A DNA stretch of 43,816 nt from an uncultured Clostridia bacterium (lineage in GTDB: Bacteria; Bacillota; Clostridia; UBA1212; UBA1255), in contig CANQOI010000014.1 of the NCBI GenBank assembly GCA_947625435.1, positions 1 through 43,816 on the forward strand. Direction: 5' to 3'. Both the position numbers and the translations under genes were made by a program. Shown piece after piece: positions 1 through 43,816 of the stretch; the first letter of the stretch is position 1; every line of letters starts with the position of its first letter. The notes beneath the pieces are model-generated. The model had not been told where the DNA came from and did not search any database. It saw nothing but the letters and a program-made list of their open reading frames with translations.

Positions 1-72
1 ACGGCAGTTAAGCTCCTAGATGCAGAAGATAGTCAGACGGCAGCGTCTCGCAAAAATATGTATTCGCCGGTA
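1..72 (+). rRNA. rrf: 5S ribosomal RNA, 3' part (cut by the left edge)
   Basis: The first 70 or so bases match the second half of a Clostridia-type 5S rRNA. The conserved GCAGTTAAGCTC segment is present, then the GATAGT loop-E region, then a helix IV hairpin (AGACG...CGTCT at about 36-49) and a 3' strand ending GCCGG near position 70. The 5' half lies outside the window. A tRNA gene follows 5 bases later, the usual end of an rRNA operon. The exact 3' end is uncertain by a few bases because the pairing 5' strand is missing. Confidence 0.75.
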
Positions 73-77
73 TTTAT

Positions 78-152
78 TCCTCCTTAGCTCAGTGGTAGAG
101 CAATCGGCTGTTAACCGATCGGTCGTTGGTTCAAATCCAACAGGGGGAGCCA
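78..152 (+). tRNA. tRNA-Asn (GTT anticodon), CCA encoded
   Basis: A complete cloverleaf is visible. The acceptor stem is 78-84 paired with 142-148, including one T-G wobble. The D arm carries AGCTCAGTGGTAGAGC. The anticodon stem is 103-107/115-119 with a seven-base loop holding GTT at 110-112, and the T arm contains GGTTCAAATCC. The discriminator is G149 and the CCA end is encoded at 150-152. It sits just behind the 5S gene and just before a terminator, so it is probably the last gene of the rRNA transcript. Confidence 0.96.
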
Positions 153-155
153 CAT

Positions 156-196
156 GGTCCTTGAAGACATTGTGTTTTCAAGGACCTTTCTTTGTT
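156..196 (+). terminator. Rho-independent terminator of the rRNA/tRNA operon
   Basis: A perfect 10-bp stem (156-165 with 177-186) encloses an 11-base loop. A T-rich tail, TTTCTTTGTTTT, follows. It starts four bases after the tRNA CCA end, so it should end the 5S-tRNA transcript. Confidence 0.9.
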
Positions 197-240
197 TTAT
201 TCAATTTGTTTTATTTAATTTCTTTTATTTAAAATGTAAT

Positions 241-270
241 ATGGCATTATTCTTTAATGCTTGATATAAT
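241..270 (+). promoter_or_regulatory. Candidate sigma-A promoter for the sortase gene
   Basis: A perfect TATAAT lies at 265-270. A weak -35 match, ATGGCA (241-246), lies 18 bases upstream. Transcription would start near 277, giving a leader of about 60 bases before the sortase ATG. The -10 is convincing and the -35 is poor. Confidence 0.5.
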
Positions 271-335
271 ATAGGCAGATGCAGGCGTGCACCGGATACT
301 TCCATATTAATATTTTACGTGCCGAGGAGAGTTTT

Positions 336-1262
336 ATGAAAAACGCAGAAAAACGAAAAAATAACAACGGGAGAAATCCCATAGTCGTTATTGCCGCTTT
401 GCTGATGGGCATAGTAGGACTTTCCATGATCTTGTATCCGTCGGTGGCTGACCATATCAATACACTTGAGCACAAAGAAGTGATAATAAAATATCAGCAG
501 CAGGCTAACAGTATCGATAAAAATATGTATGATGATATATTAAACAGTGCCGTTGATTATAATACCGAACTCGCCAAAATGACGCCGTACATTACAGAAC
601 TTACGGAAGCAAGAAGAAAAGAATATGAAAGTATACTCGATATCACCGGAAACGGCGTTATGGGTTACATAGTAATAGATAAGATCAATATTTCACTTCC
701 GATCTACCACGGTACAAGTGAGGCGGTACTGAGCAGCGGCGCCGGCCACATTGAGGGCTCATCACTTCCGGTAGGAGGAGAAAGTGTACTAAGCGTCATA
801 TCAGCCCATTGCGGCATACCCACAGCAAGACTTTTTACCGACCTTGATCAGTTGGTCGAGGGCGACACATTTGAAATACACATACTTAATGAAGTCCTGA
901 CATATGAAGTCGGCGAAATACAGGTGTTGGAGCCGGAAATGCTTCAGTCTCTGCACGTAGAAGAGGGCAAAGATATATGCTGCCTCATGACGTGTACGCC
1001 TTACGGAATAAATACGCACAGGCTGTTCATAAAAGCATATCGCACAGAGACACCTGCGGGCAGCAGCTCACATGTGAACACGATCTTTAACACAGGCATC
1101 GAACAGAAGAATTTACAAGAGGATATTGTTCTGATAGCCGCCATCGTGTCGGTATTTGTCGTATCTGCGATCTTCATACTCATAACAAAAAATACTAATA
1201 CAAATACGAAGAAGAATTCAAAGAACGGCACGAAGCGCAGCACAAAGCATACCGTCAATTGA
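336..1262 (+). CDS. Class C-type sortase (orphan)
   Basis: A 308-residue membrane protein that looks like a class C sortase, the family that polymerises pilins or attaches surface proteins. A transmembrane segment lies near residues 16-37 and a second at the C-terminus, followed by a basic, Asn/Lys/Thr-rich tail; two membrane anchors are usual for this class. The catalytic triad can be placed: His158 in SAHCG, Cys220 in LMTC (usually TLTC) and Arg229 in NTHR. The Arg that normally follows the His (HRG) is Cys here. I chose ATG 336 because GAGGAG lies just upstream; the reading frame stays open further upstream without a comparable site. No pilin gene or LPXTG sorting signal occurs in the window, so the substrate is unknown. 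The 3' end overlaps the convergent aspartokinase gene by 8 bases. Confidence 0.85.
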   Translation: MKNAEKRKNNNGRNPIVVIAALLMGIVGLSMILYPSVADHINTLEHKEVIIKYQQQANSIDKNMYDDILNSAVDYNTELAKMTPYITELTEARRKEYESILDITGNGVMGYIVIDKINISLPIYHGTSEAVLSSGAGHIEGSSLPVGGESVLSVISAHCGIPTARLFTDLDQLVEGDTFEIHILNEVLTYEVGEIQVLEPEMLQSLHVEEGKDICCLMTCTPYGINTHRLFIKAYRTETPAGSSSHVNTIFNTGIEQKNLQEDIVLIAAIVSVFVVSAIFILITKNTNTNTKKNSKNGTKRSTKHTVN

Positions 1263-2610
1263 AAAACTCATTGTAAAGAGCAACGACAGAAGACTTGGCG
1301 TCCTTCGCTTCGACTCCGAACATGATACTGACCTCGGATGAACCCTGGTTTATCATGCGTATGTTTATTTTTGAACGCGCAAAAGCGGCAGTCGCGCGTG
1401 TCGCGATGCCGACGGTCTTTGTCATTCCTCTTCCCACAAGCATCACTATCGCCTGATCGCGGTCCACAGTTACAGAATCCGCATCCATTTTCTTATAGCA
1501 CTCAATGATCTTATCGAGCTTGGCCGGAGGACAATTCTTTTCCCTTACGATGAGGGATATGCTGTCTATTCCCGAAGGCATGTGCTCAAAAGGAACACCT
1601 TCATTTTCGAGCACTGACAGCAGTTCTCTTCCGTAGCCTATGAGACGGTTCATCATGTATTTATAAACGTGAATAGTTATGAATCCCGTATCCGCCGCAA
1701 TGCCCGAAACGGGGAGCGTCGGCTTGGGAGCCTTATCTTCGGGAACAATGAACGTGCCGGAAGCGTCCGGGTTGTTAGTGTTCCTTATGTTTACTGGTAT
1801 GCCCTTTTTATACACGGGCGCCAGAGCCTCCTCATGGAGCACGCTGAATCCGGCATATGAAAGCTCCCTCATTTCCTCGTATGTGAAAAGCGGAATAGGA
1901 AAAGGATTTTCAATGAGCTTGGGATTTGCGGCATACACGAAATCCACATCGGTAAAATTCTCATACACCTCAGCATTCACGGCAGCCGCCAATATACCGC
2001 CCGTCACATCTGATCCTCCGCGTGAAAATGTGACCACATCTCCGTTTTCGGAATAACCGAAAAATCCGGGGAAGATCATTATAGTATCCTTTTGTGCAAG
2101 CTCCGACAGCCTTTCGTATGCCTCGGGAAGCACCTGCGCGTTTCCGAACTCGCTGCTTAATATCATGCCTGCATCTTTAGGGTCTATATATTCGGCGTTT
2201 TCGCCTATGTGCTGAAGGTAACATGCCACGAGCTTTGCCGTGTTGTCTTCACCTGCCGCCTTCAGCAGATCTTCAAGCTTTTCATGATTGTCCGTCTCAG
2301 TATTGATCCTGGATATGATATCATTTTTAATGATCTTTAATATGTCCGTTTCAAGAATATCCAGGTCTGCTGCTATGGAAGCGTAGCGTGACAGAACAGC
2401 CTCAAGCGCGGCTTCGGTGCCTTTGCCGTCTCTTATCGCCCGTGAAAGTGATATCAAAAGATCCGTCACTTTAATATCATCTGCGTGCCTTTTGCCGGGA
2501 GCAGAAACAACAACAAGTCTTCTCCTTGAATCGGAGAGGATGATGCTGCAGACCTTTCTTATCTGTTTTGCGTCGGCAAGAGAACTGCCTCCGAATTTAA
2601 TAACCTTCAT
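1255..2610 (-). CDS. lysC: Aspartokinase (aspartate kinase)
   Basis: Phosphorylates aspartate, the first step towards threonine, lysine and methionine. The protein has 451 residues, the usual length for a monofunctional enzyme. The N-terminal KFGGSS nucleotide-binding motif opens the kinase domain (about 1-290), which includes FPGFFG and SRGGSDVTGG. The remaining C-terminal part resembles paired ACT regulatory domains, suggesting allosteric control by an end product. It is last in a minus-strand run after thrC and hom, 56 bases behind hom. GAGGTG lies upstream of the ATG, with a closer AAAGG. The stop overlaps the convergent sortase gene. Which isozyme it is (lysine- or threonine-sensitive) cannot be read from the sequence, although the neighbours favour the threonine branch. 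Confidence 0.92.
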   Translation of the reverse strand: MKVIKFGGSSLADAKQIRKVCSIILSDSRRRLVVVSAPGKRHADDIKVTDLLISLSRAIRDGKGTEAALEAVLSRYASIAADLDILETDILKIIKNDIISRINTETDNHEKLEDLLKAAGEDNTAKLVACYLQHIGENAEYIDPKDAGMILSSEFGNAQVLPEAYERLSELAQKDTIMIFPGFFGYSENGDVVTFSRGGSDVTGGILAAAVNAEVYENFTDVDFVYAANPKLIENPFPIPLFTYEEMRELSYAGFSVLHEEALAPVYKKGIPVNIRNTNNPDASGTFIVPEDKAPKPTLPVSGIAADTGFITIHVYKYMMNRLIGYGRELLSVLENEGVPFEHMPSGIDSISLIVREKNCPPAKLDKIIECYKKMDADSVTVDRDQAIVMLVGRGMTKTVGIATRATAAFARSKINIRMINQGSSEVSIMFGVEAKDAKSSVVALYNEFFN

Positions 2611-2666
2611 TTTACCTTTAACACCTCATACATGATACATAAAATACATATTCAATATGTTGAAAA

Positions 2667-3920
2667 TCATTCGGCTACACGCATAGTATATGAAGCCTCT
2701 ATATAGGTACGCGCCCTGAGCAGCGCGAGCAGATCCTCGATCTCATTTTCGGTGCGTTTTTCGGATATAAATGCGACCGTGGAATCATCCGAAAGGGCAT
2801 AGCCGAGATAAACGACCGACCCGCCGAAGACATCCTTTATATTCCGTAGGAGCTCATCCGACTCATTATCATTGAAGGGCACGGTAAGCCGCACGTAAAA
2901 TCGTTCTCTGTCATGCGACCTGTCCGCGATACATGCCGTATTTGAAATGAAATCGGGAAGACTCTGCCTTTCGGGCGCCTCGAGCACCTCTATTATATCG
3001 CCGAGTATTGCGCTGGCAGTTGCAAGCTTGCCCGCACCCTGCCCGTAAAACATAGCGTCGCCTATATAAGAGCCCCGCACGAGAACAGCATTATACACAG
3101 AGCTCACGGAAGACAGCATATGCGTTTTATGCACGAGCTTAGGCTCGACGCTTATGCGCAGTCCGTCATCGGAGATCCTGCTTCCCGCGATCAGCTTTAT
3201 CAAATAACCTCCGGAAGCCGCAAGCTCATGGTCGGCATAAGTCACATCGCGTATACCTACGCATTTTACCCTGCGGTAGTCTACAAAAGCATGATATGCG
3301 ATAGAAGAAAGGATCGCGATCTTGCGTGCGGCGTCATATCCGTCTACATCGGCGGACGGATCGGCCTCCGCATATCCGAGATGCTGCGCTTCTTTAAGTA
3401 CAGCATCAAATGAAACTTTATTCTTATACATACCGGTGAGCATGTAATTGGTCGTGCCGTTGAGTATGCCCTGTATCTCATAAATATCATTTGCGCTCAT
3501 GCATATGTTAAGAGGCCTTATTATCGGTATTCCTCCTCCCGCGCTGGCTTCATACATAAAACGCACATTGTTTTCGTATGCGAGCAGCGTGAGCTCGCGC
3601 CCGTATTCCGCGACGACTGCCTTGTTTGACGTGACCACATGCTTGCCCGCGCGAAGCGCGTCACGGCAGATATCTGCCGCCATGTCGAGGCCGCCCACAG
3701 TGACGGTGACGAGCTTGATCTTATCGTCCCCGAGCACATCGTTTTTATCGGAGGTGATGTATTCCGCGTACGGAGTGCCATCCATTTTTCTTATGTCGAC
3801 TATCTTGGTAAGGCGCAATTCCGTATTAAAACGTCTGCTTATATATTCCTGCTTATCCAAAAGTATATCAGCCACTCCGGAACCGACAACTCCGCATCCG
3901 AATATCGCAATATGAAACAT
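2667..3920 (-). CDS. hom: Homoserine dehydrogenase
   Basis: Reduces aspartate semialdehyde to homoserine with NAD(P)H. The 417-residue protein begins with a Rossmann fold (GCGVVGSGVADIL at residues 8-20). The central catalytic region carries SNKAVVAEYG and ILNGTTNYMLT, and a C-terminal ACT domain of about 80 residues starts near ERFYVRLTVPF, typical of feedback-inhibited forms. A GGAGG site lies about 11 bases before the ATG. It sits 18 bases behind thrC and is probably cotranscribed with it. No homoserine kinase gene (thrB) lies between or beside these genes. Confidence 0.94.
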   Translation of the reverse strand: MFHIAIFGCGVVGSGVADILLDKQEYISRRFNTELRLTKIVDIRKMDGTPYAEYITSDKNDVLGDDKIKLVTVTVGGLDMAADICRDALRAGKHVVTSNKAVVAEYGRELTLLAYENNVRFMYEASAGGGIPIIRPLNICMSANDIYEIQGILNGTTNYMLTGMYKNKVSFDAVLKEAQHLGYAEADPSADVDGYDAARKIAILSSIAYHAFVDYRRVKCVGIRDVTYADHELAASGGYLIKLIAGSRISDDGLRISVEPKLVHKTHMLSSVSSVYNAVLVRGSYIGDAMFYGQGAGKLATASAILGDIIEVLEAPERQSLPDFISNTACIADRSHDRERFYVRLTVPFNDNESDELLRNIKDVFGGSVVYLGYALSDDSTVAFISEKRTENEIEDLLALLRARTYIEASYTMRVAE

Positions 3921-3938
3921 TTTATAAAGTACCTCCGA

Positions 3939-5432
3939 TTATTTTAAGAATTCACATGTTGCGGCTTTCATATCGCTTGCGGCGCAGACCCGCGTGTGAA
4001 GCACCGCTTTCTTATCAAGCCCGCGCAGAGGCGCCGGTATCTCGGTGCCGGTTTTCACGGAAAGCTCCTCAAGCATTTCAAATTCGCTTTCACATTTATC
4101 GCTGTCCGATCCGAAGATAGACTCGTAAACGGTCTTGTTAAATTTAAACGGGCTCGCGGTCGATACCGCGACGGTCGGTGAATTGTCTCCCGTGGATATT
4201 ACATATTTATCGTAGACATCTATTCCGACAGCCGTGTGAGGATCTATCAGATATCCGAATTCGCCGTAAACATTCTTAATGGCTGCTCTGCACTCGCTCT
4301 GATCCGCGTGGGCAGCCCAGAAAGACGCATTGATCTTACCGAGAGTGTCTCTGTCAACCGAATAAACGCCGTTTGCCCTCAGATCATCCATGTATCCCTT
4401 TACTTCCGGCGCGTTGCAGCCCGAGATATCGTACACGAGCCTTTCCAGATTGGACGATATCAGTATATCCATGGCGGGCGACACAGTGAGTATGAATTTC
4501 CTCTTGCTGTTATACACGCCTGTTGAAATGAAGTCCGACACCACATTGTTGTCGTTCGCCGCGCATATTATCTTATTTACGGGCAATCCCATTTTGGATG
4601 CATAGTAGCACGCGAGTATATTTCCGAAATTTCCGGTGGGGACGACAAAATTCACGCCTGACAGCATACGGATCCTGCCGCATTTTACCAATGAGAGATA
4701 TGCGTGAAAATAATAGACGATCTGAGGAAGGAGCCTTCCTATATTGATAGAATTGGCCGATGAGAGAGTATAGCCCCTTTCACTGAGAACCTTCGCGAGA
4801 TCCCTGTCGGCAAAAATGTTCTTCACTCCGGTCTGTGCATCGTCGAAATTACCGCGCACGGCTATCACGGAAAGATTGCCGCCCTCCTGAGTGACCATCT
4901 GGGCCTTTTGCACAGCACTCACTCCGCCGTCGGGATAAAATACGAGTATCTTGATGTTTTCGGCGTCCTTAAAGCCTTCAAGGGCCGCCTTGCCTGTGTC
5001 TCCCGATGTGGCGGTGAGTATGGCGATATTTTTACGGCGAGGGCTTTTTTTCAAAGCAACGGACATGAGCCTCGGGAGCAGCTGAAGAGCCATGTCTTTA
5101 AACGCGCATGTGGGTCCGTGCCAAAGCTCGAGCACGTTCAGTACCGGGCTGAGTGCGGTAAGGGGCGCCGGATCTTTCGGAAAAGAAGCGCCGTCATAAG
5201 CGCCTTCTATACAGCTCCGTATCTCTTCTTCCGTAAAATCGTCGGCAAAATGTGAAAATATTTCCGCAGCCAGTCCGCAGTAATCGGTATCAAGAAGCTT
5301 CGTAAGGGCTTTTTCATCGTAAAAAGGAAATGATTCCGGTACAAAAAGCCCGCCGTCCGGGGCGATGCCGGAAAGAAGAGCCTCCGAAAATCCGACTCCC
5401 TCGGAACAGCCCCTCGTACTTTTATATATCAT
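3939..5432 (-). CDS. thrC: Threonine synthase
   Basis: Converts O-phosphohomoserine to threonine with pyridoxal phosphate. The protein has 497 residues from the chosen start, within the longer bacterial type that has an N-terminal threonine-synthase domain (IAPDGGLFVPE). The PLP lysine is Lys112 in CAFKDMALQLL, and the TSGDTGKAAL and PTGNFGN loops that bind PLP and phosphate are present. A GTG four codons upstream is in frame, but the GGAG motif overlaps it; the same GGAG sits 11 bases before ATG 5432, so I prefer the ATG. First gene of the thrC-hom-lysC run, behind a good promoter at 5498-5526. Confidence 0.93.
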   Translation of the reverse strand: MIYKSTRGCSEGVGFSEALLSGIAPDGGLFVPESFPFYDEKALTKLLDTDYCGLAAEIFSHFADDFTEEEIRSCIEGAYDGASFPKDPAPLTALSPVLNVLELWHGPTCAFKDMALQLLPRLMSVALKKSPRRKNIAILTATSGDTGKAALEGFKDAENIKILVFYPDGGVSAVQKAQMVTQEGGNLSVIAVRGNFDDAQTGVKNIFADRDLAKVLSERGYTLSSANSINIGRLLPQIVYYFHAYLSLVKCGRIRMLSGVNFVVPTGNFGNILACYYASKMGLPVNKIICAANDNNVVSDFISTGVYNSKRKFILTVSPAMDILISSNLERLVYDISGCNAPEVKGYMDDLRANGVYSVDRDTLGKINASFWAAHADQSECRAAIKNVYGEFGYLIDPHTAVGIDVYDKYVISTGDNSPTVAVSTASPFKFNKTVYESIFGSDSDKCESEFEMLEELSVKTGTEIPAPLRGLDKKAVLHTRVCAASDMKAATCEFLK

Positions 5433-5463
5433 TATTGTTACCACTCCGTTAAAAAGACATATT

Positions 5464-5491
5464 ACCGTGTGAGATTTCAGACCTCCCCGGT
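5464..5491 (-). other. Stem-loop at the predicted 5' end of the thr mRNA
   Basis: On the minus strand ACCG (5491-5488) pairs with CGGT (5467-5464). Inside, GAGGT (5485-5481) pairs with ATCTC (5475-5471) with one wobble. The predicted transcription start falls at the edge of this hairpin, so it could protect the 5' end or affect translation. No T-box or amino-acid leader peptide is recognisable. Confidence 0.3.
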
Positions 5492-5497
5492 AGAAGA

Positions 5498-5526
5498 ATA
5501 ATAAACAGCCGTATCATAAAAGTCAA
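5498..5526 (-). promoter_or_regulatory. Sigma-A promoter of the thrC-hom-lysC operon
   Basis: On the minus strand TTGACT (5526-5521) and TATTAT (5503-5498) are separated by exactly 17 bases. The predicted start is near 5491, giving a leader of about 60 bases. Both hexamers match consensus at five of six positions. Confidence 0.75.
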
Positions 5527-5557
5527 GAAATTTGTATACTTTTAAAATGTCAGGATG

Positions 5558-5563
5558 TATAAT
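5558..5563 (+). promoter_or_regulatory. Candidate -10 element for murD
   Basis: A perfect TATAAT stands 18 bases before the murD ATG. The best -35 at 17 bases is TATACT, a weak match. The start would fall close to the ribosome-binding site and leave a very short leader, so this call is tentative. Confidence 0.35.
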
Positions 5564-5581
5564 CAGAGCGGAGGATGAAAT

Positions 5582-7045
5582 ATGCAGAAGGATATAATAT
5601 ATATTATGGAACATATTGACAGTGCGAGAGTCGCCGTACTCGGACTCGGCATAAGCAATATGGCGCTCATAAGATTTTTACACGAAAAGGGAGCGCGCTT
5701 TGTTGCGGTCTACGATAAAAATGAGAATGAATACGTTCTTTCGAACTCCCGCGCACTCATGAACGACGGACTCATAAATGAAACGGTCACGGGAGAGGGT
5801 TATCTTAAGGCTCTTTCGGATAAAGAGTATGATGTTATCTTCCGCTCGCCGGGCATAAGGCCGGATCTGCCGGAGCTTGAGTCCGCAGCTGAAAGGGGAA
5901 CCCTGATCTCATCGGAAATGGAGCTTTTCTTCGAGTTCTGCCCCTGTAAAATATACGGTGTTACGGGCAGCGACGGCAAGACCACAACGACCACTCTGCT
6001 ATGGAGACTGCTTTCCGCCGCCTGCGCGAAAAAAGGCAGACGAGCATGGCTCGGGGGAAATATCGGAAGACCGCTGACAGATATTTTACCGGAGATACAC
6101 GATGACGACTGCGCGGTGCTTGAACTCAGCAGCTTCCAGCTCATGACTATGAAAAGAAGCCCGCATGTGAGCATAATAACGAACATAACGCCGAATCATC
6201 TCGATATACATAAGGATTACGATGAATATATAAACGCGAAGAAAAATATTTATGCCGGCGTGGAAAACAGCCTGACGGTGCTCAATGCGTGTAACACGGT
6301 AACAGCGGAGATAGCCGGGAGCCTCATTTCACAGAATCGGAAGGTGAGACTTTTCTCGGCATATCTGTCATCTGCGGAGGAATTCGGCAGCCCCGCCGCC
6401 GATATGCTGGCGTTTGAGAGGAACGGAGTGCTTGAATGGGTGTCCGATACGGTCGGATTCAGAACGGAGAGGGCAAAGCTTCTCGTGCCGGGAAAATACA
6501 ACGCCGAGAACCTTCTGGCGGCGGTCTCGGCGTGCGCCGATGTTATCACACAGTCTGATATAGAAGAGGCTCTGAAAGATTTTAAAGGAGTGGAGCACAG
6601 ATGCGAATTCGTACGCGAGCTTAACGGCGTCAGATATTATAACAGCTCTATAGACAGCAGCCCCAACAGGACGATACACACTCTCACTGTTTTTAGCGGA
6701 AATACAGTCATGATCGCGGGCGGTAAAGACAAGAATATCCCGTACGACGACATAGGCGACGCCGTACTTGACAAGGTGCACACGCTCATACTCACCGGTC
6801 CCACTGCCGGTAAGATAGAAGCTGCCGTAAGAAAAGCCGAAAAAAAACGTACGGATAACGGCGGAAGAACCGGCGGGATACGTATTTTACACGTGAAAAG
6901 CTATGAGGAAGCCGTCTTGAACGCCGAAAAGTACGCGCGCCCCGGAGACACCGTGCTGTTATCGCCGGCGAGCACGAGCTTTGACATGTTCCGGAATTTC
7001 GAGGAGCGCGGGAATGTGTTCAAAAAACTCGTGAATGAGCTGTGA
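5582..7045 (+). CDS. murD: UDP-N-acetylmuramoylalanine-D-glutamate ligase
   Basis: Cytoplasmic Mur ligase that adds D-glutamate to UDP-MurNAc-L-Ala in peptidoglycan precursor synthesis. The 487-residue protein has the N-terminal UDP-binding Rossmann-like domain (VLGLGISNMALI), then the ATP-binding GSDGKTTTT loop with Lys133, LGGNIGRPL, ELSSFQL and NITPNHLDIH. The C-terminal ligase domain includes GVEHRCEFV and ends with LLSPASTSFDMF. It is somewhat longer than the usual ~450 residues. GGAGG lies just before ATG 5582. It stands apart from any mur/fts cluster, alone between the divergent thr operon and the transporter locus. Confidence 0.95.
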   Translation: MQKDIIYIMEHIDSARVAVLGLGISNMALIRFLHEKGARFVAVYDKNENEYVLSNSRALMNDGLINETVTGEGYLKALSDKEYDVIFRSPGIRPDLPELESAAERGTLISSEMELFFEFCPCKIYGVTGSDGKTTTTTLLWRLLSAACAKKGRRAWLGGNIGRPLTDILPEIHDDDCAVLELSSFQLMTMKRSPHVSIITNITPNHLDIHKDYDEYINAKKNIYAGVENSLTVLNACNTVTAEIAGSLISQNRKVRLFSAYLSSAEEFGSPAADMLAFERNGVLEWVSDTVGFRTERAKLLVPGKYNAENLLAAVSACADVITQSDIEEALKDFKGVEHRCEFVRELNGVRYYNSSIDSSPNRTIHTLTVFSGNTVMIAGGKDKNIPYDDIGDAVLDKVHTLILTGPTAGKIEAAVRKAEKKRTDNGGRTGGIRILHVKSYEEAVLNAEKYARPGDTVLLSPASTSFDMFRNFEERGNVFKKLVNEL

Positions 7046-7101
7046 TGAAATTTTTATCGAAAAGCGGCACAATAATTTACAATTTGAACACAATTTAAAA
7101 C

Positions 7102-7113
7102 TGCATAAATGCA
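7102..7113. promoter_or_regulatory. Palindrome upstream of the transporter promoter (possible operator)
   Basis: TGCAT-AA-ATGCA is a perfect dyad 10 bases upstream of the -35 hexamer of the transporter operon. The position suits an activator or repressor site. It is short and AT-rich, so chance cannot be excluded. Confidence 0.3.
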
Positions 7114-7123
7114 CAATTAGTTG

Positions 7124-7152
7124 TTGACACACTTGCACGAAATCTATATAAT
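7124..7152 (+). promoter_or_regulatory. Perfect-consensus sigma-A promoter of the transporter operon
   Basis: TTGACA (7124-7129) and TATAAT (7147-7152) are both perfect and are separated by 17 bases. Transcription should start near 7159 and continue through the tightly spaced genes to about 20332 or to the terminator at 21917-21954. A promoter this strong without an obvious adjacent repressor gene suggests high expression or control by an unlinked regulator. Confidence 0.9.
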
Positions 7153-7171
7153 CGTTTTGTTTAGATTGCCC

Positions 7172-7218
7172 AAAAATGGCATAGGTGACAGAGCTAATTA
7201 TTTACTCAGCCAATTTTT
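7172..7218 (+). other. Stem-loop in the 5' leader of the transporter operon
   Basis: AAAAATGGC (7172-7180) can pair with GCCAATTTTT (7209-7218) with one bulged base, leaving a loop of 28 bases. It lies between the predicted start and the ribosome-binding site GGAAGG (7222-7227). It matches no riboswitch class I recognise and may simply be AT-rich leader. Confidence 0.25.
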
Positions 7219-7235
7219 CATGGAAGGTTGATCGT

Positions 7236-10200
7236 ATGAATAAGAAAAAAAAGAAGATTATTCGTAATTCAATCATTATAGGCGTGATAGTCGTTGTACT
7301 CGTTGTGGGCATTGCCGTATACGTCGGCAGATCGACGGATGTGTCTCAGTACAGCGTTGTCAATGTCGATGAGATGGATTTCAACCCGTTCGTATTGAAT
7401 GAGGAACGTCTTGACAACAGCTTTCTGGAATACGGAAAGGTTCTTTCGAAGTACGCTTCCAGAGGATACAAGGCATATACAGGGGACGATATACCTGTTG
7501 ATCCGGAAAGCATATCGGGCAAAGACACGGGCACCGAGTCGGGCGAATTCATGATGCTTAACGACGTTGATGAATATAAAGACGGATTTAAGTATACCGA
7601 TGCGGCGGATGATTCCGAAAAGGTGATAACCGCTCAGGAGAGCGGGGACGCGATATACGTATCCGGGACCACCACGGAATTGTCATTTGACGTTACGATG
7701 GATACGGCCGGTCTTTACTCGCTTTATATGGAGTATCTGATGCTCCCCGGCAGAGATGCCGATATGCTCGTAAATATGACCGTTGACGGTAAGCTCCCGT
7801 TCCTTGAAGCGTCGAATATGTCATTCAAGAGGATGTACAGTTTTTATGACTACGATTACGAAACGAACAAGGATGTAGTGGGAAATCAGATACGGCCGAA
7901 GTCACAGGAAAAATACGGATGGCAGTCTATGGTCATGACGAATCCTGACGGACTTTACAGAAATCCGTATAGATTTTACCTTCAGAAAGGTACGCATCAT
8001 ATAGTTCTTACATTTACACGAGAGGCAGGCGCGGTACGTAACATACGTTTTATTGCTCCTGTCGTTAATCCTTCTTATGAGGAATACAAATCACAGAACG
8101 GCTTCTCGGAAGGCAATGTTTATAAAGGCAATGCCATAAAGACAGAGCTCGAGGTTCCCGATTATACTACCAGCATAAACATACGCATGGAGACGGACAA
8201 CAATTATTATACAAGCTCGGATGCGAGTGTGAAGCCGTATAAAGCAACACTTTTCAATATATTCGGCGGCGATCAGTGGGCATCCGGCGGAGATAAGGTC
8301 GAGTGGTCGTTCAATGTTGAAGAGAGCGGATGGTATGAGCTCGGATTCAGATATAAGTCACAGACGACATATGTTTCTTCATTCAAGGAAGTGGCGATAG
8401 ACGGTAAAGTGCCTTTTGCGGAAATGGAAGAGTACTGCTTCACATATGTTGACGGGTGGACGGCGATGTCACTCATGGATGAGAATCAGAATCCTTATCT
8501 GTTCTATCTCGAGAGCGGAGAGCATACGCTTTCTCTTGTAAATAAAGTAGGTCCGCTCCGCCATTCACTTCAGAAGATAGAAGAGTCCATGGACTCCATT
8601 TCAGAACTCGTAAATAATATAGTTAAAATAACCGCTTCCGCGCGTACTTCCTCCGGCGGATACACGGTAGACACGAACAGAGACTATGACCTTCAGGTTT
8701 ATATACCGACGCTCCAACAGGATCTGAATACATATGCCACTACATTTTCCGAATGTTATGAAGACATAATAAAGCTGAACGGCGGCAAGGTCACATCTTA
8801 TGCTTCGGCCGTCAAGGTCGCGCAGGATCTGTTCGAAGACCTTGACGAGAACATAGAGGATGTTGCGATATCGCTCAACGATATCAACAATGCTCAGACA
8901 GGATTGAGTAATACGATGGTATCCATAAGACAGCAGCCCATCGCCGCAGATTATATGGTGCTGGCTCCTCAGGATTATGATTATCCGGACACGCAGAGTA
9001 ATTTCTTCCAGGGACTTTATGTCGGACTGGTGAGATTCTTCTCATCGTTTGACAACAATAAATATGACAATGCCGGTGCGCGTGAGGGCGTCAGCACAGA
9101 GGGTATGCCCGAGATCGAAGTTTACGTGGCAAGAGGCCGTGAGCATGTCGACATAATGAGAAATCTCGTGAGCGAGGAATTTACGCCCGAATACGGAATC
9201 AAAGTAAATATAAACATGGTCGCGGGATCGTCCGAGGGCCTCATAATGCCGCGTTATGTTGCGGGCACTGCTCCGGATCTGGCGATATCCATAACACCGG
9301 GTAATGTATTTGAATTCGGCATAAGAGGCGCTCTCATAGATCTTGACCGCTTCGAAACGACGACTTACAACGGAGCCGAGGTCGTAGGCTTCAGGGATCT
9401 GTGGGAAAGCTCATTCTATGACGCCGAATTTGTACCGTATCTTTATAAGAGCCACTATTACGGTTTCCCCGAAACGCAGACATGGAGTGCTCTTTTCTAC
9501 AGAACGGATATTTTTGATACGCTCGGTTTAGAGCCGCCGGACACATGGGATGACGTTTATAATATTCTTCCTACATTGAACAATAACGGATACAATTTCT
9601 GTTACAATTATGCCGTGGCGGGATATACTCCTTTCCTTTATCAGTACGGCGGTGATTTCTATGATGCCAACGGCATGGTGTCGGGACTCAGTACAGAGCA
9701 GGCATACGACGGATTCATGGAATATGCGGATCTTTACCTGCAGTACAATTTTGTGTATGCCGCCAACTTCTACATGAGATTCAAATCAGGCGAGATGCCT
9801 ATCGGAATAGGCGATCTGACATTTTACCAGCAGCTTAATTATTCGGCACCGGAGCTTAACGGCAAATGGGCGATGGTACCGGTACCGGGTCATAAAAAGG
9901 TTGTGAACGGTGTCGAAGTTGTCGACAGATCGACAAGCGGTCTCGGTACATGCTGCATTATCATAAACAAGGAAAATCAGAGTGAGGAGAGCCGTCACTA
10001 TGAGGAGTCATGGGCATTCCTGCAGTGGTGGCTGTCGGACAGCGTTCAGTCCGAATACGGAAGAGAAGTGGAAGCTACATTCGGAGTGGCATCAAGATGG
10101 AACCCGGCCAACAAGAATGCGGCACAGACACTCCCGTATACGCAGGAGGAACTTGATGTTATAAACGCACAGTGGGAATGGCTCAAAGAATCACCTAACA

Positions 10201-10391
10201 CAATGGGCGGATACTACACATCAAGATATCTGCTTACCGCACTCAATCAGACGGTAATACAGGGACTGAGCGGAAGAATCGCCCTTGAAGATGCAGTTAA
10301 GATAATCAATAAAGAAATGCGCCGTAAACAGGGAGAGTTCGGCGTGCCTGTTGACGGATCCATTCTTTATGAAACCGCGATCGCGGGGTAA
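7236..10391 (+). CDS. Giant membrane-anchored extracellular solute-binding protein
   Basis: A 1051-residue protein with an N-terminal transmembrane anchor (about 10-32, after a run of lysines) and no lipobox, so it is probably held by an uncleaved helix. Residues about 108-280 and 310-445 look like two related beta-sandwich, carbohydrate-binding-like modules: each contains VDGK/IDGK-LPF/VPF, then NPY-x-FYL and G-x-H-x-L. A helical, perhaps coiled, stretch follows (about 445-590). Residues from about 625 to the end are a family 1 sugar-binding protein (IEVYVARGREH, APDLAISITPG, ETQTWSALFYRTD, WAFLQWWLSD). ATG 7236 is preceded by GGAAGG; 17 more in-frame codons upstream lack a ribosome site. 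Two permease genes follow after 14 bases. Usual binding proteins have about 400-500 residues, so the extra 600 are the odd part. The ligand is unknown. Confidence 0.85.
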   Translation: MNKKKKKIIRNSIIIGVIVVVLVVGIAVYVGRSTDVSQYSVVNVDEMDFNPFVLNEERLDNSFLEYGKVLSKYASRGYKAYTGDDIPVDPESISGKDTGTESGEFMMLNDVDEYKDGFKYTDAADDSEKVITAQESGDAIYVSGTTTELSFDVTMDTAGLYSLYMEYLMLPGRDADMLVNMTVDGKLPFLEASNMSFKRMYSFYDYDYETNKDVVGNQIRPKSQEKYGWQSMVMTNPDGLYRNPYRFYLQKGTHHIVLTFTREAGAVRNIRFIAPVVNPSYEEYKSQNGFSEGNVYKGNAIKTELEVPDYTTSINIRMETDNNYYTSSDASVKPYKATLFNIFGGDQWASGGDKVEWSFNVEESGWYELGFRYKSQTTYVSSFKEVAIDGKVPFAEMEEYCFTYVDGWTAMSLMDENQNPYLFYLESGEHTLSLVNKVGPLRHSLQKIEESMDSISELVNNIVKITASARTSSGGYTVDTNRDYDLQVYIPTLQQDLNTYATTFSECYEDIIKLNGGKVTSYASAVKVAQDLFEDLDENIEDVAISLNDINNAQTGLSNTMVSIRQQPIAADYMVLAPQDYDYPDTQSNFFQGLYVGLVRFFSSFDNNKYDNAGAREGVSTEGMPEIEVYVARGREHVDIMRNLVSEEFTPEYGIKVNINMVAGSSEGLIMPRYVAGTAPDLAISITPGNVFEFGIRGALIDLDRFETTTYNGAEVVGFRDLWESSFYDAEFVPYLYKSHYYGFPETQTWSALFYRTDIFDTLGLEPPDTWDDVYNILPTLNNNGYNFCYNYAVAGYTPFLYQYGGDFYDANGMVSGLSTEQAYDGFMEYADLYLQYNFVYAANFYMRFKSGEMPIGIGDLTFYQQLNYSAPELNGKWAMVPVPGHKKVVNGVEVVDRSTSGLGTCCIIINKENQSEESRHYEESWAFLQWWLSDSVQSEYGREVEATFGVASRWNPANKNAAQTLPYTQEELDVINAQWEWLKESPNTMGGYYTSRYLLTALNQTVIQGLSGRIALEDAVKIINKEMRRKQGEFGVPVDGSILYETAIAG

Positions 10392-10405
10392 GGGAGTGAT
10401 ACTTT

Positions 10406-11383
10406 GTGAGTAATAAAGAAGAGAGAAATAACAAAAAGAAAAACACCGACATGCCCGCTGCTCCCAAGAAAAGATTTTTCAATGTGGAGAAGAGATTCGG
10501 ATATACGATTCATGAAATGTGGACACATAAGATGTCGTACGGACTTATGGCTCCGTTCTTCATACTCTTTATCACGTTTTCATTGATACCTCTTCTGTGG
10601 TCCACGGGTCTCAGCTTTACATATTGGAATATATTTGAGTCTCCGAGATGGACCGGACTGAACAACTATGTATATCTGTTTGTTGATGACTCGCTGTTCC
10701 TGAAGGCGTTTACCAATACGCTCACATATGCGGTCATAGTGGGTCCTGTTTCATATCTCATGTCCTATTTTATAGCATGGTTCATAAATCAGGTTCCGAA
10801 CAAGATAAGGCCTCTTTACGTACTTGCGTTCTATGCTCCCGCCCTTACGAGCGCGATCGCCATGCAGGTCGTATGGTCTGTCATGTTTTCAAACGACAGC
10901 ACAGGATATCTGAACTCGTTACTTCTCAATCTTGGGTTGATCTACGAACCGATACAATGGCTGCAGGATGTAAATTACATAATGCCCGTCATAATCATTG
11001 TTGCCTTGTGGTCAAGCTTGAGTACGCAGTTCCTGGCATTTGTTGCCGGCTTCAGAGGCGTCGACAGAGAACTGTACGATGCGGCTGCGGTTGACGGCGT
11101 AACATCAAGATTCCAGAAACTGTTATATGTTGACGTTCCTCAGACAATGCCGCAGCTCCTTTTCTCGGCTGTTATAACGATAACAAGCTCATTTACTGTC
11201 GGACAGACGATCGTTGCCCATCCGAGCCCGGAAGATTCCGCTCTTACGATAATGCTTCACCTGAGTGACTACTCCGGTACACGTTTTGAGGTTGGATATG
11301 CTTCCGCGATAGCGGTCGTGCTTTCGGTCATGATACTCGGTATCGGACGTGTGGCATTTAAAGTCTTAGGCGAGAAGGAGTGA
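10406..11383 (+). CDS. Sugar ABC transporter permease, MalF/UgpA type (importer 1)
   Basis: A 325-residue integral membrane protein with about six transmembrane helices. The ATPase-contact (EAA) loop is DAAAVDGVTSRFQKLLYVDVP, typical of CUT1 carbohydrate importers. A basic, low-complexity cytoplasmic N-terminus of about 40 residues precedes the first helix. The start is GTG, with GGGAG nine bases upstream. It pairs with the MalG-type permease that follows four bases later, and presumably with the large binding protein just before it. No ATPase is encoded nearby. Confidence 0.9.
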   Translation: MSNKEERNNKKKNTDMPAAPKKRFFNVEKRFGYTIHEMWTHKMSYGLMAPFFILFITFSLIPLLWSTGLSFTYWNIFESPRWTGLNNYVYLFVDDSLFLKAFTNTLTYAVIVGPVSYLMSYFIAWFINQVPNKIRPLYVLAFYAPALTSAIAMQVVWSVMFSNDSTGYLNSLLLNLGLIYEPIQWLQDVNYIMPVIIIVALWSSLSTQFLAFVAGFRGVDRELYDAAAVDGVTSRFQKLLYVDVPQTMPQLLFSAVITITSSFTVGQTIVAHPSPEDSALTIMLHLSDYSGTRFEVGYASAIAVVLSVMILGIGRVAFKVLGEKE

Positions 11384-11387
11384 TGAT

Positions 11388-12257
11388 ATGTTTCAGGTTG
11401 ACGTCGATTATTTAAAAAAAGCTAAAAAGCGAAGAGACCGCGGCAAAGTTGTTATAATATTATTCCTTACTTTAATGGGAGTCTTCTTCCTGCTTCCTTT
11501 GGTTTATCTGTTCTGTACTGCATTTAAACCGCCGGAGGAACTGTTCCTGTACCCGCCTACGTTCTTCGTTAAGAATCCTACAATACAGAATTTTAAGGAC
11601 CTTACGGCGATAACTGCCAACAGCGCAGTGCCTTTTTCAAGGTATCTTTTCAACACAGTGCTTATCACGGTATCGTATATATTCTGTCTTGTTCTGATAT
11701 TGACTATGGCATGTTATCCTCTTTCAAAGCATAAGTTCCCCGGACGTGACGGACTTATGGGCCTTGTGACTACATCGCTTATGTTTGTTGCAGCCGCAGC
11801 TGCCATACCGCAGTACCTTATCATAACAACACTGCATATTGATAACACGTATCTGGTATATATCATACCGGGCCTTGCGAACACGACGTGTCTGTTCCTG
11901 ATGAAACAGTTTTTGGATACTGTTCCGAATGACATATTTGAAGCAGGAAAGATAGACGGCGCATCTGAATGGCAGTTATATACAAAGATAGCTATCCCGC
12001 TTCTGAGAAACGCACAGGCAACCGTGATCATACTCACATTCGGCGGCATATGGGCAGATGCCAGTACATCTACCACTTATATTTATAAAGAGCAGCTCAG
12101 AACGCTCGGATTCTTTATGAATACGATAGGAGGCGGAATTGCCAGAACGGGCGCCGCTGCCGCATCTTCGCTCATTATGACGCTGCCGAGCATCATCATA
12201 TTTATAATACAGCAGAGCCGTGTTATGGATACGATGGCGCATTCGGGTATTAAATAA
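11388..12257 (+). CDS. Sugar ABC transporter permease, MalG/UgpE type (importer 1)
   Basis: A 289-residue CUT1-type permease with about six membrane helices and the EAA loop EAGKIDGASEWQLYTKIAIP. AAGGAG lies seven bases before the ATG and overlaps the end of the preceding permease, which suggests translational coupling. It forms the heterodimeric channel with the preceding gene product. The C-terminus is MDTMAHSGIK, as expected for MalG-like partners. The next gene starts 15 bases later behind GGGAGG. Confidence 0.9.
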   Translation: MFQVDVDYLKKAKKRRDRGKVVIILFLTLMGVFFLLPLVYLFCTAFKPPEELFLYPPTFFVKNPTIQNFKDLTAITANSAVPFSRYLFNTVLITVSYIFCLVLILTMACYPLSKHKFPGRDGLMGLVTTSLMFVAAAAAIPQYLIITTLHIDNTYLVYIIPGLANTTCLFLMKQFLDTVPNDIFEAGKIDGASEWQLYTKIAIPLLRNAQATVIILTFGGIWADASTSTTYIYKEQLRTLGFFMNTIGGGIARTGAAAASSLIMTLPSIIIFIIQQSRVMDTMAHSGIK

Positions 12258-12272
12258 AGGGAGGCAGAGAAC

Positions 12273-14459
12273 ATGAAATTCAAAAAATTTACAGCTCTGG
12301 TTCTGATGTTTTCAATGATCTTCTCGATGGGCACTGCGGTTTTTGCCGAAGAGCCGTATCCTAGTTATATATTGAACACATCGGATTATGACACTTATTC
12401 GAAGCCTATACCCGCACCTTATACAACGCTCACCGTAATAGATTTTAATTCAAAAGAGGCCGGCAAGCTGTCCAATCCGGAAGACATGTTCATTGACGAT
12501 GAAGGTAAGATTTATGTGGCCGACACCGGAAATAACAGGATCGTTGTATATGACAGCGACTACAGCTTCCTGTTTGAGATCAGCAGCACGGGACTGTACA
12601 GCGAAGGAGATCTGTCGGCGCTTAAAGAACCTAAAGGCGTATATGTGAATCCGGATGACGGTGCGATAATAGTAGCGGACTCCGGCAATTCCAGAATCGT
12701 GGAATTTACCAAATACGGTAATCTGCGCTATTCATATCCGAAGCCCGAGGATGAGCTTCTTGCAGCAGATTTTTCATATCAGCCTATCAAAGTCACCAAA
12801 GATACGAGAGGCTTTATGTACGTTGCCAATAACGGTGACAGCAACGGTATCATGCAGCTCAGTTCCAACGGTGAATTTATCAGTTATTACGGAACGAACA
12901 AAGTAAATCTCTCGTTCTGGGAATCTCTTTCAAGAATGCTGTGGAGCAGGGAAGACCGACTCGGTACCGTTGTTACTCTGCCTTACACGTTCACGAACAT
13001 TTATTCCAGTGATGACGGATATATGTATGCGACGACCACCACGGAGACTCCTCCGCAGGTGCGTAAGATAAACATAGGCGGTTCCGATGTTATTTATGCC
13101 GCGTACGATTTCAGGGATATGAGTATAAACGGATACTCGCAGTACAACCAGGTGTTCTGCGATGTGACGGTTGATAAGTATAATAACATGCTCATTGTTG
13201 ACCGTATGTTCGGCCGCATATATGAATACGACGAGAGAGGAAATAACTTGTTTGCCTTCTCGACAAGAGGTACGGGTTACGGACAGCTCTCATATCCTAT
13301 AAGTATTGAGACCGACAATCGCGGCAGAGTCTATGTATTAAACAGATCTTCCGGAAATATAACCGTTTATGAACCGACAGAATTCGCAAACCTCGTACAT
13401 GAAGCAAATTCTCTTTATACTGCCGGCAGATATGAAGAGTCCATGGTTCTGTGGGAGCAGGTTCTTGAAAGAAGCAATTACTACACGTTGGCTCTTATAA
13501 ACATGGGTGATATACTCATGCGTGAAGCGAGCCTCATAAATACCGAAACCGCGAATACTTCGGGAGGATCGGGCACAGAGGCGGAGAATCCGCGCGCGGA
13601 TCTGACGGAAGCGGAGCTCTACGATATGGCTATCGATTATTTCTATGAAGCCGAAAATACAGAGCATGCATCTGAAGCTTTTGAAGAAATAAGATCGATA
13701 TTCCTCAGAAATCATTTTACTACGATAGTAATTGTCGTTGTCGTTCTGTTGCTCGTCTGGGTGGCGTGGACGTCGATCAAAAGAGCAAGAAGACGAAAAT
13801 ACGGGCCTCCTAAAGAAAGGCATAATGCGTGGACCGTCATAACGGGCTTCTTTAAACGGGTAGGCGGTGTGATGCGGCATCCTATTGACGGCTTTGAAGG
13901 AATAAGATATGAGAATCAAGGATCGTATCTCGATATGTTCTTCATAATGTTACTGTACGGACTTATGACCGTTGCAGGCAGATATGCCGTGAGCTTTATA
14001 TACAGAGGAGGTACACCTCTCAGCGTGATAAGGCCCGTCAGTGTATTCTTCTATTCGCTTATTCCTTGGATAGTCGTGTGTGTCGTCAATTACGGAGTTA
14101 CGACTATTATGTACGGTGAAGGCCGGTTCAGGGATGTCATAATAGGCGGTGCATACTGTCACGGACCGCTCATGTTCCTTATACTGCCCGTTTCACTTCT
14201 TACACATGTCCTTACTAATAATGAGGCTTCGATCTATTCGATACTCGAGATGCTGATTTATCTGTGGACTGTTCTGCTCGTGTATTTCTGTATGAAGGGA
14301 GTTCACGGCTTCCACCCTGTTAAAGCGTTTGTCGTATTCATACTGACAGCACTCGGTGTCGCAGCAGTGGCATTACTCTTCTTTATTGTATACGGACTCG
14401 CAGTGCAGATGTTTGACTTCATTGCACAATTCGTTAAGGAGTTGATTTATCTTGCTTAA
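12273..14459 (+). CDS. NHL beta-propeller / TPR / Yip1-like membrane protein
   Basis: A 728-residue multidomain protein. A signal peptide (about 1-25, ending VFAEE) leads to an extracellular NHL-repeat propeller (about 55-365) with repeats such as IYVADTGNNRIVVY, IIVADSGNSRIVEF and RVYVLNRSSGNITVY. A TPR-like helical pair follows (about 370-460). A single helix (482-502) and a basic stretch lead to a Yip1-like bundle of four or five membrane helices (about 530-728) containing HPIDGFEGIRYENQGS. Propeller and TPR should face outside; the basic stretch after the helix should be cytoplasmic. It lies between the two permease pairs and overlaps the next gene by 8 bases, so it is probably a dedicated partner of this transport system. 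The function is unknown; sensing or a scaffold for the binding proteins is speculation. Confidence 0.75.
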   Translation: MKFKKFTALVLMFSMIFSMGTAVFAEEPYPSYILNTSDYDTYSKPIPAPYTTLTVIDFNSKEAGKLSNPEDMFIDDEGKIYVADTGNNRIVVYDSDYSFLFEISSTGLYSEGDLSALKEPKGVYVNPDDGAIIVADSGNSRIVEFTKYGNLRYSYPKPEDELLAADFSYQPIKVTKDTRGFMYVANNGDSNGIMQLSSNGEFISYYGTNKVNLSFWESLSRMLWSREDRLGTVVTLPYTFTNIYSSDDGYMYATTTTETPPQVRKINIGGSDVIYAAYDFRDMSINGYSQYNQVFCDVTVDKYNNMLIVDRMFGRIYEYDERGNNLFAFSTRGTGYGQLSYPISIETDNRGRVYVLNRSSGNITVYEPTEFANLVHEANSLYTAGRYEESMVLWEQVLERSNYYTLALINMGDILMREASLINTETANTSGGSGTEAENPRADLTEAELYDMAIDYFYEAENTEHASEAFEEIRSIFLRNHFTTIVIVVVVLLLVWVAWTSIKRARRRKYGPPKERHNAWTVITGFFKRVGGVMRHPIDGFEGIRYENQGSYLDMFFIMLLYGLMTVAGRYAVSFIYRGGTPLSVIRPVSVFFYSLIPWIVVCVVNYGVTTIMYGEGRFRDVIIGGAYCHGPLMFLILPVSLLTHVLTNNEASIYSILEMLIYLWTVLLVYFCMKGVHGFHPVKAFVVFILTALGVAAVALLFFIVYGLAVQMFDFIAQFVKELIYLA

Positions 14460-16956
14460 GAAAAAGGATAAAAACCAAGACGTAAACAAAGATATACCTG
14501 CATATGAGAATACTAAAAGAGCTAAGGTCGCAAAAGTAGTCAAGATCGTCGTGCCTATAGTGTTGGTACTCGTACTCGCATTTATAATTTTCGAGGTAGC
14601 TACGAGCGACGGACATAAGGTTGTATTCAAAAAGGACGGATTGGAAAGCTCGAGGCAGCTCGCCGCAACCGATACTTCGAAGGGCATAAACGGACAGATG
14701 CTGCAGGATCAGGGTATGACGCTTGTCGCAGAAAACGATTTCCTTAAGCTCAGCTTCTCGAATAAAGAAAATCTGTTCATTATCGAAGACAAGATAAACG
14801 GCGAAGTATTCCGCTCTTATCCCGAGCCTATATATGAGCAGGGACTCGAGGAAGGAGGAGCATCTGACGTAGCCGCCTATGATCTGTCGACCGAAACAGG
14901 ACAATTTATCACATCCCCCGTATTTGTAGGATATACAAAGTCCGGTATGGACGGCGGATTCGTACTCGGAGTGAATCAGATGCCTCATGTCAAAACCGTT
15001 TACTTTATAGAAAACGGCATCAGGCTTCACTATGAGATGAAAGAACTCGAGCTTGAATTCTCCGTTGAGATCACGATAGAAGACAATGAGCTTGTATACA
15101 GGGTTCCCGTTAACGGGATCATTGAACGTGAAACATACGAGTGGGAAGAAGAGGACAGGAGACCGTTGCTGATGTCAATAAGCGTGCTTCCGTATCTGGG
15201 AGCGCACAGGAGCACTCAGAAGGGATATTTTGTTGTGCCGGACGGTTCGGGAGCACTCACTTATTTCGATGTTCCGAGGATCACGAACTACAATGAATAT
15301 TCCAAGCATGTATACGGAACGGATCAGACATTTGATACTTCGGAGAATCCGAGTTACAACGATCAGATAGTAAGCATAGGCGCATACGGAATTGTTGAGA
15401 ACATGGACGGCGACGGGGAAAATAATATCAACGTCTCCGCAAATTCAATGATGACTTCATTTATCGTTGAAGGCGATGCGGATGCAGATCTTAAAATATC
15501 GAATCCCGGCATAAGGAGCCTGCCGTTTTACGCGATATACTTCCAGTACAATTACAGGAATTTCTATAAGCTGCAGATATCGAATTCCGGAACGCAGTAT
15601 GATATGGTCGTGAAGGATATGCAGATAGGTGATGTAGAGCAGCGCATAAGGATCGATACGTCTGAGAATGAGACTTACTCGTATGTCAATGTTGCAAAGA
15701 TAGTGCAGAATAAGCTTATAGATCAGTGGAATGCGCGTTACGGCGAGTCTGTTTCTTTAGGATCCGCCAATGCCGATGTTCCTGTCATGAATGTTAAGAT
15801 GTTCATGGGAGCCGAGAATATATCCGGAGGCGTACTCAATCAGTTGACCGTAATGACCGATTATGAGGATGTTCAGAACATATATAACGAACTCAGTGAA
15901 ATGGGCGCGCCCGAAATAAGGATTTCACTTCTCGGTTGGCAGAATGACGGATATTTCTGGAATTCAACGACAAAACTCAAACCGGACAGCTCATACGGAA
16001 GCAAGGGAGACTTTAAGGACTTGCTTAAGTGGGCTAAGGATAAGGGAATAGAACTGTCTTTGGACAATAATCTCCTCATCGTATACGGTGAGCCGAAAAA
16101 CGGCGCTACACTGCGTAATTCAATAGTTAAGAGCGCAAATACATTTTACGTGAACTATTGGCGGCGCTCCACATCGGGTATGTTCCTGGCTGACGGAGAA
16201 TACTATATCATGAGTCCGGATTATTTCGAACAGGAATTGCTTGAAGATGCCATTGAGAGACTTACCGATTACGGTGCGTCCAATGTCGATCTCCAGCAGC
16301 TCGGGAATATGGTATATTCCGATTACAATGAAGAGCATCCGCTTCACCGTATTCAGTCTATAAACAGATATGTACAGTGGCTGCGCTCATACGGAGAAAA
16401 GTTTGATAAATTAGCTGTATACAACGGCAATGCGTACGCCGTACCTTTCGTTGATACGATAGTGGATATGCCTGTAGGCACATCTTCGCAGATAGTGCTC
16501 GACGATGATATACCGTTCATGCAGCTTGTTTATCACGGAATAGTGAATTATTATTCGCTGCCGGTGAACAGTCAGCCGTATGAAGAGTTTTACACACTTA
16601 AATCCATTGAGTACGGGTCTTTGATGTCGTACGAGATAACCGAACAGGAAACGAGTGAACTTTTCTACACATATTATGACAGTCTCTACCGTTCCGAATA
16701 CAACAACCTTAAAGAAGAGATCGTTGAACGGTATAATATCACAAATGAAGCGGTCAAGCCGTTTGCATCACTTGAAATGACAGATCATTACAGAGTGGAC
16801 GATGACTACGATGTGTTCTGTACTGAATATTCGGACGGGACCAAGGTATATGTCTGCTATGAGACGGGTAATGTGTCCGTTACGGACAGCACAAACGGAA
16901 GGACGATCTCGTTTGACGGAAACGGATATCAAATTTTACAGAAGGGAGGGGAATAA
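14452..16956 (+). CDS. DUF5696-like membrane-anchored protein
   Basis: An 834-residue protein with a basic N-terminus, one transmembrane helix (about 29-49) and a large extracellular part. I recognise it as resembling the DUF5696 family by memory of its VVPDGSGALTYF-type segment (near 260) and its neighbours. Residues from about 450 (ISLLGWQNDGYFW, WAKDKGIELSLDNNLL) look like a TIM-barrel fold, as in glycoside hydrolases, but no catalytic pair can be assigned. The start is TTG 14452, inside the end of the previous gene, with AAGGAG 10 bases upstream; no in-frame ATG lies nearby. The 8-base overlap indicates coupling to the NHL/Yip1 protein. It may bind or process the imported glycan at the cell surface; this is inference. 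Confidence 0.7.
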   Translation: MLKKKDKNQDVNKDIPAYENTKRAKVAKVVKIVVPIVLVLVLAFIIFEVATSDGHKVVFKKDGLESSRQLAATDTSKGINGQMLQDQGMTLVAENDFLKLSFSNKENLFIIEDKINGEVFRSYPEPIYEQGLEEGGASDVAAYDLSTETGQFITSPVFVGYTKSGMDGGFVLGVNQMPHVKTVYFIENGIRLHYEMKELELEFSVEITIEDNELVYRVPVNGIIERETYEWEEEDRRPLLMSISVLPYLGAHRSTQKGYFVVPDGSGALTYFDVPRITNYNEYSKHVYGTDQTFDTSENPSYNDQIVSIGAYGIVENMDGDGENNINVSANSMMTSFIVEGDADADLKISNPGIRSLPFYAIYFQYNYRNFYKLQISNSGTQYDMVVKDMQIGDVEQRIRIDTSENETYSYVNVAKIVQNKLIDQWNARYGESVSLGSANADVPVMNVKMFMGAENISGGVLNQLTVMTDYEDVQNIYNELSEMGAPEIRISLLGWQNDGYFWNSTTKLKPDSSYGSKGDFKDLLKWAKDKGIELSLDNNLLIVYGEPKNGATLRNSIVKSANTFYVNYWRRSTSGMFLADGEYYIMSPDYFEQELLEDAIERLTDYGASNVDLQQLGNMVYSDYNEEHPLHRIQSINRYVQWLRSYGEKFDKLAVYNGNAYAVPFVDTIVDMPVGTSSQIVLDDDIPFMQLVYHGIVNYYSLPVNSQPYEEFYTLKSIEYGSLMSYEITEQETSELFYTYYDSLYRSEYNNLKEEIVERYNITNEAVKPFASLEMTDHYRVDDDYDVFCTEYSDGTKVYVCYETGNVSVTDSTNGRTISFDGNGYQILQKGGE

Positions 16957-16959
16957 TGC

Positions 16960-17853
16960 ATGGCTAAACAACAGATTAAGGCTAAGAAAAAGCTTGCCCA
17001 TAAGCGCACATTAGGCAGTATTATTTCCTTTGAAAGGAGAAAGACGATTGAAGGCTGGGGTTTCGCTCTCCCGTGGCTTATAGGTTTTGTGATGTTTACA
17101 CTCATACCGCTTGTATTGTCTATCAGGATCAGCTTCTTTATCACGCAGCTGACGGACCTGTATGGCTTTGAAGGCCACAGTCAGTGGGTCGGATTCCAGA
17201 ATTACAAGGATATCATTCAGGATCCGAGCGTAGGCGAGGCCGTGTTCAATTCGTTTGCCAATGCATTGTACCAGGTTCCCATAATTGTCTTCTTCGCGCT
17301 TTTTGTTGCTGTTCTTCTGAAACAGAAGTTCCCGGGCAGAGTATACTTCAGGGTCATATTCTTTATACCGGTAATACTCGCGGGTGTCATAATGAGCTAT
17401 CTGTTCAATGACGGCGTCGGAAGCGTAAATGTTTTCGGAAGCATTGTGAGCAACAGCTCCGGATGGATGGGCAACATTCTCGGAGGCAGATTGACACAGT
17501 ATATAGGAAATATAATGTGGAGCAGCAGTGTTGAGATACTTATTTTCCTTGCAGCCCTTCAGAGCGTTCCCGATATACTTTATGAGGTTGTTGAACTGGA
17601 CGGCGCCTCCGCATGGGAATCATTCTGGCATGTAACCCTGCCTTACATATCACCGTTCGTGATACTTAATTTTGTATATGCGCTCGTCGATTCGTTTGTG
17701 AAATATGACAATCCTATAATGAGTATGATGAAACAGATGACTGATACAGGTACGAAATACGGTATGGCATCGGCTCTGAGCTGGATGTATATGCTCATGT
17801 CGCTTCTTACGATACTGATATTCATACTTCTTACGAGGAGGTGGCTCAGATGA
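16960..17853 (+). CDS. Sugar ABC transporter permease, MalF/UgpA type (importer 2)
   Basis: A 297-residue permease with about six membrane helices. The EAA-type loop is EVVELDGASAWESFWHVTLP, typical of CUT1 importers. GGGAGG precedes ATG 16960, three bases after the DUF5696-like gene. Its last codons overlap the ATG of the next permease (ATGA). It is not a recent copy of the 10406 permease: the two differ over most of their length, so this is a second, distinct importer in the same operon. Confidence 0.9.
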   Translation: MAKQQIKAKKKLAHKRTLGSIISFERRKTIEGWGFALPWLIGFVMFTLIPLVLSIRISFFITQLTDLYGFEGHSQWVGFQNYKDIIQDPSVGEAVFNSFANALYQVPIIVFFALFVAVLLKQKFPGRVYFRVIFFIPVILAGVIMSYLFNDGVGSVNVFGSIVSNSSGWMGNILGGRLTQYIGNIMWSSSVEILIFLAALQSVPDILYEVVELDGASAWESFWHVTLPYISPFVILNFVYALVDSFVKYDNPIMSMMKQMTDTGTKYGMASALSWMYMLMSLLTILIFILLTRRWLR

Positions 17854-18818
17854 CTAATGCGATACGCAGAACAGTGGATTTTGTGCAGCGCTATATTGAC
17901 AGATACCGCAATTTGGGCTATAAGGCAAAGAAAAAGATACGCTTTATAATAGGAAGGATATTCCTGTATTATGTGCTGATAGAGCTCGCATATCTGTTCC
18001 TGCTGCCGTTCATATACATTCTGACAACGTCTATGATGTCTTACCAGGACTATCTGGATCCTACCGTCGAGTGGATACCGACTGCTTTTGAATGGAAGAA
18101 TTTCAAGGATGCGTGGATAGGGCTGAATTATCCGAGAGCGTTCCTTAATTCGCTTGTCACTTCATTGGGAAGCGCTTTGTTGCAGGCGGTATCGTGCGCG
18201 ATAATCGGTTACGCTCTGGGAAGATTCCGTTTCAAAGGCAAGACATTGCTGTTTGTTTTAGTCATACTTGTACTGCTCATACCGCCTCAGACGACCATAC
18301 TTTCTACTTACGGTGTGTGGGCAACGTTCAGCATGACAAATACGTATTTTCCTATACTGGTGCCGGCTCTGTTCGGTCTGGGACTAAGAGGAGCCTTGTT
18401 CGCGCTGATATATATGTACTTCTTCCAGCGTGTGCCGGATGCAATGGATGATGCCGCGCGTATAGACGGTGCCGGTCCGTTCAGAGTATTTATACAGATA
18501 ATGCTCCCTCTTGTTAAGTCGGCCATTTCAATAGTGTTCATATTCTCTTTTGTGTGGCATTGGAACGACAATTACGAGGCGCCTACGTATATGTATAATC
18601 AGGAAATGCTCACGCTTCAGCCGAAGTTGGAGAAAATACAGCAGTACTATTCCGAAGCTTTGGGGTATTCCGGTGAAGCGAGTGACTTTGAAAAGGCCAT
18701 GACCGAGCCTATGCTCTTCGCAGGATGTCTCCTCACGCTGCTGCCCGTGCTGATAGTCTATATAGCAGGACAGAATAAGCTTGCGTCGGGTATCGAGCGT
18801 CTTGGCGTTATAGAATAA
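17850..18818 (+). CDS. Sugar ABC transporter permease, MalG/UgpE type (importer 2)
   Basis: A 322-residue permease with about six membrane helices and the EAA-type loop DAARIDGAGPFRVFIQIMLP. A GTG three codons upstream is in frame but touches the ribosome site; AGGAGG (17836-17841) lies eight bases before ATG 17850, which also overlaps the previous stop as ATGA, so I chose the ATG. Residues about 240-280 between the last helices are longer than usual (QYYSEALGYSGEASDFEKAM). It pairs with the preceding permease; a lipoprotein binding protein follows 14 bases later. Confidence 0.9.
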   Translation: MTNAIRRTVDFVQRYIDRYRNLGYKAKKKIRFIIGRIFLYYVLIELAYLFLLPFIYILTTSMMSYQDYLDPTVEWIPTAFEWKNFKDAWIGLNYPRAFLNSLVTSLGSALLQAVSCAIIGYALGRFRFKGKTLLFVLVILVLLIPPQTTILSTYGVWATFSMTNTYFPILVPALFGLGLRGALFALIYMYFFQRVPDAMDDAARIDGAGPFRVFIQIMLPLVKSAISIVFIFSFVWHWNDNYEAPTYMYNQEMLTLQPKLEKIQQYYSEALGYSGEASDFEKAMTEPMLFAGCLLTLLPVLIVYIAGQNKLASGIERLGVIE

Positions 18819-18832
18819 CGGAGGTTGTTTCT

Positions 18833-20332
18833 ATGTTAAGTAAATTGCGCAAAACCGCTGTATGCATGATCTCGCTTGTTATCGCTTTTTCCATTGTGGG
18901 GTGCAGCGGAAGCAAGAAGCAGAATGACAGCGGGTCAGGTTCTGCGGTGAACTATATTCCGGAAGATCTTGCAGGCAATCTTGTGCTTTCCGGATATTCC
19001 AATTATGAAAATGACAACGATCTGTTCTTCTTTGCTCAGGCATTCGCCCTTCAGTATCCGAGCGTCGACGTTCAGATAGATAACGGATATTCGTACGATG
19101 AGTATATAGAAACGCTTGACGATAGGATCATGAGCGGAGATATAGGCGATGTGATCGTCATACCTTCAAGCAAGGTCGCGGAGTACGCGGAGAAGGGTTG
19201 GATACTTGACCTCAGTGAAGATGCCTACGGCGTGATAGATTATACGGCAACGAGCTATAAACGCCTTTATCCGTCCGCCATATTTATGGAAGCGGCCTAT
19301 TCCGCCGCGATGTATGACGGAAGGTTCTATATGTGTCCGACGGAATACCTTAATCAAGCCGTCATACTGAATCTCGATATGCTTGATAAGGCGGGGATCG
19401 AGAATCCGGTTCCTAAAGACGACTGGACATGGGACGATCTGATCTCGTATGCCGAGGCTCTTTCGGAGCACGGCTGTGAAACTCCTGTCCTGATGAATTA
19501 TTCCGATTATTCGATTTGGGGCACATTTGCCAGAGGCTTCGGAGGAAATCTCTACAGCGACGTTGATTTCGCATCGAAAAATGTCGAGCTGGATCTGACA
19601 GACCCTAATGTAATAGAAGGCTTTAAATATCTCGCCGACAATTTTCTGAGAACGGGGTATGCGTCCGAAAAGCAGACAAAGGATGTATCGGCCGACGAGC
19701 TTTCAAAATACGGGATAATAATCGCGGATCATGCCGATGTGGTCAGATGGCAGAAGGCTCTGTCTGAGAGTACGGATGAAGGCGGCTTCAATTGGGAATT
19801 CGCCCATATGCCGGGATTCAAGGGAACAGACGAGAACGGCAAGGAGATCGTTATTAAAAATATAGGAGTCGAGGCACTGGGGCTTGCGGTCATAAATCAT
19901 GATGTTGTGGATGCTTTGAGCGGCAGCGGCGCCGATGATATAGAAATGACGGATGAAGAACGCCAGGAGGCTGAAGAAAACAGAAAGAGCACAATAAAAA
20001 ATGCCAAGACGCTTGCCCTGTATGCGATGGTCGAGGATGCGGCCGTTGCTTACTGCGGGAGCGGAGGATACAAAGTACCGGCTCTCAAATCGGCTAACCT
20101 GATGAAATTCTGGCGTGAATATCCTCTGTCCGGTAAGAACACATCTGTTTTCTCACTGTATTCGGCTTCGGATTATCCGGCGGTCATCACATCGTTTATG
20201 TCATGGAGCGCGTCAGGTGAGATCACGGACAATATTGCGGAAATATTTAATAAATATGCCGCCGATACGAGTCTTGAACACATAGATGATCTTGTACAGG
20301 AGATACAGGATGCTGCCAATGCGAATCAGTAA
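18833..20332 (+). CDS. Extracellular sugar-binding lipoprotein of ABC importer (importer 2)
   Basis: A 499-residue family 1 solute-binding protein. The signal peptide ends in the lipobox IVGC with Cys24, so it is membrane-anchored by lipid. The mature part shows familiar features of this family: an N-lobe with LVLSGYSNYEND, GDIGDVIVIPSSKVAEYAEKG, then a hinge region with CPTEYLNQAVILNLDMLDKAG and DDWTWDDLISYAEAL. GGAGG lies before the ATG. It follows the second permease pair by 14 bases, and is the normal-sized counterpart of the giant binding protein that opens the operon. The ligand cannot be deduced. Confidence 0.9.
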   Translation: MLSKLRKTAVCMISLVIAFSIVGCSGSKKQNDSGSGSAVNYIPEDLAGNLVLSGYSNYENDNDLFFFAQAFALQYPSVDVQIDNGYSYDEYIETLDDRIMSGDIGDVIVIPSSKVAEYAEKGWILDLSEDAYGVIDYTATSYKRLYPSAIFMEAAYSAAMYDGRFYMCPTEYLNQAVILNLDMLDKAGIENPVPKDDWTWDDLISYAEALSEHGCETPVLMNYSDYSIWGTFARGFGGNLYSDVDFASKNVELDLTDPNVIEGFKYLADNFLRTGYASEKQTKDVSADELSKYGIIIADHADVVRWQKALSESTDEGGFNWEFAHMPGFKGTDENGKEIVIKNIGVEALGLAVINHDVVDALSGSGADDIEMTDEERQEAEENRKSTIKNAKTLALYAMVEDAAVAYCGSGGYKVPALKSANLMKFWREYPLSGKNTSVFSLYSASDYPAVITSFMSWSASGEITDNIAEIFNKYAADTSLEHIDDLVQEIQDAANANQ

Positions 20333-20352
20333 TGACGGCATCAGGGCCACTT

Positions 20353-20410
20353 TGCAAAACGTTTAATATGTTTTTAATATTTTGTAAAGTCGCATTCAAT
20401 TTGAATTGCA
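20353..20410. promoter_or_regulatory. Two dyad elements before the third binding protein
   Basis: The first element, GCAAAACGTTTAAT (20354-20367), holds an AAACGTTT palindrome and matches about 10 of 14 positions of the cre (CcpA) consensus, so it is a weak LacI-family-like site. The second is a perfect dyad ATTCAA-T-TTGAAT (20394-20406). Both lie just upstream of the promoter at 20426-20455. Carbon control would suit a sugar-binding protein, but neither site is strong. Confidence 0.3.
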
Positions 20411-20425
20411 CGATGCTTTTTAATA

Positions 20426-20455
20426 TTGACAAATGTATGCCGTGAGGAGTAATAT
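20426..20455 (+). promoter_or_regulatory. Internal sigma-A promoter for the third binding protein
   Basis: TTGACA (20426-20431) is perfect, and TAATAT (20450-20455) lies 18 bases downstream with four of six matches. The 201-base gap before the third binding-protein gene is the only large gap in the locus, which supports separate or extra transcription of that gene. Confidence 0.65.
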
Positions 20456-20533
20456 CTAAACATATCGTAATGCATACAGGTATATTTATTAAGGTAGTTG
20501 GTATTTTATTATATAACAGGAGGTTTAATGACA

Positions 20534-21889
20534 ATGAAAAAGTACTTAAAAAGTACAGCGGTGATTGTGCTTGTCATTGCAATGACGTTTGCAATGCTCG
20601 CCTGCAGTAAACCGCCGATCGTGAGTCAGGAAGAATTTGAAAACGCCGAAGAGAACGGCGTAGCTGAAGGCGATGTAATGTTTACATATTCGCCCGCTTC
20701 AATGAGTGCTGACTATAAAGCAGCCGCGGATAATTTTATTAACGCATTTGAAGCAAAATATCAGAATGTAAAGGTTGAACGCGATTACACAGCTACTTCC
20801 GATGCCAGAATAGCATCTGCGGAAATAGGAGATGTTTTCTATTTTGCCGAGGTTTCAACGTACAAGTATGCCGTTACCGACAGAGCTTTACTTCCTCTTA
20901 ACGGATTCCTTGATAATTTTGATATAGACCAGAGCGATGTTTACAGCGGTATCTACCGTCTCGGATTGGTAAACGGCCGTCTGTATTTCGTACCGAGAGA
21001 CTACAACCATGTTGTATTTATTTACAATAAGTCGGCTGTCACGGAAGCCGGTCTCAATGCGAGCGTTGTGCCTGATTGGACATGGGAAGGATTCCAGACA
21101 CTGGCTGCACAGCTCTACGATGAGAACGGAGATTATTATCCGCTCAGCTACAACATGACAGAATCTTCGAGATTTGTTCCGTTCTTTGAAGCTTACACTT
21201 CATCGAGAAGCGCATGGTGCGATACGGCTACTAAGAAGATAACATTTATAGATGATGAAGGCCTTATACTCCGCGCAGTGGGCGAGCTGCTCGACATGGC
21301 TGCACAGGGACAGGTCCTGATACCCGGCGTTAACCAGGGAGCCGACAGCTTTAAGGGCAAGCAGGCCATATTCAGCGATATCGTTTATCCTAATGTTCAG
21401 ACTTCCGGTAAAGAATTCGACAACAGGAATGTTGACTGGGATCTTATAAATATGCCTTTGTTCCAGAATCCTTCGTTCGGATGCGGCGCTTCGGGCGTTG
21501 GCGTTTTCTCAAGAACGAGAAATGTTGCAGGTGCTGCGGCTCTTGCTCTGTTCTTCCTTACACCGGAAGGCCAGCGTGCATTTAACTCAGGTAAAGGCGG
21601 TTCTGTTCCGCTTCTTAAATCACTCGATGTAGAAGGGTACAATGCATGGAAGTATCCGGACGATCCTGACTGGAGCGGAAAGAACTGGGATGCATTTGTA
21701 TATCTTGCGGATACGGCTTCTACGCCTGCACAGGTAAACTGCAGAATGCCTATAGAGGTTGCTGAGATAATAAGCAGGAATATTACTTCCATTTTGTCAC
21801 AGGATCTGAAAGGATCACAGGATTATGTAGACGGATTCAGAGCTCTTGAGACACAGTGCAATGAGACATGGTCCAAACTCAGTATTTAG
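20534..21889 (+). CDS. Extracellular sugar-binding lipoprotein (third binding protein)
   Basis: A 451-residue family 1 solute-binding lipoprotein with lipobox MLAC (Cys24). Family-typical segments include VMFTYSPASMSADYKAAADNF, RDYNHVVFIYNKSAVTEAGL, VPDWTWEGFQTLAAQLYD and ALALFFLTPEGQRAFNSG. The start is ambiguous: AGGAGG (20518-20523) lies 4 bases before ATG 20528 and 10 before ATG 20534; I chose the second. It ends with a double stop (TAG TAA). It has its own promoter yet shares the locus terminator, so it may be made in excess over the permeases, as is common for binding proteins. Whether it serves importer 1 or 2 cannot be read from the sequence. Confidence 0.88.
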   Translation: MKKYLKSTAVIVLVIAMTFAMLACSKPPIVSQEEFENAEENGVAEGDVMFTYSPASMSADYKAAADNFINAFEAKYQNVKVERDYTATSDARIASAEIGDVFYFAEVSTYKYAVTDRALLPLNGFLDNFDIDQSDVYSGIYRLGLVNGRLYFVPRDYNHVVFIYNKSAVTEAGLNASVVPDWTWEGFQTLAAQLYDENGDYYPLSYNMTESSRFVPFFEAYTSSRSAWCDTATKKITFIDDEGLILRAVGELLDMAAQGQVLIPGVNQGADSFKGKQAIFSDIVYPNVQTSGKEFDNRNVDWDLINMPLFQNPSFGCGASGVGVFSRTRNVAGAAALALFFLTPEGQRAFNSGKGGSVPLLKSLDVEGYNAWKYPDDPDWSGKNWDAFVYLADTASTPAQVNCRMPIEVAEIISRNITSILSQDLKGSQDYVDGFRALETQCNETWSKLSI

Positions 21890-21916
21890 TAACGCATCGA
21901 TCTTGTGTCAGTAATC

Positions 21917-21954
21917 TTATCCCGCGCAGACATTGTACTGCGCGGGATAATTTT
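21917..21954 (+). terminator. Rho-independent terminator of the transporter operon
   Basis: A perfect 13-bp GC-rich stem (21917-21929 with 21938-21950) with an 8-base loop is followed by TTTT. It lies 28 bases behind the last binding-protein stop and immediately next to the end of the convergent YlbJ-like gene. It could also hinder read-through from that side, although the minus-strand tail has no T run. Confidence 0.92.
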
Positions 21955-22922
21955 CATAAGAAAATAAGTAAAAAGCACATAATGAGCGGCGACATGACAG
22001 ACTGCAATATTTTACCTATCAAATAGTACCGGATCCGAACATTTCCGGATGCGAGTATACCGCATACCTGCATATGTACACTGCATCCCGACCATGCAGC
22101 GGCGGCGGATATGAGCATACATTTTAAACCGAAAGACAGACTGACGGCAGTGTGTGTGAGCGCTGAAAGTCCGCCGGTCATTTCGAGAAAAGAATATATG
22201 AGAGAGCGCGGCAGACTGCCGATATGAGGCACAAGCTTTACAAGTGATGATAAGGAAGCAAAAAAAATGATCACCGCGCCCACATAAAGTGCCGTATTCA
22301 CGGAATTCATTATTGCTGAGGGAATGTCAGTGATATGAAACGACGCAGAGCTTTGGGCACCCGCACCGGAAGGTGAAATGCCGCTTGAACTGCAGCTTGC
22401 GCGGGGACTCGCACGGCTCATGAGTATGCCGCATAATAAAGCCGATATGACAGCAGATAGCCATATGAGAAGTCCGACTTTTACGCTTCCGAGATATGAA
22501 CTGCCCACAACAGATGCCATGAAGACAGGTCCGACGTTGTTTGTAAAAGCCGAAAGCCGCGCGGCTTCTTCATCGGAAATATAGCCGGATGTTTTGAGAT
22601 CGCATGTTATCCTGGCACCTATCGGGAAACCGCATATAAGGCCTAATATGACCGCTGCGCCGCATGCGGCGGGAAGTTTAAAGAGCTTTGCCGTCAATTG
22701 TTTTACGGGGGAGCATAAGCGCTCCGCCGCGCCGCTTGACACGATCAGTGAAGAAAGTATATAGAACGGGAGCATCACGGGCAGAACAGAGGAAAGAAAT
22801 ATGTCCAGAGCGTGTCTTGCCTCCGGAGCGCATGTGCCGCTGAAGACAACAAAAAGTATTATGAGTATAAAAGAAAATAAGCATAAAGCTGTAGATATCA
22901 GCATTCGCGGAGCCCGGCCCAT
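21954..22922 (-). CDS. ylbJ: YlbJ-like sporulation integral membrane protein
   Basis: A 322-residue polytopic membrane protein with about eight hydrophobic segments and a nucleoside-recognition (Gate) domain. GLICGFPIGARIT followed by EEAARLSAFTNNVGPVFM matches the YlbJ/SpmA-type signature of sporulation membrane proteins. YlbJ is needed for sporulation in Bacillus, so this hints at a spore-forming organism or ancestor. No clear ribosome-binding site precedes ATG 22922; an in-frame ATG at 22904 is an alternative, also without one. It is a single gene, convergent with the transporter locus and divergent from the next run. Confidence 0.75.
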   Translation of the reverse strand: MGRAPRMLISTALCLFSFILIILFVVFSGTCAPEARHALDIFLSSVLPVMLPFYILSSLIVSSGAAERLCSPVKQLTAKLFKLPAACGAAVILGLICGFPIGARITCDLKTSGYISDEEAARLSAFTNNVGPVFMASVVGSSYLGSVKVGLLIWLSAVISALLCGILMSRASPRASCSSSGISPSGAGAQSSASFHITDIPSAIMNSVNTALYVGAVIIFFASLSSLVKLVPHIGSLPRSLIYSFLEMTGGLSALTHTAVSLSFGLKCMLISAAAAWSGCSVHMQVCGILASGNVRIRYYLIGKILQSVMSPLIMCFLLIFL

Positions 22923-22929
22923 ATATCGG

Positions 22930-22959
22930 CGTTTACGATAATTCTATGCGCAGTAAACG
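22930..22959. promoter_or_regulatory. Inverted repeat upstream of ylbJ (possible operator)
   Basis: CGTTTAC (22930-22936) is repeated inverted as GTAAACG (22953-22959), with centres 23 bases apart, about two helical turns. It sits 8 bases upstream of the ylbJ start on the minus strand. A dimeric regulator site is possible; no sigma-factor consensus was assigned to this gene. Confidence 0.3.
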
Positions 22960-23006
22960 TAAATATAACATAAAATAACGCCGGGACAGCACATACAAAA
23001 GTAAGT

Positions 23007-23035
23007 TTGTGTTTTGGCAATTTTCATTGTATAAT
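23007..23035 (+). promoter_or_regulatory. Candidate sigma-A promoter for the 23076 gene run
   Basis: A perfect TATAAT (23030-23035) lies 17 bases after TTGTGT (23007-23012), which matches the -35 at its first three bases only. The predicted start, near 23042, supports translation from ATG 23076 rather than from codons further upstream. Confidence 0.55.
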
Positions 23036-23075
23036 TTATCGGAAATACAGATCTTGTGAGTGGGTAAGACAGCGT

Positions 23076-24593
23076 ATGCATCACGGCGTGGGAAAGACTT
23101 ATATCAAAAGAGAACGCAAATGGAATATAATATGCACACTGGCGGTGCTGCTTGTAATGGCGGTAGTCATAGGCATTTTTGAACTGCTGCCCGGAGATTC
23201 GCCCGAGCTCGGTTATTCCGAAATGAACGGACTCGGCCGATCATTCATGTACCCCTTTGTTTTCACGGACTCAAGAGACGATCTGTATGTTATGAAGGAT
23301 GATATGTCAGTAACGGCCGTTGATGACAGCGTTTCTTCACCCGTGTATGACATACTGAACGATGATGTATATTATATAAAAGACAATTCACTGTACGAAT
23401 ATTCGCTCAAATCAAACGACAGAACGGTGCTTGATGAAAATACGGTTGAATTCAGCCTGCTCGGCAACAGGAGAGCGATAATATGCAAGAGCGGCAGCGG
23501 CGTGCTGAAGATCTACATGTTTAAGGGGAACCGAACGGAGCGCCTTACAGATACAGATGAAAATACAGCCGGAGTACATTCGTACTGCGTATCGGACGAG
23601 GGAGTATTGTTCTCGGACGGAGCAAGGCTTATGTATGCCGATTATCTCGGGCGCACAAAGGAAATAAGCGGGTCGCTCAATGCGTCAAGGAAATTTTATA
23701 TATCGGATGACGGAAACCTCATATGCTATTATGAAGACAACACAATGTATATAAAAGATTCCGACGGTGAAACAAAATACAGAGGCGAAAACGTAGGACC
23801 GGTACTGTACCAGCAGAGTCCCGTATTCATTTCACCCTCAACATCGGAGCGTGAGAGCGGAGACGGCGTGCCGCTCAGGTATTTTATAAAGGATATAGGC
23901 ACGTCCGGTGAAAATACGGTGGGCACTCTGCAGTATTTCACGGGAGAGGAAATGAAAACAGTCGCCGAAAATGTGTATAAAGTCATATATTACTCGCGTG
24001 ACGACGATTTTATACTGTATTCGGTGCCGGACGGAAGCGGAATGACCGTATATATGTCGACGGGCGGCAGGACGCCTGTAAGGCAGATACAGTGCGGGAC
24101 GGATTATAATTTCATATTTGACGACAGGACAAACTATCTGTACTATCAGGACAGTGATTCGGCGCTTTACAGATATGACATATACGATGTCAATGTAAAG
24201 ACTGTAAAAGTGGCGGACAGCTCGGGAAATATTTTTGACTACTACAACAGACCCTTCGTGGTGTATGAAGATGCCGTGAGCGATGAAATATATATTGTCC
24301 TCAAGGATAAAATAGAAAGGATAAATTCAAAAGCGGAAATGCGCCTTTACGGCAGAAACAGCGACACGTATCTGCTGTGCAGGCAGAATGCGGACGGCAA
24401 TATGACGATCGATTACGTGAGCGGCGACAGACTTACGAGAATAGCCGGCGACGCAGGCGCTTCTGTATTTTTTGACAGAGATATAGAAAATATCATATAT
24501 AACGAAAATGACTCACTGTATGTCTGGAGGAACGGGATCAGCACAAATGCGGGGAATTACCGCAATATAAAAGCAACGGATGTAATAAAATGA
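23076..24593 (+). CDS. Membrane-anchored beta-propeller-like protein of unknown function
   Basis: A 505-residue protein with a basic N-terminus, one transmembrane helix (about 20-38) and a large extracellular part built of repeated short beta strands. Segments such as DDVYYIKDNSLYEYSLKSNDR, NLICYYEDNTMYIKDSDG and NYLYYQDSDSALYRYDIYD recur with a YY/LY-x-D pattern that suggests a TolB- or DUF5050-like beta-propeller. I recognise no catalytic motif. ATG 23076 was chosen because the promoter -10 lies at 23030-23035; the ribosome site is weak. The stop overlaps the start of the leucine-rich-repeat lipoprotein (ATGA), so the two surface proteins are probably made together. Confidence 0.65.
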   Translation: MHHGVGKTYIKRERKWNIICTLAVLLVMAVVIGIFELLPGDSPELGYSEMNGLGRSFMYPFVFTDSRDDLYVMKDDMSVTAVDDSVSSPVYDILNDDVYYIKDNSLYEYSLKSNDRTVLDENTVEFSLLGNRRAIICKSGSGVLKIYMFKGNRTERLTDTDENTAGVHSYCVSDEGVLFSDGARLMYADYLGRTKEISGSLNASRKFYISDDGNLICYYEDNTMYIKDSDGETKYRGENVGPVLYQQSPVFISPSTSERESGDGVPLRYFIKDIGTSGENTVGTLQYFTGEEMKTVAENVYKVIYYSRDDDFILYSVPDGSGMTVYMSTGGRTPVRQIQCGTDYNFIFDDRTNYLYYQDSDSALYRYDIYDVNVKTVKVADSSGNIFDYYNRPFVVYEDAVSDEIYIVLKDKIERINSKAEMRLYGRNSDTYLLCRQNADGNMTIDYVSGDRLTRIAGDAGASVFFDRDIENIIYNENDSLYVWRNGISTNAGNYRNIKATDVIK

Positions 24594-25687
24594 AAAAGCG
24601 TGTATTTCGTGTACAGAGCAAAATAAAATATGCGGTATGCGTGCTCGCCCTGCTTGTGTCGGCGGGATATTTTACGGGATGCAGAGACGGATTTTCGGCA
24701 AAGCCTCCCGTACTGAAGCCTCCTACGCCGAACATAGATACAGTGACAACGCCGGGAAGCGATAACGAAAATATAAATACACCCGACCCGGAGCTCGAGA
24801 TACATTTTAACGATATAAATCTTGAAAATGCAGTGAGGACGAAAATAGGGAAGAGCATGGGCGTCATAACGCGTTCGGACGTTGAGGATATAAAGGCGCT
24901 GTCCGCAAGAGTACAGGGTATCACGAACATAGACGCGCTTTCGTATTTCGTAAATCTCGAAGAGCTCGATCTTACCGGAAACAGGATAACGGATTTTTCG
25001 CCGCTCTCGCAGCTCACGTCCCTGAAGAAACTGAATATATCCAAAAATTACAACGTAGTTTCGGGCGCCTCCGGCGCAAGCGGTCTCGATATATCATTCC
25101 TTAAAACACTGCTGCTGCTTGAAGAACTGGACGCTTCGGACAACATGCTCTCCGACATAACGCCTGTTTCGTATCTGGTATCACTAAAAAAACTCACGCT
25201 CAGCAGAAACAGGATAACAGACATAATGCCCATAGCATCGTGCAGAGCGCTAACATATATTGACCTGTCATATAATTACGGCATAAATGCGGACAATACA
25301 GAGCGCGGCATATCGGATCTGTCGCCTCTTTTTCAGTGCACGGAGCTGACACAGCTCATAGCGAGCCACAATCTGATAAGCCGCACGGAGGGCATAGAGG
25401 CACTCGGAAATCTCGTGTACATAGATCTGGAAGACAATTATGTCGATTCGCTGGAGAGTCTGGCAAAGGTAAGTCGGCTTGAAACACTGCTCATGCACGG
25501 GAACAGTCTCCTCAGCATCGATCCGCTCACGGACAATAAAACGGTGTCGGTGCTCGATGTGTCGCTGAATATGATATCCGATTTTACGCCTATAAGGACA
25601 ATGAGCGCACTCGAAAAGCTTGTATGGGAGCAGAACAACATAAAGGATTATACGCCCATAGACGAATTTGTCGCCGCACACCCGTAG
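24590..25687 (+). CDS. Leucine-rich-repeat lipoprotein, internalin-like
   Basis: A 365-residue secreted protein. The signal peptide ends in FTGC (Cys31), a probable lipobox. A Pro/Thr-rich linker precedes a cap with INLENAVRTKIGKSMGVI, typical of internalin-like LRR proteins, and then about nine repeats of the 21-22-residue type (NLEELDLTGNRITDFSPLSQL, SLKKLTLSRNRITDIMPIAS, ALEKLVWEQNNIKDYTPID). Such proteins bind other proteins; the partner is unknown, though its translationally coupled neighbour is a candidate. It is followed 9 bases later by maf behind GGAGG, so an accessory pair leads into a housekeeping run. Confidence 0.85.
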   Translation: MKKRVFRVQSKIKYAVCVLALLVSAGYFTGCRDGFSAKPPVLKPPTPNIDTVTTPGSDNENINTPDPELEIHFNDINLENAVRTKIGKSMGVITRSDVEDIKALSARVQGITNIDALSYFVNLEELDLTGNRITDFSPLSQLTSLKKLNISKNYNVVSGASGASGLDISFLKTLLLLEELDASDNMLSDITPVSYLVSLKKLTLSRNRITDIMPIASCRALTYIDLSYNYGINADNTERGISDLSPLFQCTELTQLIASHNLISRTEGIEALGNLVYIDLEDNYVDSLESLAKVSRLETLLMHGNSLLSIDPLTDNKTVSVLDVSLNMISDFTPIRTMSALEKLVWEQNNIKDYTPIDEFVAAHP

Positions 25688-25696
25688 GAGGTATAT

Positions 25697-26284
25697 ATGA
25701 GAGTGATATTGGCGTCGTCCTCCGTACAGAGGCAGGACATATTTAAAATGATAGGTTTAAAATATGAGATCGTGACGAGCAATGCCTGCGAAAAGAGCGA
25801 CAAAGAAAAGCCCGATGAATATGCGGAGGATATTTCACGTAAGAAAGCTGTCTCCGTGCGCGGTAAGATAACAGGAGACGCCGTAATAATAGCTGCCGAT
25901 ACGATAGTATATTTTAACGGTAAGATATACGGAAAGCCTGCAAACAAGGAAGCGGCGGCGAAAGATCTGAGAGAGCTGTCGGGAAACGAGAGCTTCGCGT
26001 ATACCGGCGTGACCATATTGGACACGTATAAAGGTAAAACGCTCACTTTCAGCTCAAAGACAGGCGTATATCTCAAAAAGATAAGCGAAGAAGAAATAAA
26101 GTGGTACGTGGATAATGAAAAAAAGGTACTGAATGCGTGCGGGTATGCCGCCATGGGCAAAGCGGCATTGTTTGTCGACAAGATAGACGGTGACTATAAT
26201 GCCATGCTCGGGATATCGCCGGCACTCGTATTCGAAAAGCTGAAGGAATTGGGATACGGCATAGGCGATCTCGATTTCGTATGA
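25697..26284 (+). CDS. maf: Maf family nucleotide pyrophosphatase
   Basis: A 195-residue cytoplasmic enzyme of the Maf/YhdE family, which hydrolyses dTTP, UTP or modified nucleotides and restrains septum formation when overproduced. The family motifs are AADTIV (catalytic Asp) with the following GKIYGKP, the YTGV segment and GKAALFVDKIDGDYNAMLGI near the C-terminus. The N-terminal motif is ASSSVQR instead of the usual ASxSPRR, a divergence at a conserved site. AGGAGG lies before ATG 25697. Substrate class is not decidable by eye. Confidence 0.9.
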   Translation: MRVILASSSVQRQDIFKMIGLKYEIVTSNACEKSDKEKPDEYAEDISRKKAVSVRGKITGDAVIIAADTIVYFNGKIYGKPANKEAAAKDLRELSGNESFAYTGVTILDTYKGKTLTFSSKTGVYLKKISEEEIKWYVDNEKKVLNACGYAAMGKAALFVDKIDGDYNAMLGISPALVFEKLKELGYGIGDLDFV

Positions 26285-26305
26285 TCTTAAAGGAATAAAA
26301 ATATC

Positions 26306-27199
26306 ATGGAAGAACAAAACAGCGGAGTTAACAGTATAAACTGGTTCCCGGGTCATATGGCAAGAGCGCGCAGAGTGCTTGCGGAGAATCTGAAGCTGGC
26401 GGACGTCATATTCGAAGTGGTGGATGCCAGAATACCTGTCTCGAGCAGGAACCCGGAAATAGACAAGCTCATATCGCAAAAGCCCCGCATAATAATAGGA
26501 AATAAAAAAGATCTGTCGGATGCCGGTATGAACGCCTTCTGGAAAAAGCATTATGCATCCGAGGGTATTCCCGTATATTTCACGGACTGTAAAAGCGGAG
26601 AAGGAATAAGCGACGTGCTCCGTGCCGCAAGAGACATAATGTCTGAAAAATTCAAACGGTTCGAGTCGGCGGGGAGAAATAAGCCCGTCATAAGAGCCAT
26701 GTCCGTAGGCATACCGAATGTGGGCAAATCGTCACTCATAAATAAGATAGCGGGCAGAAATGTCGCCGCTACGGGGGATAAACCGGGAGTCACACGCAAC
26801 AAACAGTGGCTCAGGATAAATCCCGAGATATATCTTCTGGATATGCCGGGACTGTTGTGGCCTAAGCTTGACGACAGGCGCGCGGCAATAAGGCTCGCGG
26901 CAACGGGGGCGATCAAAAACGAAGTCATAGATATACAGGAGATAGCAATATTCGTTTTACAGTATACGGCGGAGCACTATGAGGGCCTTTTAGAAGAAAA
27001 ATACGGCATAAAAAAAGAAAATATGACATGCCCTGCCGACTATCTCACGGCGTGCGGCAGGCGAAGGGGATGCCTCGTGAAGGGCGGAGAGGTCGACATG
27101 TACAGGGCCGCCTCTATAGTGCTCGACGATTTCAGAGGCGGGCGCATAGGGAAGATAACGCTGGACGGCCCGGAAATGACCGAAAAGGACGCGATATGA
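26306..27199 (+). CDS. rbgA: Ribosome biogenesis GTPase A
   Basis: A 297-residue circularly permuted GTPase needed for late 50S assembly. The order G4-G5-G1-G2-G3 is visible: NKKDL (about 70) comes before GIPNVGKSSLINK (about 135) and DMPG (about 175). The N-terminal NWFPGHMARARR motif is diagnostic for RbgA/YlqF, and a C-terminal helical domain follows. AAGGAA precedes ATG 26306. The stop overlaps the rnhB start, a neighbour relationship common in Firmicutes; a signal peptidase gene, often upstream, is absent here. Confidence 0.95.
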   Translation: MEEQNSGVNSINWFPGHMARARRVLAENLKLADVIFEVVDARIPVSSRNPEIDKLISQKPRIIIGNKKDLSDAGMNAFWKKHYASEGIPVYFTDCKSGEGISDVLRAARDIMSEKFKRFESAGRNKPVIRAMSVGIPNVGKSSLINKIAGRNVAATGDKPGVTRNKQWLRINPEIYLLDMPGLLWPKLDDRRAAIRLAATGAIKNEVIDIQEIAIFVLQYTAEHYEGLLEEKYGIKKENMTCPADYLTACGRRRGCLVKGGEVDMYRAASIVLDDFRGGRIGKITLDGPEMTEKDAI

Positions 27200-27870
27200 C
27201 AGAAGAACATTTTAACGAACTGAGAGAATACGAAAGGAAGCTCGCAAAAGAGGGCTATACGATAATAGGCGGCGTGGACGAGGCCGGCAGGGGCCCGCTG
27301 GCGGGACCGGTGGCGGCGGCATGCGTGATAGTAAGAACGGAGGGGTCGTTCGCAAAGGGCGCCGACGACTCAAAGAAGATCTCAGAGAAGAAGCGCGAGG
27401 CACTTTATGACGAAATAAGATCGTTGTGCGTGTCATACGGCGTGTCAATGGTGGGAAATGAGAGGATAGACGAAATAAATATACTTCAGGCGACTTATGA
27501 GGCCATGCGCGCCGCGATAGAAAAGGCGACGGAAGGTCTTAAAGAAAGCCTTAAGGGAGACGCGCAGGAAAAGCCTGCTCTGCCTCAGGCGCTCCTTGTG
27601 GATCATGTCAGTATACCCGGCGTGTCCGTGCCGCAGATATCCATAACACACGGCGACGCCAGAAGCGTAACGATAGCGTCCGCATCGATACTCGCAAAAG
27701 TCGAAAGGGACAGGCTCATGAAAGAATATGACGTAAAATATCCGCAGTACGGATTTGCCGGGCACAAGGGATACGGCACAAAGGCGCACTGTGAGGCCAT
27801 AGAAAAGTACGGGCCCTGCGAGATACACAGACTCACGTTCCTGAAAGGGATTTACGGAAAGAAAGGGTAA
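27196..27870 (+). CDS. rnhB: Ribonuclease HII
   Basis: A 224-residue enzyme that cleaves RNA in RNA-DNA hybrids and at single misincorporated ribonucleotides. GGVDEAGRGPLAGP (about 22-35) carries the first acidic residues; LLVDHV and ASILAKVERDR supply further conserved ones, and GYGTKAHCEAI is the usual C-terminal motif. A segment rich in Lys/Glu (about 110-130, EKATEGLKESLKGDAQEKP) looks like an insertion relative to the usual ~200 residues. ATG 27196 overlaps the rbgA stop (ATGA). The same frame is open further upstream inside rbgA, but homology begins only at this ATG. Confidence 0.94.
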   Translation: MTEEHFNELREYERKLAKEGYTIIGGVDEAGRGPLAGPVAAACVIVRTEGSFAKGADDSKKISEKKREALYDEIRSLCVSYGVSMVGNERIDEINILQATYEAMRAAIEKATEGLKESLKGDAQEKPALPQALLVDHVSIPGVSVPQISITHGDARSVTIASASILAKVERDRLMKEYDVKYPQYGFAGHKGYGTKAHCEAIEKYGPCEIHRLTFLKGIYGKKG

Positions 27871-27871
27871 A

Positions 27872-28468
27872 ATGAAAGTAAAAAATCCGCAATTTGTAAT
27901 ATCGGCCGTTTCACCGAAACAGTACCCGGGCGGGGATCTTCTCGATGTCGCCTTCGCGGGGCGGTCAAATGTGGGCAAATCGTCACTTATAAATGCTCTC
28001 GTGGGGAGAAAGAAACTGGCGTACAGCAGTGCAACGCAGGGCAAGACGAGGCAGATAAATTATTACAGCCTGGATGACGAACTCTATTTTGTGGATCTTC
28101 CCGGTTACGGTTACGCCGCTGTTTCAAAAGAAGAAAAGAATCAGTGGGGAAAGGTAATGGAGCAGTATCTGAACACGCGGAAGCAGCTGTACCTTATCAT
28201 AATGCTGCTCGATGTGCGCCGTGTGCCGTCCGAGGAGGACAGCATAATGTACAGATGGATACTCTCCTCGGGTATAGACTATATAATAACCGCCACAAAA
28301 ACGGACAAGCTGAGCCGCGCGCAGGTAAACGAAAATGTAAAAAAAATAAGAAGTACTTTACAAATACCTCCCGAAAAGGATATTATATGCGTATCGTCCG
28401 AAAAGAGGACGGGTATAGATGAGCTGTGGGCAGCCATAGACAGCTATATAACAGATGACAAGGAGTAG
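27872..28468 (+). CDS. ysxC: Ribosome biogenesis GTP-binding protein YsxC/EngB
   Basis: A 198-residue TRAFAC GTPase of the EngB/YihA/YsxC family, needed for 50S assembly. G1 is GRSNVGKSSLINAL (about 30-43), then TQGKTRQINYY for G2, DLPGYGYAAV for G3 and TKTDKL for G4. It begins one base after rnhB, so the two are probably coupled. Together with rbgA it makes a small ribosome-assembly cluster. Length and motifs are ordinary for the family. Confidence 0.95.
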   Translation: MKVKNPQFVISAVSPKQYPGGDLLDVAFAGRSNVGKSSLINALVGRKKLAYSSATQGKTRQINYYSLDDELYFVDLPGYGYAAVSKEEKNQWGKVMEQYLNTRKQLYLIIMLLDVRRVPSEEDSIMYRWILSSGIDYIITATKTDKLSRAQVNENVKKIRSTLQIPPEKDIICVSSEKRTGIDELWAAIDSYITDDKE

Positions 28469-28480
28469 ATCAGACAGATC

Positions 28481-29770
28481 ATGACAGACAGTCAGAAAGT
28501 GAAAAAAGCGTTCATAACAAAAGAAAAGGCGGAGGAAACGGCAAAAAAATATCCTACGCCTTTTTATATTTACGATGAAAAGGGAATACGCGGCACCGCG
28601 CGCAGGCTTAAAGAGGCATTTTCATGGAATGAGGGCTTCAGAGAATATTATGCGGTCAAAGCATGCCCTAATCCTTTTATAGTAAAGATACTGAATGAAG
28701 AGGGCTGCGGAGCGGACTGCTCCTCATATACGGAGCTGATGCTCGCGGAAGGCTTGGGCATGAAGAACGATGATATAATGTTTTCATCGAACGCAACGCC
28801 CGCATGCGATTTTGAATATGCAAGAAAGCTCGGAGCGATAATAAATCTGGACGATTTTACGCATATAGATTTTCTGGCGGAGCACGGGGGGATACCCGAG
28901 GAGATCTGCCTGAGATACAACCCGGGAGGAAATTTCACGATAGGAAACCGCATAATGGGGAATCCGGGAGACGCGAAATACGGCATGACGCCCGAGCAGA
29001 TAACGGAAGGCGTCAGGAAGCTCATGAAAATGGGCGCGAAGCGTTTCGGACTCCACGCATTCCTTGCCAGCAATATGACGGACAAGGACTATTATCCCAC
29101 GCTCGCCGCGGAGCTTTTCAGGGTGGCTGTTAAGCTGCAGCGTGAAACGGGAGCGGAAATAAGCTTTGTGAATCTTTCCGGCGGGATAGGGATACCGTAT
29201 AAGCCGGATGAAAAGGAAGCGGACATATTTTACATAGGGGACAAGGTGAGAGAGGCTTACGAAAACATAATAGCGCCCTCGTCCGTAAAGAGCCTCCGTA
29301 TAAAGACAGAGCTCGGGCGCTACATGACGGGCCCTCACGGAATGCTCATAACGCGCATACTGCATGAGAAAAACACATACAAGCATTACCTCGGCGCCGA
29401 TGCGTGCGCCGCGAATCTCATGCGTCCCGCCATGTACGGAGCATATCACCATATAGTCGTGCTGGGCAAGGAAAATGAGCCTCTGACACACAGATACGAC
29501 GTGACGGGCGGGCTGTGTGAGAATAATGATAAATTTGCCGTCGACAGGATGCTGCCTGAAACGGTGCCCGGCGATATCATAGCGATACTTGACGCCGGCG
29601 CACACGGGTTTGCCATGGGTTACAACTATAACGGCAAGCTCAGGAGCGCAGAGCTCCTGCTCAGAGAAAACGGCGAGGTGCAGCTCATAAGGCGCGCGGA
29701 GACGCCCGCGGACTATTTCGCCACATTTGATTTCGCACTACCTGATGCTTTTCTCAAGCCGGGCACGTGA
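28481..29770 (+). CDS. lysA: Diaminopimelate decarboxylase
   Basis: A 429-residue PLP enzyme of fold type III that makes lysine from meso-diaminopimelate. PLP-binding Lys60 lies in YYAVKACPNP. The glycine-rich phosphate loop is NLSGGIGIPY. The C-terminal motifs GGLCENNDKF and DAGAHGFAMGYNYNG match the DapDC subgroup common in Clostridia and Bacteroidetes; in that family the Cys-Glu pair of the first motif helps form the active site of the partner subunit. It is the last gene of the plus-strand run. The nearest GGAG lies further than usual (about 17 bases) from the ATG. Other lysine genes are not in the window. Confidence 0.9.
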   Translation: MTDSQKVKKAFITKEKAEETAKKYPTPFYIYDEKGIRGTARRLKEAFSWNEGFREYYAVKACPNPFIVKILNEEGCGADCSSYTELMLAEGLGMKNDDIMFSSNATPACDFEYARKLGAIINLDDFTHIDFLAEHGGIPEEICLRYNPGGNFTIGNRIMGNPGDAKYGMTPEQITEGVRKLMKMGAKRFGLHAFLASNMTDKDYYPTLAAELFRVAVKLQRETGAEISFVNLSGGIGIPYKPDEKEADIFYIGDKVREAYENIIAPSSVKSLRIKTELGRYMTGPHGMLITRILHEKNTYKHYLGADACAANLMRPAMYGAYHHIVVLGKENEPLTHRYDVTGGLCENNDKFAVDRMLPETVPGDIIAILDAGAHGFAMGYNYNGKLRSAELLLRENGEVQLIRRAETPADYFATFDFALPDAFLKPGT

Positions 29771-29795
29771 CATCATGACGTGATGCCCGCATTTT
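29760..29795 (+). terminator. Hairpin at the lysA stop, possible terminator
   Basis: CGGGCA (29760-29765) pairs with TGCCCG (29784-29789), and CGT/ACG inside adds three pairs with a bulge. A short ATTTT tail follows. It overlaps the lysA stop codon. A second candidate lies 30 bases on. Confidence 0.4.
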
Positions 29796-29817
29796 AAGCA
29801 TCTGAGAATAAGATCGG

Positions 29818-29869
29818 CCCCTACGCGCAGTATCTCCCACCGATTGCCGCCGCAGGGGTGATTTTTTTT
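29818..29869 (+). terminator. Possible Rho-independent terminator with eight T
   Basis: CCCCT (29818-29822) pairs with AGGGG (29854-29858), followed by TGA and a run of eight T (29862-29869). The loop is long (31 bases), so the stem is weak, but the T run in the convergent gap between lysA and the next gene supports termination of the plus-strand run. Confidence 0.4.
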
Positions 29870-29904
29870 AGTGGTCACTATCTGACCCACCGTGAAATCC
29901 GTCA

Positions 29905-31602
29905 TCATTTCACACCCGCAAGCATTTTATTTATCCTTTCGCGAAGGTTTATGAGATAACTGTTGTCTATAAAATCAAATTTGTCGAAGCGGAGCTCCTC
30001 GAGTCCCAGCGCAATGCTCACGGCATCTCTCGGATTGGGGAATGTGCCCGCCATTTTTGAGGCGAGGGCTTCCATTGCACGCATATCCTGCATCGCTTCT
30101 CTGAATATTTCAAGTCTCAGAGAAGGCAGAGCGCTTCCGTCCTTTGAGGGGTATACCACGAAAGGATCGCCTCCGGGCACCCATCCTCCCGCCGTGGAAG
30201 TCGCGTACGGGTCGACGCTTTCCAGTGAAAGGTGAGTGTTGTAGAAATTGTAGCCCCACTGAAGGAAGCCTTCCGTACCGTATTTGAAAAGCTGCGCTCC
30301 CAGCATCCTGTTCCGCCATGCGGGGTATGCCAGGAATTTGTTAGCCGTTGTCACCTGTCCGCAGCAGTAGTATGCCCAAAGGTGAGGCGGACGCTCTTCT
30401 ATAAATGCATGTATGTGGTCAAGCGCCACCACGGGGCACGTTACAAGACCGTTTCTGTAAAATGTTATGTCGGATAGCGCATCGAATATCCTGTCTGACG
30501 GAACGTATCTGCGCATGAATCCGGCACATTTTCTGTAATCCTCCATCACCTCGGCCGAAGGCTCGTCGGACACGTGAAAATAGCACTGATCGAAAACGCC
30601 CTCTGCTCTGAGCACGTCCGTAAGCTCGGGCAGCAGCTGCGACAGGAATGTCAGATACTCGTCGCTGCATCCGGGTGTCTCCCAGCCGAATATGCGCCTG
30701 TATTCCGTGCCGGAGGACGTCCTGCATTCGGCCATTACCTTCGGCGCATATTTGCACCCCCACTGCGTGAACAGGTGGGATATCTCAAAGTATCTTATGC
30801 CGGCCCTTTTACACATGGCGATCCATTTTGAGAGCTTTTCAAAACCGAATGAATATTTTACGTCGCCCGCAGCTCCGTCTGTTGACTCGCCTCCGTCTTC
30901 GTATCTTATAACGTCCACGAGCTGTATCGTGCGGCGCTCGCCTCCGGGGGCCGTGTCGAGAGGCGGTGTGAATATAGGCGTCAGCAGCATGTTTATGCCG
31001 TATTCCGCAGCGGTCTTCGCAAAATTCTCCGTCACTCTCCAGTACTCATCGCTGTCAAATTCAAAGCCGTAGTAATTACACAGGCTGTCGGTGTGGAACC
31101 AGTGTGTGACTGTGAGCCTCTGCTCCGGAAGCTCCGCGTCAAGCACATCCAGCGTGAAAGTCTCCGAGTGATCCGCATCGTTTGAAATGTGCACGGTAAT
31201 ATCGTATTTTCCGGGAGCGACGGGCTTTTTCGAGGCGTCTATGCTTATGAATACGGATCTCCATGCGTTGCTGTACACCCATCTGACGGCGGGAAGCTCA
31301 CGTAAGATATCGGGGAACAGCCCGGGCTCGGGGTGGTCGCAGCTTTTAAGTGTCCTGTCATACATGGGCATGTCGCACGGAACATAATCTACATATCTTA
31401 TGCTTATGATGTCTTTTATTTCATCCGGCGCTTCCGTGAAAATGTTCACGGTGCCCTGAAAAGGCGCATCAGCCCTGTACGCTGCCTGAAAAGAATATAC
31501 TTCATTCTTGAGCATGCAGCCGCTCTGCAGCCTGTCCTTTATGTCGATATCCCTGTCCGGGTATACTTTGGCAAGTGAATTTAAAAGCTCGATCTTTATC
31601 AT
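29905..31602 (-). CDS. DUF4091-containing, GH123-like putative glycosidase
   Basis: A 565-residue protein. The N-terminal part is a beta-rich domain (about 1-160). The middle looks like a TIM barrel with HVSDEP (Asp346-Glu347), an adjacent acidic pair as in GH123-type enzymes, and the C-terminal third carries the DUF4091 signature (WGYNFYNTHLS, GGWVPGGDPFVVYP, LEIFREAMQDMRAMEAL). There is no signal peptide, so it should act inside the cell. ATG 31602 has GGGAG nine bases upstream; the open frame continues 20 codons further with no ribosome site. It lies behind its own promoter. Substrate unknown; amino-sugar glycans are the family precedent. Confidence 0.75.
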   Translation of the reverse strand: MIKIELLNSLAKVYPDRDIDIKDRLQSGCMLKNEVYSFQAAYRADAPFQGTVNIFTEAPDEIKDIISIRYVDYVPCDMPMYDRTLKSCDHPEPGLFPDILRELPAVRWVYSNAWRSVFISIDASKKPVAPGKYDITVHISNDADHSETFTLDVLDAELPEQRLTVTHWFHTDSLCNYYGFEFDSDEYWRVTENFAKTAAEYGINMLLTPIFTPPLDTAPGGERRTIQLVDVIRYEDGGESTDGAAGDVKYSFGFEKLSKWIAMCKRAGIRYFEISHLFTQWGCKYAPKVMAECRTSSGTEYRRIFGWETPGCSDEYLTFLSQLLPELTDVLRAEGVFDQCYFHVSDEPSAEVMEDYRKCAGFMRRYVPSDRIFDALSDITFYRNGLVTCPVVALDHIHAFIEERPPHLWAYYCCGQVTTANKFLAYPAWRNRMLGAQLFKYGTEGFLQWGYNFYNTHLSLESVDPYATSTAGGWVPGGDPFVVYPSKDGSALPSLRLEIFREAMQDMRAMEALASKMAGTFPNPRDAVSIALGLEELRFDKFDFIDNSYLINLRERINKMLAGVK

Positions 31603-31650
31603 GGAATCGCTCCCTGTCTTTATTTTATAATATTGTGTGACACGCGTCTG

Positions 31651-31679
31651 ATTATAAAACATAAACGCATTTATTGCAA
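31651..31679 (-). promoter_or_regulatory. Sigma-A promoter for the DUF4091 gene
   Basis: On the minus strand TTGCAA (31679-31674) and a perfect TATAAT (31656-31651) are 17 bases apart. Transcription would begin near 31644, about 40 bases before the ATG. Confidence 0.75.
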
Positions 31680-31690
31680 ATCAAGTTAAG

Positions 31691-31720
31691 GCGCAGCCGC
31701 GCATTGCGGCGCATCTGCGC
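31691..31720 (-). terminator. GC-rich hairpin behind the acyltransferase gene
   Basis: On the minus strand GCGCA and TGCGC close an outer stem and GCCGC/GCGGC an inner one, with a five-base bulge between. It begins two bases after the acyltransferase stop and is followed by CTTAACTTGATTT, a poor T tract. It is probably a terminator but could be a transcript-end structure of another kind. Confidence 0.45.
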
Positions 31721-31721
31721 A

Positions 31722-32738
31722 TCACGGTATGAGTTTTCGCAGAACGGGTACTTTTTTAAGTATTAGGACGACGGCCAGCCCTATGGCGTATATTATAAAA
31801 GGCGCGATGAGCCTGAAGGGCCATGTGTATATCCTGATGAATTTCACGATGAGCTCCCTGAATATCAACATATGTATGAGATAGATGCCGAAGCTGCACC
31901 CGGCTGTTTTACGGAGAACCGAGGCAAGCCTCGGGCGGGCGCTTACGAACGAGTCTATGGGACTGTACCTGAAGAGCACGAATACGGCGGAGGCGAGCAG
32001 TACAGAATAAAATCCGATGTAATTGAAAAGCGTCTTGTCGATTGCGCCCTTTGCTGTCGAGCTTACGTATGTGTAAATAAGCCTGAAAAGGCCTCCCGCC
32101 GCGCCGAGCAGGTATATCGCGATCCGGCTTTTCTTTGGGATATCCTCCGTCGAAAGAATATAGCCGAGGAGCACGAAAATAACGTACCCTCCCGCAACGG
32201 GTATCGTCATGTTTGAATTGTGTGAAATGCCGGCAAGGGGCAGCACGACGGGCAGCACGCTCATGAGTATGAAAGCGGCTCCCGTCATGTACCGTAAAAT
32301 GCGTCTGTTGTCTTTAAGGAGCGAAAGCACGGGCATCGCGATATAGACCGCGAAAAGCGGTATGAAAAACCAGTATATGTTTTCCGCCTTAGTAAGTATT
32401 ATGCTGTTTATCCACACTCTCGGATCCGAAAGGAACGATTCGCCCGAATATATCAGAACATTCAGGAGCGACCAGAATATAAAGGGTATCACAGTCTTTG
32501 TGGATCTTCGCAAAAAGAACGTTTTAGTGTCGTATTTATCCCGATAGTCCATGAGTGTCGCTCCGGAGAGCATGAAGAAAACGGGTACGGGCCAATACAG
32601 CCACACTTCTATGAGAAGCGCCTGCTTCCATGCGAGATTGTCCGCGTATATGTGAGCATTGCCGTTACAGTGGAGAAATATCACTCCGAGGCACGCAGCT
32701 ATATTCAAAACGTCAAAATATGCGATGCGTCTGTTCAT
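31722..32738 (-). CDS. Acyltransferase 3 family membrane protein
   Basis: A 338-residue integral membrane protein with about ten helices. The N-terminal YFDVLNIAACLGVIFLHC (Asp and His conserved) and PVPVFFMLSGATL motifs mark the acyltransferase 3 (OafA/WecH) family, which transfers acyl groups to extracellular glycans or lipids. AAGGA lies about 11 bases before the ATG. It has its own promoter and stands alone. The acceptor is unknown; a cell-surface polysaccharide is the usual case. Confidence 0.88.
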   Translation of the reverse strand: MNRRIAYFDVLNIAACLGVIFLHCNGNAHIYADNLAWKQALLIEVWLYWPVPVFFMLSGATLMDYRDKYDTKTFFLRRSTKTVIPFIFWSLLNVLIYSGESFLSDPRVWINSIILTKAENIYWFFIPLFAVYIAMPVLSLLKDNRRILRYMTGAAFILMSVLPVVLPLAGISHNSNMTIPVAGGYVIFVLLGYILSTEDIPKKSRIAIYLLGAAGGLFRLIYTYVSSTAKGAIDKTLFNYIGFYSVLLASAVFVLFRYSPIDSFVSARPRLASVLRKTAGCSFGIYLIHMLIFRELIVKFIRIYTWPFRLIAPFIIYAIGLAVVLILKKVPVLRKLIP

Positions 32739-32773
32739 TTGTAAAATTTCCTTCTGAAGTCCTGTCCGGTTAG

Positions 32774-32802
32774 ATTATAAGTTCTTTTTGCCCAAAATGC
32801 AA
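32774..32802 (-). promoter_or_regulatory. Candidate sigma-A promoter for the acyltransferase gene
   Basis: On the minus strand TTGCAT (32802-32797) and perfect TATAAT (32779-32774) are 17 bases apart. It sits in the 91-base gap behind the ABC permease gene, so the acyltransferase does not depend on read-through from the ABC/two-component module. Confidence 0.6.
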
Positions 32803-32807
32803 CGCGG

Positions 32808-32837
32808 TCATTGATCACAGAGTCATTGATCACAGAG
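32808..32837. repeat. Exact 15-bp tandem duplication across a stop codon
   Basis: TCATTGATCACAGAG occurs twice without a gap (32808-32822 and 32823-32837). The inner copy contains the stop codon of the ABC permease gene on the minus strand. Each unit holds the palindrome TGATCA. It looks like a replication-slippage duplication; the encoded protein is not changed because the extra copy lies behind the stop. Confidence 0.9.
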
Positions 32838-35511
32838 TCTCGTTTTTAAGAGCATCTATGGGGTTATCCTTTTTTATCTTGTTTGTTGCATATATCATGG
32901 TGACAAACACAACCAGGAATATGCTGAGGCTTGCAATGCATATAGCCGGCCACGGCAAATGAAAAGTCGTCTCATACCCTGTCGTGACGGTCTTGTAGAT
33001 CAGCCATGTGATCCCACATGCAACCGGCAGGCCGTACAAAAGCGCTCTCGAACCGTAGAGGAGGCATTCAAAGTCCATCATCCGTTTAAAGCTCTTTTGA
33101 GACATGCCGACGGATTTCAGCATGGCAAATTCTCTCCGCCTGAGGCTTATATTGGTAGAGATCGTGTTGAAAACATTCGCCGCGGCGATCAGAGAGATCA
33201 GAACTGTAAAACCGTATGAAAATACGCGTATGACAGTGACGATATTCCGATTTGATTCAGCCCGTTCGGCATAATCATACAGAGTATCGGAACGTAATCC
33301 GCATTCGTTAAGCAGCTCTTTGACAGCTTCTTCGCTTTCCGCGTGATCGTCCGATACGATCGTAAAATAATATGTGCGGGCATTCTCATCAATATAATCT
33401 TTGAACACCGCATTTGTAAGACTGATAGGATAAATAAGCCATATGCCGTCAACATCAAAAATAAAATCCGGTCTTTCGGTCAAGACACTGCCTGTTTTGA
33501 GAACTGTACTTACCGTTGCCTCTTCTGCAGTCAGCTTTATAATATTGCCGTCTTTATATTCTGTGCCATCCTTGATGTAACGGTATATACTGTTTCCGTC
33601 GCTGTCACGGTCTATGTCATACAACGTGTACCCCGGGATATCTTTTTTTGTACGTAAGATCACTTCGGATTCATTACTGTTGAAAAATTTTACAGTCTCA
33701 TATTTTTGAGTCTTATCATTAAATTGATTTATGCCGTCCAATGCCACGGCGCGCGGATCCTCCCGATCGAAGAACTTTTCCTCGCTCAGTCCGTGCTTTT
33801 TCAGCAGATCCTTAAATGTATCATCATCCGCAAATGCCACATTCACCCGAGCTTGATCTTTTTTGATAAAAGAAGCGCCGCTTTCAGTGAGATATTCTGA
33901 ACCTATCTCCGTATCATCCCCGAAGAGCAGACGTGAATATGCGCAGCCTGTAACCGACTTTGCATACCCGATACGCTCAAGCAGCATGTCCGGTGAAATA
34001 TTTTTAAAGGCATCGGCAGAAGCCTGATATAAAAGATCGTAACCTACTGACCTGAACCCGCTGTAAACTGTTTCCGTAAGGTATTCTGTAAAGGCCGATG
34101 CAGAGACAAACAGTACAATGCTCATAAACAGGCTCATAACAGTCGTGCGGTATTTCTTCCTGTCCCGTTTATAATGCTTGCTCGCAAGAACACCGGGAAG
34201 GCCGAACAGCCTGTATGTCAGCTTAGATGTTTTTGCAATTCTGCCTTTATCGGTAATATCCGCATTTTGCCGTATTGCCTCCACCGCGGAAACCTTTGCG
34301 GCACGTTCAGACGGTATCCGCGCGGAAATAAGAACAGTAACGAGAGCAACTGCCGCTGCGATCAGAACAGACGCCGGAGAAACACTCAGTGTCATATCTA
34401 TGCTGCTGAAGCCAAATGAATGAAATTTGTTTCCTATGAACATGAGCGTTATACCGATCCCGCCTATGCCTGCAATGATACCGAGCGGGATCCCGATGAT
34501 ACTGACAGCGAAAGCTTCAAAAAGCACCATGCGGCGAAGCTGTTTTTTTGTGGCGCCTACGGAGGATAGCAGACCAAACTGCCGGGTACGTTCCGATACC
34601 GAAATTGAGAAAGCATTGTATATCAGTGCCACAGAACCGAATATTATAAGCGCTGTCACTATCGCTGCAAGGCCGTAAAGCATTTTCATCAGTGAATCAA
34701 AGCGGAGACTGCCTGTATACAAGAGCAGATCACGGTTTGTTTCATTACCTAAATGATTTTCTTTCATAAAATCGTAAATATCGCCCGGATCCTTCATGCG
34801 GAAATACACATCGTATAAATAACTGTCGGATGCCTCCGTGTCCGCGAGTGTGAGCGCTGTGTACCCCGGTGCAGATGTATCTTCAATACGCCAGTTCAGT
34901 CTCTTGTAAAATCCCGATACAGTGTATGTGCGGGTCTCTCTTGTCTCTAACGATTCACCGTTGAACACCGTTTCACCGTTATCGATGATATAGCACGGAG
35001 TGTCCTGTGTCAGCACATCGCCGCCCATAATGCGCTGCCCGAGTGAAAGTGTGAGCTCATCGCCTATATTGTATTTTACTCCTCCGTTTGTGTACAGGTG
35101 CTCAGGCAGCAGAATTTCACTTGTCGATGACGGAAAGCTGCCGGATGTTATGTGAACAGGTAATACACTGTCTGCTTTATCACCGGCACCGAGCAGATAA
35201 ATATACGGCTTAAACTCATTTTCACAGCCTTTCGCAAGGGCATATCCCAGCTCCTGAAGGTATACCGAGCCTTCAGCGTCACTGCTGTCCCTGACCGTTT
35301 CATATGTTGCATATTCCGTTCCGAGTACTCTGCCGTGCCAATTCCCGACAGAATAGATCTGCTCCCTCAATGCGTAATTCCGGACGCTCTGTGCAAATGT
35401 TGTTACTGCGCATATCATTGAGGCCGAGAGTATGATGCCTATGACTGTCACGGCCGTTCTCGTGCGATTCTTTTTTAATGACTGAAGTGTCAATTTACTG
35501 AATACATTCAT
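32830..35511 (-). CDS. ABC transporter permease with two FtsX domains
   Basis: An 893-residue permease of the MacB/FtsX superfamily. One helix near 19-41, an extracellular domain to about 265, three helices (about 270-400) with the FtsX segment FGLLSSVGATKKQLRR, then a second copy: helix about 445-470, extracellular domain to about 755 and three helices with FAMLKSVGMSQKSFKR. The total of eight helices with two ectodomains differs from ten-helix BceB permeases. Its start overlaps the ATPase stop (ATGA). Such exporters often give resistance to peptide antibiotics or move lipids and lipoproteins; the linked two-component system favours peptide or envelope-stress sensing. The substrate is unknown. 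Confidence 0.88.
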   Translation of the reverse strand: MNVFSKLTLQSLKKNRTRTAVTVIGIILSASMICAVTTFAQSVRNYALREQIYSVGNWHGRVLGTEYATYETVRDSSDAEGSVYLQELGYALAKGCENEFKPYIYLLGAGDKADSVLPVHITSGSFPSSTSEILLPEHLYTNGGVKYNIGDELTLSLGQRIMGGDVLTQDTPCYIIDNGETVFNGESLETRETRTYTVSGFYKRLNWRIEDTSAPGYTALTLADTEASDSYLYDVYFRMKDPGDIYDFMKENHLGNETNRDLLLYTGSLRFDSLMKMLYGLAAIVTALIIFGSVALIYNAFSISVSERTRQFGLLSSVGATKKQLRRMVLFEAFAVSIIGIPLGIIAGIGGIGITLMFIGNKFHSFGFSSIDMTLSVSPASVLIAAAVALVTVLISARIPSERAAKVSAVEAIRQNADITDKGRIAKTSKLTYRLFGLPGVLASKHYKRDRKKYRTTVMSLFMSIVLFVSASAFTEYLTETVYSGFRSVGYDLLYQASADAFKNISPDMLLERIGYAKSVTGCAYSRLLFGDDTEIGSEYLTESGASFIKKDQARVNVAFADDDTFKDLLKKHGLSEEKFFDREDPRAVALDGINQFNDKTQKYETVKFFNSNESEVILRTKKDIPGYTLYDIDRDSDGNSIYRYIKDGTEYKDGNIIKLTAEEATVSTVLKTGSVLTERPDFIFDVDGIWLIYPISLTNAVFKDYIDENARTYYFTIVSDDHAESEEAVKELLNECGLRSDTLYDYAERAESNRNIVTVIRVFSYGFTVLISLIAAANVFNTISTNISLRRREFAMLKSVGMSQKSFKRMMDFECLLYGSRALLYGLPVACGITWLIYKTVTTGYETTFHLPWPAICIASLSIFLVVFVTMIYATNKIKKDNPIDALKNETL

Positions 35512-36191
35512 ATGCGTATCACCTCATCCCGGGTGATACGGCCGTCCTCGATCGATATGATACGATCTGCCTGAAGGGCGATGTTTTCATCGTGCGTTAT
35601 TATTACGAGCGTCTGATCGTATTTTTTATTAGATAATTTTAAAAGCTCCGTTATTTCCCGGCTGTTTACGGAATCCAGATTTCCGGTGGGCTCATCCGCG
35701 AGTACAACGGAAGGAGCGTTCATAAGGGCCCTGCCTATAGACACCCTTTGCTGCTGTCCGCCTGAAAGCTGGTTTGGCAGATGATTTTCTCTTCCGGTCA
35801 GCTTCAATGTCCTGAGCAGCTCGTTCAGACGGTCTTTGTTCACCTTTCTTCCGTCCATCAGTACGGGAAGTGTGATATTCTCTGTTACATTCAGCACGGG
35901 AATAAGATTGTAAAATTGATATATGAGCCCTACCTGTCTCCGGCGGAAAACAGCGAGCTGTTCGTCATTCTGTGCGTAAACGTCGCAGCCGTCCAAATAC
36001 ACTTTTCCGCTTGTAGGCTTATCCACTCCGCCCAATATATGCAGTAATGTAGATTTGCCTGAACCGGAAGGCCCTATTATAGCGATGAATTCTCCTTTAC
36101 TTACAGAAAAGGAAACATGATCCAGTGCCTTGACACGATTCTCACCCTTGCCGTATGTCTTGCAAAGTTCTTCCACCCGTAATATTTCCAT
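35508..36191 (-). CDS. ABC transporter ATPase, MacB/LolD type
   Basis: A 227-residue ATPase. Walker A is [11 protein letters not shown], the signature is [15 protein letters not shown], Walker B is [13 protein letters not shown] and the switch His lies in IITHDEN. Length and motifs fit the LolD/MacB/BceA group. ATG 36191 is chosen because AAAGGGG lies eight bases upstream; the in-frame ATG at 36209 would overlap that site. It is translationally coupled to the permease that follows. It cannot be assumed to power the sugar importers, since it belongs to a different ATPase subfamily. Confidence 0.95.
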
Positions 36192-36210
36192 AATGTAAAC
36201 CCCTTTCATA

Positions 36211-36238
36211 TGTATACGGGTCTATTTTACTTTGTCAG
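36211..36238 (-). promoter_or_regulatory. Candidate promoter of the ABC ATPase-permease pair
   Basis: On the minus strand CTGACA (36238-36233) is followed after 16 bases by TATACA (36216-36211). The transcript would start about 15 bases before the ATPase ATG. An inverted repeat lies directly upstream, which is where a response-regulator dimer would bind. Confidence 0.55.
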
Positions 36239-36248
36239 TATGACCGGG

Positions 36249-36279
36249 AGGTGACACCGAAATAACAAAAACGTCACCT
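36249..36279. promoter_or_regulatory. Inverted repeat, candidate response-regulator operator
   Basis: AGGTGAC (36249-36255) and GTCACCT (36273-36279) form a perfect 7-bp inverted repeat with 17 bases between, 10 bases upstream of the -35 of the ABC promoter. It is unlikely to be a terminator for the histidine kinase gene because no T run follows on the minus strand. The linked OmpR-type regulator is the natural candidate to bind it. Confidence 0.5.
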
Positions 36280-36287
36280 GCAGTTGA

Positions 36288-37313
36288 CTATACAGTCGTC
36301 TTATAAAACCGGACAGTAAAGACAGCCCCGTTTGGCTCACGGTTTTTTGCTCTTACTGTCCCGTTCTGTGCCCTGATTATTGTTCCTGCGAGAGAAAGTC
36401 CTATGCCGAAGCTCTTGTCATCCGAATTCTTTCCTTTGTAGAAGCGTTCAAATATATGCGGAAGATCTGTTTTATCAATGCCGCTGCCGCTGTCGGAGAT
36501 CACTATTTCGGTATACAGTGCGTTTTCACTTGCATTTATATCGATCGTGCCGCCTTTCGGCGTGTGTTCCATACAGTTCTTCAATATATTTCCCATAGCC
36601 TCCGCCGTCCATGCGATGTCGCCGGTGAAATTGCCTTCGGCTTTTACCGAAAGGTTCTGCTCGCGCAGTTCTAAAGGGATCATGAGAGGAGCAGTAAATT
36701 CATTTACAAGTTGCTCTGCCGGGATCGTTTCCTTCTTTAAATGTACTGTCCCGGCGTCCAGACCGGACATTTTTAAAAGAGATGTGACGAGCCAGTCGAT
36801 CTTTGTAAGAAGACCCAGCAGCTCACGGCTCAGTTCTATCCTGCGTTCATACGGAATATCGGGCTTTGAAAAAGATGATACGATCAGATTGGCTGAAGTA
36901 AGGGGCGTCCTTATCTGGTGTGAGATATCTGCGATCAGATCCGCAAGATATATTTTGTCATATTGAAGCTGCTGCTTTTGTTCTCTGAGGCGGTTTGTCA
37001 TTTTGTATATTTCATTCTGAAGAATGCCAAGCTCTCCCTCCTGATATTTTTCAAGAGATATTTTTATATCATCGCCGTGGAGTATACTGTCGATATCAGC
37101 GGAAAGATCGTAAATACGCCGATATCGCTTATATGTGACAAAGGTATGTATCGACAGAAAAATCGCCGAAAGCCCCAGCGTGAAGAAAAAGAAGCGCAGA
37201 TTCCATACATAAGCGAACGCGGCCGCAATTGCAGACAGAGCGATCTGTAGTATGAGAGCTTTTATTATTTCATTATTCCTCAGAAATTTCATCATATGTT
37301 TGTCTTGTATCAT
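36288..37313 (-). CDS. Sensor histidine kinase with short membrane sensor
   Basis: A 341-residue kinase. Two closely spaced helices (about 18-60) leave almost no extracellular loop, as in intramembrane-sensing kinases linked to peptide-antibiotic exporters. The phosphoacceptor is His132 in ISHQIRTPLTSA. The ATPase domain has the N box NILKNCMEHTPKG, G1 ISDSGSGID, the F box HIFERFYKG and G2 FGIGLSLAG. The start overlaps the response-regulator stop (ATGA). With its regulator and the ABC genes it probably forms a detoxification or envelope-stress module. Confidence 0.92.
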   Translation of the reverse strand: MIQDKHMMKFLRNNEIIKALILQIALSAIAAAFAYVWNLRFFFFTLGLSAIFLSIHTFVTYKRYRRIYDLSADIDSILHGDDIKISLEKYQEGELGILQNEIYKMTNRLREQKQQLQYDKIYLADLIADISHQIRTPLTSANLIVSSFSKPDIPYERRIELSRELLGLLTKIDWLVTSLLKMSGLDAGTVHLKKETIPAEQLVNEFTAPLMIPLELREQNLSVKAEGNFTGDIAWTAEAMGNILKNCMEHTPKGGTIDINASENALYTEIVISDSGSGIDKTDLPHIFERFYKGKNSDDKSFGIGLSLAGTIIRAQNGTVRAKNREPNGAVFTVRFYKTTV

Positions 37314-37981
37314 ATGTCCAGTTTATAACCGAGACCCCGGACGGTTTTGATAAGTTCCGGCTTTTGCGGATCGTCTTCAATTTTATCACGAAGCCGTTTA
37401 ATATATACCGTGAGAGTATTGTCGTTCACGAAATCTCCGGCGATATCCCATATTGATTCCAGAAGCTGCGCGCGTGTGAGGACAGTGCCGCGATTATTCA
37501 GAAAATGAAGCAGTAAACGGTATTCCAGAGCGGAAAGATACAGATCTTTACCGTTCTTTTCCGCTATACCGTTAACTGTGTCCACCTTTACATTGCCTAT
37601 ATGTATGACCGAAGCCGTTCTGCCTGTAAGACGCAGGATATTTTTAATGCGTGATGCCAGTTCACGGGGCCGAAACGGCTTGGCAATGTAATCGTCTGCA
37701 CCGAGTTCAAATCCGGCTACAGTACTGAATTCATCGTCTGACGCCGTGAGAAAAATGACAGGCATATCGTAATCCGATTTGATCGCTTTACAGATCGCGA
37801 AGCCGTTTCCGTCTGACAGAGAAATATCCAGAAGTACGAGATCGAATGATCCATTTTTTATTGCATTGAGTGCTGCTGTTTGTCCGGGAACACTCATTAC
37901 ATCATATCCTTCTCCGTTCAGGAATTCCGTGAGATTAACAGTTATTCCCTTGTCATCTTCTACAAGAAGTATCTTAGTCAT
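37310..37981 (-). CDS. OmpR/PhoB-family response regulator
   Basis: A 223-residue regulator. The receiver domain (about 1-118) shows the acidic pocket VEDD, phosphoacceptor Asp52 in LVLLDISLSDGNG, the conserved Thr of FLTASDDE and the Lys of IAKPF. The C-terminal winged helix (about 125-223) contains LTRAQLLESIWD and VRGLGYKL. The ribosome site is weak (GAGG about 15 bases away). It is the first gene of the pair with the kinase. In this gene isoleucine codons are about 8 ATA, 6 ATT and 5 ATC, unlike the ATA-dominated housekeeping genes. Confidence 0.93.
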   Translation of the reverse strand: MTKILLVEDDKGITVNLTEFLNGEGYDVMSVPGQTAALNAIKNGSFDLVLLDISLSDGNGFAICKAIKSDYDMPVIFLTASDDEFSTVAGFELGADDYIAKPFRPRELASRIKNILRLTGRTASVIHIGNVKVDTVNGIAEKNGKDLYLSALEYRLLLHFLNNRGTVLTRAQLLESIWDIAGDFVNDNTLTVYIKRLRDKIEDDPQKPELIKTVRGLGYKLDI

Positions 37982-38111
37982 ACTTTTACATCATCCTCGG
38001 TTGCCGGGCGAATTTTACGCCGTCTCGCTCTTATTCTAACATAATAATATATCTTTATCTACAATCACAGTTCGCGTTCGCCCGGGTAAATATGCGGCAA
38101 TTAAAATTTTA

Positions 38112-38140
38112 ATGAAATAAAAAATAGGATATGGTAAAAT
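38112..38140 (+). promoter_or_regulatory. Candidate promoter of the ybaB-recR run
   Basis: TAAAAT (38135-38140) preceded by TGG gives an extended -10-like element. ATGAAA (38112-38117) lies 17 bases upstream with four of six -35 matches. Transcription would start near 38147, about 50 bases before ybaB. This places the operon start here, without dnaX. Confidence 0.45.
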
Positions 38141-38195
38141 AACCGGGTATCAAAAAAGGCATGACGATACCTGATACTGAAAGGAAAGAGAAGCT

Positions 38196-38534
38196 ATGGC
38201 AAAAGGATTCAGAGGCGGCTTCGGAGCGAAGAACGGAAGCGGCAACAATATGCAGAAACTCATGCAGCAGGCTCAGGCCATGCAGAAGGAAATGGAGAAG
38301 GATCAGGCGGAGATCGCTGAAAAGCAGTTCGAAGCCACATCGGGCGGAGGCGCCGTTAAAGTCGTTATGAGCGGCGAGAAGAAGCTTCAGTCTCTTGAAA
38401 TAAAGCCCGAGGTCGTCGATCCCGAGGATGTGGAAATGCTTCAGGATCTTATAACGGCGGCATTCAATGAATGCATAGATAAGATAGACAGCGAAACACA
38501 GGAAGCAATGGGCAAATACACGATGGGATTGTAA
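38196..38534 (+). CDS. ybaB: YbaB/EbfC nucleoid-associated protein
   Basis: A 112-residue DNA-binding protein of the YbaB/EbfC family, which forms tweezer-like dimers. The N-terminal [20 protein letters not shown] helix and the central [18 protein letters not shown] strand pair are typical. It lies just before recR, as in most bacteria; dnaX, normally in front, is absent and the two-component genes stand there on the other strand. AAGGAAAG precedes the ATG. Confidence 0.95.
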
Positions 38535-38544
38535 GGATGCGGGC

Positions 38545-39141
38545 ATGAGCATATACGGTGAATCGGTCACAAAGCTTATAGAACAATTCGAGAAGCTCCC
38601 GGGCATAGGCCACAAATCCGCCCAGAGAATGGCATTTTCCGTTCTGGGAGGCACGGAGCAGGAAGCGGAGGAATTCGCGGAAGCCATTTTACACGCGAGA
38701 AAAGAGCTCAGATACTGTAAAATATGTCAGAACATGTCGGATCGGGACGTATGCGACATATGTTCGAATCCCGCGCGCGACAACGGTAAGATATGCGTTG
38801 TGGAGGAGCCGAGGGATGTGGTGGCGATGGAGAGAGCGAAGGCTTTTACGGGAAGGTACCATGTGCTGCACGGCTGCATGTCCCCCATAAACGGCATAGG
38901 GCCGGACGACATACGCATAAAGGAGCTGCTCGCGCGTATAGACGGCACTGTGACTGAGGTGATAACGGCGACGGATCCCGATGTTGAGGGTGAGGCCACA
39001 GCCATGTATATAGCGAGGCTCATAAAGCCTCTCGGAGTTAAGGTCACGCGTATAGCCCACGGAGTACCTGTCGGCGGAGACCTCGAATATGTGGATGAGG
39101 TCACGATAGCAAGAGCGCTTGAGAACAGAAAAGAGCTGTGA
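38545..39141 (+). CDS. recR: Recombination protein RecR
   Basis: A 198-residue recombination mediator that acts with RecF/RecO in loading RecA. A helix-hairpin-helix ([14 protein letters not shown]), a four-cysteine zinc motif (CKIC..CDIC, about 55-72), a Toprim domain ([14 protein letters not shown]) and the C-terminal [19 protein letters not shown] segment are present in the right order. It starts 10 bases after ybaB and ends overlapping the prfA leader. Length is standard. Confidence 0.96.
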
Positions 39142-39143
39142 AT

Positions 39144-40214
39144 ATGTTAGAAAAACTGCAGGCGGCCGAAAACAGATATGAGGAGCTGACTCAGAAGCTT
39201 ACCGATCCGGAGGTGCTGAGCGATACCGCGCTGTACAAAAACACGGCTACGGAGCACGCGGAGCTGCATGATCTCATATCGGTATACCGGGAATATCAGC
39301 GCGTGCTCGAAGAAAAGAACGAAGCGAGAGAAGCGCTTGAAGCGAATATAGACGATGAATTCAGAGAGCTTGTTAAAGAGGAATACAGGCTCAAAACGGA
39401 TGAAGCCGCGGAGCTTGAAGAAAAGCTGCGCCTGCTGCTTGCACCCAAAGACCCGAATGACAGCAAAAACGTGATAGTCGAAATACGCCCGGGCGCGGGA
39501 GGCGAGGAAGCCGCACTGTTTGCCGCGGTACTTTTCAGGATGTATTTAAGATATGCGGAGCGTTCGGGATGGAAGGTAGAAACACTTAACGTCAGCGATA
39601 CTGGAATAGGCGGTGTCAAGGAGTGCACGTTTACAGTCATAGGCAGAGGCGCATACAGCAGACTGAAATATGAAAGCGGCGTACACAGGGTCCAGCGCGT
39701 ACCCGTAACAGAGGCGGGAGGCAGGATACACACATCAACTGCCACCGTGGCCGTTCTTCCCGAAATGGACGACGTAGAGGTAGATCTGAACATGAACGAC
39801 GTGGATATAGATACGTACAGATCGAGCGGCGCGGGAGGACAGCATATAAACAAGACCGAATCCGCGATACGCCTTACCCACAGGCCTACCGGGATAGTCG
39901 TAACGTGTCAGGACGAAAAATCACAGCTCAAAAACAAAGAACGGGCGTTTAAGGTGCTCCGTTCCAAGCTGTATGAATTGCAAAAGGAGCAGCAGGACAG
40001 CTCTGTCGCCGAGACGAGGCGCAGCCAGGTGGGAAGCGGAGACAGGAGCGAGCGTATAAGGACGTATAACTATCCTCAGAACAGAGTGACGGATCACAGG
40101 ATAGATCTTACATTATATAAACTCACATCGGTGCTCGACGGAGATCTGGATGAAATAATAGACTCGCTCACAACGAGCGAGCGCGCAGAAAAGCTGGGGC
40201 GCGGAGATGGGTAA
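39144..40214 (+). CDS. prfA: Peptide chain release factor 1
   Basis: A 356-residue class I release factor that reads UAA and UAG. GGQ at residues 231-233 lies in [15 protein letters not shown]. The PVT codon-recognition motif ([14 protein letters not shown]), as opposed to SPF in RF2, identifies RF1. ATG 39144 is preferred over the GTG six bases earlier, which overlaps the recR stop. It follows recR directly and its stop overlaps sua5. The methyltransferase gene prmC, often beside prfA, is not present. Confidence 0.96.
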
Positions 40215-41307
40215 TAAAAATACCGAAATAATCAAAATAGACAGACATGACATAGACGGGCGCGCCGTAGCCCATTGCGCCGAAGTCATAAGGCGCGGCG
40301 GACTTGTATGCTTTCCTACAGAAACAGTATACGGCATAGGCGCAAATGCTATTGATGCGGCGGCCGTAGATTCAATATTCAGAGCAAAGGGCCGCCCTGC
40401 GGACAATCCGCTCATCGTACATATTGCGGATACGGATATGCTCCCCGGAGTAACCTCGTGCAAAGGCCGTCAACGCGAGATACTTTACAGACTGGCGGAA
40501 CGCTTCTGGCCGGGCCCGCTTACCGTAATAGCGGAAAGAGCGGCCGGAGTGCCCGCAAACGTATCATGCGGACTTGACACTGTGGGGATACGTTTTCCGT
40601 CCCACGAAATAGCAAGAGCACTCATAGCCGTGTCGGGAGTGCCCATAGCGGCTCCCAGCGCCAATCTGTCGGGCAGACCGAGCCCCACGAGAGCATCCCA
40701 TGTCATTGAGGACATGATGGGCAGGGCAGACGTCATAATAGACGGAGGCGAGTGCGACGTGGGCGTGGAATCCACGGTGTTTGACATAGCGGGAGATAAA
40801 ATGAGCATTTTACGCCCGGGAGCGATCACTCTCGAAGATCTCTGCGAAGTGGTCGACGGCGCGGACGAGGTGGATTGGCGCAGACCGTTCGGTGAAGGGA
40901 AAAACGAGGCCCCGCGCTCGCCCGGCATGAAATACAGACATTATTCGCCCAAGGCGGAAGTGATAATATATGACGGGGACAGATCCTCCGTTGTAAAACG
41001 CATACTGCGTGAAATTAAAAAAAGAAAATTTGAGGGTTTTTCCGTCGGAGTCCTTGCAACGGATGAAAGCATTTGTTATTATAAAGGGGAAGGAACAGTC
41101 GTACAATCTTTAGGCAGCTCGGATGACAGTCTGCAGCAGGCATCAAATTTGTTTCATTGTCTGAGAAGGTTTGACGGCATGGGTGTCGATGTGATACTCG
41201 CGGAGGCGCTTCCCTCCGGCGGTGCAGGTGACGCTGTAATGAACAGGCTGTACCGGGCTGCGGGGGGAACGGTCGTTATATGCGGCGAAGCGCCCGAAAC
41301 AACGTGA
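40207..41307 (+). CDS. sua5: Threonylcarbamoyl-AMP synthase (Sua5/YwlC type)
   Basis: A 366-residue enzyme that makes threonylcarbamoyl-AMP for the t6A modification of tRNAs decoding ANN codons. The N-terminal YrdC domain (about 15-205) shows [36 protein letters not shown] and [11 protein letters not shown]. The C-terminal Sua5 domain (about 225-360) follows [15 protein letters not shown]. It overlaps prfA by 8 bases and is thus coupled to it. The long form with a Sua5 domain is usual in Firmicutes. Confidence 0.95.
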
Positions 41308-41346
41308 GGTTGCGTCTGTATGATGAAATGAGGTGCGATTTTTATT

Positions 41347-41844
41347 TTGAAACGTATTCTTTTCGTCTGCACGAGCAATACGTGCAGAAGCTTTCTGGCA
41401 GAGTATATTTTGAAAGACATGCTTGAAAGGGCCGATGAAGAGGGTAAACTCAACAAAAAAGATTACAAAGTAACATCCGCGGGGCTGTTTGCGCTTGAGG
41501 GCGATGAGGCGGGTGTCAGCGCCGTGCGCGTGCTTGAAGAATTGTACGGTATTGAAGACGCGGACAGACACAGCGCAAAGCAGACAGACGATGAGCTGAT
41601 CGAAGAGAGCGACATGATAATCACAATGACGACAGATCATCAGCAGACGATAGAAACGGCATACCCGGACGCCGAGAATAAGACTTATACGCTCAATATA
41701 CTGGCATACGGCGAGGACGGATTGAACGGAAAGACGGATATCGAGGATCCGTACCGCGGCGATTACGAAGATTATGAGGCGTGCGCTAAAGAAATAAAAG
41801 AAGCGCTTGATAAAGCATTTGACGCAATAGTGGAAATGGTCTGA
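41347..41844 (+). CDS. ywlE: Low-molecular-weight phosphatase, YwlE-like (protein-arginine phosphatase)
   Basis: A 165-residue phosphatase with the P-loop VCTSNTCRS right at the N-terminus (nucleophile Cys8, Arg14). The general-acid motif is DPY (Asp134). Thr12 occupies the position that in Bacillus YwlE gives preference for phosphoarginine, so protein-arginine phosphatase is more likely than tyrosine phosphatase; this is inference. The start is TTG 41347 since no ATG precedes the P-loop in frame; GAGG lies 13 bases upstream. It follows sua5 by 39 bases, an order also found in Bacillus (prfA-ywlC-ywlE region). The kinase partner McsB is not in the window. Confidence 0.85.
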   Translation: MKRILFVCTSNTCRSFLAEYILKDMLERADEEGKLNKKDYKVTSAGLFALEGDEAGVSAVRVLEELYGIEDADRHSAKQTDDELIEESDMIITMTTDHQQTIETAYPDAENKTYTLNILAYGEDGLNGKTDIEDPYRGDYEDYEACAKEIKEALDKAFDAIVEMV

Positions 41845-41849
41845 TATAT

Positions 41850-43816
41850 ATGAAACGTTTTAAAGTTATATTGCCTCTGCTCTTTGCACTGGCGGCGGTC
41901 CTGTTATGCGCGGGCTGTTCGGATCCCGCTGTTAAAGATGCAGATCATGATACAGAGGAGGATACGTCCGTGAACGAAATATTGATCTCGGCATTCTGGC
42001 CGCCTTCGAAGGGTTTTGCCACGCAAACGCAATACGATTATCTCAAAGAGGCAAATATAGATCTGCTCGAATGGGGTTCCGATCCTATATTCACCGACCC
42101 CGAAACTCTCGAAAAAACGCTTGAGCTGTGCTCGAAAAACGGCATAATGATAACGGTATGCGACGAAACATTCGGCGATATAACGGCAAAGTCGGACGAT
42201 CAGCTCCGTGAGATAGCCGAAAAATATAAAAAGTATGACTGCGTGGCGGGATTTTACCTTAAAGACGAGCCACAGAACGCGAACGCTTACGGGCGCGTGA
42301 CACGCGTCCTGACAGAAGCCATGCCGGGAGCCATATGTCAGATGAACATGCTGCCCATGGGAGCTCTTCCGGATTACAAAGGCCATATGGAGGACTGGAT
42401 CAATGCGGCAGGCCCGGAGAATATACGTTATCTTTCCTTTGATCAGTATCCTTTCGCGCTCGAGGAGGGCTCTGTGCCCCAGATGTTCCCCAACATGGAT
42501 ATCGTCAGAAAAACAGGTCTTAAATACAATGTCGATACGGCTCTTTACATACAGGCGATAAGCTCGATAGGGCATTTCAGAAAACCCACGGGCAGCGAAA
42601 CGAGGTACCATGTTTCGGCCGCGCTTGCTTACGGCTTTAAGAATATAAAATATTTTACGTGGATGACGCCTGTGGAAAGACCGGGAGAGACCTTCACGGA
42701 CGCTATAATAAAGGCCGACGGCACGCCCGGGGAGACATATGACGATGTCGTGGATATCAATTCAAAGGTAAAAAAAGTGAGCAAGATACTCGGCAATCTC
42801 GACGCCGTGACAATATATCACAGCGGAAGACAGGATGCCGATACCGAAATGATACCCGAAAACTGGTACGTAACGGCGGATTGCGACGCCGATTTTCTCG
42901 TTTCACTCATGGTCGACAGAAATACCGGCAGAAATTATCTCATGTTCGTAAATAAGAATTTCAGCGAAACTGAGGATATCAAAGTCAGCCTGAACGGTAT
43001 AGGTTCGCCGGAAGACGTGACTTCCGGATCCGCGTCTTCGACCGATGTGTCAGGCGGAAAGCTTGACATGACTGTGGAGGCCGGAGGCTTCAGGCTCTAC
43101 AGACTGCCGGAGGGTACCGACCTGAGAGGGGAGCCCGTATATGATGTGAGCGAGAATATCGCGAGAGATAAGCCTGTATACTCATCCTTCTCTGTGGGAG
43201 CAAACGGATATTATACATGCAAGGCAAACGACGGCGTGCGCATACCCACGGAATCGGCGAAGGGCTGGCGCCTCAACGGCGACACAAAGACGGATACGGG
43301 CTGGATCATGGTCGATCTGCTCCGTGAAACGGATATAAACAGAGTGGATATGTACCCGGACGGCGATTACGGAACGGATAATTTCGCAAAACGTTTTCCT
43401 CTGGGATTCAGGATAGAGTATTCTTCCGACGCCGAGAACTGGAACACCGCCTTTGAAACGGATGATTATACGATCCCGGAGACCGGCGCGGCGGAGATAC
43501 ATTTTGACACCGTGAGAGCAAGATACGTGCGCCTTTACGTCACGAAATACAGAGTGAGCAGCTGCACTGCCGTCATAACTGAGCTTGAGATATACGATGA
43601 CGACGGCAGCATACCGGAAGCGGTAAGGCCGCATGTGGAAACAGATAAATATGTCAATATGGAAAATATCGCCCACGGTAAAAAGGTGAAGGCATCTTCA
43701 TCTTATGAAGCCGACGGTTGGGCTAAAAAGAATCTGACCGACGGCGGTCAGAACGGATGGACCACTATGCCGGGAACGCATGTGACGGATTCGGATGCGC
43801 CCGAATGGTGCAGCAT
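41850..43816 (+). CDS. Lipoprotein with TIM-barrel-like and discoidin-like domains (cut by the right edge)
   Basis: An open frame of at least 655 codons with no stop before the edge. A signal peptide ends in CAGC (Cys23), a probable lipobox. Residues about 40-290 look like a TIM barrel of glycoside-hydrolase type (ISAFWPPSKG, GFYLKDEP, YLSFDQYPF, IKYFTWMTP); GFYLKDEP carries an acidic pair. A beta domain follows (about 320-430), then a discoidin/F5-8 type C-like module (about 432-590, ENIARDKPVYSSFS to ITELEIYDDD) and the start of a second (from about 605, ENIAHGKKVKASSSYEADGW). It begins 5 bases after ywlE with a weak ribosome site. A surface glycan-binding, perhaps glycan-cleaving, lipoprotein is the best reading. 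Confidence 0.8.
   Translation, partial: MKRFKVILPLLFALAAVLLCAGCSDPAVKDADHDTEEDTSVNEILISAFWPPSKGFATQTQYDYLKEANIDLLEWGSDPIFTDPETLEKTLELCSKNGIMITVCDETFGDITAKSDDQLREIAEKYKKYDCVAGFYLKDEPQNANAYGRVTRVLTEAMPGAICQMNMLPMGALPDYKGHMEDWINAAGPENIRYLSFDQYPFALEEGSVPQMFPNMDIVRKTGLKYNVDTALYIQAISSIGHFRKPTGSETRYHVSAALAYGFKNIKYFTWMTPVERPGETFTDAIIKADGTPGETYDDVVDINSKVKKVSKILGNLDAVTIYHSGRQDADTEMIPENWYVTADCDADFLVSLMVDRNTGRNYLMFVNKNFSETEDIKVSLNGIGSPEDVTSGSASSTDVSGGKLDMTVEAGGFRLYRLPEGTDLRGEPVYDVSENIARDKPVYSSFSVGANGYYTCKANDGVRIPTESAKGWRLNGDTKTDTGWIMVDLLRETDINRVDMYPDGDYGTDNFAKRFPLGFRIEYSSDAENWNTAFETDDYTIPETGAAEIHFDTVRARYVRLYVTKYRVSSCTAVITELEIYDDDGSIPEAVRPHVETDKYVNMENIAHGKKVKASSSYEADGWAKKNLTDGGQNGWTTMPGTHVTDSDAPEWCS

Follow-up and report, generated by a model that had tools for sequence, protein, structure and literature searches.

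Gene organisation of the locus

The window analysed here (43,816 nucleotides from an uncultured Clostridia bacterium) contains a transcription unit of nine genes, all on the forward strand, that extends from a promoter to a terminator at positions 7124-21950 (Table 1). The gene order is giant solute-binding protein (SBP), permeases A and B, NHL/Yip1, DUF5696, permeases C and D, SBP2 and SBP3. The initial annotation had described a nine-gene sugar-importer unit; all nine genes were confirmed, and all but SBP3 were assigned to Pfam families. Also as described there, the unit 7124-21950 encodes neither an ATPase nor a regulator, and it contains no recognisable hydrolase.

Reading the sequence directly led to three corrected gene starts: the giant SBP begins at ATG 7236, with GGAAGG upstream, instead of GTG 7185; permease D begins at ATG 17850; and SBP3 begins at ATG 20528, preceded by AGGAGG. 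With these starts the genes are tightly packed. Gaps of 14, 4 and 15 bases separate giant SBP/A, A/B and B/NHL, NHL and DUF5696 overlap by 8 bases, DUF5696 and C are 3 bases apart, C and D overlap by 4 bases (ATGA), and 14 bases lie between D and SBP2, in agreement with the short overlaps and gaps first reported. Judging from the promoter-like site upstream of it, SBP3 may have a promoter of its own.

Table 1. Coordinates and supporting matches of the genes and expression signals
Feature	Position	Strand	Evidence
Promoter-like site TTGACA-17-TATAAT	7124..7152	+	sigma-70-type, 12/12 matches to consensus
Giant SBP, 1051 aa	7236..10391	+	Pfam SBP_bac_1 E 3e-19
Permease A, MalF-like CUT1	10406..11383	+	BPD_transp_1; GlcT/UgpA-like; own clade 100/100
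Permease B, MalG-like CUT1	11388..12257	+	BPD_transp_1; UgpE/MalG-like; EAA loop; own clade 99/91
NHL beta-propeller, helical linker, TM helix, Yip1 membrane domain	12273..14459	+	NHL E 3e-17; Yip1 E 1e-10
DUF5696 protein, membrane-anchored	14452..16956	+	Pfam E 9e-129
Permease C, MalF-like CUT1	16960..17853	+	BPD_transp_1; clade 100/100 (includes two broken L169 fragments)
Permease D, MalG-like CUT1	17850..18818	+	BPD_transp_1; own clade 100/97; ATGA overlap with C
SBP2, solute-binding lipoprotein	18833..20332	+	SBP_bac_1 E 3e-16; lipobox IVGC
Promoter-like site upstream of SBP3	20426..20455	+	10/12 matches
SBP3, solute-binding protein	20528..21889	+	only TIGR03850 matched, weakly
Intrinsic-terminator-like hairpin	21917..21950	+	13 pairs, T-run; strong

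The giant SBP is composed of an N-terminal membrane anchor (a single TM helix), two beta-sandwich domains, a long helical region and a CUT1-type SBP domain (AlphaFold model, pLDDT 72). Its profile matches sugar-binding proteins in the PDB (E 1e-24), and the beta-sandwich domains weakly resemble CBM35 (CBM_35 E 1.5e-4, below the cut-off). Families, profiles and folds all identify the extracellular sugar-binding protein that characterises a CUT1 importer. SBP3 follows SBP2 in many relatives from the same taxonomic order.

The NHL/Yip1 protein is a fusion, and many relatives encode NHL and Yip1 as separate genes. The Yip1 assignment is based on PF04893 (42.1 bits versus 28.6) and several TM helices. 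A TPR segment proposed earlier for this protein was not recovered, as no TPR family matched at E 0.01.

Four distinct permeases and a probable ATPase in trans

The permeases form MalF/MalG-like pairs with BPD_transp_1 domains, as in CUT1 importers. The EAA coupling loop is present in B, C and D, while A of the relatives carries the variant EAG..DG (ESG..DG in L099). In the phylogeny each of A, B, C and D forms a deep clade of its own, which rules out a recent internal duplication of a single permease pair. Treponema groups with Eubacterium in each of the four clades, indicating that the permeases were transferred jointly.

The genome that harbours the window is 98% complete and encodes exactly one MalK/MsmX-type ATPase, located on another contig. 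This orphan ATPase scores 493 for the UgpC subfamily (cut-off 432) and has D77, R104, E110 and K154, the residues of published multitask ATPases (PMC7658222). The combination of an ATPase-free operon, an orphan UgpC/MsmX-type ATPase elsewhere and the multitask residues is that of an MsmX client, and it bears out the initial proposal that such an enzyme would make the absence of a dedicated ATPase tolerable. Nor is this absence the product of a unique rearrangement, since none of the 80 named loci has an MsmX-like ATPase in the block. As evidence to the contrary, OB_MalK gave no match in a few cassette genomes, which may reflect incomplete assemblies or a divergent ATPase that was missed.

A glycosidase fold that has mostly lost its catalytic pair

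PF18952 (DUF5696) was the sole Pfam model that matched the DUF5696 protein, at 431 bits against a gathering cut-off of 25.6. The protein adopts a GH129/GH101-type fold with a beta-sandwich, a TIM barrel and a C-terminal beta domain. Both the sequence profile and the fold matched NagBb (5wzn; E 4e-6 and E 1e-24, respectively) and the GH129-like DagB (5opq; E 1.5e-8 and E 2e-30). The curated GH129 model PF11308 matched nothing in 200 genomes from the phylum, where the controls likewise went unmatched.

GH129 enzymes use an Asp nucleophile and a Glu acid/base 43 residues apart. Standalone DUF5696 paralogues served as the reference for this pair; it is intact in four of them, one with the 43-residue spacing of NagBb, and standalone paralogues cross-match GH101 in Pfam. 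The pair is absent from the DUF5696 protein of the window, where Gln616 occupies the Asp site and no acidic residue is found at 655-662. The original impression that the locus lacks clear catalytic residues therefore holds, now for a protein of GH129-type fold. Across the cassettes both residues are kept in 13 of 108 DUF5696 copies and the pair is lost in 95, in an alignment whose acid/base column is not firmly aligned; counted alone, the Asp is kept in 55 of 108. These numbers imply that some cassette DUF5696 proteins may be active.

A working glycosidase with another catalytic set, trimming oligosaccharides at the importer entrance, is a rather unlikely reading of this protein. It is consistent with the fold shared with the active GH129 and DagB enzymes, with the copies that retain Asp and Glu, with two nearly invariant acidic residues, D684 (0.96) and E720 (0.97), and with the activity of DagB, in which only one residue of the NagBb catalytic pair is preserved (PMC5698469). 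However, many cassette copies have Thr, Gln or Ser at the Asp site, the Glu site is scattered among Asp, Tyr, Glu, Asn and Ser, and E720, being just as conserved in standalone paralogues with an intact pair, is not necessarily a substitute for that pair. Retention of a glycosidase fold beside a transporter while the catalytic pair erodes suggests instead that an ABC importer has recruited it as a glycan-binding subunit.

Conservation of the cassette in two phyla

Relatives were sought by a genome scan run with a five-sequence alignment. Of 391 class genomes, 79 had the giant SBP, 78 had NHL/Yip1 and 79 had DUF5696; 81 genomes had any of the three markers and 76 of these had all three. NHL genes lay within 3 kb of DUF5696 in 89 of 94 cases. 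The co-occurrence search that the initial annotation called for thus found the markers nearly always together and not mostly apart from permeases. With homologues associated almost exclusively with permeases (89/94; 76/81), its view that both large membrane proteins belong to the system was upheld.

The order SBP-A-B-NHL-Yip1-DUF5696-C-D is shared by two phyla and was seen in Paenibacillus, Cohnella, Bacillaceae, Clostridia and Treponema. All seven scored families were present in 61 of the 80 named loci, and the gaps within the block were short (median 4 bases; at most 20 at 417 of 481 junctions). With the same order in two phyla and near-perfect co-occurrence, the arrangement is far beyond chance; the conserved order rules out a chance operon or a unique rearrangement.

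The block is divisible into SBPbig-A-B and NHL-Yip1-DUF5696-C-D. It may therefore be asked whether a single operon houses two independent, ordinary CUT1 importers, SBPbig-AB and SBP2/3-CD, with NHL/Yip1 and DUF5696 as accessory surface receptors or regulators outside the transport complex. Such an arrangement would accommodate the swapped module order in L150 and L157, the several loci that have the second module without an adjoining first, and the additional SBPs that flank 69 of the 80 loci. We nevertheless regard it as unlikely, because the modules are nearly always together in two phyla, the giant SBP, NHL and DUF5696 are almost never found apart, and the pairwise distances of the seven families co-vary (correlations of 0.81-0.95 in 61 cassettes).

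Genomic neighbours and the substrate

Glycoside hydrolases adjoin half or more of the named loci, and relatives lie next to GH10, GH43, GH26, GH53, GH5, GH67 or GH36 genes. Plant hemicellulose is likely to be the substrate in these relatives. It is unsupported for the genome of the window, which lacks GH43 and GH10 and in which the cassette has no hydrolase neighbour, and the substrate of the relatives may not apply there.

In several families of the order to which the window belongs, murD lies immediately upstream of the cassette, and in one genus an AlgX-like protein is encoded upstream. Together with the lack of GH10 and GH43, these neighbours could indicate that the cassette has a cell-envelope function in this order, in surface-glycan recycling or sensing, and not one in food uptake. 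We consider this improbable, as the murD linkage does not extend beyond the order and is possibly passive, whereas relatives elsewhere reside in plant-glycan operons.

Discussion

The reading we favour, with modest confidence, is that the locus encodes a CUT1 (type I ABC) oligosaccharide importer energised by an ATPase in trans, in which the giant SBP, an outer scaffold of NHL/Yip1 and DUF5696, and the AB and CD permease pairs work together and the extracellular pseudo-glycosidase and propeller are obligatory. The giant anchored SBP would catch the glycan through its beta-sandwich domains and SBP domain. Yip1 would hold the NHL propeller, which together with the membrane-tethered DUF5696 would provide a fixed outer scaffold. 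Mostly without the GH129 pair, DUF5696 would grip and orient the chain rather than cut it. The ligand would then cross through the MalFG-type pairs AB and CD, both powered in trans by the cell's only MsmX/UgpC-type ATPase, while the extra binding lipoproteins may bring further ligands. Gene content, conserved order, co-occurrence, the four permease families, the folds, the loss of the pair and the single ATPase elsewhere in this genome are computational findings. Knowledge of the families makes import the probable direction, an oligosaccharide the probable ligand and MsmX the probable motor; we infer that all parts may belong to one complex and that glycan may be bound by both DUF5696 and NHL.

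A bolder version is more doubtful. Here four permeases, the giant SBP, a catalytically dead GH129 subunit and a tower of NHL/Yip1 would form one stable complex threading long or branched plant-glycan chains across the Gram-positive membrane, a class of importer with an obligatory pseudo-glycosidase whose role for long chains would parallel that of SusCD in Bacteroidota.

The cluster is one copy of a widespread and apparently undescribed gene set, probably a bacterial sugar-uptake machine. A search of the open-access literature yielded no paper with 'DUF5696' and no description of the system. Two parts of this fixed set carry no annotation beyond 'Yip1' and a domain of unknown function; the model gives these two families, which co-occur in hundreds of genomes of Gram-positive bacteria and in some of spirochaetes, a shared and testable role. 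The carriers comprise hundreds of species, including the plant-biomass degraders Paenibacillus, Caldicoprobacter and Cohnella, gut Lachnospiraceae and Treponema, and culturable carriers exist, so the idea is open to direct test. The CUT1 importer is usually pictured as one SBP, two permeases and two ATPases. If the parts described here work together, that picture overlooks a common larger form.

Comparison with known systems places the individual parts. The giant protein resembles the CUT1 sugar-binding proteins Lin1841 (5ysb) and CbpB (7x0i) in its C-terminal SBP domain, but has ~600 additional N-terminal residues and a membrane anchor in place of the lipobox. NagBb and DagB have the beta-sandwich, TIM barrel and C-terminal beta domain in common with DUF5696; unlike them, DUF5696 has an N-terminal membrane anchor, lies in a transporter operon and, in 95 of the 108 cassette copies, no longer has the Asp435/Glu478 pair. 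The GH101 endo-alpha-N-acetylgalactosaminidase is related in fold (E 4e-17; ~10% identity), but is secreted and active and has no transporter partner. The MsmX-dependent importers of B. subtilis (AraNPQ, GanSPQ, YesOPQ, YtcPQ-YteP and MelECD) combine a CUT1 permease pair with an SBP, as here. Each has a single permease pair and a single ordinary SBP, and to our knowledge none includes a giant SBP, NHL, Yip1 or DUF5696. Like the locus described here, these MsmX clients are encoded in operons without an ATPase and have an orphan multitask ATPase elsewhere in the genome (PMC7658222).

Gene content of the locus

The window corresponds to contig C14 of a 2.03 Mb genome that is 98% complete. Nine genes follow one another on the forward strand nearly without spacing, flanked by murD and a converging gene encoding a Gate-domain protein. 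While family matches upheld the gene content proposed in the initial annotation, the TPR label has no Pfam model behind it, and starts were revised from the sequence reading (7236, 17850 and 20528). In several families of the window's order, too, murD is the gene immediately upstream of the cassette; this is not the case at the more distant loci that were inspected. Elsewhere in the window, the gene for a 528-aa protein without a Pfam match overlaps that of a leucine-rich-repeat protein by 4 bases, with Maf and GTPase genes adjacent.

Features of the window locus and of loci from related genomes
Feature	Position	Strand	Basis
murD	window 5582-7045, directly upstream of cassette		
Promoter-like TTGACA-17-TATAAT, perfect	window 7124-7152	+	sequence
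Giant solute-binding protein (SBPbig)	first in unit	+	family matches
CUT1 permeases A, B	after SBPbig	+	family matches
NHL/Yip1 protein, then DUF5696	between permease pairs AB and CD	+	family matches
CUT1 permeases C, D	after DUF5696	+	family matches
Two further binding proteins	after permease D	+	family matches
Terminator, 13 pairs	window 21917-21950	+	sequence
528-aa protein and overlapping leucine-rich-repeat protein genes	window 23007-25687		
Standalone DUF5696-family proteins	L090:7004-8761	-	
	L091:6243-7961	+	
	L092:7118-9001	-	
	L094:6881-8722	-	
696-724 aa protein after SBP3	L065:17353-19443		
	L087:14645-16819		
	L088:4170-6299		
AlgX-like SGNH acetyltransferase	L072:204-2087, upstream of cassette		

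The combination recurs as an ordered block

DUF5696 was found in 43 of 58 relatives and the NHL/Yip1 protein in 38. In fetched loci having both NHL and DUF5696, the order SBPbig-A-B-NHL-Yip1-DUF5696-C-D was maintained on one strand within the reach of the contigs. Of 391 genomes scanned across the class, 79 encoded full DUF5696, 78 NHL/Yip1 and 79 the giant SBP. At least one of the three was present in 81 genomes, and 76 of these had the whole set; among the other five, several are of low completeness or have matches truncated at contig ends. NHL loci lay within 3 kb of DUF5696 in 89 of 94 cases, and DUF5696 loci without a listed NHL arise in part because scoring was confined to the two or three top candidates of each genome. 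The combination singled out in the initial annotation recurs.

Scanning GTDB species genomes identified 418 relatives, the best 80 of which (the named loci) include Paenibacillus, Cohnella, Lederbergia, Gracilibacillus, Halalkalibacter, Caldicoprobacter, Lachnospiraceae, Halanaerobiales and four MAGs of Treponema, a Gram-negative spirochaete lineage (L160, L168, L170, L174). All seven scored families were present in 61 of these best 80, where the median intergenic distance in the block was 4 bases (≤20 at 417 of 481 junctions). NHL and Yip1 are mostly two genes; in the window's order, as in some others, they are fused. L150 and L157 carry SBPbig-A-B and NHL-Yip1-DUF5696-C-D in exchanged positions, which shows that the block consists of two modules.

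L152, a record entitled Bacillus subtilis strain DE0224, has the cassette; DUF5696 had no match in the B. subtilis control genome, and the record is probably misnamed. One related genus encodes a 696-724 aa protein after SBP3, without a Pfam family match in the two copies scanned (L065 and L087), and one genus of the window's order carries an AlgX-like SGNH acetyltransferase gene.

In a tree of 87 permease rows, A, B and D each formed one branch (support 100/100, 99/91 and 100/97), as did C apart from two fragments from the broken permC in L169. Each pair combines a MalF-like permease (A, C) with a MalG-like one (B, D). One Treponema (L160) grouped with the same Eubacterium (L171) in all four clades (bootstrap 100 each), a pattern that is consistent with, and suggests, transfer of the block as one unit. 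Pairwise distances of the seven families over 61 cassettes were correlated (0.81-0.95), which is supportive rather than decisive, because shared descent is also reflected.

DUF5696 has a GH129-like fold and mostly lacks the catalytic pair

A profile of 27 cassette DUF5696 members matched GH129-like DagB (5opq, E 1.5e-8) and GH129 NagBb (5wzq, E 3.7e-6) by sequence. The AlphaFold model, made from an alignment of only 27 sequences (mean pLDDT 72, TIM barrel mostly higher), matched 5opq (E 2e-30), NagBb (E 1e-24, TM-score 0.7 on target) and GH101 (E 4e-17). DagB combines a beta-sandwich, a TIM barrel and an Ig-like domain, and Asp435 is a residue of NagBb (PMC5698469).

Four standalone DUF5696-family proteins of the same class cross-match GH101/GH129/DUF6259 models and retain Asp and Glu at the GH129 pair positions; they are probably active, uncharacterised glycosidases. 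In L092 the Glu follows the Asp by 43 residues, the spacing between Asp435 and Glu478 of NagBb. Among cassette copies, the Asp column holds Asp in 55 of 108 (Thr, Gln or Ser in most of the rest), residues in the Glu column vary widely, and 13 of 108 keep the complete pair; the window copy carries Gln616, and its stretch from 655 to 662 lacks acidic residues. Because DagB functions with other residues on the same fold (PMC5698469), cassette DUF5696 may be enzymatically active through other residues. Since the window copy and most others have lost the pair while retaining the fold, W496, R633, N706 and E720, it is likely a glycan-binding subunit.

In the predicted model of the giant SBP, an N-terminal membrane helix precedes two beta-sandwich domains and a long helical region, with the SBP domain at the C-terminus. 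The latter matches sugar-binding proteins by fold and by sequence (E 1.3e-24 to 5ysb, which binds beta-1,2-glucooligosaccharides), and the beta-sandwiches match CBM35 weakly (E 1.5e-4, below cut-off). The NHL repeats match solved propellers.

Neighbouring hydrolases and ligand

At least one of the eight identified hydrolase families counted (GH10, 43, 53, 9, 26, 2, 30 and 113) adjoins the block at 40 of the named loci (best 80 of 418); SBPs adjoin it at 69 and LacI-type regulators at 25. Sampled other loci add GH36, GH38, GH5, GH67 and a pectate-lyase-like protein. These adjoining genes point to plant hemicellulose and related glycans as the ligand in those lineages. The same ligand may not apply to the window's genome, where GH43 and GH10 were searched for and absent and a single GH5-like match was weak. 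Our guess is that the organism takes up oligosaccharides released by other microbes.

Energy supply and relation to known importers

The lack of an ATPase noted in the initial annotation extends to relatives, with no MsmX-type ATPase within the block in any inspected locus. The window's genome contains exactly one OB_MalK gene (370 aa, contig C11), whose neighbour is not a permease gene but one resembling isocitrate dehydrogenase (identified by eye from its sequence); an OB_MalK gene is present in 50 of 58 relatives' genomes. The encoded ATPase scores 493 for the UgpC subfamily (cut-off 432) and carries K43, D77, R104, E110 and K154, of which the last four are described in multitask ATPases (PMC7658222). 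EAA-type loops occur in permeases B, C and D, and permease A of relatives shows a variant of this loop, EAG..DG. From this lone ATPase with multitask residues, the ATPase-free block and the permease loops, we infer that MsmX powers the importer.

A search of open-access literature returned no paper naming DUF5696 or describing the gene set. Judged by sequence, the window's system would work like an ATPase-in-trans CUT1 importer. It shares the sequence features of such importers, and its invariant extra parts set it apart from every importer known to us.
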